Shown here: in pieces, positions 1 through 64,000 of the stretch | How positions within the stretch are numbered: the first letter of the stretch is position 1 | Layout of the letters: each line of letters begins with the position of its first letter | NCBI RefSeq assembly: GCF_037975245.1 | Contig: NC_092577.1 | Span: 21,016,898 to 21,080,897 of the forward strand | Direction of reading: 5' to 3' | Origin: Apostichopus japonicus | Taxonomy: Eukaryota > Echinodermata > Holothuroidea > Aspidochirotida > Stichopodidae | DNA: 64,000 nucleotides | The notes under the pieces: model-generated | Told to the model about the DNA's origin: nothing | The model's database searches: none | What the model saw: only the letters and a program-made list of their open reading frames with translations | Program-made: the position numbers and the translations under genes

Positions 1-1341
1 GTAGGAAACGAGTGGTGATTTCACCCATCATTTCATTCACGTACCATATACATATCAACTGTATAGGGAGTATGTGTGGAGATTGCCAGTAGCAGAATGA
101 AAGATGTACCTCATTCATTTGACTTCAATGTTATAATTTACTGAGCATAAATTAAAGATGATCATGATGGTGGCACATTCAGTAGACTTTAATGACTGGA
201 GTTATCGGGAATTTTGCCATAATTTTTGATTGTTGCAAAGAACATGTTTTGGAAATTTTTGTAGCTGCGTATAATTAAATCAACAGGGAAACATGTACAG
301 AGGACTTCATCATTATCTGTTATGAATTTCAAAATAAAAAGAAACCTGAATTGTGATATGAAGCAAGAGTTCAGTAGGTGAATTGTTGTTATAAACGAAG
401 TATCCGATAAAATTTCCTAGGCAGTAAGTACATTCATATGCAGTACATAAGTGAAGTACGAACAAAGCCATTGCCTTTTGTCCAAAAGTCATCCCCAATG
501 AACCCATCTGCTTATTTAAACAACATCCATTTGAGTAAAATATGTTACTTTTTTCATGAACAAGAAGACTTCCCTTTCTATACTGTTGCTTCTATGCTGT
601 AAGTCTACAGTGTTAGTTTCTGTCATCAATATAAAAAAAAATACTTTGAAGTTCCATTCAAAGATTAATTTGTAACATTTCAAATGCTTATAATAAATAC
701 CGTTGTGCCAATTGTGTGCTTCCTATATCAGTTAGGTGTAACCCTGTCATCTCAATGACAGATCCCATGGCAATTTTCTGACTATCAATCACTCATCCAG
801 GTACTTATAGATCTGTTCCCCATCCCACAATCAGAGGTGATGAAAATGGTTACCAGGCCTTTTATAGTCTCCTCACAACTACTATCAGCTAGATCACTGC
901 ATGTGACTTGCATCTCACTTCAGAGATTTCCCATTGGACTTCCGTAACAGTTGGGTTTGAAGAAGTCAGTAATAGGTGTGGTAATGAACAAACAAATTGG
1001 TATCAGAGTCTCAGTGTTAGTTACAATAAAAACAATTGAATGTTTAGCAATTTTCTGAACAGTTATGTTATGAAATGCACAGTTTTAATACTCTTATGTC
1101 ACCCAATTTTGCATTTTTGACCACCCCCCCACACGTAACCTAGCATTAACTATATGGAAAAAGCTCTTTTGCTTCACCACTGCTCTGTAACAATGTTTCC
1201 TTTTAAGAGTAAGTTGGTAGTTGAATCAAGAAAAAGCTTGTTACCTATATGCTAGTGTACCTTAATCATATCCAAGTTTTATCATTGTAATCATGTAAAT
1301 GTATTTTGTTATTTTTAATTGGACTGTCAATTCATGTTCAG
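1..1341. other. AT-rich sequence without recognisable exon
   Basis: I see no coding exon, RNA gene or clear repeat here. It ends in a plausible splice acceptor (ttcatgttcag) in front of the integrase zinc-module exon, so it is most simply an upstream intron of the integrase/USP gene. The true 5' end of that gene must lie further left, because the first recognisable exon already starts inside a domain. Confidence 0.5.
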
Positions 1342-1544
1342 TTCACGATAATTTATTCATAGGTGGTCACTTTGGACGTGACAAAACACTAGAAAAGGTG
1401 ACAAGCAGATACTACTGGCGTGGGATTGCGAATGATGTATTAGAATATGTGAAGCAATGTGAGGCATGCCAAAAGAGTAATAACACCTTCGACAAAAAGG
1501 TGGCCAAACTTCATCCAATACCAGTGACCAGTGTATGGCACCAA
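1342..1544 (+). CDS. Integrase exon: HHCC zinc-binding module
   Basis: The exon begins [15 protein letters not shown] and carries the second His pair partner plus C-x2-C (CEAC), the H-H-C-C pattern of retroviral/Gypsy integrase N-terminal domains. It includes RYYWRG, a typical family signature. The donor CAA|GTAAGT leaves phase 0, so WHQ joins directly to VGVDMIGPL in the next exon, exactly as in contiguous Gypsy integrases. Translation past 1544 is intron. Confidence 0.8.
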
Positions 1545-4500
1545 GTAAGTCCAATGCCAATTGACTTTGCTGTTGCATCTCTTTATTCGGGCTTCTTTCT
1601 TCCATATTTCACTAAGCTGGTGACTTGTATGGATGCACTGTCTGGAATTGAATTCAAGAATTTTCAGGCTTAGTCTGTCCGATATTTATTTCTTAATTGA
1701 AGCAGATAAAGTATTACTTTGAGTATATTCTTTCACACTAAAAATCCCATATGGGGGTCACAATATTTTTGGGAGGGCTCGTGCCCCCCCCCCTCCCCAA
1801 GGACACCCCTGGTGACCCACTGGATTCCAGCACATATCATTAATAACATAGGGCTTCCTTGATGGTTGCCAGTTATTTCAGTCCAAGAAGGTCTTTGTGG
1901 TTAAAAGTTCAAGAATGTAACCCCCTCCTTTTTTTTGGCCTTCTGAGTCACTACTTAGACTGCTTTTGTTGTCATTTATCAAGATAACACAGTCTCCTGT
2001 GTGTGTTTTGGGAGTATAAATTGTTTCAGCACTCCATGATAGTTGGGTGGATGGCAGACAAAATTAAAAAAGGTCAAGGAATGGCCTCAACTTCCCACCT
2101 GGACAGCTTATGAGGATAAATCAAAAGTGTCAATATAGTGCAACATAAGTACAGGGTCATGAGGCCTACCTTAATTGTTGCCAATGGCTTACATCAAATG
2201 ACACATTTGACACTTTAATGACCAATATACACTTCATGGTGATGAATTCAAACAACTATAACTATATGTTGAATTCTGAAGAACTTGTTGTTTCTTGAAT
2301 TGGTCACATGGCTGTTGTGGTGCTAACATGATAAGCGAGTAGGTATCATGTTGCTAATAAACAGCCACCAAGCTTTGTGCTGAAAAGGACATGTGAGTGA
2401 GTAGTAATACTTTTAAATCAAGAAAAGCCTAAATCATGCAATTTAAATTACAATTTCAAAAGTTTCACTGTCCAGTATCCAAGTGTTTGCAAAATTTGAT
2501 ACAGCTTTCTGTTCTGTACGAGAATTGTTAATGGTGTGTACATTATTAGCAGTGTAAGAATTGTCGAGAACAAACTTAAAGACTATATCTATAACCATGA
2601 ACAATCTACATATCTCAACTATCTATTTCTATAACCATGAACAATCTATATATCACAACTTTCTATTTCTATAATATACCTCTTTAACTATACTTTGTAA
2701 ATATTATTGCTATGGAGATGGAATTCTTGGGCGTGAGCCAGTGAAAGTCCGAAAGTTGGTGCTTATGTAGGTCAGGCAGGATGAAGGAGAGATAAGGGGA
2801 GATGGGGGTCAAGAGGGGTTAGGGATGTGTGTGTGTGTGTTTCTACAGTGTATGCTATATGTACAGACTACTTTATGATATTGTGTGAGAGGAAGGGAGT
2901 TCACTTTGACTTGGAATATTGGCCTTGTGTTGTTGTGCTGGTTGTTGGGAAATGAAGGGTGTGGCTGAGAGTGAAGTGACTGCAAACTGATAAAGACCTG
3001 AGAGATTGAGTGAAGGAGTTTGGGACTGGAGTAGTGAAGGAATAAAAGTCACAGAACATTATAAATATTCTCTATTCTTATCTTTGAAATTCCACGCTTC
3101 CGCATGAAACTTTGCAGCTTTGTCGGGACTAAACTAACATCGATCCTCTACCCGACAAGAATACCCGCTTAAGCACATTCAGTCATCGAGTAGTCTTTCG
3201 TTAAATTTCAATGAGTATATATCAGCATGATTGGAAATCCTTAATAGCAGTATTTTGTCTACAAAACTCAGACATAAATCACTTGAACATCAATTGGTAT
3301 GATTGTGTATGGTTCTGAATGCTATTTCACTTCTTTTTAAGGTCGGTGTGGATATGATTGGACCCCTTCCAGAGACCATTAGTGGAAATAAGTATGTAAT
3401 AACACTGTGTGATTATTTCTCAAAATGGCCAGAGGCCGTTGCCGTAAGGAACAAAACAGCCAAAACCGTCGCAAACTTTCTGTTTGAAACCATGGCCAGG
3501 TAAATATCCATCTACTTTTGTTTCTACTTTACATAGCATACTTATAAAATTAGTTATGTAGACCTGCATTTGCACTCTGTTGCGCCTGTGACCCAGAAAG
3601 CGGCCAAATGGTTACAGGAATTTCTTGAGTTGTTTTTTAAGTTAATGTCAAGAAAATGTTAGTGGGATGACAGTCAGTGCATCTAAAACAACATGTTATG
3701 ACAGTGTTTAACTTACTTTTATTTAAATCGGTGCTAAAATAATCTCCTGAATAGACCACGCAGCCACTATGAAGATGCCAGTAGTTCACTACATTGCTCG
3801 TAATCAGTACTTTAACAATATATTGAAATGTTTCCATTTATTTAGATTTGGATGCATGAAAATTGTAATATCAGACCAGGGAGGAGAATTTGTGAATGCG
3901 GTGAACAAGTCCCTGTTTGACATGACAGGGGTGGACCACAGGGTTTCCTCCAGCTACCACCCACAGACCAATGGGCTGGATGAAAGGTTCAATCAAACTT
4001 TGCAAAGGGCACTCATCAAAGTTGTCAACAATAACCAAGATGACTGGGATGAAATGCTGTCCTCAATACTTATGGATTACAGAACAGCCAAACATGCTTC
4101 AACGGGTCTTTCACCATTTGTTGTGATGTTTGGAAGGTTTGTAATAATTCAAACCTACCATTGCAGAATAGAGATTTACATTTGCTAAGGCCATATACAC
4201 AGAAAAGGCAATAAGGGACAAGAGAGTTTGGACAAATCCTGCATAGCTACACCAATCCTCTATAAGATAAAATCTAATTTGACACATCCCAGGTCCTGGG
4301 AAAAACCGCTAAATAGAGGACCATCAATAACCCTTTTTAAGTTACAATACCTAAACAAATAATATTAACCCTGTATATGGTACACTCTTCAGCAGGTAAA
4401 AAAGAACATTCATTAAACTGTTAATGCATGCCCATTAATTTAAAAGATACATGCAATTAATGCCACTGACATGGCTTTGTTTTTCATATACTTAGTATAT

Positions 4501-7091
4501 ATATCATGATTGGATGGTATGCAATTTGGACCTATAGCAGCACAAAATATACTTCTGTTTTATATTTGTGCTGGTTCGAGTATGTGATGTGAATCAAATT
4601 TATGGTTCCATGGTCTATAATAGTGAAAATAAAATATTTGAAACTTTATATATTATTCAGTCAAGAAAGTGTTGTGAATAATCGATTGCTAATTTATCTC
4701 AATATATCCAGAGAGCCATTGTTACCAGTCGACATTGAAGAATCAATGGTCCACCCAGAATCTCCTACCGACTGCAGCGATGCACAGCAGGAGAGGGTTT
4801 ATCAATCCATGGCACAGTCGCGGGAAAAAATCAAAGGTGTTGTGAAAGGAAATATCAGCAAAGCCCAAGAACGACAAAAAAAGAATTTTGATAAGAGGCA
4901 CCAATCAGAAAAGGTAATTACATAGTACTATGTTGTGCATTAAAATCTGCACTGTAGTTAAATGAATGGCAACATATGCATTGTATTATGATGTTTACAT
5001 ATATCTGCTGGATTTTGTTTTATTCAGAACTTCAAAGTTGGTTCTAGTGTTCTTGTCCGGAATGCTAGGAAGGATGTCCGTAGAGGAGGAAAACTAGAAA
5101 ACTCTTGGCTTGGGCCGTACATAGTGAAGGATGTGAACGAGAAAGGGCTGTTTACACTAATAAACAGTTCCACAGGCCTTCCTTTGAAGAAGAAATTTAA
5201 TTCCATTTTACTGAAAGAATTTCACAAAGTAAGATTTCTTTGCAGTCTTTTTTTTTGAGGGTGGGGAGGGGGGATTGGCATGATTCCTCCAGAATTTCCT
5301 TAAAAATAATCAGCAACTTAATGACTTAGTAATTTGCTGGCTTATGTGAGGGTAACAGGCTGTAGCTGTCTTTACACAATAAATCAATTTCCACATAATG
5401 CATAGTTGATTTTCCATATTTTGAAAAGAATAATATTAAGAAAATGTCCCTTAACATATTACAAAATTCAAAAGGGAATTGTGATATAATATCATTGTGG
5501 AAATGTTGCTGGACCATTTCAAAGTTGTTGTTATGGCAGAGATGATATACTGCTTAAATATTCATGGTGGTGGCAGCAACCCAATGAGATTCCTGGCTTG
5601 CAGCTGACATCAGGAACTTGGCCAAAGTTGGTTGAGTTGATAATCAAACACACTGTCTAGACTGAGTTTACAGGAAGACCAGCCATCAAATTACCATTTC
5701 CCCAAAGAGTGGTGTAGCTGGGAATTAACCACATTGCACTTTGCATGTGTGGTTGGAGTATTAATTTTATACATAAAAACACTTCATGAAGTCACATTTA
5801 TTCTTTCATCAACATTGATTCTATCATCACATTAATCCTCATAGATGCATTTCCATAATAGGGACTGATATCGACCGTCTTAGATTTCCTTGAGTTTTGA
5901 AAAAAATGTGGATAAATATTATACATACAGTATATTGGATAGACAAAATAGGTACAGAACATATGTGTTAAAGGTCTTGCCACAAAGGCCAGTGTCGTCA
6001 GCTCAGCATTATACAAGTATGGAATTAATAGTTGTGTTACATGGCCTGCAGATCTCAGGACGTAACAGATACAGGGATATTGTGACGACGGCCAGTTTCT
6101 TAGGACAAAATCATCACACTTCATTAACTTTGCTATATGGTGCCATGTTTTACAGATAAAAACGTCCTAATTAAGGAAAGTGTAAGTATACTTGAGTTTT
6201 CAAATTTGCTTGCAATGATATAGAATCAATAACTTCTATGCATGGAATATTTTCAATATATATCACCCAGATGGTATATTTGCAGTGGTTGGATAAGTTG
6301 GTACATGGCTCTGAAAATTATTACAGTATACTGTATACCAGCTATACTTGTAATACTGTACCCATGCTATTGGTATACATCTGCCTTTATTGTTCTTTGC
6401 AAATAACCATCCAATATATGAAAACCAATTTAATACTGTATAGCTAATCATATCGATTCTCTTAAATAATTTTAATTAATCGTTAACCCAATTAATAATT
6501 CAATTAATTGACTGATCACTCAATCAATCCATAATTACACTCCAGCATTTAAAGAAGTATAATTTAGTTCAGTACTGTTCCACCACATGAACCTTTACTT
6601 TCTCATTTCAGTTACATCTACTAATGAGTAACATGACTTACACCCGTAGGATAACATTCATGTAATAAATTACATGGTAGTCCACATCAGTTACTATAGA
6701 TGTTAAATACACAAATGACAGTTTTGTCATGAAGTTTGCAAATTCACTGAAAAATTGTAACATTATGATTGCATTTATGATTTCAACCTCATAACTAATC
6801 TTGCTTTGATCCAGCATGGAAAAGACTTACCTCAATTGCTTCTTGCAAGGTATGTCGATATCGAGTGATGGACAACCTCAAAATAACTCTCTCATGAACT
6901 CATCTGATCAACATTATCTTGAATTTGGTATGACCTCTATGTAGTAACATGTTCCTTAATTAACAAAAGTAGTAACATGTTCCTCAACAAAAAAAACAAA
7001 CAAATTTGTATTAAATATCAAATAAATATCTCTGGGCTTATTGAGATCATTCCCATTTTTTTTATTGCAAGAAAGAATTCAGTAATGAAAG

Positions 7092-7130
<39 letters not shown>

Positions 7131-10100
7131 AGACGGCATTAATTCCAGGTGAAGAGTGCTCAATATACCTGGGTATAGAGCTGGTTATAGATATAAATAA
7201 TGTACGCATAATTCTTCGAAGAAGCATGAAACTCAAGTAATAGCGCAAACTTTGTACGAGTGTGCATTATTTATATCTCTATATATATATATCTCTATAT
7301 ATATATCTCTATATATATCTCTATATATATATATCTCTATATATATATATATCTCTATATATATATATATATGTCTATATATATATATATATATAGAGAG
7401 ATATATATATATAGATATATATATATATATGTATATACAGTATGACCTGTGCTGTCAAAGGTTGTTGAATGTCATCCTTGATAATTTTAATTATTCTATT
7501 TCAGAAACCTGAAGCCAGTATCATCAGTACAAACACACCAAATGAGGTAAGCAGCCCAAGTTTGAATATGATAAAATTATGCAGTAGAAGAAATTTGACT
7601 TAAGGGTAGTCTGTATAGGCCAAAAATTATAGCATGCTTTTCTGAAGATTTCAAAAAGTATTTTCTTGGACATCCTTGTGTCCAGACTGGTTTCTGACAT
7701 TCTAAATGAACACACAAGATAACTGAATATTTCAGTGAGGAAATGCCTCCAGGGTGGTTGACAGTTGACAAATATTTAAAAAATGTGACCGTATTTGAAC
7801 TTTTGGCATATTTGGGGCCAAACAAACCTCTGCCCCCCTGCACATTTCTCCACCCCAACCTCTGTTCTATATTTCTCTTTCACAATATATGTTACCTTCT
7901 TACAGGGAGAAACATGATCAAGGTCAATACAGCCCCACAGTTATTGCATATATATCCAACTTGAGACAAGTTTCTTGCAAGGAATACAGATTTTTTCTAT
8001 TTCAAATTGAGTTTTCTGTTTAATTATTTTTTGGATATTGATCCATGTTATTGTGATTTCCTTGATCGTGGAAAATCACTGGCCATGCTTGACAAGTCAC
8101 ATTAAATATTGTTAAATGTTTTTTTTATTTCAGGAACAAAGCAATCTTGTTACTGTAAAGGTAAGTAACCTAAGACAACCCATGCGGCTTTAGAAATAAA
8201 TTCATTAAGGCAGGGATTGCAAGCTACGAACTTGCAAGACTTCATGTGACTTGATCCACCGCTCCCCACCTGGATATGTTGACAAATATTGGTAGTTGGC
8301 TTTCGTGGAGTGCAGACGTGTTTTTCGCTCTCGTTCTCGCTCTACATCTGATAATTTTTTTTCACTGTACTGTACTGTGCTATATTTCCCGCCAGGCGGG
8401 TGTGCGCCAGTTCGTATATCGTATATCGTTATCGTATATAGTCATCGTATATTGTATTTTATCCAACCTATCTTTAGTTTGTTTTGTTACTCCTCTGTGG
8501 CCCAGCCACCTTCGGTATCATGGCATCGCGCCGTGATTCCAAAATTGTTAAGTTAACCTTCACCGGTGAACAAGCGGTTCCACCGGTGCAAGTTTTTAGT
8601 ATTTTAAAGAGTAAGGGTGTTGTTGTGCCTGGAGAGGTTGATGCGTTGCAAGCTCTCCAGGGTCGTAATACTTATGATGTACGTTTTACAAGTGACGTGA
8701 CCCGGCAGAAGGGTGTCACGTTGCTGAGTGGGGTTGAAGGTTTGACAGTTACTCCATACGAGCGTTCCGTATGGGTAACTGTCATCCACGTAGGACTAGA
8801 GGTGCGTCAGGAACTTGTCGCAACTGTTTTAGGTCGGTTTGGGGCTGTGAAGGCCATCAAAATGTGCTCCTACGCACAGGCCCCTGGGGTGTTGAACGGG
8901 CACCGACAGGTTCGGATCGACCTCAAGCAGGACATTCCCTCCTTCCTTTTTACTGCCGGGCATAAAGCTCACGTGCGTTACCCCGGTCAGCCCCGTACCT
9001 GCTTCAGGTGTGGGGAGACCGGGCACGAAGCCAAGGGCTGCCCAAACAAAAAGTGTGGGCGCTGCCTTCGTCTTGGGCATGATACCTCTGCTTGCCCAAG
9101 CGAAGTTGTGTGCTCACTCTGTGGGAAGGAGGGGCATGTTTTTCGCGCTTGTCCCTCCTCTTATGTCTTTATGACAAAGAGTGGGGGTCAATCAAAGGCG
9201 CCAAGTTCTGGCGCACCTACTGCCTCGGAGGAAGCTCCACGCAAAGAGGGGGAACCGGCTGCACCTAGTTCACCCTCCCCCGTAGTTGCAGACCCCAACC
9301 CCGTGCCCGCACCGGGAAAGTCTCCACCAGCTTCCCCTATCAGCTCGTCCAGTTCCGTCCCCAGTCCGCCGCCGGTATCGCCAGATCCGGAGACTCTGTC
9401 CGACGGCGACTCCGGGGACTCGATGGTCATCGGGTCTCCGGAGGCTCTGTCTGACAGCGACTCCGGGGGCTCGGTGATCGTCGAGCCAAAACGTGCCACT
9501 GGGACGAGCTGGTACGACGAGATGGGGGAACCCTCTCTAAAAAGGTCGGCCTCAAGTGACGACTCGGACGACGATATGTCGTCTAGAGCGCGCTTGAAGC
9601 TTACAGAATCGTCGTCGGCGTAGTTTTGCCCCATTGCCCTCTCATGGCCCATACATTTTCAGTTGCCACTTTGAACGTGAATGGCATGAGGGATCACCGC
9701 AAGCGCAGTCGCATTTTCCAATATTGTATTTCAATGGAGGTCGACTGCGTTTGCCTGCAAGAAACACATATTTTGGAACAAGATGTCCCTCTATGGGCTT
9801 ATGAGTGGGGTGGTGGGCTGCATGCTTCGTTTGGTTCGTCTTCATCCTGTGGCACTGTCATCCTTTTGTCACCTCGTCAGGCGGGTTGTGCCACTAGGGT
9901 GGAGACGGATCACGAGGGCCGATTGGTTTGCATTCTTTTCAAGTATCCACAGGGTAACATCTCCCTCTGCAATGTGTATGCTCCCAATCGGCCTTCTGCT
10001 AGACGAGAATTTTTTAACACGCTGCCTTCCTTTGTTCCTGGTAGTGCACCATGTGTCATGGTCGGAGACTTTAACTGTGTCCCAGACTCGGGTCTTGACA

Positions 10101-13100
10101 GACTCGGGTCTTGACAGACTCGGGGCTTCTGTGTCTGCTAGTCCTGACGCTGGGATCACAGAATTGGACAGATTCACTTCGGCACACCTTTTAGCCGATG
10201 TGTGGAGGCATATGCACCCGTGTAGTACGGTGTATACGTGGGTGAGGCCTAACGGAGAAGATGCCTCCAGGATAGATCGAGTGTATGCGCCCGTAAGTTT
10301 TACATTTTCGGGTTGCGAGACGCTCAGCTGTCCGCTCTCTGACCATGACACTGTGGTAGCACGTTTTGTTTTGCCTTCCATTTTCCCCATCGGGCGGGGC
10401 CTATGGAAGCTTAACTGTCGGATTCTTGGCGAGGCAGAGTTCCGCCAGGGTTTCGAGACCAGGTACAAAGGATGGCAAACATTGAAGCCGGCCTTTGCTT
10501 CTACATCCCAATGGTGGGATGATGTCAAGTTGCGCATCAAACGCTACGCAATTCAGTATTGCGTGACCCGCGCACGGCGTCGAAGAGAAATATTCTCGAA
10601 GCTGTGCGCGGAGGTGAAGTTTGGCGACCCTTCGGCTGTCATCGCTTTGCAGACTTATCTCGATGAAAAGTACCACGGTGCCCGCGTCAGGGCCCGTGTC
10701 GAAGCGGTGGAAGCCGAGGAGCGCCCTTCACTGAGGTTTTACCAGTCCGTTAGCTCATCGGCAGGTGACAGACGCGTCCCGTCTGTGCGCGCTACTGATG
10801 GGACCGTGGTAAGTGACCCTCACGGCATTGTCCGCGTATATAAAGAGTATTATTCGAGTTTGTTTACGCGTGGCAATGTCGACTTGTCGGCACAGGCTGA
10901 TTTATTGAGGGGAATCTCAAAAACCGTTCCCCACGATGTCAATGATATTTGGGGGGGGGGGCGGAATAACCACTGTTGAGCTTTGGAAGGCGCTTTCGAA
11001 GATGAAGAATGGCAAGTCCCCGGGTTCGGACGGGCTTCCGAAGGAGTTCTACCGAACCTTCTGGGCAATAATAGGACCCGACATCAGAGCCGTCTTCGAG
11101 GACGCCTTCCAAAACGGACTGTTAAACCAAAGTCAACGTATGGGCATGATTACTTTGCTGCCCAAGTCTGGGGACCCCTTGGATCCCCGTAACAAGCGTC
11201 CGATCACCTTGTTAAATGTGGACTACAAGTTGCTGGCTAAGGCTTTGTGCAACCGCCTTGCACTGGCTATGCCGCATCTTGTGGGTGATCTCCAGACTTG
11301 TGCAGTGAAGGGTCATTGCATTGCAACTTGTGGTTGATGCGCGACTTGACCGACTTTGTTATTGAGCGTGATCTGCCATGTGCATTGGTGTCTCTGGACC
11401 AGCAGAAGGCCTTTGACATGGTGGATCGCGGTTTTTTAATGAATGTATTGGAGACGTTTCAGTTGCACCCAAATTTTCGTAACTGGATTTCTGTTTTGTA
11501 TGAAGAAAGTTTCAGTTCTGTTATCGTAAATGGGTTTTGTTCGGAGGTTTTTAACGTAGAGAGGGGGGTGCGCCAGGGGTGCCCTCTGTCTCCATTACTT
11601 TATGTTTTGTTTAGCGAGTCCCTCTCTCGTCTTTTGGAAAGGGACTCCAGACTTGTTCCATTCGTTGTGCCAGGGGGTGCCAAAGTGAAATGCGCTCAAT
11701 ATGCAGATGACGTGACATGTGTTGTTTCGAGTCTGGGCTCCTTTCGCGCACTCTCGCAGGATTTATCTATTTTTGAGAGAGCTACCGGGCCGAAGTTGAA
11801 TCCAGAAAAGACAAAGGGCCTTCGTCTTGGTAGCTGGAGATACAGAGACCATTCGGTGCGTCGTGGTCGGATCAGAATATCAAAATTAATGGTATATGGT
11901 TCGGCTACGATGCACCTGGTGATGTCACCTGGAGCGAGAGGGCTGAGGTATTTGAGAGCAGGCTCGAAACCTTTGGCACCCGCTGGCTTTCGATCCTTGG
12001 GAAAGTCACCGTAGTTAATCGTTTTGTTTCGCCCATCTTGTGGTACCCGGGCGCGGTGTATCCAATTCCGCGTCGCGTCCTGGTGCGGTTGGAGAGCGAT
12101 ATTTTCATTTATTTGGTCGGGTGGTACAGAGCTTGTCAAAAGGGCGGTAATGTAGCAAACACTGGAGAAGGGTGGGTTAGGGGTGGTTCATCTGGGAAGT
12201 AAGTTAACTTAGTTTGTTATTTAAGCAGTTGTTTGTAGCGGTAACTGACCCAGGGTTGCCTTGTTCATATTTTGGGGCGGTTTGCACCTGCGTCGATGGG
12301 TCCCGGCGCTGTTTAGCAACAGAGAACCGCATAGTAGTACTCCAAACAGGGTGGTGCGTGTCATTTGCTCCGCTCTGATTGAGTTGCCCCCTGTTGACCT
12401 GTCACAGCCGGCCCTCGTTCACAGTTCGTTGCGGGATAGGGCCTTGAATGCATTTTTTGTACAGGGACGTCATCCTGTCGAAGTATGGCGTTCGGTGCAT
12501 TCAAGGCTGAATGGTTGCAGGCTCCGTGACCTTGCATGGAGAATTGCACACGGTGCCTTGGTGACCAATCTGAAAAGGTATCACTGGCGATTGGGTGATG
12601 GACTGTGCCCGAGGACCGGCTGTGACAGCTTAGAGAGTACTGCTCATGTTTTTTGGCATTGCCCCTTTGTTTTGAACTTGTGGGAGTGGTTTCAGTCCTG
12701 GACCGACCGTTTAACGGGAGACCGTTCCTGGTCGGTAGGACAGGGTTTTGTTTTGTATGGATTAGATCCTCCAGTTTGTTCCGTTGCTGTGTTGCAGCGT
12801 ATTATTTATGTTTGTTCTGTTGTAAGAAAACTTATTTGGAGGAATAGATGTGATGTTGTTTTTAGGGGGAAATTTGCCAGTTGGCAGGCAGTCCTGGAGG
12901 CGGTGAAGTCTGACATTCGCCTTCAGGTTGAAGGCGATTTTCGCCGTTTATCTAGGGCTGCCTTTTTTGGACGGTGGTGTGCTGGGGAAGGGTGTTTTGT
13001 TTCGCTGCGTGCTGGTCGTCCTTTTGTAGTTTTTTAATATTTCAGTGGGGGGCGTTTACAGTGCCAGGACCATATCCTTGACAAAATCGTACGCCTCGCG

Positions 13101-16100
13101 AAATCAAGGGAAAATTCCAACCGGTTTTGGACACAATTGCAAGGGGCATTTTGTGGTGTTCCAACCCCATCCCAAAGGTTGGCACCCATGGCAGTATATC
13201 ATAATTTTCACTTGAACAATGAAGGTTTTAAGTTTTATTATCCCCCAAATAAACTAGATTTCCAGCATGGGCACTCTCTTTGTCAAGTTCATGATACCTC
13301 TACTCCTTTCTCCCAGTAGCATATTCCAACAAATGGTTATTAAGATGTCTTTATCATTTTACTTGATGAGAGTAACTTTTCAGCTTACAGAAGCTAGTGA
13401 CAGACTTCCAAGACAGTGCTTTGAAGCATCAAGCAGTCATTAAGAAAAAAAATAGATACAAATGAAGGCTGCAACCCAAATCTTTTCCACATATATTGAT
13501 GAGCCACCCCATGTCAAATGTAGATTTCCTACAAATCTAAATTTTCCTTCTTTTTTTAGCTTCTTCCAAACCTGGGTAATACATGTTACATGGCTGCTGC
13601 ACTTCAGATCTTTGAAGGAAGCGGCATCATTCAACACTACGATGGACATAGCTCTGAATTAATGGAAGTAATCAAAGCTCTCTTCCATGCAACTTCAACC
13701 TCAACTTCATGGGACCCCTGTCTTGCAAGGTTGAAGCAGATTCTTCCAGAGTTTGATTCAACTGCCCAGGAGGATGCATTAGAATTCCTTGGTGCACTTT
13801 ACACATCATCATGCACTTCCTGTAACCAAAGCCAGTGCAAACTTTTAGATGAGTAAGAGATATGGATCGTTGTGTAAAAAACATATCTAGGTGAAGTCAA
13901 AGCCACACAATTAAAACACAAATAATTGAACTTTTCAATGTTTTATTAAAAGTTCTGCTATGTTGGCCCCAAATATGCACATTTTAAAATATGGTCACCT
14001 TTAGTCAAATTTATATGTACTGTTTTTATTACAATCTTTGAGGAAATTTACCTCACTGTGACATTCAGTCATCTTTGAATGTTCGTTAAGAACTATTTCG
14101 ACTAAAGGCCCAATGAAAGTAACTTGTTGTAAACTTTTAGCAATTATAGCATACTATAATTTGGCGGCCTATACAGATTACCTTTAACATTGAAACTGAT
14201 TTGGAATTTGCTTAGTTTAAAGGGAACTAGTCAGATTTGAAAGTGGTATTATGGCACCAGTTACATCTGACTGATAAACTTGCATCAATACAATGAGGAT
14301 GAACTTTTCATAAAACTGGGTTTAGATGATAGTCTGTATCTGATTTATAAGTTTGTTGCTCTTAATAGTAGTTCTGATAATTTGAAGTAAGAGCTAAATG
14401 AAAGTTGTTCATTTATAGCTGAAAATCCAGAGGGTAAAGAAGCAAATGGAAATTGCAATAGAAATGCTACATTGTTGTAATTAGTAACTTATTTTTTTTC
14501 CTTTCCAGGTACTTCTTCTTACATACAACAAATGAGATGAAGTGTACTTCCTGCAATGAGACTTGGCACAGTGAGGCAAACTCCTATCCAGTAATTCCAA
14601 TTTATCCTAGTAACAAGAGCTATATGTCTCGTTTGAGTATGCAGGGGCACCTTGAGATGTTTCTAGATTGCCAAGATCTTGAAGGTCTTTGTGATTCCTG
14701 GTGAGTTCCTGCAAAAACTCCCTGTTCTTGTCATAATGTTTTTATTCCATTTTGTTTTGTGTAATGTAAAATTGTTCAATTTGTAACACAATGCATGTTT
14801 GTGAAGTAACAATATGTGTGTTTTTGTGTGTAATGCTAATAGCCTGTCATTAAGATAACTCAATAAAGTGACAAATGAACAGGAGTCAAATTCTGAAACT
14901 ATTAGTGATATAAGCTAATGGCCAAAAATCATACATTGGTAATTTTCAGATTTAGAATCCAGCTTGAGTTGTAATGATCCCATTGGGCAGTTCTAACTAC
15001 TGTATACAGGGATCTTCTCATATTGATTGTAGATATTAGGTGTTATGTCTTTCCAAATTTATTGTAAATTCCTGCTATGCATGAATATAAGTCATATATT
15101 GCGGTTGACCCAGCTTGTATATAAGGTCTATGAAAGTCTGACAAGATCGTTACAAACTGTATTCATTTTGAAAAGTAAATCTAATAAAACAAATATCAGA
15201 ACCAGTGAGAATTTATATTTTTACTGCTGAATAGTCTAATTTATAAAGGTAATTGACTTTTAGTAGACTTCAAATGTCTGAAGTAATTTTACTTACACAC
15301 ACTGCATGACACGTTAAGACATACCAAACAAGTATCTAGCTGATAGGATCAGGCATGTAGCCAGGAATTTGCCAAGGGAGGGGTGAAACTGTAGATTCGG
15401 CATTGCAAACTATCTAAGCGTAGCGCCACCATGATTGGCGCGAAGTGTACAGGAAAATTTTGGCTGTAGATGCCTCCCAGATTGCCGGAAATGTCACTTC
15501 CCATGCCTTGTTAGTTGTATCTTAGCATTTTCTTTTTTGAAAATACTAGCGATATCATAAAAACCTTTAAAAAGTTTTTTCAAAATATGCTCAAGGGGGT
15601 GGTGGCTACCCCCTTTGCCCCCCCCCCTTGGCTATGCAGTTGGATAGGATGTCATGAGACACAAATCACTAAAATTGTCCCCTAGGCTTTCAGTGGTTGG
15701 CATAAATAAAGGATATTTTCTGATGATGAATTTTTTTATTTCAATTTCCATTTCACTTTTGTCAGACTAACAACAAATTTTCAACTTTCATAATAAAATT
15801 CCTTAAGTTGCAAAATAGGTCTAGTTCCATGCTGAAAATTTTTATGCATTGTTTGTTTTAGAAGTTGTGCTCTTAACTCTACTCCAGTCCAAATTTGAAA
15901 CAAGTATTTTATTTTATTCTTTCCAGTGGCAGTTCAGATGGCCTTCTTGTGTCTCCAACCATAACATCTACCCCGGAAGTGATCAGCATTGGCATATCTC
16001 GCTGGGGTGGGGATAAGTTGAAGAAAAACTTCCAAACCATTGATATTGAAGCAGAAGTTAGACTGTCTGGGGTCTTGTATGAGCTTTATGGTGTTTTGGT

Positions 16101-18813
16101 TAGTAACTAAAGTATAATTGTCACAAAGTGAAGCTATATTAACCATGTGTTCCCCTATGCTGAGGATCCACTGTTCAGCTAAAATTTTAACAGCAGTAAA
16201 AGTATAAACACCAAAGGGCAATCAAAATTTACAATTGGGTAATGCAAGATTCTGCTTTTGAAAAGGGTATATAGAGAATTGCAATAAAATCCATTTAATT
16301 TCAAAAAAGAATATTGGGAACAGTCCCCCATGCCCCCACCAGTCTGTGGCGCTCCACTCCAAACTAATAATGAAAGTCACTGCAATAAGTTATAAGGAAG
16401 GACATATATAATTTCCAGCTCTGTGTGATGCAGTGTTTGCTTTAGAAACACCACACCCCTCACCAGGGATTCCGAACTTAGAAAACCTAATGAAATTGCC
16501 ACTTTGAAAATGCATTGTATAAAGTTAAATACTTTTCTAATAAAGAAATAGAAAATTTAATGATAATCATGAAATGTTTGCAATGGATCATTTAAAAAAA
16601 AAAATTCTAGTTAATTATAGAATCAAGAAATGTATACTTTAGTAAGCACCATATATCTTCCTGGAGAACCACAAGCCATAGTTACTGGGATTCTCCCTTC
16701 TTCCCTTGAGATGACTAACATATAGGCAAATTCAATGCACTTAATCAAATAATGCACATACTAAATAGTATGGCAGATGTGGATACAGGTTTTTCCAAAT
16801 AGGCTTAACATGTACAGAGGAGAATTCCAACCACAACAAAGCTTAAATATGGAGCAAACATATGTTCTCATGAAAATATGTTAATATGTTAAATTGATGC
16901 ATCACAAAGGGAGAGATATGGTGAAGTCTGTGTGTGTGTGTGGGGGGGGGATGAACCTCTGACTACCCATGGAACTCCCCCTGTTTATGAATCATACTTG
17001 TCTACATAATTTTGTTTGTATAATCCACCCCTCCCCCCCATCATACTCCAGCCCCCAACAGTGGTGATTTCTTAAACAAGCTTATATGGCCTAGGCTTTG
17101 GAAACACTGAGAAGATTCTCAACGTTTTCTATTTAGGCTAACACCAAACAAAAGCTTACCACGCTTGTTTAGGAATTTGTTTGACAATTGAAGGATGCAC
17201 CAGAAAAAACATATATTTAAAAAGCATTACTCTTTTTCGTATAGATTCACGAAGGGACATCGTCAACCAGTGGACACTACTCTTGCGCTAAAAGAGTGAA
17301 AGACAACAGCTGGGTCCACATGAATGATGGCACATGCACAGTAATTGCCAAATCAGCAATAGACAGTAGCAATGTATGTGGTGCGTTTTATAAAAAGGGT
17401 AAGTTCTGTTGCTATTCTTCTCCCGACAAAATAATTTAAATGGTTAAATTATGATACAAATACATTGGACACAGAGAGTCAAAATTCATTAAAAAGTTAA
17501 CAAAGTGACAAGTACTGAGAATCCAGTGTGTTCCTTATCAGGTGTTTCAAATGCTGCTTTTATTCTGAACCTCTTTTGATTTGTACTATTATTCCACCCT
17601 TGGAAATTGTGGCAAATTGCAACCATTGGTAAAAATGAGCTTGGACTTATTAAAATGCTAAAAAATAAAATGCAGTCTGTATATGTAGCCCTAAATTAAA
17701 GCATGCTATAATATTTTCCTGGAGATATTTACTCTCCAACTTTTTCTCAGACATTCCAAATGAACACACAAGAGGACAGGATGCCACAGCGAGTTAAAGT
17801 TCCTTTAGGGTGGTACTAATGGGTTAAGAATTTTTACCAAATAGGTGACCATATTTTGCAAATCTGGAATATTTGGGGTGAAATGAGCATAAATATAACT
17901 GTAGTTTGTTATTTCCTCCTGTAATATTGACTATATATGTATGCCTTCACTATTTGGCAATGGGCCGGTAGTTGTGTCCTTAATCAGATATGACCTTGAC
18001 ATGTGCATGTGGGTATGTTAGTTTGTGTGTGCATTTGACTGTATGTGTGTGAGTGACTTTGGCTTGCAAACAATAAGTTAAAGGTGCTTGAACTTTAACC
18101 TCAACGTAGGTAGACTTTTGTGAGAAGATGCTCCCTGTGACTTGTTTTTATAGAGGACAAAGGTCATTTGAGTTCAACAAAGGGCAAAAGTCTGAAAACT
18201 TCAAAAACACAAAATCTCAAGATGTACCTTCGCCTGATCTTCAAACTTATTAGATAGCCCTTTGTGAGTTGATGATTGCTACATTTACTATTGAGGTTAA
18301 AATCTGAAAACTTTGTAAACATATCATCTTTAGCCTTATATGTGTTATGTACATATAAATCAATGCTAAGACCCTTACACGTCTAGCCATAGCAATAATG
18401 GTGAAATATCTTGTATTAAAGAGTTGCTCATAATGACACAGAATTCATTAACTTTCTTATTGTTTATGTGTTGCCTCCAAAGTAGCAGATAATGAGTGCA
18501 TGGAAGATGAAGAGGAGGGTGTACAACTCCATACTAGAAATGTTAAGCTGGTTCACTATGTAAGTATAACACTTCACACAACCTTATGCTGGGAACCTTC
18601 TTGTCATATAAAGTACACTGGAGATACATATGTCTGTTATTGATGTATTACATTCATCCTCAAAGAAATCATCCACCATCCTTTCTAACAGATAAGTATG
18701 GGTGTGAAAACGTTGTTAATTTTTTTGCCGTGGCGTAATCAGCTTCATCTTTTCTTAACTTAGATGGCTGATATTGTACAACACCTGAATGAGATAATGT
18801 CTGGCAAACTAGG
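1342..18813 (+). CDS. Multi-exon gene: Gypsy/Ginger-type integrase fused to a USP deubiquitinase domain
   Basis: Thirteen exons can be chained with AG acceptors, GT donors and agreeing phases: 1342-1544, 3342-3499, 3846-4136, 4712-4913, 5028-5228, 7505-7546, 8134-8160, 13560-13852, 14509-14700, 15927-16098, 17245-17398, 18483-18559, 18764-18813. The first five give an integrase: an HHCC zinc module, a D,D-35-E catalytic core and a GPY/F-like tail. Two short linker exons then lead, without a stop, into a ubiquitin-specific protease domain with the Cys-box [10 protein letters not shown] and the His-box GHYSCAKR. Known: Ginger DNA transposons encode Gypsy-like integrases in intron-containing genes, sometimes with extra protease or PHD domains. 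Inference: this is a Ginger-like element gene or a host gene derived from one. No reverse transcriptase, RNase H or LTR is seen, which argues against an ordinary Ty3/Gypsy copy. The 5' end is outside the window and the 3' end is uncertain. Confidence 0.75.
1545..3341 (+). other. Intron with a 40-bp tandem repeat and a poly-C relic
   Basis: This intron lies between the integrase zinc and core exons. It holds a C-rich MITE-like scrap near 1740-1815 (ccccccccctcccc followed by cacccctgg), a 40-bp tandem repeat at about 2584-2672 (unit around ctataaccatgaacaatcta, just over two copies) and a short (TG)n at 2826-2840. No coding sequence is seen. Confidence 0.5.
3342..3499 (+). CDS. Integrase exon: first catalytic Asp
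   Basis: After a pyrimidine-rich acceptor (cttctttttaag) the exon reads [12 protein letters not shown] and then [10 protein letters not shown]. The D of VDMIGP aligns with the first catalytic Asp of the DDE core. The exon ends ATGGCCAG|GTAAAT in phase 2, which matches the one-base start of the next exon. Confidence 0.85.
3846..4136 (+). CDS. Integrase exon: D35E core
   Basis: It carries VISDQGGEF (second Asp) and [16 protein letters not shown] (catalytic Glu). I count 35 residues between that Asp and Glu, the canonical D,D-35-E spacing, so all three catalytic acids are kept. It ends SPFVVMFGR, a conserved block of Gypsy/Ginger integrases, at a GGAAG|GTTTGT donor in phase 2. Confidence 0.88.
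4712..4913 (+). CDS. Integrase exon: post-core helical linker
   Basis: Acceptor atatatccag. The exon encodes a hydrophilic segment ending [18 protein letters not shown], resembling the Gln/Lys-rich helix that leads into the integrase C-terminal domain (compare the Q..QK..YD.RH pattern of the family). The donor AAAAG|GTAATT leaves phase 0. Confidence 0.75.
5028..5228 (+). CDS. Integrase exon: GPY/F-type C-terminal domain
   Basis: It begins [16 protein letters not shown] and contains [13 protein letters not shown]. The W-x-GPY motif is the GPY/F module of Ty3/Gypsy and Ginger integrases. It also contains [13 protein letters not shown], which corresponds to the family block after the GPY barrel. 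Phase 0 at both ends. Confidence 0.8.
5229..7504 (+). other. Intron with simple repeats
   Basis: This intron follows the GPY/F exon. It contains (TA)n at about 7094-7127 and a long ATATCTCT-type array at about 7263-7435. A splice-flanked 35-bp segment near 6816-6850 was considered as an exon but is incompatible in phase. Confidence 0.5.
7263..7437. repeat. Compound (TA)n / ATATCTCT microsatellite
   Basis: About 170 bp of alternating TA runs interrupted by CTCT or GAGA blocks. Left of about 7375 the interruptions read CTCT, and right of it GAGA, so the array is roughly self-complementary around its middle and could fold. Apparent proteins of repeated Tyr/Ile/Ser are artefacts. Confidence 0.9.
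7505..8160 (+). CDS. Two short linker exons (7505-7546 and 8134-8160)
   Basis: Both mini-exons have strong splice signals: tctatttcag | 42 bp | GTAAGC, and ttttatttcag | 27 bp | GTAAGT. Both are phase 0 at each end. They encode polar linkers ([14 protein letters not shown] and EQSNLVTVK) between the integrase tail and the protease domain. Length divisible by three and open frame fit alternative inclusion. The sequence between them is intron with a dispersed repeat. Confidence 0.55.
7605..7830 (+). repeat. Dispersed ~230-bp repeat, copy 1
   Basis: It shares ordered blocks with 17670-17890 (same strand) and 13955-14190 (opposite strand): a GTCTGTATA start, a TTATAGCATGCT block, an ACATTC-AATGAACACACAAGA block, TGTGACCGTATTT, and ATATTTGGGG near the end. 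All three copies lie in introns of the integrase/USP gene. Likely a small non-autonomous element; no coding capacity. Confidence 0.7.
8520..9623 (+). CDS. LINE ORF1: RNA-binding protein with three CCHC zinc knuckles
   Basis: The ATG at 8520 ([14 protein letters not shown]) gives an intact frame of 367 codons. Residues about 15-150 look like the RRM-type fold of Tx1/L1-clade ORF1 proteins. Three knuckles follow: [28 protein letters not shown] and [14 protein letters not shown] (about residues 161-212). The C-terminal third is low complexity, rich in Pro, Ser and acidic residues. Known role: nucleic-acid binding and RNP formation in LINE mobilisation. ORF1 is intact although ORF2 is broken. An upstream non-ATG extension is open, but the ATG has a better context. 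Confidence 0.85.
   Translation: MASRRDSKIVKLTFTGEQAVPPVQVFSILKSKGVVVPGEVDALQALQGRNTYDVRFTSDVTRQKGVTLLSGVEGLTVTPYERSVWVTVIHVGLEVRQELVATVLGRFGAVKAIKMCSYAQAPGVLNGHRQVRIDLKQDIPSFLFTAGHKAHVRYPGQPRTCFRCGETGHEAKGCPNKKCGRCLRLGHDTSACPSEVVCSLCGKEGHVFRACPSSYVFMTKSGGQSKAPSSGAPTASEEAPRKEGEPAAPSSPSPVVADPNPVPAPGKSPPASPISSSSSVPSPPPVSPDPETLSDGDSGDSMVIGSPEALSDSDSGGSVIVEPKRATGTSWYDEMGEPSLKRSASSDDSDDDMSSRARLKLTESSSA
9644..13037 (+). pseudogene. LINE ORF2 (endonuclease-reverse transcriptase), multiply frameshifted
   Basis: The ATG at 9644 opens an AP-endonuclease domain ([20 protein letters not shown]). A 16-bp tandem duplication at 10085-10116 shifts the frame; the endonuclease then continues to SDHDTVV (about 10340). 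An 11-G run at 10951-10961 shifts it again. RT blocks follow: [25 protein letters not shown], a shift near 11325, [22 protein letters not shown] and the YADD catalytic box at 11700-11711. Another shift falls near 11880, and about 12120-12260 seems rearranged. The C-terminal frame (to 13037) has a C-x4-C-x7-H-x4-C motif ([19 protein letters not shown]) typical of Tx1/L1 ORF2 tails. Dead copy. Confidence 0.88.
13560..13852 (+). CDS. USP exon: Cys box
   Basis: The acceptor ctttttttag is followed by [16 protein letters not shown], the USP (peptidase family C19) Cys box; C in NTCYM is the expected nucleophile. [11 protein letters not shown] corresponds to the Q-D-A-x-E-F-L block of the family, and CTSCNQSQC may belong to the Cys-rich finger. 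The exon starts in phase 0, in frame with the linker exon at 8134-8160, and ends in phase 2. Confidence 0.85.
13955..14190 (-). repeat. Dispersed ~230-bp repeat, copy 2 (inverted)
   Basis: The reverse complement contains the blocks of copy 1 in the same order: a CTGTATAGGCC start, TTATAGTATGCT, a TGACTGAATGTCACAG stretch, ACCATATTTTAAA and ATTTGGGGCCAA. It lies in the intron after the Cys-box exon. Non-coding. Confidence 0.65.
14509..14700 (+). CDS. USP exon: finger region
   Basis: Acceptor tttcctttccag, donor TCCTG|GTGAGT. It encodes [19 protein letters not shown] followed by a hydrophobic stretch. The C-x2-C pair resembles the zinc-finger half of USP fingers subdomains. Phase 2 in and phase 2 out, matching both neighbours. 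Confidence 0.7.
15345..15655. mobile_element. Short MITE-like element with poly-C
   Basis: The left side reads GGCATGTAGCCAGGAATTTGCC and the right side has poly-C followed by CTTGGCTATGCAG. These resemble the inverted CAGGGA(T/C)GTAGCCAGG / CCTGGCTACATCCCTG ends seen elsewhere in the window. Its interior holds the GCGCCACCATGATTGGCGCG hairpin motif (15424-15443). Ends approximate. Confidence 0.5.
15927..16098 (+). CDS. USP exon: palm region before the His box
   Basis: It encodes [14 protein letters not shown], then a polar segment ending VLYELYGVL. Both match the USP pattern (P.vL.i.L.RF followed later by Y.L.aVi.H.G). Donor TTTTG|GTTAGT leaves phase 0, so YGVL runs into [12 protein letters not shown] in the next exon. 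Confidence 0.75.
17245..17398 (+). CDS. USP exon: His box
   Basis: It begins [18 protein letters not shown]-x-G then GHY, the catalytic His box of USPs. [12 protein letters not shown] follows, where the N-D pair occupies the place of the third catalytic residue, and AFYKK ends the domain. All the expected catalytic motifs of a USP are therefore readable. The exon ends in phase 1. Confidence 0.85.
17670..17890 (+). repeat. Dispersed ~230-bp repeat, copy 3
   Basis: Same blocks as copy 1 on the same strand: GCAGTCTGTATATG, AAAGCATGCTATAAT, AGACATTCCAAATGAACACA, GTGACCATATTTTGC and ATATTTGGGGTGAAA. It lies in the intron after the His-box exon. Confidence 0.7.
18483..18813 (+). CDS. Two C-terminal exons (18483-18559 and 18764-18813)
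   Basis: The first exon encodes an acidic tail ([12 protein letters not shown]) and the second starts [16 protein letters not shown]. Phases agree with the His-box exon. The first acceptor is a tandem AGTAG, so use of the second AG would drop one Val. The second exon ends CTAGG|GTAAGT in phase 2, so at least one more exon must follow; a phase-compatible candidate lies at 24215. Confidence 0.55.
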
Positions 18814-19369
18814 GTAAGTGGACTATATTCCAAGTTCCAACTTTGCTGTATATTCTATGCTTTCTCCATCAAACTTATTATAAGTGACCTAATTCTTTCC
18901 TACAGTCGAAATTTTTCAAATTTTAAAAGTATCATAGTTAATTACAATAATACTACTGCTACTGCCACTGCTCGTCGTCGTCGTCATCATCATCCAATTG
19001 TATCCAATGGATTAAATCTATATGAGAATTCCTCTTGGTAGCTATGGCAGCTGATAAAACATAACGTAGTGCAGATGAGTTGTAATATACAGTTGCATGT
19101 GTCTAGCAGAAAATTCTCCCTAGAAGTCCTACTAAAATGGCTGCACATGGTATGTATCCAAAAAATTGAGTCATGTGTTTTTTCCAGACTGTCTCTTGAT
19201 TGGCTAGTTGTTGCCATGATACAAAAACATCTACTAGGGTACGGTAGTGAACATGGGCGTCAATCCAGGGGGGGGGGACGGGGGGACACGTCCCCCCCCC
19301 ACACACTTGGAAAAAGAGTGTCGTGGCTCTATTTGGTTACGGCTTACTCATCTTAGGATTCATATCCTC

Positions 19370-19712
19370 GAATATCACTCAATGTTGCTGAATGGAGAAT
19401 TCCACCCAGATCTCGTGAGTTGGTACCCTGAGCTCTCCAACAATCGTAAGCTTAGTCTGCCTTTATTTCGAGGCCAGTTCCATTCGTCGTCGGTTGAAGG
19501 GTATAGACAAATATTCAAGTTGATGAATCCAGTGGTACGGGCTATGTTTGGTGAAGTCGAAGCTCTCTTGCGGTTGCTCCTCGTCTCCTCCGCCAGTTCG
19601 ACGGAAGCCGGGAGATCTTTTAGTGCTTTGAGGCGTTTGAAGACAAGGCTACGGAGCACCGTGACTCAACAGAGGCTGAACCATGTGATCGTGTTCCATA
19701 TTCACCGCGCAG
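19370..19712 (+). pseudogene. hAT transposase C-terminal dimerisation domain (fragment)
   Basis: The open frame contains LLRLLLVSSASSTEAGRSF then SALRRLKTRLRS and RLNHVIVFHIHR. This is the conserved hATC dimerisation region (A-S-S..AERSFS.LRRLKT.LRS.....RLN) near the C-terminus of hAT transposases, especially the TTF/ZMYM1-like group. The catalytic RNase-H-like core, BED finger and start are absent. Immediately after HIHR the sequence runs into a MITE starting at about 19710, so the natural C-terminus is lost. Relic. Confidence 0.8.
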
Positions 19713-20527
19713 GGACGTCGTTAGAGGGGGTGTGGGTGTGTCTCACCCCCAAGCCATGGTAAAACTGACGCTAGTTGGAAAATTGGAGTGCGACAGTCGG
19801 AATTTCTGACTGTCGCACTCTAGTTTATCTAGGCCTTTTCATGTATCCCCTGTGATTGTGCATGACCTACAATTTTTTTTTAACATTTCGGTCAAAATTG
19901 ACCTTTAACCTGTCATATTTACCAGGTTTTCCTTGCCACTTTGGGAAATTGTTTCTCGCGATTCTTATACTCCACCGTACAAAACTTGTTATGATTTTGA
20001 ATACTACAAAAAAATGCCTAATAGAACTACCGTCATAGGCGTAGGAGCCCAATTTCTTTTGTGGGGGGGGTGTAACGACTTGCCCGAAAAAAAATATAAC
20101 CATATCATACAGGCATGCATCGGGTTTTACATCGCATGCAAATAGCATACAATCATTTTCCGTCTTATTACCCTTCCGTATTGGTGATAATTGTTGGGTA
20201 ATAATAATATCAGTATAACCACTGAAAAACACATTGGAAATTATCCAAAAAGCTATCAGCATATTGCCCGAATTTCACAAAAATATTTGGTTGGGGTGGG
20301 GGGGGCCAATAAGTTTTTGAAATGAGTGCCAGTGGGTACAAATGTATCGCAACAAGTTCGTAACAGAAGTGCAGTCGCGAAAGTTTTCTGACTGGCACTG
20401 ACCGTATCGTTGACGAGTAGCGTGAGGGTGGGGGGTACAAAGCAGCAGTTGGAATTTTCTGGCTTCAAAACCGATTTTCAGCCACTACACCCCCCCCCCC
20501 AATCATCAGGCCTTAGCTACGTCCCTG
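19710..20527 (+). mobile_element. Non-autonomous hAT-like element, copy 1
   Basis: It starts CAGGGACGTCGTTAGAGG and ends CCTTAGCTACGTCCCTG, an imperfect terminal inverted pair. The interior matches 43199-44082 block by block: TTTATCTAGGCC, CTGTGATTGTG, the AACTACCGTCATAGGCGTAGGAGCCCAA region, GAGTGCCAGTGGGTACA, ATCGTTGACGAGTAGCG and TTTTCTGGCTTCAAAACC. It has no coding capacity. It appears to have inserted into the 3' end of the hAT transposase relic. Confidence 0.75.
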
Positions 20528-21031
20528 GGTACATGGTGGTTACATAGTACGCTCCGACCAGAATTCACCCGATAACCAGATGCAAATCCACCTAGCAACC
20601 GAGGTTACTTGCTTGAGGACTCCAACGAACAACCACTGATTTGTTTTCATGCCTTCATCACTTTAGCCACCACATGGGACCTATTCTAAGTCTGACGATA
20701 CATTCGCATGTGTGAGGTCCTGAAAACATAATAAAAGTTGTTTGTCTTGCTATCCTTGTTTTCAAATTTCATGTAAATGTATTCTCGTAGACCTAGCAAC
20801 CTGGTTTAACATGCTGGCGCCAATTTTGCGCTAAGCTCGCTATACGAACTCGGATATGGGCTGTGCCTTATTAGTTAGTTATTTAAATTATTAATAATGG
20901 CGTATGAGGAAATGCACCATTTTGTGGTATGACTCCCAGGACAGAAAGTCGAGAAACTCACATGCAGTCGCGGCGGATAGCTTCCTTCGCCTATATGTTG
21001 GGGAAAATTTTGGGACATCGTTCCTGTAGAC

Positions 21032-21385
21032 CAGGGGTTGGCAACCTGCGGGCCACATGAAACCCGCCAGTGATTTTTTTGCGGCCCGTGAGATGTCTCA
21101 AGAAAAAGAAAAAAAATCAATCTATTTTGCATCATCACCAAAAACGAGCTAGCTGCTTACAATTTATCTGCACTTATGATGCTGTCAGGTTGGTCTATTA
21201 TCACCATTAATTATCAACAGGACTATATTGACATTATGGTTTTGTGAATACAGATTAAGTACACACACCTATTGCTTGAACGTCCTCGGAATCAAAGGTT
21301 TGAAATCAGCAGCAGTTAGGTTCGGCCCTGTCAATCTTTAACTCCTAAAATCTGGCCCATTCATTCAAAAGGTTGCCCAACCCTG
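21032..21385. mobile_element. MITE with GGTTGGCAACC-type ends
   Basis: It starts CAGGGGTTGGCAACC and ends GGTTGCCCAACCCTG, terminal inverted repeats with a few mismatches. The interior contains GCGGGCCACATGAAACCCGCC and GCGGCCCGTGAGATG, the familiar style of hAT-derived MITEs in many animals. No clear 8-bp target duplication at the edges. Confidence 0.6.
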
Positions 21386-21414
21386 CAATGGGCCTATATC
21401 TGAGGCCCTGGGGT

Positions 21415-22032
21415 CAGTGGCGTCGTGCCCATTGGGGCCCGGGGGGCACGGCTTCCCCTCAAAAAAAATCAAAGGTGTCATAAAATTTGTTCATAATTTA
21501 ATTCCAAATCGAAAAGTAGACTAAATATTCAATTGCTCTTTCATGGTCGTTGCGGATTTTCCACACACCTCAAAGACGACATATCGGGATTAGTAATGCC
21601 ATTACCTTTGAATATGTTTGTCCTAAGCTCGCGTTTGATACAGTCCCAATTAACCTGGAAAATAATCACTTCGTTATCGCGCGTTTTACCTTAGGTTTCG
21701 CTACTTTCACTTTTTCTGCCCATGTTTTCAAACGGCATGGCTTTTTCTTCACCCAGTCACCACTTCTCACGGGCAAGGGCGGCGGAACCGGGGGGCACGT
21801 GCCCCCACTTTTCCCCAGGTTAAAAATGTGCCCATTTTCTACATAAAAATTGAGGTGTCTCAAGTTAGCAAGAGGCCAGGGAACCAGAATGAACACTCGG
21901 GAAGGGCCTTTTTACGGCCATCTGAGGGGTTTGTAAAAGCAAAAATTTTCTACTACGCTCCGCGCAAACCGATGGTGGCGCTCCGCTCAGATAGTCGTGC
22001 ATACAACTTTGCAACTCCTGGCTACGCCTCTG
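21415..22032. mobile_element. MITE with CAG(T/A)GGCGT ends and G/C-run interior
   Basis: It starts CAGTGGCGTCGTGCCC and ends TCCTGGCTACGCCTCTG, an imperfect inverted pair. Inside are poly-G/poly-C tracts and, at 21955-21998, one copy of the CTCCGCGC...GGTGGCGCTCCGC hairpin motif found elsewhere in the window. No target duplication recognised. Confidence 0.5.
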
Positions 22033-22229
22033 ACTCTTAGTGAATTTCTGTGGGTCAAACTCAAAGCTATTTCGAATGAAACAAATTTGTTAAGATATTA
22101 ACAAGAAATAAACTCTAATTCGGAAGATTCCTACATTAGCAATTAGCATGATTTCGCCTCATTTTGTCTCAAAAGAAAACTTGTTCCTTGTTTCCCAATT
22201 TGCACATTGGATATTGCAGTGCTAGTATG

Positions 22230-22755
22230 CATATTTTCCTTCAGAGGGGGGGGGGGCGTTGATGGAGTGAAGTGTGTACACAAATAAGATAATACAATAA
22301 GAGTTGTAAAGGGTACTAAATATAAGGCTGCACCAGTCCAATCGAATTGCTGCAAAGTGCCCTTTGATGTCGGTGCCCCCCCCCCCCCAGATTAAAAGTG
22401 CTTCCGCCGCCCTTGATGGGCGGTGATCATGGATCAGCCAACACGAAAATGTTTCGATATCTTAAATGTTGGGCGCTTCTGGGAGACGAGGAATTGGTAA
22501 ACTTAGGAATAAATGGCGATCACTTCCTTGGAGAATATTTCCCAAAATAAAAAATTTCAGGAAATTTTTATCAATTTTAGGGGTGTTGCTTTCTGCCATA
22601 ATGCACGGGAAGTGCCGTTTCCTGCAATCTGAGGGGTCTGCCAGAAGAAAAATTTTCTTTTACGCTCCGCGCCAACCGATGGTGGCGCTCCGCTTAGATA
22701 GTACTTACGGCCGGAATAATCCAATCGATTACGTCCCCCCCCCACGTTTCAAATC
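22230..22755. repeat. Repeat-derived sequence with poly-G/poly-C and hairpin motif
   Basis: It contains G and C runs at 22247 and 22378, then a block at 22600-22700 (GGAAGTGCCGTTTCCTGCAATCTGAGGGG followed by the CTCCGCGCCAACCGATGGTGGCGCTCCGC hairpin) that closely repeats 21900-22000. Non-coding transposon debris. Confidence 0.5.
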
Positions 22756-23099
22756 GGATTGACGCCCCTGGTTTTTACCCAAATGTCTGTTTGATGTGAA
22801 ATTTCATCGTAGTGTACATCACATGATGACACTTCAATGTTACTTATTGATAACATTTTAAAATGATCAGAAAACATACTTTTGGTACGTTTTCCGTAAT
22901 TTTTTAGGGAATTTGTAATACAGCGCATGATACTTAAAAGGTATTGCGATGTACACGTAACCATATGCTCATTTACATCGTTGAACATAGTGTTATTATT
23001 TTTTATCGTGACCTGTACCTTCAAATTCAACTCCCTGTCTTTATGATAATTAGATAAAAACACACCGTGGTCATGCAGTAATAACGCAATGTCATTGGC

Positions 23100-23384
23100 T
23101 GAATTTATGATTCCTATTGTGATTGGACGAGCGCTTGTCGATATGCTAGATGTTTGGGGTCAAAATAAATGGAACTGCTGTGCTGCGTGTATTTCCGTGT
23201 AAACTGTGCACATGCTCGTACTACCCGTAACGTTTTTATCCCGCATGGCGGGTCACGTAATAAGCACACCAAACCCAACTCTCCACAATTAGATAGATCC
23301 AGTGCAGCAGAATATTGGTATTTGCGTTCCATATTTACCAAATCCAACTCGCCAGTAGAAGAAAGCGGTCAGTCTATTTATTTA
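23100..23384 (+). promoter_or_regulatory. Possible promoter and first exon
   Basis: Two CCAAT-type boxes (ATTGGCT at 23095-23101 and GATTGG at 23121-23126, both reversed) precede a stretch open from 23169 that ends at a strong donor (TTTA|GTAAGT, 23384|23385). The encoded peptide is not recognisable. It could be the first exon of a gene running right, but its phase does not fit the candidate exon at 24215-24620 with the acceptors I can see. Speculative. Confidence 0.25.
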
Positions 23385-24214
23385 GTAAGTATTTAATGAT
23401 AATATTTAAAAGATAATAATATCAATTTTGGTAGGCCACTATGTTCGATCTAACGTTACTAAGTAGTACAGTGGACCTAGCGTAGGTCTAAGTTAAGGCT
23501 GATTTGTACTAGTCAATTAGTACTAGGCCTAGCCTAGGCCTATATACAGTATAGCGAAGTTAGGAACTCTGCTAAGATCGGACACCCTCATGCTCGTAAT
23601 ATTACCGAAAGGGAAAATGAAAACCTACCAGTTTTCAAATATGTATTCAATGTTAGGTCACAACCGATTTACGATCTTCCCACAAAAAAATTACCTTTGA
23701 AAAATATTTCCGTCAGGTATTTGAACATTGTGTTAACTTTAATGGAACCTCGCAAAACAACACTTTTACCAATCAACCATAATTTTCGGTGAATAAAATG
23801 AATATATTATAAATTTAAGGTAAGAATTAGACAAGTCTATATCAAATATTTAATGTCATAAAGTTTTGGCCGCCATTTTAGTTGGCCGTTCGAATTATAC
23901 TCCGACGTGTCAACCAGAGTGATGCTGAAGTCTGTTGAAAAATACTATATTTGAAATGATTTTTTACAAAAGAAGTTTTTTAAAGTATTGTAGTGATTTC
24001 AGTGTGGTGAGAAACTACATTTTCTCACATTAACTTGTTCACACCCATTGTAGTATGACTTTCATGAAAGAGTCTTATGTAGTCTTTGTAATCTGTACTC
24101 CTGAGAATCTGTGAGTGTTAATTAAAAAACCTAATGAGCCATTAGAATAAGTGTTATAAGCATATCTTATCTTGATTTAAAAGCTTGGGAAAGTTTTACT
24201 GCATGCTCTTATAG

Positions 24215-24620
24215 TACTAATATTCTGCCCTCTCTATTGTGCACAGCCCTGAAAGCTGCATTCCAAACCAAGTCAAATGACCCAACAAATTTCAGTATCA
24301 AAATTCAGTTGTGCCATTTGTGTACCTTCCGAACTGTGTCCGACAACCTTCTCCCTGTCCTTAGAAGGAGACACAGTATCTTGAGTACCTGTACCAAGGA
24401 AACAAATTCATCTGCCCTACTTTATTTCTTCTCAAATTTCAGACTAGACAATATCTCCATCATCACAGAGTGCGGGAACACCTTCGATCTACCTTCCAGT
24501 CTGCTCGAAGTCACTGGCCTTGACCTTATTGACATGACTCCGCTTGAATGTCAATTGACAGTGGAAGGAGATAAGGTCGAGAAGATTCAGTTCGAGTATC
24601 CTGTTACTACAGCAGTATAG
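24215..24620 (+). CDS. Candidate terminal exon, unknown product
   Basis: An open frame ends with TAG at 24618-24620. Acceptors exist at 24214 (gctcttatag) and 24246 (ctctattgtgcacag); only the first is phase-compatible with the last USP-gene exon at 18764-18813. The peptide has CHLC and ends with a Leu/Glu-rich tail (SLLEVTGLDLIDMTPLEC). I do not recognise the domain. The 5.4-kb gap to the USP exons is full of hAT debris, so linkage is unproven. Confidence 0.4.
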
Positions 24621-24711
24621 TTGAAAGTCCAAAAAAGAAACTGATGACTAGAGATTATTTCTGGACAGAATTGGCCCCTGATTGACTGTTATTTGGTCAT
24701 CTGTATAATCC

Positions 24712-24823
24712 CAGTCTTCTCGAAGTCACTGGCTTTGACCTTATTAACATGACTCCGCTTCAATGTCAATTGACAATAGAAAATAGAGTCAAAGATAAAC
24801 AGTTTACCCTGTTGCTACAGGTG
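24712..24823 (+). repeat. Partial duplicate of the candidate terminal exon
   Basis: This stretch repeats 24499-24612 (shared TCGAAGTCACTGGC, GACCTTATT, CATGACTCCGCTT, AATGTCAATTGACA) about 213 bp downstream in the same orientation. The copy has lost the frame. A CCCCTG...TTATTTGGTCATCTGTATAATC block from the spacer (24668-24706) recurs again at about 25268-25300. Confidence 0.75.
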
Positions 24824-24876
24824 TATACAGTAGTTAGCAAGTCAAAGTAAGAAACTGACAACCAGGCCTCGAGCCG

Positions 24877-25260
24877 AAGGAATCTATGCAATCATGAGTG
24901 CATGTATTGGTATGTGTGTGTGTGTGTGTGTGTGTGACACAAAGCTTGTAAGTAGGTTTTATCGCCACTCCAAAAGTGGATTAAGGTCACACTTGGTACA
25001 GAAGTTGCCCATCACTAGTAGACGATCTCTATTTATTTTGGTTCCAATGTCATGAATATTTATGAGTGGAAAGGGCTTTGAGCGAATTCTCTAAAATGTC
25101 AATATATCGGCAACTGCATGTCCGATTTTGATCAAACTTGTTTTGATGGCATTGGTAGGTGGTTAGGTACGTTTGTGTGGTACAAAATTTCATCTCATGA
25201 AAATTCTGAAGGTTGGAACGTTGTGCAATTTTGCTCATGACCAGACGTTATTTATTTTTA
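24877..25260 (+). repeat. Dispersed repeat with internal (TG)n, + copy
   Basis: Order of blocks: GCCGAAGGAATCTATGCAATC, a (TG)n tract at 24914-24937, GACACAAAGCTTG then AGGTTTTATC, an AGTAGACGATC block, TATTTATTTTGGTTCCAATG and TCATGAATATTTATGAG. The same blocks occur in inverted order at 26440-26920, and the left block recurs at 25510 and, inverted, at about 36530-36560. Non-coding. Confidence 0.7.
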
Positions 25261-26364
25261 CAAAAGTAGCCCCTGTTATTTGGTCATCTGTATAATCGGA
25301 TTAAACATTCGTTTTTACAAACTATTACTTTTCCATTAGACACGGTTTTCCATAGCATGTGATACACTTCTTCATTTTGAAACTATATGCAAAAGACAGC
25401 TGAATCATATTCATGTACAATTTTTTTACCGAAGTTATTCACTTCATATCATAATTCCAGTCTTATCAAACTATCTATTTCCAAATAAATTATTTCGTAT
25501 TCCTTGCCAGAGGCTCAAAGAATCTATGCAATCATGATTGTGTGTCAGGATGTCCTCCTGTAGGTATCAATACAGGTTCTATAAAACCTGTATTCTTGAT
25601 TCTGTTGAACATGCCATGTAACAATTCAGTAAATCTAGATTAATGGTATTTTTTTCGCAAAAATGAGTATCTTAAGCAAGTGTACAACAATGAAACTTTC
25701 TACATACGGTTCGATAAGAAGCCTACCAGACAACGTCAGTAGTGACCTCATTCTGTTTGGGAACACCACCATTCAAAACGCGGTGTTTACAGATTTATGG
25801 TTGTAACGTGCAGTATTCACATATACCTTTCATTATCTTGGGCAGTCTCAAGGAAGTAGTCTACCCCTATTGTTTATTTATTGTTCCAGTAATCCAGTAA
25901 TAAGAGAGGTTAAAATTAATTTTTCCACATGAAGCACAGCTATGGTCAAACTTCATATTTGGTGGATAGGTCCACAATCAGTGGTGGCTGTTCATGATAT
26001 TAATTCAGAGAGAACAAACCGCAGGGGGCTTTTACCTTCACAACATATCATTTTATACTTCCCCAGTCTTCTGAACCAATTCTTTCCCCCAAAATAGTAC
26101 TTATTTATTATGTGTGCTCCAAAAGTCACCTATATTTGAACTAAACAAGAAAACCAAGGGGTTTTGAGATTCCTTGGCATCTAAATATTACTGTAGGTTC
26201 ATTGTGTACACTTGGTTCCGACCTTTTATGAATATTAATGTAGCATCAACACAAATGTTGTTCCTTGCTATCAGCTCAAGGTTGATGAACAAACTGATAT
26301 TTTAAAGAATTTGCTTTAAGCTCTACCACTCATTAATATTCATGCCCCCTCATTAATAGTATTG

Positions 26365-26422
26365 GGGTAGAATTCCGACTTGCAGCTGGAAGGTAAGGGG
26401 TTCGACTCCTGGCCGGGTCATA
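26365..26422 (+). ncRNA. tRNA-like relic (B box)
   Basis: GGGGTTCGACTCCTGGCCGGGTCA contains a good RNA polymerase III B box (GGTTCGACTCC) in a T-arm-like setting. I cannot fold a complete tRNA around it. Most likely a decayed tRNA gene or the head of a tRNA-derived SINE. Confidence 0.35.
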
Positions 26423-26439
26423 CTGAAGATTTGTTGAAA

Positions 26440-26920
26440 ATCACTGTAAGCCACGCCCACTCATTAATATTCATGATATTAGCACCAAAATAAATAGGGA
26501 TCGTCTACTCATGATGGGTAACCTATGTATCAAGAATGAGATCAATCCACCTTGGGATTGCTGAGAAAACCTAATTTCAAGCTTTTTTGCGAAAAACAAC
26601 ACTTAGCCCCGCCCCTCATGAATAATAATGAGATTGGACAAACTGTCACCATATTCATATAGAGGACTTTCCTCTTGTACCACCAATCCAAGTTCCTTGA
26701 AAATTGAACTTAGGGTTGCGAAGATATTGACATTTGTTGAAAATCACTCTAAGCCCCGCCTACTCATTAATATTCATCATATTAGAACCACAATAAATAG
26801 GTTACCCATCATGAGTAGACGATCCCTATGTACCAAGAATGAGATCAATCTACCTTGGGATTGCTGAGAAAACCTAATTTCAAGCTTGGCGTCACACACA
26901 CAGACACACACACACACATA
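26440..26920 (-). repeat. Dispersed (TG)n repeat, minus-strand copies in tandem
   Basis: Two segments about 300 bp apart (26456-26590 and 26756-26890) repeat each other: CTCATTAATATTCAT, an AATAAATAGG block, ACTCATGATGGGT or its complement, GAATGAGATCAATC, CCTTGGGATTGCTGAGAAAA and CCTAATTTCAAGCTT. The right one continues through GGCGTCACACAC into a (CA)n tract, the mirror of 24877-25260. Confidence 0.75.
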
Positions 26921-27118
26921 CATGTATAGGCTCCCAAATGGGGACAACTGCTCAACACAGGAGAATTGGGGACATGATGATATAACTTTGTACTTCCTAC
27001 TGCTTGCGTAAAATAGCTCTTAAATAATATTAAAGGTACCAGCTTAACACTAAAATCTGTTTGTCCATTTTCTATGAATTATTGAACTTGGTTCTACACA
27101 TACCATGTGGGGACACAC

Positions 27119-27345
27119 TGTGTCACCTAACTGGGGACTTGGTGTGTCACCTAACTGGGGACTTGGTGTGTCACCTAACTGGGGACTTGGTGTGTCACCT
27201 AACTGGGGACTTGGTGTGTCACCTAACTGGGGACTTGGTGTGTCACCTAACTGGGGACTTGGTGTGTCACCTAACTGGGGACTTGGTGTGTTAACGAATT
27301 GGGGACTTCGTGTGTCAACAAATTGGGGACTTTCATTAACTGGAG
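27119..27345 (+). repeat. 24-bp minisatellite
   Basis: Seven near-perfect 24-bp units (TGTCACCTAACTGGGGACTTGGTG) from 27121 to about 27288, followed by two or three diverged units. The unit contains the TGGGGAC word that is also scattered near the right end of the enclosing element. Because 24 is divisible by three, all frames stay open and produce false repeat proteins. Confidence 0.92.
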
Positions 27346-28130
27346 AAACCCAGTGTCAACTAATTGGGAACATACTGTATCGACCAACTGGGGGCTCAAC
27401 TGCAGTGGGGACAAACTTTCCTTGTGTCATGCAAAAGAAACAACTTGAAACAAACTGTGTAACATGTCAAAGCATCACCACACCAAAATCAAAGGTGACT
27501 CAAAAATGGGGCAAATTTGCCCCAAAAAATTTGGGCCAAAAATCTTTGATTCTATGATAAAATTCTATTATTGCTATGAAGTAATTTGTTACACCAAAAC
27601 ATCCAATGTCTTTGCCCATTTAACATCTTCTCAACTTTAATATTTACATGGGTGGATTAAGGCAAGACGGTCCAAGGGTTTATAGTGCATTCATTGAACA
27701 CATTGAATAGTAAGAAGTAGCAGTATACACACAGTGCATGATGCACAATAAAACTTTATTAACTGAAACTTTCAGCAAAAAAAGGTGCATTGTACAGTTT
27801 TCAGGAATTCCTAAAACAAAATGTTTTGACTGATTGCTTTTATGTCTGTTGCCTGGTAAAATACAGTTTGCAGACATTTCCCTATAAGAATAGCATAGTT
27901 AAACTGATGCTGTACACTACCAGTATTTGTACTATATATATGCAAATGGAAGTGTGAGTACAGTACTTTAATTTCAGTCTAGAAGTGAAACAATTTGATA
28001 TGAAACATACAGAAGCATTAAAACTGCCTCTCAACAAATAATGCTCAAAAATAATTAAGCTGTGTACCCCTACATTAAAGATCCCAAGCAAACTGTTTTG
28101 TAAAACAGTTCCCATGACAGACTAGAAAGA

Positions 28131-28605
28131 CTCCTTTCTGCACGAACAACAACAATGAAATCTGTCTAACAATCAACAAACATGAATTTAACAAACAAGG
28201 AATAAAACATTAACCAAGAGCACTAAAACATTCACACTTTGATGCCAACATCAGGCTAGAGCTGAAAAGGCAGTCAACATAGCTACTTAGCAGATTAGAA
28301 AGTCTGTGGCATTTGTTCCTGAGCTCCTTTCTGCATGAACGACAACAATTAAATCTGTCTAACAATCAACAAACATGAATTTAACAAACAAGTAATAAAA
28401 CATTAACCAAGAGCACTAAAATATTCACACTTTTATGCCAACATCAGGCTAGAGCTGAAAAGACAGTCAACATAGCTACTTAGCAGATTAGAAAATCTGT
28501 GGCATTTGTTCCTGAGCTCTTTATTCCATAAACAACAACAATGAAATCTGCCTAACAAGTCAATAAACATGAATTTAACAAACTAGTAATATATGAACAC
28601 AGTAA
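28131..28605. repeat. ~192-bp tandem duplication, 2.4 copies
   Basis: Units start at about 28131, 28323 and 28516 (third partial). Each contains AACAACAATGAAATCTG or a variant, CAACAAACATGAATTTAAC, ACCAAGAGCACTAAAA, ATGCCAACATCAGGCTAG and GTGGCATTTGTTCCTGAGCTC. It lies directly 3' of the stop codon of the minus-strand gene, so it would fall in its 3' UTR; an AATAAA on the minus strand lies near 28521-28526. Confidence 0.85.
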
Positions 28606-28618
28606 AGTTTGACCAATT

Positions 28619-28830
28619 CTAATACCACTTTTTGTTAGCCCTTCCAGAGTGATTTCTTATGAAGTCTTTAATATTGGTCCACTTCCTTCCATCAAAACAA
28701 CTGTACTTTTCCATCACCCTATCAATAGCTGTCTTTCCAGGCAATTGGTTTAATGCTATTTCTCGTCTGAATTCCTTTAAAACTACTCTTTTCTCATCTT
28801 CTGTCCATACCCTCCTTTGGTATTTTCTCC
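28619..28830 (-). CDS. C-terminal exon with Myb/SANT-like domain
   Basis: Minus strand, acceptor GTCCTTTCAG. It encodes RRVWTEDEKRVVLKEFRR, a Leu/Pro segment, CFDGRKWTNIKDFIRNH and a basic end, then TAG at 28619-28621. The W-T-x-x-E start and later W-x-x-x-K-x-F-I spacing suggest a Myb/SANT-like DNA-binding helix bundle, a tail I recall from related recombinase-like genes. Frame fully open. Confidence 0.7.
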
Positions 28831-29060
28831 CTGAAAGGACAACAAATATATACATTACTATGTGGTGCTTTTGAAAAATACACCTCAATGTTGCCATGTG
28901 ATAGTTTACAATATAAAGAAACAAATCACATCAAAATGTTTTGAGGTTGGTCTCCAGCATAAATTGCAATCTGTCTAGTATACTCCTCATATTTTGTTGT
29001 TTAAATAAAACTAGAAAATATTTATTTTAAATGGTTTGTTTTATTTATGAACAATATTAC

Positions 29061-29240
29061 CTTTCTTCATACTGGGTGGTTCTTCTCCTTCGGAATTAGT
29101 GCTTTCAAAAGTGGTGCCATTAGCTTGATGCAGAGACCCTACACTTTCCATGCTGCCCTCATCCCTACTTGTGTCCTTCTCCTCTTCCTCCTCCTCATCA
29201 CTATCATCTGTATCATCAGATGATTCTATGTTGTCAATTT
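29061..29240 (-). CDS. Acidic linker exon
   Basis: Minus strand, acceptor ATTTCCACAG, donor AAAG|GTAATA; 180 bp, phase 1 in and out. It encodes ESSDDTDDSDEEEEEEKDTS and a Ser/Glu-rich remainder ending PPSMKKG. A disordered linker is expected. Confidence 0.7.
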
Positions 29241-29602
29241 CTGTGGAAATAAAATCAATGACTGCTTAGATTTGTAGTACATAAACGTAGCGTAGCAAAC
29301 ACAGGTTAGATAACGACAAGTACCATTCCTTGCATCAAAGACACACCTTAGCCCACAGAATTACAACTTGATAAACACTTTTTAAAGTATCACCTTAGAT
29401 GATTACTAATTATTTAAAAAGGCAATTAAATTATTGATATATCAAGTTTTACAGTTCTTTAGCAGGTATACATTCTCCTCACTTCAGTATTTCTAATGTA
29501 AACTTTACAAATCAGCTTCAAAAGTCCTATTTGAACTTTAGCTACACTCATTTAAATATTGAACTTCATTGCAAAAACATGAAATAAATTCCTGCTTTTT
29601 AC

Positions 29603-31313
29603 CATCATCTTTGTCAACTTCAATTTGGTCCAAAGACTTTCCTGCCAAGCTTGCTGTTGACCCTTTCTCCAAAGAGAGAAGTAGCCACCTGCAGCGTTGC
29701 ATCTGGTAAACGGTACAACTCTCTGTGAACTCGTACATCATGTCCCATAAACTTAGCCAGCATGTCAAGCTCGTTATCTTTAAGATTAAGGACTTGGCTG
29801 ATTGTGGCAACATGCTTCCTCAAGCTTGTGGAACGAAGTTGGGTTGGATTCTTCGCTCCGCAAAGAGTTGCAAACTTTCGAATGCAATCAGCACCCCTAA
29901 TGTGTGCATCTGAGTTGGATGTAGCACAACGAAACAAAAACTTATTGTCAGGGTTTACACCTACTTTCTGCCTGAGGCTAATGAGTAAATCCACAGTGTC
30001 TTCCATCTGTTTTGTTACCAGCACTGGTACAGTGTTCCCTTTCTTTCCGATGATTTCAATCCTTGTGAAAGTTTTGCAAAGTTCCCTTTCAAACTTACTG
30101 AGGCACGCAGAGATGTAATCAGCTTTCTCTGATGAGGCTTTCATGTTGTAATCATCAATAGATACTTTGGAAATTTCTCCTTGCCTTCTTCGGTTGAATA
30201 ACATAATTTGTGTCAGAGTTACCTCATTAAGTACCTTCCAAGAAGCTACTGGGTCAGACTTTCCATCCTCCAACTTTCTTTTCTCATCATGCCCAATTTT
30301 TTTCACGAAGTTTGAGAGAGTGCAAATGTCTTCCGTGAGTGGTAGTCTCTTAGGGGCATTCCTCTTGTTTTCAGTCATAGTGCGATGAGCATGACGGGAG
30401 ACTTCCTCAGTCCACTTCATTTGGCATAACTCAAAGAAATTGGTTGACTGGTTCACAATCTCCTCATCACCTCCTCATCACCTTGTCTCAATCAGTAGTC
30501 TGGCCATCTCTCTTAACTTGGTTCGTATGTAATTTTGTTGTTCTTTGTCATGACCAAGCTTTAAGAATTCTTTCTTTGCCAGCTGACAAATCAGACTATC
30601 ACTCTTCAAACATCGTGACACGTCATCACCTTTTAACTTGCTAAAGAGTTCATCAAGCTGCAGGTCTGAATTGTTGAGGCTTGGAAGGAGAAGTTTTCCA
30701 TTTCTGACTAGTTCTCCCCTCCTTCTCTTCAGTTTGTTTGAGGAAGCCGGCTCCAAATGACATGTGTGTTTGTAAAGGAACCTCTTCGCATAGTATCCAT
30801 AACAGGTTGGACAGGGAATGAAGTTTGATGGCTCAGTGAGTTCATTTGGCCTATACCTGACAATTAACTCTCCTGATCCCTGTTCCAGCACCTTGCAATT
30901 TTGTAGGTGATTTCCAAGATTCCTGATTTTGGTGAGCTTTGCTGCCTTCAGTGTGTGATGATCCTCCTGCATCCAGTCAGCCACTGCAGATTCATTGCAA
31001 TGGGCTGATCGAAGATGTCTTGGTAGCTTAGCTTGAGGTATTTCGCAGTAAAAACAAAACTGTCTTTTGTCATATACTCTACAATCCTCATTGCTTGTAG
31101 ACTTCACGGTAATCTGTGATGTTCTTTCATGATCGGTCTGCTGCTCATCCACTACCTTAGAGTCATTCTCCTCTGGCAAAGTCAGATTTGGATACAAAAC
31201 ATATGAAATATTTCAATCATCAGATGGTGGCACAACATCATCATCTTCATAATCATCATCACTGTCGTCATTGTCGCTGTCAAGCTCGGAGGCAGAATGA
31301 TAAGACTGTGTAT
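29603..31313 (-). pseudogene. Large exon: acidic region, Cys/His fingers and tyrosine-recombinase-like domain
   Basis: Minus strand. It starts with an Asp-rich run (SDNDDSDDDYEDDD), then an in-frame TGA at 31213-31215. After that come CFYCEIPQAKLPRHLRSAH (C2H2-like), CPTCYGYYAKRFLYKHTC (CCHC-like) and a helical part ending ARLLIETR, followed by TGA TGA. The same frame reopens after 24 bp into the recombinase-like domain: box I FNRRRQGEIS, box II STSLRKHVAT, and FMGHDVRVHRELY with the Tyr codon at 29713-29715. These match the R, HxxR-type, GH and Y positions of phage-integrase-fold recombinases, though the first His of box II is replaced. Downstream, the reading frame that joins the next exon is offset, implying a small indel near 29650-29670. 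Confidence 0.75.
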
Positions 31314-31533
31314 CTGCAAATGTAAATCAGTAAACAGGAGAGTAAAGCTGTCACTTAGTAATGGTGGCAGCAGCAATAAAAGAACTTACTTTGAATGCAG
31401 AGTTCTCTGAAAAGATTTTAAGGATATAAACAGATACTAATGCATCTACAACTTATATGAGCTGCAACTATTCAACAACGACATAGCCATGCCTACCATA
31501 TCAAAACATGCTAAAATGAGTTAGTGTTTTTAC

Positions 31534-33040
31534 CTTCAGGAACAGAATGTTGCTCAACGAATCGTTGTTGTTGGTCTGTTAACGTCACATCTGGATGCCC
31601 GACGCCATCATGCTTTGATCCAATAACATTGTTAGTTTTGTCTAGCTCTGTTAATATGGAACTGATAGTATCCATAAGATGCTCTGGTTCAGGGAGGGAG
31701 TTACATGGAACAGCCTCTACACAAAGAAAAACAGCGAGAAAAATGAAGCAAAGTAATTTACTTTCAATACAGAATAATGATGACCTGTAACTAGAGCAAA
31801 AACAAGAAATGAAGCATTTAGAACAGCTTCTAGAAAAGCAAAAACAAAGAAACATTGGCAATTGCTGATATCCAAGCTTATTTAAATAGATGTCTTACAA
31901 CATGAATCTACATACTACTAGCTGCAATTTTATACGGGAAACACAGGAAATTTTCTTCACCAATAATGGCATGAGTATATCAATGGACAACAACTATGGT
32001 CTCCAGTTATCTAAACATCGTCAAAATGAGAGACTGACAGCAATGATTTTCACTTGCAAACCATTCCATTGTCTAACTGCAATTTAACTCTTACTTGATG
32101 ATCATTTTAACATTTCAGCTTTTTTTGCAAAATACAAGTTTTTGCATTAAGTTGATAGAGACTTCATTTGTTAAACAAACCTCACCAGGTCGTCATGTGC
32201 ACTTATTTGAGAAGCATACTTATATTCAATACTACATTAGATAAACTCTGCACAACGTTTAAGTTTGTACCTTCTGAAATTGACTTTCCTTCAACAAAGG
32301 CTGGTTGTTCCTGTGTTAACACGAGATTTGGATGCCCATTACAATCCTCTGATGATCTCATAACATCATAAGTTTTTTCTAGTTCTGCAGATGTCGAGCT
32401 ACAAGTAGGCATGGGATGTTCTGAGTCAGTGAGGAAGCTACGTGGAATTACTCCTGCAAGAAGAAACGAGAGGAAAAAGGAGGCAAAATAAGTTTGCTCA
32501 ATGCAGAATAATATGTGAACAAACCGCAAACATAGAAGGATTAGTCTAACCCTCTTACACTTATTTCATTCATCTTGAATCTACATGCAACCATTGACAA
32601 TTTGACACAAAAATTCAAACTATCAGCAGTTGAGCAGACATATCGATATCACAACCATGTTTTATAATCATCAAATTATCCATCCACCTTCCCTACTTAA
32701 TGCTTAGCTCATTGCACTTTTGAAGGTCTCGTCACCAGACTAAATCAGTGGAACAACCTCACTACATTCCAAAAACTTAGCTACTGCATCTCTGAACGTG
32801 GTGACTTCTCTACGTTAATTACAACAATTTATCAAACACATGAACTTCATAAGTTTGTACCTTCAGAAACCGAATCTGGCTCACAAACTGCCAGTTGTTC
32901 GTCCGTTGACATCAGATCTGAATGTCTAACCCAATCTTCCACTGTTTTCATAACATCAATTCTTTTGTCTGGCTCCTTGGATGCTGGACTGCAAGTAGCC
33001 ATCTGTTCTTCTGTAGCAGTGTAAGAGTAACATGAAACAG
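31534..33040 (-). CDS. Three tandem paralogous exons (32861-33040, 32271-32453, 31534-31716)
   Basis: Each exon is 180-183 bp, starts and ends in phase 1, and ends (S/P)EG at a GAAG|GTA donor (GTACAA in the first two, GTAAAA in the third). Peptides align: a V/I-x-C/R start, E(H/Q)xM.T, an E-x-x-K segment, DVM or NVI, an E/D...H(P/S)(D/N) stretch and T(D/Q)(E/Q)Q. Clear tandem exon duplication with divergence; each copy can be gained or lost without breaking the frame. No known domain recognised. Confidence 0.75.
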
Positions 33041-33556
33041 CTTTCACAAAAGCAAAAATATTGTTTACTGCAGTGTATTAAAATGCATTCACTCCTACAA
33101 TAAATTGTAAAACCATTCCTGAGATGGTAAACAGATCTTGAAAATGTTTCACATTCTAAATTCCACTCAATTTCAAACTGAAACAATGTCTCAGTCTTTC
33201 TCATATTTTAAGTTTGAATTTCCCTCATTGTTCGTCACCATAGAAATAATTGTTGCAACACACTTATTATGTGAACATGGCAAGAAAAATAATAAGCCAA
33301 CATTTTGCTCTTTCCTTCCTTCTTAGATCCTGACCGTTATATATCCTGCAAATTAGTGCACCTCACTGTAATGTGAGGTCTTACATGAAGTACAATGTGT
33401 AGAATTTAATACATCAAACATATCACATAGGCCTACAGATAATTATGCCTCCGCAAAAATATATAAAGTCAAAAATATAAAGGATCACTATCTGTCAAAC
33501 ATATAAAAAAAAATACATGATAAGACACTGCTGAAAATAAAATGTAATTCTAGTAC

Positions 33557-33605
33557 CTTCAGATGGAGCATTTTCTCCTTCTCGGACACGGCTCTCAAAA
33601 GAAAC
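33557..33605 (-). CDS. Short exon before the triplicated exons
   Basis: Minus strand, acceptor CTTCAACAG, donor GAAG|GTACTA. In the frame that fits the next exons it reads VSFESRVREGENAPSEG and ends in SEG like the three following exons. It needs phase 0 at its start, but the SET exon delivers phase 2. The missing piece is presumably a lost SET exon. Confidence 0.5.
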
Positions 33606-34346
33606 CTGTTGAAGAAGCAGAACACGTTCTTATTACAAAACATTAGCATTGTAAACTTCAGTAAATAGAAATAGATCAATTATATGGGTGGATTCAAACT
33701 TAATCTCCTTTCTCAAGACATCTATAAGGCATTACAGTGCCACAGAGCACGCTCAATACAGTTACCCATTCAAGCAGACCCTCTCATAGTATACTCATAG
33801 TGAACACCAAATGAATGCATGAAAATTTTTGTAATGAAATTATATGGGTCAAATGACTGGGAAATGTTTAATAACAACTGTGCAAAGAAATTGAGGCTAG
33901 AGAGAGTTCCACATAGCAACCTCAGGGACATAAGTCCTGCACTTAAACACCTGACCTATCTAGCCGAATGAAGGTAGAAAGATTCCTTACTAACCACTCT
34001 CTGAAGATTTCAGTGAGAGCCACAGTACAGTGCCTTCTCTAAAGGCATATAGCCTAGGGATCACAACTTATTTACATTTCATAAATCAACCAAACAGGGT
34101 CCCTGAACCCTGTTCTGGCCTCAGTTCATTTGAAATTGCAACATTTTAAAATTTTATGGAGGAGCTTGATGGTGTTTAAATTCCATATTTTCTAAAAAAA
34201 ATGGCACTATCTGATAAGGTAACTCTGCAATGTTCTTTCCTACAAACAGCCTTACAAGTGAAATGATGATTTTAATAGTTATGGCATTTTTAGCTTTGTT
34301 TCATCTTGAGGAATTGCTTTTACTTAGAGCAAAACAAAAAGCTTAC

Positions 34347-34500
34347 CACCATTTCTTCTCTCTGTACTTAAAAAAGTAACGAAATACGCTTGGTTCTTCT
34401 ATTTCCCTTTGTTCCCCTTCCTTGGCTGTGATCAGTTCCCCCGAGTAAGTTACCAGAAACCATCCCATTTTGAATGACTGGGCGGTAAACAGACTCCTTC
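34347..34500 (-). CDS. SET domain exon, N-terminal half only
   Basis: Minus strand, acceptor CCTCTTTCAG. With the phase-1 G from exon 1 it reads GRSLFTAQSFKMGWFLVTYS followed by GELITAKEGEQRE. This matches the SET start (GRGVFA..F..G.F...Y.GELI....A..RE) of SETD8-like methyltransferases. It ends KYREKKW plus TG, where the family has W-C-I-D-A. The family's NH..PN and ELxxDY blocks, needed for S-adenosylmethionine and substrate binding, are not found in the following 700 bp. Confidence 0.75.
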
Positions 34501-34727
34501 CTGAAAGAGGCAATGAGTTTTTTTGAAAAGTAATGAAATCCATCACTATTCACTATCACTAATTGATATCACTAATCTCCTGTAGTAATAACTGCTGCCG
34601 AATACCTACCTTAACCACATCTAATAAATTTAACTTGACTGCATCATACCTCAAAACCCAACAATAGTTAAATAAAGAAGGACATTTACACTTGTAATTC
34701 AAATTGAAAATTTAAGTGAAAAAGTAC

Positions 34728-34835
34728 CTTTTGTTGGTGATATCTTGACCAAAAACCCAGGTGGATCTTCCTGCATATATTTATCAAAACTAGGCCCTGG
34801 GCCGTGCCTTGTGCTACGTCTTGACATAATTTTGT
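34728..34835 (-). CDS. First coding exon
   Basis: Minus strand: acceptor GATTCCAG, eight bases, then ATG at 34827 giving MSRRSTRHGPGPSFDKYMQE, and a donor ACAAAAG|GTACTT in phase 1. The N-terminus is basic. The acceptor just before the ATG implies a non-coding exon upstream, perhaps near 35.9-36.0 kb. Confidence 0.7.
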
Positions 34836-36109
34836 CTGGAATCAAGAAGAAGGTTGATAGTGTCCATTACATATTACCCAGGGAGCCCAAAAAAGCAGAC
34901 AGCACAACTTTTTCCAAACTACGTAATTCAGAATGTTTATATAATATATATCAACATTAAAATTTAACGACTAAATTCTAAGGAGACTTAATTATCATCT
35001 TTACAATTATTAAGTAAGGTGACTGAATCCAACAATGAGCTCATAGCATAACTTGGCCAAGCTACTAAATTTGAAAAGATTATACTAATTTCATGACTAT
35101 AACATGATGCATCTAATCTTATGATAACATGTCACACCACAATATTCCCCTTGAAAAGAAAGGAAGGTTAATTACCTCAGAAGTGCAATACATTTGCTCC
35201 ATTCATTTCACATAGCTTCAATTCTAGTATCTGTAACACATATACATGCAGCTATAACTCTTTAAGATTAACTTTTCTATACATGGGCATCCTCAATATT
35301 CAGGTTACATAAAATTGAATAAAAAACAATAGAATGAAAAGTCTGGTCATCGAATACGAAAAAGCACCATGCAGACAGAAAGTCACAAAAGCGGTATACA
35401 TATCTTGCAATGCCAAAATTATGACAAAATGTCACTACTGCTTCCAACGTTTCAGTGTTTGATATGATGAAGTGCCCAACAACTGCCTCATGATTTATCC
35501 AAGGGGCAGACATGATTTAGATCCTACTAACAATAACATCCTACTGAGATCTAAATTAACTCGCTAAAAAATTAAGTAAACTTTCCTTATGTGTATAATG
35601 CTGCAGCTATCATCTGAAGCCTGACTTAAAACTAGTGATGTTACACACAAACTGGCCTAACCCATGTGGTATAATGTATTAGATCATATAGACCTACTGT
35701 TAATTTCCTACTATGCACACACTATGCTAGTAAGTAGTATGTATGCACAACTGGATCCTAACCTATATGACATTAAGTACAATGGTAGCACATGTGGCTT
35801 CCACAATGTACAGTAGGCTAGTCTATTAGAGGCCTATAATAGAAGTTCATAAACGAACGAACTGGAAATTACCAAAATAATTGGGGACACTGCACAGGAT
35901 TATGATAAGTAAAGAGTAACTTACTCACTGGATCTATTTTCCTTCAGAAGATTCTGTCTCCGTCTCATGAAAGCTGTATGTTATTAGCTAGCTGCATATT
36001 GTAGTTATCTCAGGGTACAGTAGGTACTACAGTTATCTTTGTGGCAGTACATGAAATTCGAACACAGTAAGCATGCTGCAGTACAGTGTGTATGTTTGCT
36101 GATCTCACA

Positions 36110-36490
36110 GCAATGTAAATCGGGGACATGGTCCACTGTTAGTATTGTCAAAGTAGACACACCCCATATGATTGGAGCTCATCAATTGGGGACATTTGGT
36201 CACTAATTTAACCAGCTTCAAGCAGTCACATGACATGAAATTCTTGCACATAAATGGGGACAACACCTTGACACACGCCCCAGCAGTTAATGACACAAAG
36301 TGACACAGCTAGGCTGTAATGAATGCACCCAATGGGGACTGTCACAGATATTGCTCAAACTTTAAAAAATACTTTCATTTGGCGGGAACTTCCAAAATCT
36401 GCACTTAACCCAAACGGGGACGTCCCCGATTGGTAGTATGTCAACACTTGGAAGGTGTGTCATCATATAAATGTCCCCAGTTGCCAGCGG
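36110..36490. repeat. Subterminal TGGGGAC-rich region of the candidate element
   Basis: GGGGAC occurs at 36122, 36187, 36256, 36334 and 36417 on the + strand, and as GTCCCC near 36423 and 36472. Spacing is irregular. The same word makes up the minisatellite at the opposite end (27119-27345) and singles at 26940 and 26969. Confidence 0.6.
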
Positions 36491-36779
36491 GTACATACGC
36501 ACACACACGCACATACACACATATACACGCAGTCATGACCGCATAGATTCCTACGGCTACCGCCAAGGAATCAAAAATTGATATCAGCTTGCCGACATGT
36601 AATATCCAACACATTCCTGCCATTTAGTCTTTACACAGACTATGACATTGTTATTGTTTGAAGTTTCTTTTATATTCCTTTTACATCGTTTGTTCTTCTT
36701 TATTTTTATGTTTATAGTTCTATCAGCCATTTCTAGAATAGTGTTGAATAACACGAGTCTATAAAATAAACAATTACGA

Positions 36780-37070
36780 CTATGTCATTTCTGTACATTT
36801 TAATATGTTGAAAATGCTGAAAATGTGAGGTCAAATTACTAGACATTGTTGGATCAACATGAAACTTGGTACCTTCTGCCAACATTTGGTGCTGCAAATT
36901 GGGAGGTCAATTTACTAGACATTTATTCATGCTTGAATAGAATCCTCAAATTTGATTGGTCTTATCGTGAAGTTATCTAACGAATAATCAACGCTAATTG
37001 TTAGATCAACATGAAACTTGGCACATAAGGTCATTGGAGCAAATTTGGTAATAATCATCAAAGTTCACAG
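36780..37070. repeat. Degenerate repeat with ATGAAACTTGG motif
   Basis: GTTGGATCAACATGAAACTTGG and TGTTAGATCAACATGAAACTTGG lie about 155 bp apart, each preceded by a GGTCAA..TACTAGACATT-like block. Related sequence (AATGAAACTTGGTCACAA) occurs at about 40450. A tandem non-coding repeat. Confidence 0.5.
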
Positions 37071-37789
37071 GAAGTATATCTTATTAACCGCAGCAGCTAT
37101 ATTGACATGGTTTGCTATATAGTTGTAGGCTCATTTGCTCTGGAACTGGTGATTTGCATGGATACCGATGAAAAAACCACTGATAGCTCAACCAGGCGAG
37201 ACACTTGAGACGGATCACCTTGATTTATTTCTCAACAAATGTTTCAATAGCATTTTACATCGGTGGAAATAATATAGATGGAGATACAGCTGCATTGCTG
37301 CTCTTGTTTTTCTTCTATTGGTGCGTCCAGGGAGCTGCTACTCAGAGTAGCAGTTCCATGGAGCGTCGTCGCGTTATACCGAATTTGCGTGTATACTAAT
37401 TTTGTGTTTATATACCAGGGCCCCTTGTCGACTTGTCTCGTTTGTGATTTAATCTTCCTTGTAGTTTCGCACAGTGCTCAGAGTACAAGAGAGGCAGGTT
37501 TGTAACTATTACAATCTGATCCTGTTCCCGGGGTCGTCATTTAATGTCCCAATCCGACAGAGGTGAGTAAATTCTCAGCCTTTAGCCACTTTCCGGAATG
37601 CTGAGAGAGTAGGTAGCAACCTGTCCGTCGCCACTGCAGGGAGAGCCTTGTCGAACCTAACTAATGAACACAGTTAACCCGAATCAATTGCTTACCACTA
37701 CAATGGAATCAACAACAACTGCAGTACAGCTATTGGACTGCACCGGAAATTGAAAAAAAAATAACATTACAGCTTTTGACAGCCATAGT

Positions 37790-37835
37790 CGAGACAGGAA
37801 TTGAACCTGTGGGGCCAGCGTCACAAACACACAAA
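37790..37835 (-). ncRNA. tRNA-like 3' half
   Basis: The minus strand reads GGCCCCACAGGTTCAATTCC then TGTCTCGACTATGG. ACAGG-TTCAATTC-CTGT folds as a T arm containing a B box, and the following bases could be an acceptor strand. No matching 5' half was found. Probably a tRNA-derived repeat rather than a working tRNA. Confidence 0.35.
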
Positions 37836-38647
37836 ATGGAGGCGTGAAAAAGCGAAGATCTTAGGAGACATTTTTGTAGGGGTGGGGACCTTGAGGTGTA
37901 ATTCTTTGATACCTGAAAATAAAAACACACGCTCAATGCTGATTGTGTATATGTGACATCATCATGAATTGGATGCGCCAAATTTACCCGGAACTCCTGA
38001 AGGCGCCAATGATGTTAGTATAGTCTTGCCTTAGAAGGGCAACAAATTACACCATTTGGCATCTAAGCACACTTTCGTACAGTAGAAAATCTCTTAAAGG
38101 TGATGGGACACCCCATGAAAAATACCGGGTAAGCGCCAGACGCTACCGGCCTTTGTAAAAGTTATTACAAGGAAAACCTATTATTCTTTGGCTTATGGGT
38201 GGCAATTTGTGGGCAATGTAGCAATCACTAATCTGTTTATAGTTGGAATGTAGAATTATTATAACTAGGGAAAATTAAATTGATTTCTTAGATTATCATC
38301 ATTCTTTTTGCAAACAGAATGACCAGAGATTAGTTTTTTTTCAAATGGTAGTGACGTCGTGCATGGTCTCAAGCCTCTTTCTTTACTTATGTTTCATACA
38401 ATCGTACATACTATTATGAAACCTTACAGGCAATTATGCTGGTATAACGGGCTACACCGTAACCGGGTTTGACTATGATAGCCCAGCGGTCCATGAAACA
38501 ATGCACGGGGGTATGGATGATGATCATGCACACCAAACTAGAGGGGTGGACCGTGGTTGTGCTTGCCCCACCCCTCCCTTCCGCTCCTCCCGTCCTAAAA
38601 TGGCGTGCACTCACAGGAACAAATAGCTTAGAATAAGCAAAACTAAA

Positions 38648-38890
38648 GGAGCGTGGAGGCCGAGTGGCTAATGCTTTTGTTTTATATATAATCCTATTAT
38701 GTTGTGTCCTTGGGCAAGGCATTTTTTTCTCGACTGCCCCTCTCCATCCAGGTGTATAAATGGGTACCTGTGAGGTAAGTAAGGTGTGTGCGCTGGATTC
38801 TCAGCAGCCAGCCTGATGACCAGAGATTCAAAGTGATATGAGATGGCTGTGCCATATAAAGCGCTATACAAAAACTAACATAACATAAGA
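38648..38890 (+). mobile_element. tRNA-derived SINE with L2-like tail
   Basis: The head GGAGGCCGAGTGGCTAATGC resembles a Pol III A box of a Ser/Leu-type tRNA. A body with CCTTGGGCAAGGCA and AGGTGTATAAATGGGTACC follows. The tail CCATATAAAGCGCTATACAAA resembles the 3' end of the L2-like LINE fragment at 42586-42805 (GGCGCTATACAAAG on its own strand). This fits a SINE moved by L2-type machinery. Confidence 0.7.
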
Positions 38891-38933
38891 AATCATTAAG
38901 TAAAATATCTCAGAAGAAAACTTGAAAATGGTA

Positions 38934-40034
38934 AGTCGCAATAAGCCGGAATTGTTCGGAGATTAGTAATACAGAATAGTGTCACTATAACAAATAGTAA
39001 ATTAATAGTTACTACCAGCAGTGAGCAATTCCCAACCCAACCCCGTGCCTCGGTCCATTGTCAAACCCTATCCAGGAGTTTTAGGGGATTACATATGAAA
39101 AGCTCGAATCTTTTTAAAAGTCGGGAGGAGGTTATAAGGGCCAGGACACACGACGACCCTAGTGGTGCCAGTTTAACCGTCACCCTGACCCAATTGTACA
39201 TATGCTCTCGGAGTTGCCCGAGGGACCAGGGTATATGTTGAGGCCCGCGGGAAACTAAACTCGAAAAAGACGGGCGTATCCGTCGCTGCATCCGTCTCCT
39301 ATAGTTAACGGCATATGTCTAGGGGTATATTCGTCCGGGGGTATTTATCCGGGGGTAATTGTCTAGGGGGTATTCGTCCTCGGAGGTAATTTTCCGGGGG
39401 GTATCTGTCCGGGTGGTAGTTGTCCTGGGGGGTAGTTGTCCGGGGGGTAGTTGTCCGGGGGGCTATTGTCTGGGGGGTATTTGTCTGGGGGGTATTTGTC
39501 CGGTCACGAAAAATACACCTGGACAACTACCTCGTCGGACGAATACCCCCTAGACAATTACCCCCCCCCCCCCCGGATAAAAACCGCCGGACGAGTATCC
39601 CTCTGGACATATGCCGTTAACTATAGGGGACGGATGCAGCGACAGATATGCAGGTATTTTTTCGAGTTTAGTTTCCCGGGGGCCTAAAGATATACCCTGG
39701 TCCCTCGGGCAACTGCGAGAGAATATGCACAATTGGGTCAGGGTGCCGGTTAAACAGGCACCACTAGAGTGGTCATGTTCCCTGGCACTTTTAACTTCCC
39801 TGACTTTTTAAAAAGATTCGACCTTTTCATATATAAGCCCCCAAAACTCCTCGATAGTGTTTATCAATGGACCGAGGCCCGGGGCAAGATAGGTTGGGAC
39901 GGCAGTTGAAGAAGCATGAGGGGGGGGGGGGGTCTGGCATTGGTCACTAATGGTAGTAACTAATAATTTACTATTAGTTATAGTGAAACTATTCTGTATA
40001 ATTAATCTCTGAACAATTGTGGCTTATTGCGACT
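38934..40034. mobile_element. 1.1-kb foldback element with TA target duplication
   Basis: Long inverted arms: the left starts AGTCGCAATAAGCCGGAATTGTTC and the right ends GAACAATTGTGGCTTATTGCGACT. Pairing continues through CCGAGGC..GGTCCATTG, GGGACCAGGGTATAT, AACTAAACTCGAAAAA, CGCTGCATCCGTC and TATAGTTAACGGCATATG. The centre (39320-39600) is a G-rich array. TA dinucleotides flank both ends (38932-38933 and 40035-40036), as expected for Tc1/mariner-type or other TA-targeting MITEs. No coding capacity. Confidence 0.85.
39320..39600 (+). repeat. GGGGGTA(N)TTGTCCG array at the foldback centre
   Basis: About a dozen and a half degenerate 14-16-bp units of the type GGGGGGTAGTTGTCC, followed after 39510 by units on the opposite strand (GGACGAATACCCCC, GGACAATTACCCCC). 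The array therefore continues the inverted symmetry of its arms. Apparent Thr/Pro- or Gly/Val-rich ORFs here are array translation. Confidence 0.85.
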
Positions 40035-40046
40035 TAGCATTTATAG

Positions 40047-40074
40047 CTCATACCAGCATGCTGGTGTGAGCTAT
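40047..40074. repeat. 28-bp near-perfect palindrome
   Basis: AGCTCATACCAGCA and TGCTGGTGTGAGCT are reverse complements with a single mismatch and no spacer. It starts 12 bp after the foldback element and heads a non-coding repeat that runs to about 40680. Confidence 0.85.
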
Positions 40075-40680
40075 TGTTACAGTGCGGCGTCTATCACTCT
40101 ATCCGTCAACAATTGGTAAAACCGCTCCCACTCGCACAGTGTTTCATGGAATTTCATGAAAGTTGGACACAAGGACCATTGGGTATAGGGCTATCAGAGA
40201 TGGTCCGAAATTTGGGGTGAAAGGTCACCTGTGGGCCGTAATGGGCCATTTTGTGGAAATACGCAAAATGCTTCTTGTCCTACAGATTCCATGGTACAAT
40301 GTTGAGGGTTTGTCACGATAGTTCTATGGAAGTTTTACCTTCAGGGTGTTCATGAATTTGAGATGAAAGATCAACTAGGGGTCATTTGTGGCCGGGCCGC
40401 GGCCCTGTATTTTCAAATTGCTCCTGTTCGTACAGTGTATGGCCAGTTGTAATGAAACTTGGTCACAACGTTCCTCGGGATAACAGTTACGAGGGGTGTT
40501 CGGAAAATTGAGGTCAAATGTCATTTTGGGGGTCATCGGGGGTCATTCTTTGTAACATTTTCAAATATCTCAAGATTTTGCTGGATCATATTCAAAGTTG
40601 AACTGATGATTGTTGGATTGTGTATCAATAAGGTGATGCCTAATAGATTGTGGTCAAAAGTTAATTACAATTAATCCCCA
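40075..40680 (+). repeat. Degenerate tandem repeat, units of about 130-150 bp
   Basis: Recurring blocks: TTTCATGAAAGTTGG or AATGAAACTTGGTCACAA, a GG(A/T)TA..GT(A/T)A step, a GGTGTTC(A/G)(T/G)(G/A)AA step, AGGTCA or GATCAACTAGGGGTCATT, then a poly-pyrimidine TGCTCCTGTTC or TGCTTCTTGTCC. Each recurs two to three times. No coding potential recognised. Confidence 0.55.
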
Positions 40681-41330
40681 TTGTTGAAAAAAATCTGAGC
40701 CTTTACCTTTTGCCAAAGCTCCTTTAATTTGTCTCCCAGTCTCTGCAGTGTTTGTTTACATTTGTGGTTAAGCTCTGCAGAGGCTGTTAGTGGAATTAAA
40801 GCAGGACTGGGAGTTGTTATTAACTGTTGAACTGTAAGCGTGAGAGCCCTATAGCCAATCAGCACTTGCCGATTCTTAGAAGTCTTTGAGCCTGAGGTAT
40901 GTAGGCAGCCAGCCAAAATTTTGGCAAGGAGTGCTTCAGGTCTGCTCAGGTAGCAGGGAGAAAGTGTAATAGGGTAGGTCAGTGGTATTGTTTGAGAGAG
41001 TGGGTAAAATAGGATTTAAAGGGGGAAAATAGGAATTATAGCCAGTAGTGTGGCCAGGATTCTGCTAACGGAGGGGGGGGGGGGCTTATCCCTCATGGGC
41101 CCAAAATTGCTGGAATCTGAAAAATGGCCTGAAATTTCGTGGGCCATAAAGTTTTGTGGGCCCTACATTTTGAAGCTCGTAAAGGTATTACCTTCTGCAC
41201 CATTGATGCTCTAGTTAAGTTTTCGTCTGAGTAATTTTACTTGATGATTTGTTATGTAAGTTTTTGTATAGCGCTTTATATTGCACTATGAAATTTGGTT
41301 ACATCAGAAAAATAATCTTATATATGAGAT

Positions 41331-41660
41331 TAAGAAAATTTGCTTTCATGGCCCTAATGGGCTTTCGTACTACGGGTTTCACCAGCTAAAGGTGCGCTTT
41401 GTTCACAGGCTCGAGGGGGGGGGGGGTTAGTCGGGCGCATCGTGGTATAGTTGGGGTAGTTACCTGGGTGAGGTATCCGTGCCGGTGTATTTGCGCAAGT
41501 GGAGTTTTCCTAGAGGTTATTGCCGGGGGGTGGGGGTAAAAGTCCTCGATGGTAATTCTCAAGGGGGTACTTGTCCGGGTGGTTATTGTCTCAGGGGTAC
41601 TTATCCTAGGGGTTTTTTTGCCTTGGGGTGTATGTCCGGGGGTAGTTGTCCCGGCACAAA
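41331..41660 (+). repeat. Composite G-rich repeat, copy 1
   Basis: TTCATGGCCCTAATGGGCTT, TCGTACTACGGGTTTCACCAGC, a G run, then a GGGGGTACTTGTCC-type array. The same order is found at 46845-47280. The array resembles the core of the foldback element, suggesting a family with one inverted and several single-arm forms. Confidence 0.75.
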
Positions 41661-42585
41661 TTACTACTTAAGCGGAGCGCCACCTTCGGTTGGTGCGGAG
41701 CATAGAAGAAATTTTTCGGTTTTCATACCCCCCAGATCACCGGAAATGGCACTTCCAGAACATGAGAATGACCAACCAGATGTACACTTTGGCCTGAGAA
41801 CCAAGTATTTATCATTTTTTTTTCATCCATAACCTTTTTGAAGATTGTCACCCGTCCCACATCATGTTTGACATCATCTCATCTCCCGTGGATCATTGCT
41901 TTTGTAGGTTATTCTACGTCGCGGCCTACAATACCCATCAGTTCCACTTTTCAAGGTTTTAAGCGCATTATATGTTCAGAATATTAAAATTCACATTTCT
42001 CGTTAAATTGACTTCAAAACCTACCCATAATATTGCACAATCATCTGTGGAAAACCAATCAGGGACGTAGCTAGGATCAGATAATTAGGGGTGAAGAAAC
42101 TCCAAACTATCAACTGAATACATTTTTTCCAACTGAGTGTGGGTGTGTCTTGGTGGGCCCTTAAAGGGATTCACGACTTTGTGGGGGGGGGGGGGGTAAT
42201 AAAACTGGTGTTACTTGCTAAACGATGTCTAGCATCTGTGCAGGAGTGGGCAGTAGAAAACAATATCTTATGATGTTGCACATCAAAACAGGACCCCACC
42301 ATTTGTTGCCGGGAACTATTTTGCAAAAAGGCAGGCCAGCTTATACACCAGCAGAAATAAAACCACCTAGCCGTGTAGATAAGTCGGGTTTCCGTGCATG
42401 TATACTCAGCAAAATTAAAATGACAGTAGTAACTATAAAGCGAAGCGCCACCATTGGTTGGCGTGGAGCGCTAGGAAATTTTACAAAATGGTAACCCAAT
42501 AGCAGCCAAAATGGGAGCATCGGTGCCTCTGCAGAGACCCTGACAGTCATAATTCCAAGGACACTGGGCAACAGAACCCTAAAAT

Positions 42586-42805
42586 ATTTAATAATAATAA
42601 TGGACACTTTGTATAGCGCCGGTATCCGCCCGAAGTAGCTCATGGCGCTTTGCAGAAAGAAGATTACAAGATTGAAGGTTCCAAGGCTGTTGACAAGTCG
42701 TACTGATTGAGGTAAGTATTTCCACAATTTTGAGGCGGCACAGGAGAAGGATCTCTGGCCCCACCGATTCCTTGAAACACTTTTAAGGGGAGTTTTCGTG
42801 TTCAC
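42586..42805 (-). mobile_element. L2/CR1-like LINE 3' end with ORF2 C-terminal relic
   Basis: The minus strand reads LKSVSRNRWGQRSFSCAASK then LWKYLPQSVRLVNSLGTF, matching the C-terminal signature of L2/CR1/Rex-type LINE ORF2 (R.YG.R.F...A..LWN.LP..IR....L..FK). It is followed by GGCGCTATACAAAGTGTCC and an ATT-type tail (TTATTATTATTA, minus strand 42585-42600). Truncated remnant of a few hundred bases. Confidence 0.8.
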
Positions 42806-43198
42806 TCTCAGCTAAATTGAAATGACTGGAATGGTAGGGGAAAGGTCTAAGTGGAGGGTGTGTCCCTGGGTAAAATCACTCAAATTACAATCTTCAACTC
42901 GATCCTGAGTAGATCTATACGGGCTCTGTGTGGATCCTGTGAAATAGAAGGGAACTGCGTACAAATGAAAGTGTTTTTTTTTTAATTAAAAAAACTCAAG
43001 GGAGGTTTAAACCCCCACCCCCTGGATCCTCCCTGGTGTATCAAATTACACCCCACCAATAGATGCTTTGTATCAATACCAACATGTACTGTGGTACATA
43101 TGCAACACTTAACTCTCACCCACAACAAGATAGGGGTGGTGCTCCAACTACGGCAAGGTATATTTTAGGGCAAAAATAGAATTATGATATGGGGGAGG

Positions 43199-44082
43199 CA
43201 TGGACTTCGCTAGAGGGGGTCGGGGTGTCTCACCCCCCCCCCCAAAAAAATTGGTAAAACTGACGATAGTTGGAAAATCGGAATTTCCGACTGTCGCACT
43301 TTAGTTTATCTAGGCCTATTCATATATTCCTGTGATTGTGAATGACCTAAAAATTTCAAAATGTCCGTCAAAATTGACCTTCAATCGGTCAAATTAACCA
43401 CGCTTTCCTTGCCACAAATTGCCACAATCTCGCGATCCTTTTACTCCACCATACAAAACTGCATATGATTTTTAATACTCTGAAAAATGCCTAATAGAAC
43501 TACCGTCATAGGCGTAGGAGCCCAACTTGATTGGGGGGGAGGGGGGGGGGCTGTAATGACTTGTCCGATAAATATAAAAAAAAAATCGCGCGCTTTGAAC
43601 ATGTTAATGTGCATATCATATAGGCATACATCGGTTATTACATCGCATGCCAATAACATACAATGATTTTCCCTCTTGTATATTGGTTAGAATAATTGGG
43701 GAAGTCGTTACAATATTAATTATATTAATAATATAAGTTTAACCATTGCAAATACATTGCAAATGATTTTTCTTTCAGTAGATGCCCGAAAAATTATCAG
43801 CATATTGCCAGAATTTTTGGTTGGGGCGTGGCGAGGGGCTAGAAAATTTGTGAAATGAGTGCCAGTGGGTACATATATATCGAAAATGTTCGAAACAAAA
43901 GTGCAGTCGCGAAAGATCGGGTGTCTGACTGACACTGACCGCATCGTTGACGAGTAGCGCGGAGAGTGGGGGGGGGGGGGGTACAAGGCAGCAGTCGGAA
44001 TTTTCTGGCTTCAAAACCCATCCAGTTGGATTTTCAGCCACTACATCCCCCACCCAAATCATAATGCCTTGGCTACGTCCCT
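43199..44082 (+). mobile_element. Non-autonomous hAT-like element, copy 2, with 8-bp TSD
   Basis: The interior matches the copy at 19710-20527. The left end is CATGGACTTCGCTAGAGG and the right end GCCTTGGCTACGTCCCT. The 8-mer GGGGGAGG lies directly before (43191-43198) and directly after (44083-44090), the duplication length of hAT elements. The duplicated word is G-rich, so chance must be considered. No coding capacity. Confidence 0.75.
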
Positions 44083-44090
44083 GGGGGAGG

Positions 44091-46035
44091 GGTTGTTGTT
44101 CCTCTTCGATGAGTTTTTACTTGTCAAAAGGCCTTTTCATATAAATGATTTGTGTTGATTTTTCTAATGCTAATGCTTAGCCTAGCTTTATATAGTTGGG
44201 GTAAGTATCAGATTTGGTTGGGGGAAGGGTGGGCAGTGTTTATTAGCCCCTTCAATAGCTCCACCACTGAATTGAGTACTTTACATATGCAGATATGAAA
44301 ATGAGGTCATACTGGATACTCTGCCCATTTGAAATGTTTGTGATGAGATTTTTGGGTAGCCTGATGAGTCCAAGAAATAATCTTAACTGAGAAAAATCCA
44401 GTCCCTCTGTAAGCAATAATCCAAATCTAGACACCTTCACGATTTTATTTACATTGTATGCCTATATACGAGCGGAATGGTATCAATCTGTTTCAAAGTT
44501 TTCATGTTAGTTAAAATTGACCAATTACGGCGTGTAGCGAAAATGTACGCTATACTCATCACCTAAAGGACCAAGTAATTTGCATGAAGCGACTGGGCAT
44601 TTAATTTCAAATAATTACTACGCAAATTCGGCCTTCCTTATCTTTTACAACCAGCGATACGTAGTTAAGTCCATATTAATAATAAGAAACATTTTAAGTG
44701 CCCCAATTAGATTTTGATATCTTTTAAGCCTTGTTGATGACTTGGATCATGTCTTTAATTGTCTACTTTTATACCGTGGACGAGCCTAGCGAGAATTCTA
44801 GGAAAAATCACCAAAAGGACCAACCGAGACGCCCTCTAAAGTTGTAACTTTCACCATCGCGCGACAGCGCTACTTCTGTCGCTAAAAAATTGCAAAATTC
44901 CTTATAATTTTCTTCATTTAAATAATTGGCGGACCAAATGTTCACATAATATGAACTGTTCATTAAGAAACCGCCCCTAAAAAAAAAAATCCGTCGATTT
45001 ATCACTTAGCACATCATTTCTGTCACATTTTTGTATAACCCTAGGGTTAACCCTAGGGTTACGGTTAGTGCCGTATTTACCATGAAATTTTGACATCGTA
45101 TCTGGTGAATGATGTAGAAGAACATGTCAGTTACTGTATATGCTTGTCATTTACCATTTTATTCCGTTTAAAACTAATAAAAGGGCTTTTATTGAGCTAA
45201 ATCGACAGAAGCAAAGAAGCAAAAGGACCACTCAGAACACTTCCAAATTTGAGTAAACTATCATTCAAAAAATTTACGTCACGGACACATACTTCATTGT
45301 AAATGTGTAAGATTTGAAATTATCGTCAATTAGAAAATGGTCTTTCTGACAGTACCAAATTTAACACAATTACACAATGGTATGAAAAGTTTTACATGCA
45401 TCAAAATTGAGTCTTTGCTACCGACCAAGACGTACCTGCATTATACGTTCCTTGAAGGATCTTTCAGGCACACATTTTATGAGGTTTAGAGTGGAATTTG
45501 AAGGAATAAATTCAGCGAATAGTAAAGATTCTCTTTTTAGTCTATCGCCGATTTTTGACGAGAAAATCCGGACTTATTAAGCCATGAATCAAACGGACCA
45601 TTCTATTGCGCAGCGACACTGGTCGTTATGATGCTTTGTGCAATCATGATGTCATGATGTAGACTATCTTTTCCAGTTGACGATAAAGTTGATTTATTAT
45701 GTATTTGATGCCTCAATGGAGATGCGGATTTATATCATCCTAACGTGTCATATTATACCCCCCCCCCTCACATATGCAGTGACAACAGCCTTGGCAAGAT
45801 GGGCAAATAGGGGGTGAGGAATTTTTTATTTGGTTGGGAGGGGGGGAATTTATACCACTGATATGGGAAGGAGTGTCCCCTCTGGGAGTTTTCTACAATA
45901 GATTCAACCAAGAAATTGGTCAAATACAGCTATCACAGGAAGGACAGATAGGAATTTCATTAGTGTTGTGCCTAATTGACATACGGTGTTGTATAGTAAC
46001 GTCGCGTATTCCTTAACTTTGTGTACTGTAATGTT
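44091..46035. other. AT-rich stretch without recognisable gene
   Basis: I see no exon or RNA gene. A recurring word AAAGGACCA or AACGGACCA appears at about 44565, 44815, 45223 and 45592, and again near 49713. C and G runs near 45758 and 45840 suggest further MITE debris. Confidence 0.4.
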
Positions 46036-46037
46036 TT

Positions 46038-46180
46038 CAGGGACGTAACCAGGGCGAGCAGTGGGAGAAACGGCCCCCCCCCCCCTTTCAGAGTCCAAAA
46101 ATATTTTAAAAGGGTGTTTTTTTTTGGGCCATGCTATTTTGTCAGTGCTCTTTTCATCTTGAATACTCGTCAACTCGTTA
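46038..46180. mobile_element. MITE end (CAGGGACGTAACCAGG)
   Basis: CAGGGACGTAACCAGGGCGAGC followed by a poly-C run matches the left ends of the hAT-like MITEs in this window. I could not find a convincing partner end, so this may be a truncated copy. Confidence 0.4.
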
Positions 46181-46554
46181 ACTCGATTATAATCCGGCCC
46201 ACTGATTCAGCTACTTAGTGTGGCAGATGCAATTAGCTAAATTTAGCCTATAGCCTATTACAAGCCTACAGTTTGCCATTGCGTAATAAAATACATATAG
46301 CCTAGCTGACCGCACTCGATGGAGTGTCACGAACCGTATGCACAACGACGACGTGCCTTCTCACCCTTTCTATGATTCGTCATAAGTTGTTGCACGAACA
46401 GCATGTTATGAAGCTAAGCTAGCAATCGACACTCCCTCCCCTTAGACCCCTCCCCATACCAATCGCAAAATGTGCAGACGAGGTGTGAGAAGTTCGTCAG
46501 ATACCCAATATGAAGGGAACAAAATTCTTATCCCAAAGCCATATATCTCGTGAC

Positions 46555-46735
46555 CGGAAAAATAACCCTCAGACAAATAACCCCCGGACGATAACACCCC
46601 CCCCCCCAAGCCAATAACCCCCAGGAAAACTACCACCCGGACAATTACCCTCGAGGAAAACAAAACCCTGGACAACCACCCATCCGGACAACTACCTCCT
46701 CGGATGAATACCCCGTAGGGTCCTCGTGTGCCCTG
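46555..46735 (-). repeat. GGGGGTA-type array, minus orientation
   Basis: Units such as GGACAATTACCC, GGACAACTACC and CCCCCGGACG on the + strand are the reverse complement of the array units at 39320-39510. It lies 110 bp left of the plus-oriented copy at 46845-47280, which could represent the two arms of another, more decayed foldback. Confidence 0.7.
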
Positions 46736-46844
46736 GCCCTTTATTTAAACGCGCGGGGGGGGGGGGCATGGCTATAAGGGCTATGAAAGAAAAATAATAA
46801 CAATCTGATATATCCGAATAATAATCTGATATATCAGATTAAGA

Positions 46845-47280
46845 ATATTTTCTTTAATGGCCCTAATGGGCTTTCGTACTACAGGGTTCACCAGCTAAAG
46901 GTCCGCTTGGTTCACTGGGGAGAGGGGGGGGGCACTGGGGCGCTTTTTGGTTTAGTTCGGGTAGCAACCTTTGTGAGGTATCTGTGCCGGTGTATTCGCG
47001 TGGGTGGTGTATTCGCGTGGGTGGAGTTTTCCCAGAGGTAATTGCCGGAGGGTGGGGGTTATTATCCCCAGGGGTAATTGTCATGGGGGTACTTGTCCGG
47101 GGAAAATGTCTGGGGGTACTTATCCTCGGGGGTACTTGTCCTTAGCGTTTATGTCCTGGGGTAGTTGTCCCCAGAGGTATTTCTTTTCAAGGGTTTTTCT
47201 GGGGGTGATTGTCAGAGGGGTATGAGTCCGGGGGTATGAGTCCGGGTGGTATATGTCCGGGGGGTAGTTGTCCAGCAACC
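46845..47280 (+). repeat. Composite G-rich repeat, copy 2
   Basis: TTAATGGCCCTAATGGGCTT, CGTACTACAGGGTTCACCAGC, a short G run, GTGAGGTATCTGTGCCGGTG, then GGGGGTACTTGTCC-type units to about 47275. Same order as 41331-41660. Confidence 0.75.
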
Positions 47281-47574
47281 ACATATCTCATGTGTTTCAA
47301 TGGGCACTATAGTTCCTTGTTTCAAGTAAAATAAGTGTGTTGCATTTGTCATCACTCAATGTAATCATCATACCAGCTTCATATCAACTCTCTTAAATAT
47401 GCCTTTGGTATGTAACATATGAGTAACTTCAATAATCAAGTAATTGCTAACACAACAGCCAAATGGAACTATCCAAAGTTGAGTCCAGAAAAAGAGTTGG
47501 CTCGAAAAGATTTGGCACCAAAACATCCTAACCAAAATTGGCAGAACAAATGGGTCTAAAATATTAGCTGTGAA

Positions 47575-47931
47575 CAGGGACTTAGCCAGAAATGGAAATG
47601 TGGGGCGAGGGGAACAGAATTTTAAGGGCATTTATCACAAAGGGAGCATTATAACGCTTAACGGAGCTCCATGATGTAAAAAAAAAAAGTTTGCCCAAAA
47701 TGTCTCCCACATGGCAGAAAAAAAAACTATTATAAGACTTTTGTATTACGTAGCAGACATATTTCAGGGGAAAGATTGAGAAGGGTCTCTTAGTATCATC
47801 CAACGTGAAAAGGGTGCTTGATGATTTCCCCTGCTTTTAGTTGAATTTTACTTTTAAGGGTACTCACAGGGGGGGGTGGAGAGATCTCTCCCATTGCTCC
47901 CCCACCCACCTGCCCCCTGGCTACATCCCTG
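47575..47931. mobile_element. ~357-bp MITE
   Basis: It starts CAGGGACTTAGCCAG and ends CTGGCTACATCCCTG, inverted repeats with two mismatches over 15 bp. The interior is non-coding with an A-run and C-rich right part. No clear 8-bp duplication (gctgtgaa versus tcaaacta). Confidence 0.65.
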
Positions 47932-49760
47932 TCAAACTACTTGTTTGCTTTAAACGAGTAAACATTCGAGTTTTTTTTAAAGGGTTTTACTTCTAGCGGG
48001 CCACCAGGCAATCTGCCCTTTCTGACCGGATTTACTGGATAAACAAAGCAAGACCATTTATTACTGCATCCTGCAACTGTTTAAAACACTTTGCTGACAC
48101 TGCTTGTAAAATTTAACATATATTTGAAGATATCTGTATTAGACTATTTCGACTAATTTGAATGATGCAGAACAATGCTGGTTATACGGTAGGTGGCAAG
48201 CTTTCCACATATTTAACACGGTGATGTGTATATCACTTGCGGTATATAAACTATACAGTAATCGTTTGCCAGTTTCTTTGAATTTTATAACAGAGGGTAG
48301 AGCCAGCAGTTGGGGTATAAAACACACATGTAGGGAAACCGCAGCCAATTAGTCACTCCACAATTTTGTAGCCAAAGTGGAAACATCATTGAGTTCTTGA
48401 CTGTTTGATTCAATAGTATCTTAAGTTTACAACACAGTGGCATCGTGCATACTGGTGGTTGAATCATTTTGCCATTATCATGCTTCCTTTATGATGAAAC
48501 ATATATATATATGAAAGGAGATAGCAAATCAGATAGAAAATGCAGGTGATTGGCAGGAATGGTATTGCCTGATTTGATGTTCCTATGATTTTTTTTCTCA
48601 GTACGAATTATTGCTACACTTATCACGGCAATGAACATACCAATCATCTTTTGTATGTATTGCTTACTTCAGCCCTTCTGTAAAGATTAAATATTATATT
48701 AAACATCAAAATAACATATGAAATTCCTAGCCAACCACAATTCTAATTGTCGATTTTAGTTCACTATCACCATCTTGTTAGTACTACTGTAGTGTTGCAT
48801 CATAAATTTGAGCATGGGTGTCACACTTACAACCATCTCTTGTAATGTAAACAAAGTCACCACTAACTACAGAATATTTTAGTCATTTACTCTTCACCTT
48901 CACTAATAATAATAGAACTATTTAAGGGTTATACAGCCTACTTATTATAGGCCTAAGCTACTGTAAGTTTTTAACTTTATTAACACCGGAAAGTTAGTTA
49001 GGCTAGGCTACACGTTAGTTTGAGTTGGGGACTTTTGTACACACAGCTAGGTCTACGCAACTTAGACATATGTTTTATGTACAATTTGACCCAATTCAAT
49101 TGTCAGTGATCACTTGTTTTGGCTATAATTTTATGATCTTGATACGGTTACAGTACGTAGTGTCAGATTTTAAGACTTCGACGGTAATATAAGTGATGTT
49201 GAATGCACACCAGCTGATGTAAACATGGGTAGTTGTTGTTATTATTATCGTAAGTTCTATTGCTGTGGGTGCACATAAGAACTAAAAATACATTTAGTGT
49301 GAGCCGGAAAGGCTTACCTCGTTGTGAAAGTTTTCTTGAGAAAAGGGGAATATTTTACGAAATAATGAAGTACGTTATGAAAGATGTCAAAGAAACTAAA
49401 GTATAAACAGATAAGAAGAGTTATAAAATAGGGAAACTGTGTAAACTATGAAATTTCCGTATAGAAAAATATACGTAAAGTTTTTGTTCTTAAAACAGTT
49501 GCATGAAAAAATGGACGATGTTTTCCTTTGAGTGTTAACCGGAATTGTTGGAAACGATAAGTTTTGCCGAATTTGCATGAAAGAAGTACAAACGAAGTCG
49601 AAAATACATGCAGTTGGAATGTGCATTGGCAACGACCAAACCATTATGTGCGAAAGCATCAAAAGGACAAAAAAGTTACAAGCGTACTAGATGCTCTCTA
49701 TGGCGAAAAAACACCAAAAGGACCACCGCGCTAGGTGGAGAGAGAGAGGGTTAGCATAAT
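47932..49760. other. No gene recognised
   Basis: AT-rich sequence with short random frames only. No exon with domain content, RNA gene or strong repeat is seen. Confidence 0.4.
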
Positions 49761-49764
49761 GCGT

Positions 49765-49862
49765 GCATTTGGTCTATTTGGGGTTTACAAAACCCCACAT
49801 AGACCATTATTTTGTCTATGTGGGGTTCAACACTGTGCATTTGGTCTATGTGGGGTTTTGCA
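49765..49862. repeat. Hairpin and direct repeats of TGGTCTATGTGGGGTTT
   Basis: TGGTCTATTTGGGGTTT (49770-49786) is followed after a 3-base loop by AAACCCCACATAGACCA (49790-49806): a 17-bp stem with one mismatch. Two further direct copies of GTCTATGTGGGGTT follow at about 49814 and 49843. A transcript here would form a very stable hairpin. Confidence 0.85.
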
Positions 49863-51039
49863 TTTTCGGGGCAATTGGCATTTGCGTCAAGTTGCGTGGT
49901 TCTATGACGTCACTCTCATTAATGCGCATGTGCTTACACATTTCGTCAGTCACCGGCTTTTCAAAAAAGTTAACCAATACTCGATCGTGCAAATTGTCCG
50001 AATTAACGTAACGAATTCATCCACGAAAAGAATACAGTAAGTGTTGCAAACGATGTTATTGAATAATTAAGCCCATAGTTAAGGGTGGTAAACTTTATGT
50101 AGGTTATATTTCAAGGAAACAGTACCTAAAAGTGAAGAAATATAGTGCCTAGGGCCTATTCATACGATAAAGGCTATGCCTACTGAGTACTATATATAGG
50201 CTAACAATACTGGTAGTACTACGACTAGTACTAGTAGTAGTATCAGTACCTACCAGTTATAAAGGTACTGTATTCTTACCGATTCTCGTCACAGTCATGC
50301 AAGTTCCCTTTTTACTTATTCCTTCAGTTGTACTAACTTATAGGCCTAGGCTAATGTTACTTATTGGCCTATGTGGCGAGAATGCCCCACTCGAAAATTC
50401 AGTGGCATAGGCCTTAGTAACTTTGCATGGTTCCACTGCATGGCCAGACTACTGTACTACGTGCTGTTAAACTAGATCTTGGGATTGGGCCAAGTTCAAT
50501 TTTACCAAATTAAAGGAGAAATGCTAATGCGTTAAGCAAAAGAAAACCATGTAGGGATACTCCTGGGGACTTAACCATAGTTCCTTAACCATAGCCTAAC
50601 TAAGACCTGGCTAACCTCGGCCTAACTAGGGCATATTGGCCTTGCTAGCCGATAGGTGAATGTCGTTCTAGAGTGATATAGTGTTATGAAATAGTGATGC
50701 CATCTCTTTGATGTTACCGAAACACTCCATCGAGATACCTTACAGGCCTCTTATGTATTTATCTAGGTCATGGATTCAGTTTTCCCACGAGAAGTTTTTA
50801 ACTATCTTATTGAATCTTGGTACAGGGCCTTTTCCCAAAATAGATTCCATTATGTCTGTGGAACATTCGAGAAGGTTCTCTCACGTGATATGGAAGTTTC
50901 CATAGAAAAGGGGATGGACTTCCAAACTCCCAACCAATCAGGGCAGATCAGTGCCAGTGCACTTATATCATTAGGTTAATACAGGATGGTCAGGTTATTG
51001 GCTGCCTACTGATTATGCGCAGTGAGATTTTATGGAAGT

Positions 51040-51050
51040 AAGGTATAAAA
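51040..51050 (+). promoter_or_regulatory. TATA box upstream of the second recombinase-like gene
   Basis: AGGTATAAAAG is a good match to a TATA element. It lies about 740 bp upstream of the ATG-bearing exon at 51790-51837 with an intervening stretch that could be a 5' UTR exon plus intron (donor-like AAAAGGT|GTAAGT near 51450). Position relative to a true start site is not known. Confidence 0.4.
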
Positions 51051-51789
51051 GTAAAAGGAGGCGGAAAGTTTTATCACTTGATCAGCAAATTTATCACTCC
51101 GTCAGCGCTCCGTGATCAGTTCGTTGCTTCGTCACCATTTCATCACTCTTTCTAATTGTTTAATTGACGGAGTCAAGTCAAGTCAAATCATTGTAATTTA
51201 GTTTTATTTGTAAAGAGAATCGACAGAGAAGAAATTATACCGAATCATTAAATCAAATCCTATCTCGTCAAATTGTTTTTCTGTGAAGTCATTGTTTTCT
51301 TCCGTTCGAGACATCTCCTGAAGAAGCATAAATACGGCATCAAGATATCCCAGTACCTTTCTATCGCGAGTCCCGATATAGTTTTACTATCGGAGGAGCC
51401 GGGCTCGTCACAGTATTACAATAGAACCATTTTTCTTTACTTCAAAAGGTGTAAGTGCTATACAACTACCATATAGGCTGGCCTACAGTAGGTACGGCCT
51501 AACCTAGAGGCCTAAGGGAGTATAAGGACACTTAATTTGTAGGCTTAGGGGCCTATAGCCAGTTCAGTAGTTGTACTGTACATGTACAGTATGTCACAAT
51601 TGATATGAGCAATGCTTAATCTTACTGCCAATGACAATCTTGCAGTCTTGCAGTAATTAAGTAATGTAATTTGCTTTATTAGATGTCTAGCATCCTTGCT
51701 ATTTGCAAACCTATTATTGTTCCTTGGTAAGTCCATCATAGTTGGCAGTCATACTGTATTGTCATAGGTATTCTGCATTTACTTTTCAG

Positions 51790-51837
51790 CATCATACAGG
51801 TAGTACAGCCAGCAAAATGGCAGATCAAGCTTCCCAA
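51790..51837 (+). CDS. First coding exon of the second recombinase-like gene
   Basis: Acceptor acttttcag, a short leader, then GCAAAATGG with ATG at 51817 (A at -3 and G at +4, a good Kozak context). It encodes MADQASQ and ends CAA|GTGAGT in phase 0. Confidence 0.55.
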
Positions 51838-53717
51838 GTGAGTAAAGCTATCACATTGGCTCATGTGTGAAACTATACTAGGTATATCTGAAAAGGCGGG
51901 GGTCAGGGGTTGTTTCCAAGTTGATTTATTAATATGTCATGGATTCCTCATTGTATTGGTGTTCAATATTTGGGCTTGTTATTGTGTACGAACGTGCAGT
52001 TTATTTTCAGCACAAGATAAGGGACTCTAATAGTGTAGATGAAATATAGTCTTACTTGAAACATCGAGCAAACACCTGAAGAAAGGACTCATACTTGATA
52101 ACAATTATTTTCAAGCAATTTGTGAACTGCTATGAGATGCAAATGACGTATGTTTAGCAGTAATCTTTATTGCTTACATGTAGTTGTTTTAGTCAATGAC
52201 TGCCAGTGCAGTGGCATACAATGTTCACTTTTGGTATATATTCTAGAAAACATACATGTAGACATGTGGCAGTGATCATATCGTTCTCATTCAGCTGAAA
52301 CCAAACTGGATCATCTGTAATTCTAGAACTTTAAAAGGAGGCTTCTTTGTTGGTTATTATGCTACTTATCTTCTGAGGCTTAGGCCAGAAGTTATATGGA
52401 TGGCTGCACTTAAAAAATTGAAGTATCAAGAGAAAGCAGGGCCTTTCTTGCTGATATTTGCATTATATGTTCTATGGCTTTCTATAGCACATCCATTGCA
52501 TTAAGCTTCTCTAGCTGTTGCCTTCAGGAACAAACTTTTAACAAACTGCAAGCTCATATCCATGCTACCTTCAGGTTATGATAGCAATTTGCAAGGAACA
52601 TTTACTTGGTCCAAACATTTGAACCAGTTTCCAATAGATTAGAACAGATTTTTTTTCTTAAAAAAGTGTACACGGTAGATAAATAGAAAAATTTTGTATA
52701 CCAAAAATTGAATGGTGTTAGAATAGATAGACTAACAATTTCCAGGTAGCTTAACATGTTCTGTGGTGGCAAGTTGGGTGGGGGGGGGGGCAGTTGAATT
52801 CCCAAAAGCAGCAAAGGCCAGAACTGTGCCATGTGGTGCATCAGTTTACACAACTGTTCACAGAACTGCACTCTTCATTTTTGGACCATGCATTTAAGCA
52901 TTGGAGAAATAGCAGTACTGGTCAGCTTTTTTTTTAGCGCAAATAAAGGTCAACCTAGCTAGGCCCTGTACCTCTCCAAAGGCCCTGCAAGAATCTTGGA
53001 TGGAAGGGATGGCATATTCTTCAGAAACATGCCAGTAGTACATCCAGTGGTGACACCAGCCTCAGTATTGGGGCAACTATGGGGCAAGTGTAATTTTGGG
53101 AACAGGGTCATAACATAATAATAAAAGGGAGGGATCTACAGTAAATACAGTATATGTTGTATATTTGTAAAAAATTGAAGTAAATTACATACATAGACAC
53201 AAACTGATTGCATCATGTAGTTCTCCCACTGAGCACAGCAAAATCCTTTCCTTTTTTTCTTTGTTAAGTCTAATTTCTTTTACCAACAATGGAATATATC
53301 CTGGATCATATGTAGTGAGCTATTCATAGGTTATTGTGTGTGATCATAATCACTATAAGGCTACAACATTGGGTCATACCATTCATGTGACACCCACATC
53401 AATTCATTACTGAAAGCTATTTACTTCATAAAGTAAGACATTTTGGTAATTTTTTTACCGTGTAATTTCCCATCAATTTTTCCTAATTGTTCCTTGTCAT
53501 CATTATTAATTAATGCATACAGTACTTTGGAATCTGATAGTTGGCAACTCATATATTATTTGTAATCTCACTATGTGAGGAACAGTCAGTATTAATACAG
53601 TATTACCTACATTATCTGTACATAGTCACTTTAGCTTCAAATTATACCTCAGGGAGTACTTCTAATTGAGTGACATTGGTCAGTACATGTATCACATTCT
53701 TCTCCTTTCATCCTTAG

Positions 53718-53777
53718 GTCCTTTATGCAATATTGAGAGGAGAACAATATGAAGATTAAGAAGATATTCCCAATGAG
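53718..53777 (+). pseudogene. 60-bp exon with an in-frame TAA
   Basis: Acceptor tcatccttag, donor AATGAG|GTAAAG, phase 0 both sides. It reads VLYAILRGEQYED, a TAA at 53757-53759, then EDIPNE. Acidic sequence resumes directly after the stop and the splice sites are kept, so a single nonsense change in a former exon is the simplest reading. Confidence 0.5.
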
Positions 53778-54716
53778 GTAAAGCAAAGTTATAAAGTAAG
53801 TGCTGTAGAATGCCTACCAATTAGTAATCCTGCTTATGTAGCGCATGTTTCTGAACAGGACTTTGGTCTTAAAATTTAAACTCTAGCCTATGAATGGAAA
53901 AATGGGAGCTAATTTAAAAGTTGCAACCTTGACAGCTGTTATTTTAAGTTGTATGTTTTATGATTTTTGTTTAAGTACAAGTACAATAATTGTTACTGGC
54001 TGGCAATGTGCGTTATCATCAAGTGGGGTCACCTACTGCACAATGACCAATGATAGATTGTTGACTGAAAAATTCGAAACCAGTAGTACTACTGACAAAC
54101 TGAGCACGGATCACTAATGAGCATACAAACTACATGCACGGCATTGGATTGACATTTGAAATGACTTGTATACAGATAATTGTCACCTGTGTTGATCTGC
54201 ACTCTGTGGGGTAAATGTGGGAGGCTTTTATTTTGATGAGATGTGTGGGAATTGTATCGATCAAGGATGAATATGTGTGATGGACATGTGATTTGAATTA
54301 TTTATTTAACAGTGTACTGTGTACTGTACCATATATTTGGAAAATATGTGTGAAAGCACAATATTCTGGTCATTATTTTGAGAAGTCACCATGTTTCAAA
54401 GATATGAAAAAGATATGTGGTATTATGAAAATAATATCATACTTAAGGGATCATGTACCCTTTCTTTATTAATGTTCCAAATATCACCACCTTTCCCCAT
54501 GATATTCATTGGAGACTTAATGAAATGACAAATATGTAGGAAATTATAGCAAAGCACTGAAACCTACCAAAATTGATAGTTACAACATTTTTAATTAATT
54601 CCATTCAATATGGTACACTCTACAGTGCATGGTTAGTGTTCTTATTTGCTTGTTTGCATGCAGTAATATTTTAGCAAATATTATATAATTATGACACATT
54701 ATTGAATCTATTTTAG

Positions 54717-54895
54717 CCTGCAATGAGTCCAACAGCGGAGACTGACAATGAAGATATTGATGAGGAGATGAGGATGACACCATTTTTGATATTGAGGAAA
54801 AAAGCAGTGGTGATGATGAGGAGGGGGAGGAAGAGGAAGATGATGGTGAGGATGACAACGTAGACAAGCCTTCTACATCAGAAATGAAATCAGCG
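54717..54895 (+). pseudogene. Acidic exon with a one-base deletion
   Basis: Acceptor aatctattttag, donor TCAGCG|GTATGT; length 179. It opens in frame as PAMSPTAETDNEDIDEE, then the acidic reading continues in another frame (DDTIFDIEEKSSGDDEEGEE). The switch falls within about 54765-54775, in GAGGAGATGAGGATGAC, where one G seems to be missing. Length 179 instead of a multiple of three agrees. Confidence 0.6.
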
Positions 54896-55129
54896 GTATG
54901 TTGTCATTACTTCGAGAGGGAGTTATTGTAAGTTCAGGTAGTGCTCGGTGCTAAATGTAGCAATGGTGTCAATATCACATTTCCTTTCGTCTTGCTTATT
55001 TTTTTCACACCATATGCAACAAGTATAACACCGAATCGCTATATAAGGTGCTTTGCACTAGATCTGGATAAAATCTCGACGTCGGGATCCGATCCTGACG
55101 TCAGCCCAGGCGTCCTTGTATAGGGTAGC

Positions 55130-56480
55130 TACTACCGGTGAAAAACAACTATTTTGAGGGGGCCTCCAAAACATATAGACTATACCCCTTCCCGATAATT
55201 AATGCTACCGTATGAGTTGTCTACAATGAGCTACAACTCTCGTCTCCCACATAACAAAAATTCAGTCCTGACACATACCCTCAGTGGAAAGGAAGGGGTT
55301 CCAAAAATAGGTACTTTTTTAACTTTTCAAGACAAAAACATATTTTTGGCGCAAATATAAATCATATAGGCAAAGAACCTTTCCTGGTCAGAAAATAACA
55401 CGAAATTGATGTATAACAAAGACCAGGGTGTCTTCTACTCCACGTCTAATTTAAAGGGTTAAGGGGTTTTTCAGATAGGACAAGAGAGGGGGCTGAAAAG
55501 AGGCTGTTTTCCAAATTTTGCACTTATAAAGAACACGGATTTCTATCTTGTACTCTGGGACCACGTATCTCCCGAACAGAAGCAGATATGGACCCGGGAG
55601 TTGTAGATTTGGGCTCCTGAGCATCGATTACCCCCTGTTACGTCATTTGGGCGAAATCGATTTTGGTTAAATTTTGGCCAAAACTGCAAGGGATACCCCT
55701 TATGGATTTTTCAGGTGAAAAAACTTGTCGCAAAGGCGATGTGTATCCTCTTCTGGTATTTCGTGACACGCTGATTACAAATTTGAAGTCTACTTTGGAA
55801 TTGGATGTTGTGTGGGGTGAAAAACCATTGGGGGGGCCCGAATGGGGGGTGTTTAAAAAAACAAACAAATCACACCTCATGTGGTACTCATTGGGTTGCT
55901 GATTATGAATCTGAGATTATTTTGGCGGTTCGGAGGTGTGGGGAGTGGTTGGGCCTTTTTATGCCTTCCCGGCGTTCCATTGCTCAGGCTTCTGAGGCTT
56001 TATGCTGGATGTTTCGCATTTTTGTTCAAAATGACCCCCCTACCACCTGGAAATGTGACACCCCTAGGAGTTTCATTCTATTTTGGAAAGCGGGAGAACC
56101 CTGCAAAGATGGCCGTAATCGGACTACCTTAGTAACCATGGTAACGCTCAAAAGTATAAAAGTCTGTGTTTCCAAATATATAGAGTACTTTAGTGTCAGA
56201 AAATAGGTTAATGAATTTTCATCAATAAACCGAATATGCAAATGAGCTGAAATTTGTATGACGTCATCAATAGGATGTAAAGGAGCGGTAAAAACAGTTT
56301 GAAGAAGCCAGCCAAGTTTTGCACGGGGGGAGGGGGTCCCCACCCCCAACATTCACCCCCTCCAATTGTCACGAAAAAAACGCCAATTTGTCGAGGAGGT
56401 GCTGGGGTATCTAAAAATATCAATTTTCCATTTTTAAGTCCCGGTCGTCCATTGTCAGGTCCTGACAGTCCAATGGTCTG
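55130..56480. other. Unclassified inserted sequence
   Basis: Composition differs from the intron around it: G-runs, CCCC-runs and several medium-length open frames (for example 55805-56206) that match nothing I know. It lies between the acidic and zinc-finger exons of the second recombinase-like gene. Possibly a non-autonomous element; no ends were recognised. Confidence 0.35.
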
Positions 56481-57038
56481 AACTTAGGTGTAGTAATATC
56501 AAACAGTAGTGGCTGTGCAAAGCATAGTACTGTCACCCTATTGCTATGCATCCATGATAATTGAGCATACGTAATATGCGTTCTGCGGCTGCGCATTACA
56601 CATTTCCAATCATATTATTTTACCATTTATTATTGTACCAGTCAAGACAAATGTAAGTACAGTATATGCTTGCTTAAAGTATTCAAGAAATCTGATAGAA
56701 ATAGAATTCTGATATGAGATATATTTGTCAGTTTAAGGGAACTCATGCACATTCATGACCCAACTTGAGTGACAGCATCTGTTTGACTAGTATGCATTCA
56801 ACCTCATGGTCTAAACATTGATGAAGGACATGTTTTGATTTTGATACTACAAACTTATTTAAAAATAACCATTCACATCTATACTAGGTCTAATGTTAGA
56901 TCTAATGATGCATTCAGTGGCTAGATCAGACTTTCTCAAATGCAATCGATGCATGATTTGCTGATATTCCATTAAATTATCATAACAATTCATTCACAAC
57001 TACCTTAATTTTATTATCCTATGTAGTGATCTTATCAG

Positions 57039-57153
57039 GCGTTCCAAAGAGCCGCAATACAAGCGAAGACCTCGAGATTGTATTGTGCTGGGATGCCATG
57101 CCAAGATGGTGATCCGGCTTGATAACCATCTGGTAGCCGTACATAAGTTAAAG
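57039..57153 (+). CDS. Zinc-finger exon
   Basis: Acceptor atcttatcag, donor TTAAAG|GTATCA. Entered in phase 2 it reads CIVLGCHAKMVIRLDNHLVA then VHKLK: C-x4-C...H-x4-H, a C2H2-like finger of the kind that precedes the recombinase domain in this gene family. The preceding acidic exon ends in phase 0, so an additional exon may be missing from my model. Confidence 0.55.
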
Positions 57154-57922
57154 GTATCAGATATAGTTATGAGACCATTTTAAATTCAAGGCCAAAATGA
57201 AAATTCCTCAATTTCTCAATATTAGTGTCATACAAAATCAGTGAAGTTGTAAGGTACAGGGAAACCTAAATTTGTGAACGTATTTGTTGTTTTATCGATT
57301 AATTCACACTTTCAATTTCCCATACAGTATGGCATCTCATTTGCATGAACATGCTACCACTAGCATCAGAATGATCTTTACTGCTTTTGTATCTGCTTAT
57401 ATAACATGTGATCTAAAATTTGGAAAATTTAAATAATGAAATTTTCACAACAGCACGGGCATTACCCTGTCCATTTTGGAAAGTTTACTTTCTTTGTTTA
57501 AGTGTGTTTAAGCGGAAAAGATGGAACAATACAAACATATGTAAAACACGTTTTAGCTACCATAATTTAGCATATCTCATACTGAGATATGTGCAAATGT
57601 CTTTATAGAACATTAAATGGCAGGTGAATTAGTTACAGTAACCCTTCATTCCTGTTTGGTTGGTGAAATGGTAATTAAGTGAAGTGATCACATGGCAGGG
57701 AGGGGCGGTTGAGGCCATATATGAGGGTCGACACACCAACTAAAGAGAACATGGCTTTGCTGTCTTGGTAACACAAATACTATTTTTGTGTCATATATTT
57801 TCCTACAAGTGCTTTTGTTAAATTCGGGAAGAATTTCTTTTTAGCAAAATAATATATTGAACACAGCATGATATAAGTGTCTCAGATAGTAATCATTTCT
57901 TAATTTACTTATATTTTCACAG

Positions 57923-58704
57923 AGAGGAAGTCCAATGTTTTTTCGTATTTTAATGGAAACAAGGATAAAATTGATGTCAATTGATGAAAGTATGTTATAA
58001 AGTATCCATAGAATGAATTATGACTAGAATGTATGGCTTATTGATTTTACCATTAACTGGACAAATTTGGACCATGATATTTTACTTGCTGTCGTTTTAT
58101 ACTGAATTTTCTCACTGTGACTACCCGTTTAAATATTGGCATGGCCATTACACGACTGCATGGCAAACCAAAAATTAAATTGATCAATTGTGCTACATAA
58201 ATTGCCGTTGTTAATTCAGTGTAACTTTGATCTATATTATTTTGTAATTGTCTGATTCACCTGAGAAGTACACTACCAAGTTTATGATCTACTGAAGGAC
58301 ATTGGTATGAAAAGTTTCTTTCTTCTGTGAACAAGTAAATATTAAGCATGACATATGTAGGTAATTTAGTTTTGCCCTAAGCATTAATGTTTAAGTATTT
58401 TACTTGTAGAGCATAGTCCGTGCAATACAAGGTTGACATTAAATGTAACCTACAAAGATGATGTTTGCTGCCATTCAGGTTTATTACAAGATTACAATTT
58501 TTACTTTGAAATCTTTGACTACATTTTCTCTGCATGATTTTGGCATAACTCGTACATATTGATTTATTTTCTACAGGTTACTCTGTATTTGACAGGGTTG
58601 GCCAGCATCTACTCCTGATTGCTGGTGGGGGTACATCTGCCAAGAAAACTGTGTATAACCACTTCTTGCATATGAAGAAAATTTCACAGATGGCAGGGGA
58701 GTGA
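57923..58704 (+). CDS. Two following exons (57923-57989 and 58577-58704)
   Basis: The first reads RGSPMFFRILMETRIKLMSI and ends in phase 1 at GAAA|GTATGT. The second starts after ttttctacag and reads YSVFDRVGQHLLLIAGGG, then a Lys/His-rich part, and stops at TGA (58702-58704). No domain is recognised; the stop is either damage or a sign that an alternative donor was missed. Confidence 0.4.
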
Positions 58705-59498
58705 AGGAGTTGTTTACGAACAGTTGTAGGCTGAGAAAGTGAGTGGATTCTCATGTCAGTCTGCAATTGTGAAAGCCAAGGATTGGATAATCAATGTGCC
58801 ACGGGGAGCTATAGGATATTTAGAATTGACAAAGCAGAGTAATGTCCTGTTCACAGTTTAAATACATACCAAGCCTTCTGGCAATATACATTTCTCCTAT
58901 GTACCGTGGGACTTGCAGCATGATCAAATTGGTCCATTCAATAATTGGTGAATTAAATCAGCTAGAATAATACTTTCATGGGTGAAAGCTACTGTGGGTC
59001 TTACTGATGTGTTCCATGGGTAGGTAGCAGACTTATGAAAGTTTCTGAAGTTTGCCACAACAGTGGCACCTTGAAATCCCTTTGCTGGATGCCTGTCCAA
59101 CCAAGAGATACCAAAAAATTACTTAATAGTTCTTGCAACTACTTAAAGGAATTGCTGTTGGTGGAAGATTTGGATAAATTGTTTTCATAGTTCTTATTGT
59201 TCTTTTTCTAATCATGTGAAAATTGTCTCAATTCGACATTTTCTTGTTGAAGAAATCTGGCTTCAAATTGACCACTTTCTCACCAAAAGCACTGTTTCTT
59301 CAAACCCATCAATTTTGTGAATGACGTAATGTGGGCAAACAGGCAATAGGAGCAACTCAAAGTTAGCACTCCCATTACCGCAACAAATACACTCTCACAT
59401 GTACACGAACAGGTGATTGCCTATTACGTACACACCTAAAATGTACGTATACAGCCTACCATGCCAAGTTGCTCCGCAGGATACACAGCATTGCACAT

Positions 59499-59520
59499 AA
59501 TATATATATATATATATATA
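59499..59520. repeat. (TA)n microsatellite
   Basis: About 22 bp of alternating TA in an intron of the second recombinase-like gene. A larger interval around it (58705-60694) contains no convincing exon; CAAGTC and AAGTC words recur near 59903-59960 and 60370-60390. Confidence 0.8.
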
Positions 59521-61202
59521 TCCATTTATAATTGGTTCATTTATATGTTGCTATTAAAAGCTTGCTGTTTTTTTCTAATGTTGTTGCAATTGCTCTTGCT
59601 GTTGTTGTTGTTTTTATCTGTAAGTTTTGTAAATTCTCTGTTCTTTCCTTTTTAGCTGCCATTGGTTTGTTTGGAGGAGTACCTTTTAAATGCTGTGGTT
59701 CATCAATTACATAGTGGCAATCAAATATATTGCAAATACCTAAGCGCTATCAAAACAATTCAGTACCATTGCCTCCATGCAAGCAAGCAATTTTTGGAGA
59801 AATTCTAATTTACCATTTCAATGTTCACATACTTTACTTTCAATACAGTATTTATGATCGAAGTAACTGATAGCAAGGCATGTGGCTGAGTCCACCAAGC
59901 CTAGTCCAAGTCAAATCCCAAGCAAGACTATCCAATTACAAGTCAAAGAGTCCAGCTGATTTTTTTTGGCTCAAACCAAACTTTGCTTGCCTGAAGGTAT
60001 TGCTTACAGTTGTGTGATTAAATGTGAATAAATGGTAAGTATGGACAACTTTACAAACTACTGCTGGTGGTATTGGGATAAAACTATATTTTAAAAGTCT
60101 TGTTCATAGAAGTATCAATGAAGCCGTCTTTAAGCCATCTATTATCATTTTCGTATAGTATATGAGGGGGCAGGAGTAGGAAAAGTTGTCTGTAGGGGAA
60201 TGATTGGTTTTGGTGTGATGAAGGGCTATGGGGATGATCTTGCTGCTATATTTGTTGTTGTTCCTCATGCATCATTATTTTTATCTGTGAGATCATTGTA
60301 TATAGACAATTACATTTTCGCAATCCAATATTTTGGAAATATATAAATACAATGCTAAACTTCAGTAGCAGTAACTCAAGTCCAGCTAAGTTTGGTTGGC
60401 CTGGAGGTATTGCTAATTGCTTAGATATTTAACAAATGGTCAACTGCAGATGGTAACCTTTGGAGTACAACATGACATTTTTAACTATTGGCGTGTAAGT
60501 ATCACCAGTTCCCCCTATTAATTGTTTGGGAAGGGGTCAGGGAGAGATGAAAGGTGGCTATAGGGGAATGATGAGTATGGGTGTGAGGGAGGGGTAAAGG
60601 TAGGTAGATGAAAACAATTTGAATATGATTACTCTCATTAATGCTTTCTGAAACTGCATGATTGTAATTCCTCACATATTGTTTTACTTTTCAGTATCAT
60701 GACCACTATGCAGAAAACAAAAGCGCCAAAGACCATCATGAAGTACCTAGAATCTGTTAAGAAGCTAGGTACGTACATGATGATAGAAGAGGAGGAACCC
60801 TTGTAGGGATCACCCAGCCAAAATTGGCAAAAACTGAAAGGGTAGCATCAGCCTTAATCAAGGGGCTCAGGCCCCTTGCAAAGAAGAGGGAGAGGCAGAT
60901 GAAATCCCAGATTAGAGGTGAGAACTTTGTTCAAGCATAATAAACCCTGCATTTGTGTGAGTATGTCTAATGATGGAATCAATATATCTATATGTATATA
61001 TGGTTTTGATCATATGCAAAATCATCCCTTATTAATTGAATTATGATGAATTTATTGGTAAACAATAAAAATGTTAACACTAACTACCAATTTCATGCAG
61101 AATAACGATCAGTACTTCAAGCAAGTATTACGTTTATACTGGTCTACCTTCATTTCATTCAGTGCCAAATAGCTCTTACATACTTTCTTTTTCTAAACAC
61201 AG

Positions 61203-61274
61203 ACAAAATGATTGATGCCACAGATACTCAACAATTCTGCATGATGCTGAAGAAGGAGACAAAACCACACATAA
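61203..61274 (+). CDS. Short exon before the recombinase domain
   Basis: Acceptor ctaaacacag, donor ATAA|GTAAGT; 72 bp, phase 1 in and out. It reads KMIDATDTQQFCMMLKKETK. A candidate preceding exon ending at 60917 (ATTAGAG|GTGAGA) has the right phase, but its frame is broken near 60780. Confidence 0.5.
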
Positions 61275-62201
61275 GTAAGTTGCATCATCTTGAAGTAATT
61301 TATAGGAGTCAGCTAAAACTGATGCAAGTATCTCGAGAATCACATTTTATATTGATACCTTACTTGGTTTATATGCTGGGTAGTAAATGAATCTCTATTA
61401 TTGGTGAATAGTAGTGATTGGGCTTCGTTTATTGAGGCCTATAACAATTAGCTTTGGCCTTGTTGGCTTCCATTTTGATATTTCTTTTAATCAGTATTGC
61501 TATTTTATTCCTATAGGCCTTGTATGTTTATTGCATTGTACTATGAATGATTAAAACAGTTTATCATGGTTGCCCTTTGAAATTTGGTATTTCTGCAATA
61601 GGCCTACCATGTTTTCTGAGTGAAAGTGGTGAAATATTTCAATTCAACCCAGGACTTTTGTAGTGTGTAATTTTCATGTACTGGGAAAAAGGACTGCCTT
61701 TGACTTAACAAAAGTTCTGTGTTACTTCAATGCACATGTACATTATTTGGCTGGTTGTTAGCATTAATATATTTTCTGGGCCAGCACATTGACAAATTGT
61801 TGCCAACCAAAAATAGTTTGATAGTTTCTTGTGGTGGTGTTGTTCCACAAAAATATATTGTATGATTGAACAGGGTTAATCAACAGTCTAGCATGCATTT
61901 ATCACATGATTCATGCACTCCAGGGGTTAAGGCTATCACTGGATGCACTCGGGCTGTGCCCTCGTGCATCCCTTGCATTAATCCTGATCATGCATTAATC
62001 CTGTGAAAAACAGGATTTTTGGACATAAATAATTTCATTTATGTCACTGTCATATCTATCAATCATTTGTCATGGATTATGACACATATTAGAATGTGAT
62101 CATTATGTGGTGCACAAGAATTTGAAGGCAGTTGAGCAATTTTAGATGCAAAGTGATTTTGGTGAATTTTCTGACAATAACATCCTCTTTCATGTTTTTA
62201 G

Positions 62202-62386
62202 CTCGACTCTCAAAAGGCGAGAAGGTCAGCTGGAATAACCTTCTCTGTCTAAGAAATTATATTTTGACAGGACTGCTTGTTGCTGGGGCTCCAAGGAGTG
62301 GAGTCATCACAGGATTCACTCTCCAGCAGTTCAGAAAGGCCACCAAACTGACCAAGGATGATGGCTCTGACTACTGGGTGGCAAAT
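62202..62386 (+). CDS. Recombinase-like exon: box I region
   Basis: Acceptor tcatgtttttag, donor GCAAAT|GTATGC. It encodes LRNYILTGLLVAGAPRSGVI then TGFTLQQFRKA. The R-S-G-x-I-x-x-(F/M)T-L-x-x-F pattern corresponds to box I of a tyrosine-recombinase-like family (R of R-x-G/S). It ends in phase 0. Confidence 0.65.
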
Positions 62387-62874
62387 GTATGCATTTAACT
62401 TTATTTTGTTTAAATTATGTTGCAAACAGCTTAAAGCAGCATTTTGCGTTTTATCGCCGTTTTCTACCTCTTTAATTAACATGTTCATCGAGATTTTTAC
62501 ATATATCAATCACAAAACAGCAAACTAAGATATTAGCCAAGCTTTACCCTGCCAACAACGTTAATTGGCAAGTAATTAAGGATATTTACAGATAGTGAGA
62601 AAAGTGTCCACGACAAATTTCACTTTTAAAATTAATCGCATACAATTCCCCAAAACCCACTAGTTTAAATTCAACCAATCAGAAGAAATGCAGGTTTAGT
62701 TATGAGCCATTGCTAAAAATAGATTAGGGCATATCAGTCATACATTAATTTTGTACTAGGCAAGGCTAGTAAAACTAATACATGTAAACTGGTATTAATA
62801 GCTACAGTCACAGAAAATTGATTTTCATGCATATTTATCTCATACTTGTGTTGACAATGTTGACAAATTTACAG

Positions 62875-63153
62875 GTTGATGATCATAAGACAGCAACCAG
62901 TCATGGGCCACCAAGGCTGGTCTTTAATGACGAGGTTTACAGTCTGGCCAGGGTCTATGCAGACTATGGCAGGGTGCAGACTGCTAGTGTGACTTCAACG
63001 TTGGTACTTCAAGATGAGTCCCCCTTTTTTTTAGAAAACAAGGGGGGAAAGGTCACCAGAGTGGCCGCCCAAACCATTTTTAGGCTGTGGAAGAGCCATG
63101 GGTTCGCTGGTAATCTGAACCCCACCCACATACGGTACACAGCTGCGACAAAG
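62875..63153 (+). CDS. Recombinase-like exon: Lys turn and box II
   Basis: Acceptor aaatttacag; 279 bp, phase 0. It starts VDDHKTATSHGPPRLVF (the H-K-T turn followed by a strand) and ends NPTHIRYTAATK (box II with its Arg) at AAG|GTATGT. The intact frame of 93 codons contrasts with the damaged upstream exons. Confidence 0.7.
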
Positions 63154-63255
63154 GTATGTTATAAATATATTCAATATATTCAAATAACAAAAAGTTGTAG
63201 TTTAGGGTAGAAATATTGTATTCGGTCATCCATGGTCATTAAGTTTATTTTTCAG

Positions 63256-63315
63256 AGTCTGTTTGGTATTGCATCAATTGTTATAAAACGGACTCACAAA
63301 GAACAGTTAATGTAA
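63256..63315 (+). CDS. Terminal exon, recombinase domain truncated
   Basis: Acceptor ttatttttcag; reads SLFGIASIVIKRTHKEQLM then TAA at 63313-63315. In complete tyrosine recombinases a G-H (or equivalent) block and the nucleophilic Tyr follow box II; both are absent here. Catalysis by this copy is therefore unlikely. Confidence 0.55.
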   Translation, partial: SLFGIASIVIKRTHKEQLM

Positions 63316-63423
63316 GCCAGGTATTTAAAATGCATAGCTGCAAGCAACAAAGAATTTCCATGTACTGTATAAATACAGTATCATATTCAAATCAAAGAGT
63401 GCTTAAATTAATCTTGCTGGGCA

Positions 63424-63475
63424 TGGGAAATGCCATTTCCGCGCGCCAATGGTGGCGCTCCGCTTAGATAGTGTC
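63424..63475 (-). repeat. Hairpin-motif repeat copy
   Basis: GGGAAATGCCATTTCCGCGC then GCCAATGGTGGCGCTCCGC and TTAGATAGT. It shares its core with 15405-15445, 21955-22000, 22660-22700, 41665-41705 and 42437-42475. The remaining sequence to 64000 shows no recognisable gene. Confidence 0.7.
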
Positions 63476-64000
63476 AAAATTGTACTAGAATTTAATGGAT
63501 AGGTACAAGTTGGAATATTTTATGTAAGATAAATTTTAATGGATTAGACGATGTCAAAAAACCCAACAGCTTTCCTTTTTAAATAAGGGCCACAGATGAT
63601 TTAAGAGTGGGCATAGATGGGGAGTATGTTACAAATTAACTTCATTTTGGACCTACACAATCACAAATGTGACTTCCAGCGTCAGACTTCTTTGCTCTAG
63701 CTTTGTTTCCTTTATGGGATGGGTCACCTTCGTCTCTTACCATTTGGCATCTGTTTCTATCGACGAACGTTGTCTGTGCGTAGCTTGCTGTATAGGCTTA
63801 CCTATACTGAGGTTGTAAACCAGATATTGTGCGGAGATCTCACTTTGTCTACTACATTAGGTGCGCGATAGTTCTGTGCAATATTGCTTGCTCATTCAAA
63901 ATCAATGAATTATAAAGGAGGTTACTGTAAATTGGGTGGAAATTTAAATACGAATGACAGCCGAAGCAAACCTGTGGATCATGTTCCTTCAGCCAGTTAC

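Follow-up and report, generated by a model that had tools for sequence, protein, structure and literature searches.

The integrase-USP gene in the window

The window, i.e., the whole stretch of 64,000 nucleotides analyzed here (C17:21016898-21080897 of the 671.6-Mb Apostichopus japonicus assembly), contains on its plus strand a multiexon gene in which an integrase is joined to a ubiquitin-specific protease (USP). The integrase half is encoded by exons at 1363 to 1544 (exon 2 of the gene and the first in the window, with the H2C2 zinc finger), 3342 to 3499 (first catalytic Asp, in GVDMIGP), 3846 to 4136 (second Asp, in ISDQ, and Glu, in GLDERFN, with 35 residues between them), 4712 to 4913 (C-terminal part of the integrase), and 5028 to 5228 (GPY/F motif). 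Linker exons at 7505 to 7546 and 8134 to 8160, the latter of 27 nt and absent from the annotated protein P0001, precede an intron that holds a LINE insertion on the same strand (8288 to 13050). The USP half follows in exons at 13560 to 13852 (oxyanion Asn and catalytic Cys), 14509 to 14700 (first CxxC), 15927 to 16098 (the second CxxC straddles the junction with the preceding exon), and 17245 to 17398 (His box and Asn-Asp). An exon at 18483 to 18559 lies 3' of the USP domain, and the last exon present, at 18764 to 18813, begins a tail motif that is common to the urchin protein described below. As the original prediction had claimed from the sequence, these are splice-bounded exons that keep phase from the integrase into the USP: GT-AG borders and matching phases were found for 13 of 13, and the joined exons give 680 codons with no stop. 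Stop triplets number 652 of 9,989 in the introns of the same region, and at that rate the chance of 680 stop-free codons is ~1e-20.

A profile search, which had been proposed as a check, identified Integrase_H2C2 (1.6e-16), rve (1.6e-9), and UCH (2.4e-28) in the joined window product, the UCH match covering profile positions 4 to 248 of 254. In the alignment led by P0001, the integrase motifs are H-H-C-C, D, D, E, and GPY, with 35 residues from the second Asp to the Glu, and the USP motifs are the oxyanion Asn, Cys, His, Asn, and both CxxC pairs; the long alignment places some urchin USP columns wrongly, which pairwise alignment corrects. The window protein keeps all of these residues, the first zinc finger His being encoded in the upstream exon when the acceptor at 1363 is used, and the claim that the catalytic motifs of both enzymes are readable is thus borne out by the alignment (D-D-35-E, H2C2, GPY, and the USP residues). 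With its Cys box, His box, Asn/Asp, and two CxxC pairs, the C-terminal half is predicted to be a USP (UCH, peptidase C19). In the predicted structure of P0001, the pLDDT values are mostly 80 to 95 in the integrase half and mostly below 50 in the USP half, and because of the latter the structure prediction was set aside.

The first window exon has two in-frame acceptors: that at 1342 is used by the gene model P0002, and that at 1363 fits P0001, P0003, and the urchin protein. The exon with the initiating ATG lies upstream of the window, at L001:8403-8655, ~1.6 kb ahead of window base 1; it matches model P0003 at 85 of 85 residues, and the frame that includes it runs for 764 amino acids without a stop. 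At the other end, no credible match to P0001 residues 766 to 890, which correspond to the C-terminal exons, was found within the window or over a further 220 kb downstream (best E value, 0.14), and read-through beyond exon 13 meets a stop at once. The original prediction of a complete fused gene therefore stands for the integrase and USP motifs but not for the window copy as a whole, which is without the C-terminal exons and stops after exon 13.

The annotated A. japonicus models have an additional linker exon between window exons 5 and 6, either at 6156 to 6181 (matching P0001) or at 6815 to 6849 (matching P0002 and P0003). Both shift the frame in the window copy because the 3' end of the exon at 5028 to 5228, beside the exon-5 donor, differs in length by one base from the copies on C12 and C9; exon 5 joined straight to exon 6 is in frame. 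An insertion at 2562 to 3156, which starts with TG, ends with CA, and has a short target repeat, is absent from the C12 and C9 copies.

Some neighboring features were recorded as well. The LINE at 8288 to 13050 consists of CCHC ORF1, endonuclease, and reverse transcriptase pieces in changing frames and resembles the LINE that flanks the element upstream. On the minus strand, window positions 28619 to 31212 hold adjoining open frames of 103, 284, and 244 amino acids, the last two of which gave no Pfam match above the cutoff. There is a weak match to a hAT dimerization domain at 19238 to 19759 (E value, 0.018), and a tandem repeat at 27050 to 27557 translates as SPQLGDT or SPNWGLGV.

Copies of the gene in the A. 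japonicus genome

A genome search with P0001, in which 51 of 1,943 candidates were scored, identified near-identical exons at least on C12 and C9. The C12 copy encodes P0001 and has all of the C-terminal exons. It is 95.6 to 96.6% identical to the window copy, introns included, from L001:7518 to window position 18899, where the homology ends and the C12 copy continues alone with four more exons. A third copy of the integrase-USP gene is located on C9, and a dead copy lies on C17 (L008) ~100 kb downstream; its reading frame contains two stops and a frameshift, and the catalytic Glu is altered. Introns are kept among the copies at 93 to 97%. Of the copies read, only that on C12 has the C-terminal exons, C9 having been read for its left half. 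The window copy is best read as 3' truncated and decaying. The LINE between the two halves had been noted as an old one; its position in the intron is as stated, but it is not old, and it must be younger than the duplication because it is absent from the matching place in C12.

Full copies of the USP exon at 13560 to 13852 were found in the window, on C9, on C12, and on C17 at position 15970478, the last with a stop. Besides these four and one weak match, there were 67 partial matches, some of which are two pieces of one copy, on C4, C5, C8, C11, C12, C14, C15, C19, C20, C21, and C22; they cover mostly residues 22 to 98, most contain a stop, and they are often clustered ~0.1 to 0.3 Mb apart. 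Elsewhere, C23:5797219-5798346 contains an integrase frame with one TGA that is 40% identical to P0001 residues 76 to 442 and perhaps represents another Ginger1 lineage in this genome.

The same fusion in other proteins

The architecture of the window gene recurs in annotated proteins. P0001 of A. japonicus (890 amino acids) matches the window protein at 98% in the alignment, and P0002 and P0003 are partial models from the same species with the same integrase-USP architecture. P0004, the 808-residue product of Strongylocentrotus purpuratus LOC100889000, also shares it, at 38% in the alignment. Among the 120 proteins listed of 213 matches in the protein search, only these four combine UCH with an integrase-type domain. 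The USPs of the urchin and the sea cucumber match each other at ~1e-26 within a comparison set that held just two other USPs, matching at 1e-10 to 1e-12 or weaker, and the short tails after the USP match at 5e-6. The matching USPs and tails point to one origin of the fusion. The integrases of the two animals are neither joined nor clearly parted in the trees (AU test, P = 0.30). A protein search with the urchin USP returned itself and two other USPs, and in a profile search with 7,992 candidates scored, P0001 was not among the matches listed. The best match of the USP among solved structures is of the USP36 type (E value, 1.2e-8).

Placement of the integrase

In an integrase tree of 48 sequences rooted on 9 Gypsy sequences, the fusion integrase falls, with support of 98/98, in a clade of 35 that includes integrases carrying OTU, Ulp1, or PHD domains and GIN-named proteins; sequences were counted as Ginger1 by Pfam makeup or source name, and none is from Repbase. 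The split of all 39 non-Gypsy sequences from Gypsy is weak (76/92). The Ginger1 integrase hallmarks H2C2, D-D-35-E, and GPY/F are all present, and Ginger2 is without GPY/F according to the Ginger1 description (PMC2836005). The window fusion carries UCH and not the C-terminal OTU or Ulp1 of Ginger1. However, Ginger1-1_BF is also reported in that text to be without either (PMC2836005), and we therefore do not count OTU/Ulp1 as strictly defining for Ginger1.

The literature searched yielded no paper describing an integrase-USP protein; subscription papers and Repbase lay outside it, and Repbase may name the element. The available portion of the main text of a screen for fusions with transposon domains (PMC12062965) contains neither "UCH" nor "ubiquitin carboxyl." A pattern search of viral contigs gave 48 matches, of which none was confirmed.

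Selection on the fusion

Against the C12 copy, the dN/dS ratio of the window copy is 0.31 in the integrase half and 0.32 in the USP half (on 12.5 silent versus 15.5 replacement changes, counted without the 27-nt exon and the final codon of exon 5), and against the C9 copy it is 1.0 in the integrase half, the only half compared (3.5 silent and 12.5 replacement changes). The comparison with the dead copy, over 227 codons in three exons with 2 stop codons set aside, gave a dS of 0.245, a dN of 0.039, and a ratio of 0.16; differences by codon position were 8/229, 12/229, and 34/228. In the same pair, 55 of 693 exon positions and 224 of 3,299 noncoding positions differ, and by that yardstick the exons are not slower, so the two yardsticks disagree. 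The noncoding divergence is far below dS, perhaps since local alignments retain the best-matching stretches. We read these values, with the small numbers in mind, as suggesting constraint in the past that was later relaxed in the window and C9 copies, and as a signal of past selection on the fusion.

Left terminus and search for a right end

All four gene copies examined have a common left end, TGTGGCAGTAATGAGTGTCC, and their flanks are unrelated. The shared left terminus, TGTGGCAG, begins with TGTGG, and the window copy is flanked by a LINE in antisense orientation whose sequence stops at CCGG. The first 98 nt of the left end match at least 40 loci at 99 to 100% (40 scored of 81 candidates). 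When 600 nt were used as the query, 36 of the 40 scored matches (91 candidates) stop at 595 to 598, and these copies therefore share just a 596-nt unit; the other 4 reach 599 to 600. The unit lacks a terminal CA, and it is present once in each gene-bearing stretch examined (n = 4), with no recurrence 3' of the gene.

Published Ginger1 elements have a 5' end of TGTNR and use CCGG as the target in 75% of cases, CCGT being another target (PMC2836005), and the TGTGG of all four gene copies conforms to TGTNR. We compared the flanking four bases of 24 ends, 4 from gene copies and 20 picked from the 98-nt matches (two may belong to one element); having been found with the left end as the query, the 20 inform on the flanks and not on the TGTGG letters. 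The flanks were CCAG (4 ends), CTGG (4), CCGG (4), CAGG (3), CTAG (2), and seven single others, with CYRG before the end in 14 of 24.

The original prediction had also called for a search for further copies with terminal inverted repeats (TIRs), which in Ginger1 measure 40 to 270 bp. The copies exist, on C12, C9, and C17, but no inverted repeat was found, nor was a right terminus or a 4-bp target site duplication (TSD) near the gene copies, whose right flanks were covered in part. The inverse of the first 20 nt, with up to 4 errors allowed, has one match in the DNA stretches examined, at window position 45009; with 4 errors and 26 kb beyond the end of homology, it was rejected as a right terminus and attributed to chance. 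There is none within 2.7 kb past the last C12 exon. When 10-nt segments of the inverse end were scanned for, with 2 mismatches allowed, the matches were numerous and scattered, two of them lying in L031 past or within the end of the C12 gene. Among the longest 25 of 134 inverted repeat pairs in window positions 1 to 34000, none spans the gene. A comparison of 8.4 kb upstream with 21 kb downstream gave one 44-nt repeat, with 3 copies in the DNA examined, which was dismissed as a terminal repeat. On C20, two 596-nt units lie in inverted orientation 15.5 kb apart (24811614 to 24812209, plus strand; 24826487 to 24827083, minus strand), flanked by CCTC and CCTA with no exact duplication.

A proposed Ginger1-type transposon and its alternatives

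The repeated left end, the TGTNR start, and the CYRG targets suggest, short of proof, that the gene is part of a mobile element. We consider it probable (roughly 60%) that the window holds a copy of a Ginger1-type transposon that was mobile until recently. Its transposase would include a USP and so add a third type of protease to the OTU and Ulp1 of published Ginger1 elements. The element would be a large, multi-intron DNA transposon, of which the window copy would be a 3'-truncated and decaying representative, and its transposase would combine an N-terminal Gypsy/Ginger1-like integrase with a C-terminal USP. The integrase would bind and cut element ends starting with TGTGG and, using D-D-35-E chemistry, would insert them at a 4-bp target resembling CYRG. 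The transposase, or else chromatin or repair proteins present at that site, might be deubiquitinated by the USP, and this removal could allow the complex to survive and the break to be sealed. We infer the enzyme activities, their substrates, mobility by this very protein, and the existence of a right terminus; the motifs, together with the recurrent pairing of such integrases with ubiquitin/SUMO proteases, suggest what the enzymes do and what part the USP plays. Several observations count against a transposon. CCGG precedes 4 of 24 ends versus 75% in the published set; the gene spans ~20 kb with some 18 exons, whereas published Ginger1 elements measure 2.6 to 7 kb with at most 4 introns (PMC2836005); and the search for the USP exon yielded only four full copies, of which one has a stop. 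Also on this side are the 36 of 40 scored unit copies that match no further than 595 to 598 nt, the unequal flanks of the C20 pair, the AU result for the two integrases, and the exons that are not slower than noncoding positions against the dead copy. As for a new Ginger lineage, one of the two options originally offered, the grouping of the integrase with Ginger1-like and GIN proteins (98/98) and the repeated TGTGG end speak for it, but no TIR or TSD was found.

The other option was a domesticated gene. It would be a Ginger1-derived host gene with a fusion that predates the sea cucumber/sea urchin split, the C12 locus being the gene itself; the window, C9, and dead copies would be later segmental duplicates, and the left end would by chance be a common repeat. 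The same architecture in urchin LOC100889000, the dN/dS ratios of 0.31 (integrase) and 0.32 (USP) against C12, the introns retained at 93 to 97%, and the C-terminal exons seen in C12 alone among the copies read (C9 in its left half) all fit this account. However, we place a plain domesticated gene among the rivals because the left end matches at least 40 loci, and the repeated terminus favors a mobile element. A single fixed locus without transposon ends is not what is seen in this genome: several copies lie behind the repeated left end, all four of those examined start at the identical terminus amid unrelated flanks, and dN/dS between the window and C9 is 1.0 in the integrase half. Taken as a whole, domestication with later duplication is the main rival but seems to us unlikely, at little better than one chance in four.

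We find it improbable that the 596-nt unit stems from another mobile element, e.g., an LTR-like or other terminal repeat, with the integrase-USP gene as cargo and not as its transposase. That 36 of 40 scored unit copies share only ~596 nt with the gene-bearing copies would agree with this, but the unit has no CA end and occurs once per gene-bearing stretch (n = 4), never again after the gene, and both the TGTNR start and the CYRG targets are consistent with a Ginger1 integrase. It is very improbable that two separate adjoining genes have been joined by annotation alone. The 5.4-kb intron with a LINE between the halves and the out-of-frame annotated linker exons could be taken that way, but the LINE is absent in C12, and fused gene models in two echinoderm classes, the sea cucumber and the sea urchin, with a tail in common, contradict two separate genes, in keeping with the single gene first proposed.

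A more specific form of the transposon reading, in which an echinoderm Ginger1 lineage was recently mobile with a USP in its transposase and in which three unrelated protease families (OTU, Ulp1, and USP) were fused on separate occasions to integrases of one kind, seems to us slightly better than an even bet. If true, the removal of ubiquitin-like tags would be a recurrent need of cut-and-paste transposition by retroviral-type integrases, and a third protease family in the same position would argue strongly, on comparative grounds, that the activity is important. The proposal is testable, given that the animal is farmed and that its element ends are near identical.

Comparison with known systems

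The closest known systems are the Ginger1 transposons. In the available text of Bao and colleagues (PMC2836005), the integrase of their transposases is followed by OTU or Ulp1 and in some cases PHD is present, a role for the ubiquitin and SUMO pathways is discussed, and a C19 peptidase comes up only in connection with a different type of transposase. The same authors raise the question of why this group of transposases should have ubiquitin/SUMO proteases (PMC2836005). The sea cucumber element resembles Ginger1 in an H2C2, DDE, and GPY/F integrase followed by a C-terminal protease of the ubiquitin/SUMO type, and in the 5' TGTNR end; CCGG is among its targets as well, though before only 4 of 24 ends. 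It differs in the USP, in many more introns and a far greater length, and in that neither TIR nor TSD was found. From USP36-type proteases (match E value, 1.2e-8), the sea cucumber USP differs in being distant and fused to an integrase.

The vertebrate genes GIN1 and GIN2 likewise contain a Ginger1-derived integrase in a multiexon gene; in the accessible parts of the sources (PMC3424704; PMC2836005), no protease domain is mentioned for them, whereas the sea cucumber has a USP and several copies that each follow a repeated terminus. In malacostracan crustaceans, Imagin is an invertebrate multiexon gene from Ginger1, and in its text, as available, the words "ubiquitin" and "protease" are absent (PMC12863088). 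Imagin is described as being without the DDE triad (PMC12863088), whereas all three residues are kept in the sea cucumber; were the gene domesticated after all, the host would have retained in it the motifs of both enzymes, in contrast to Imagin.
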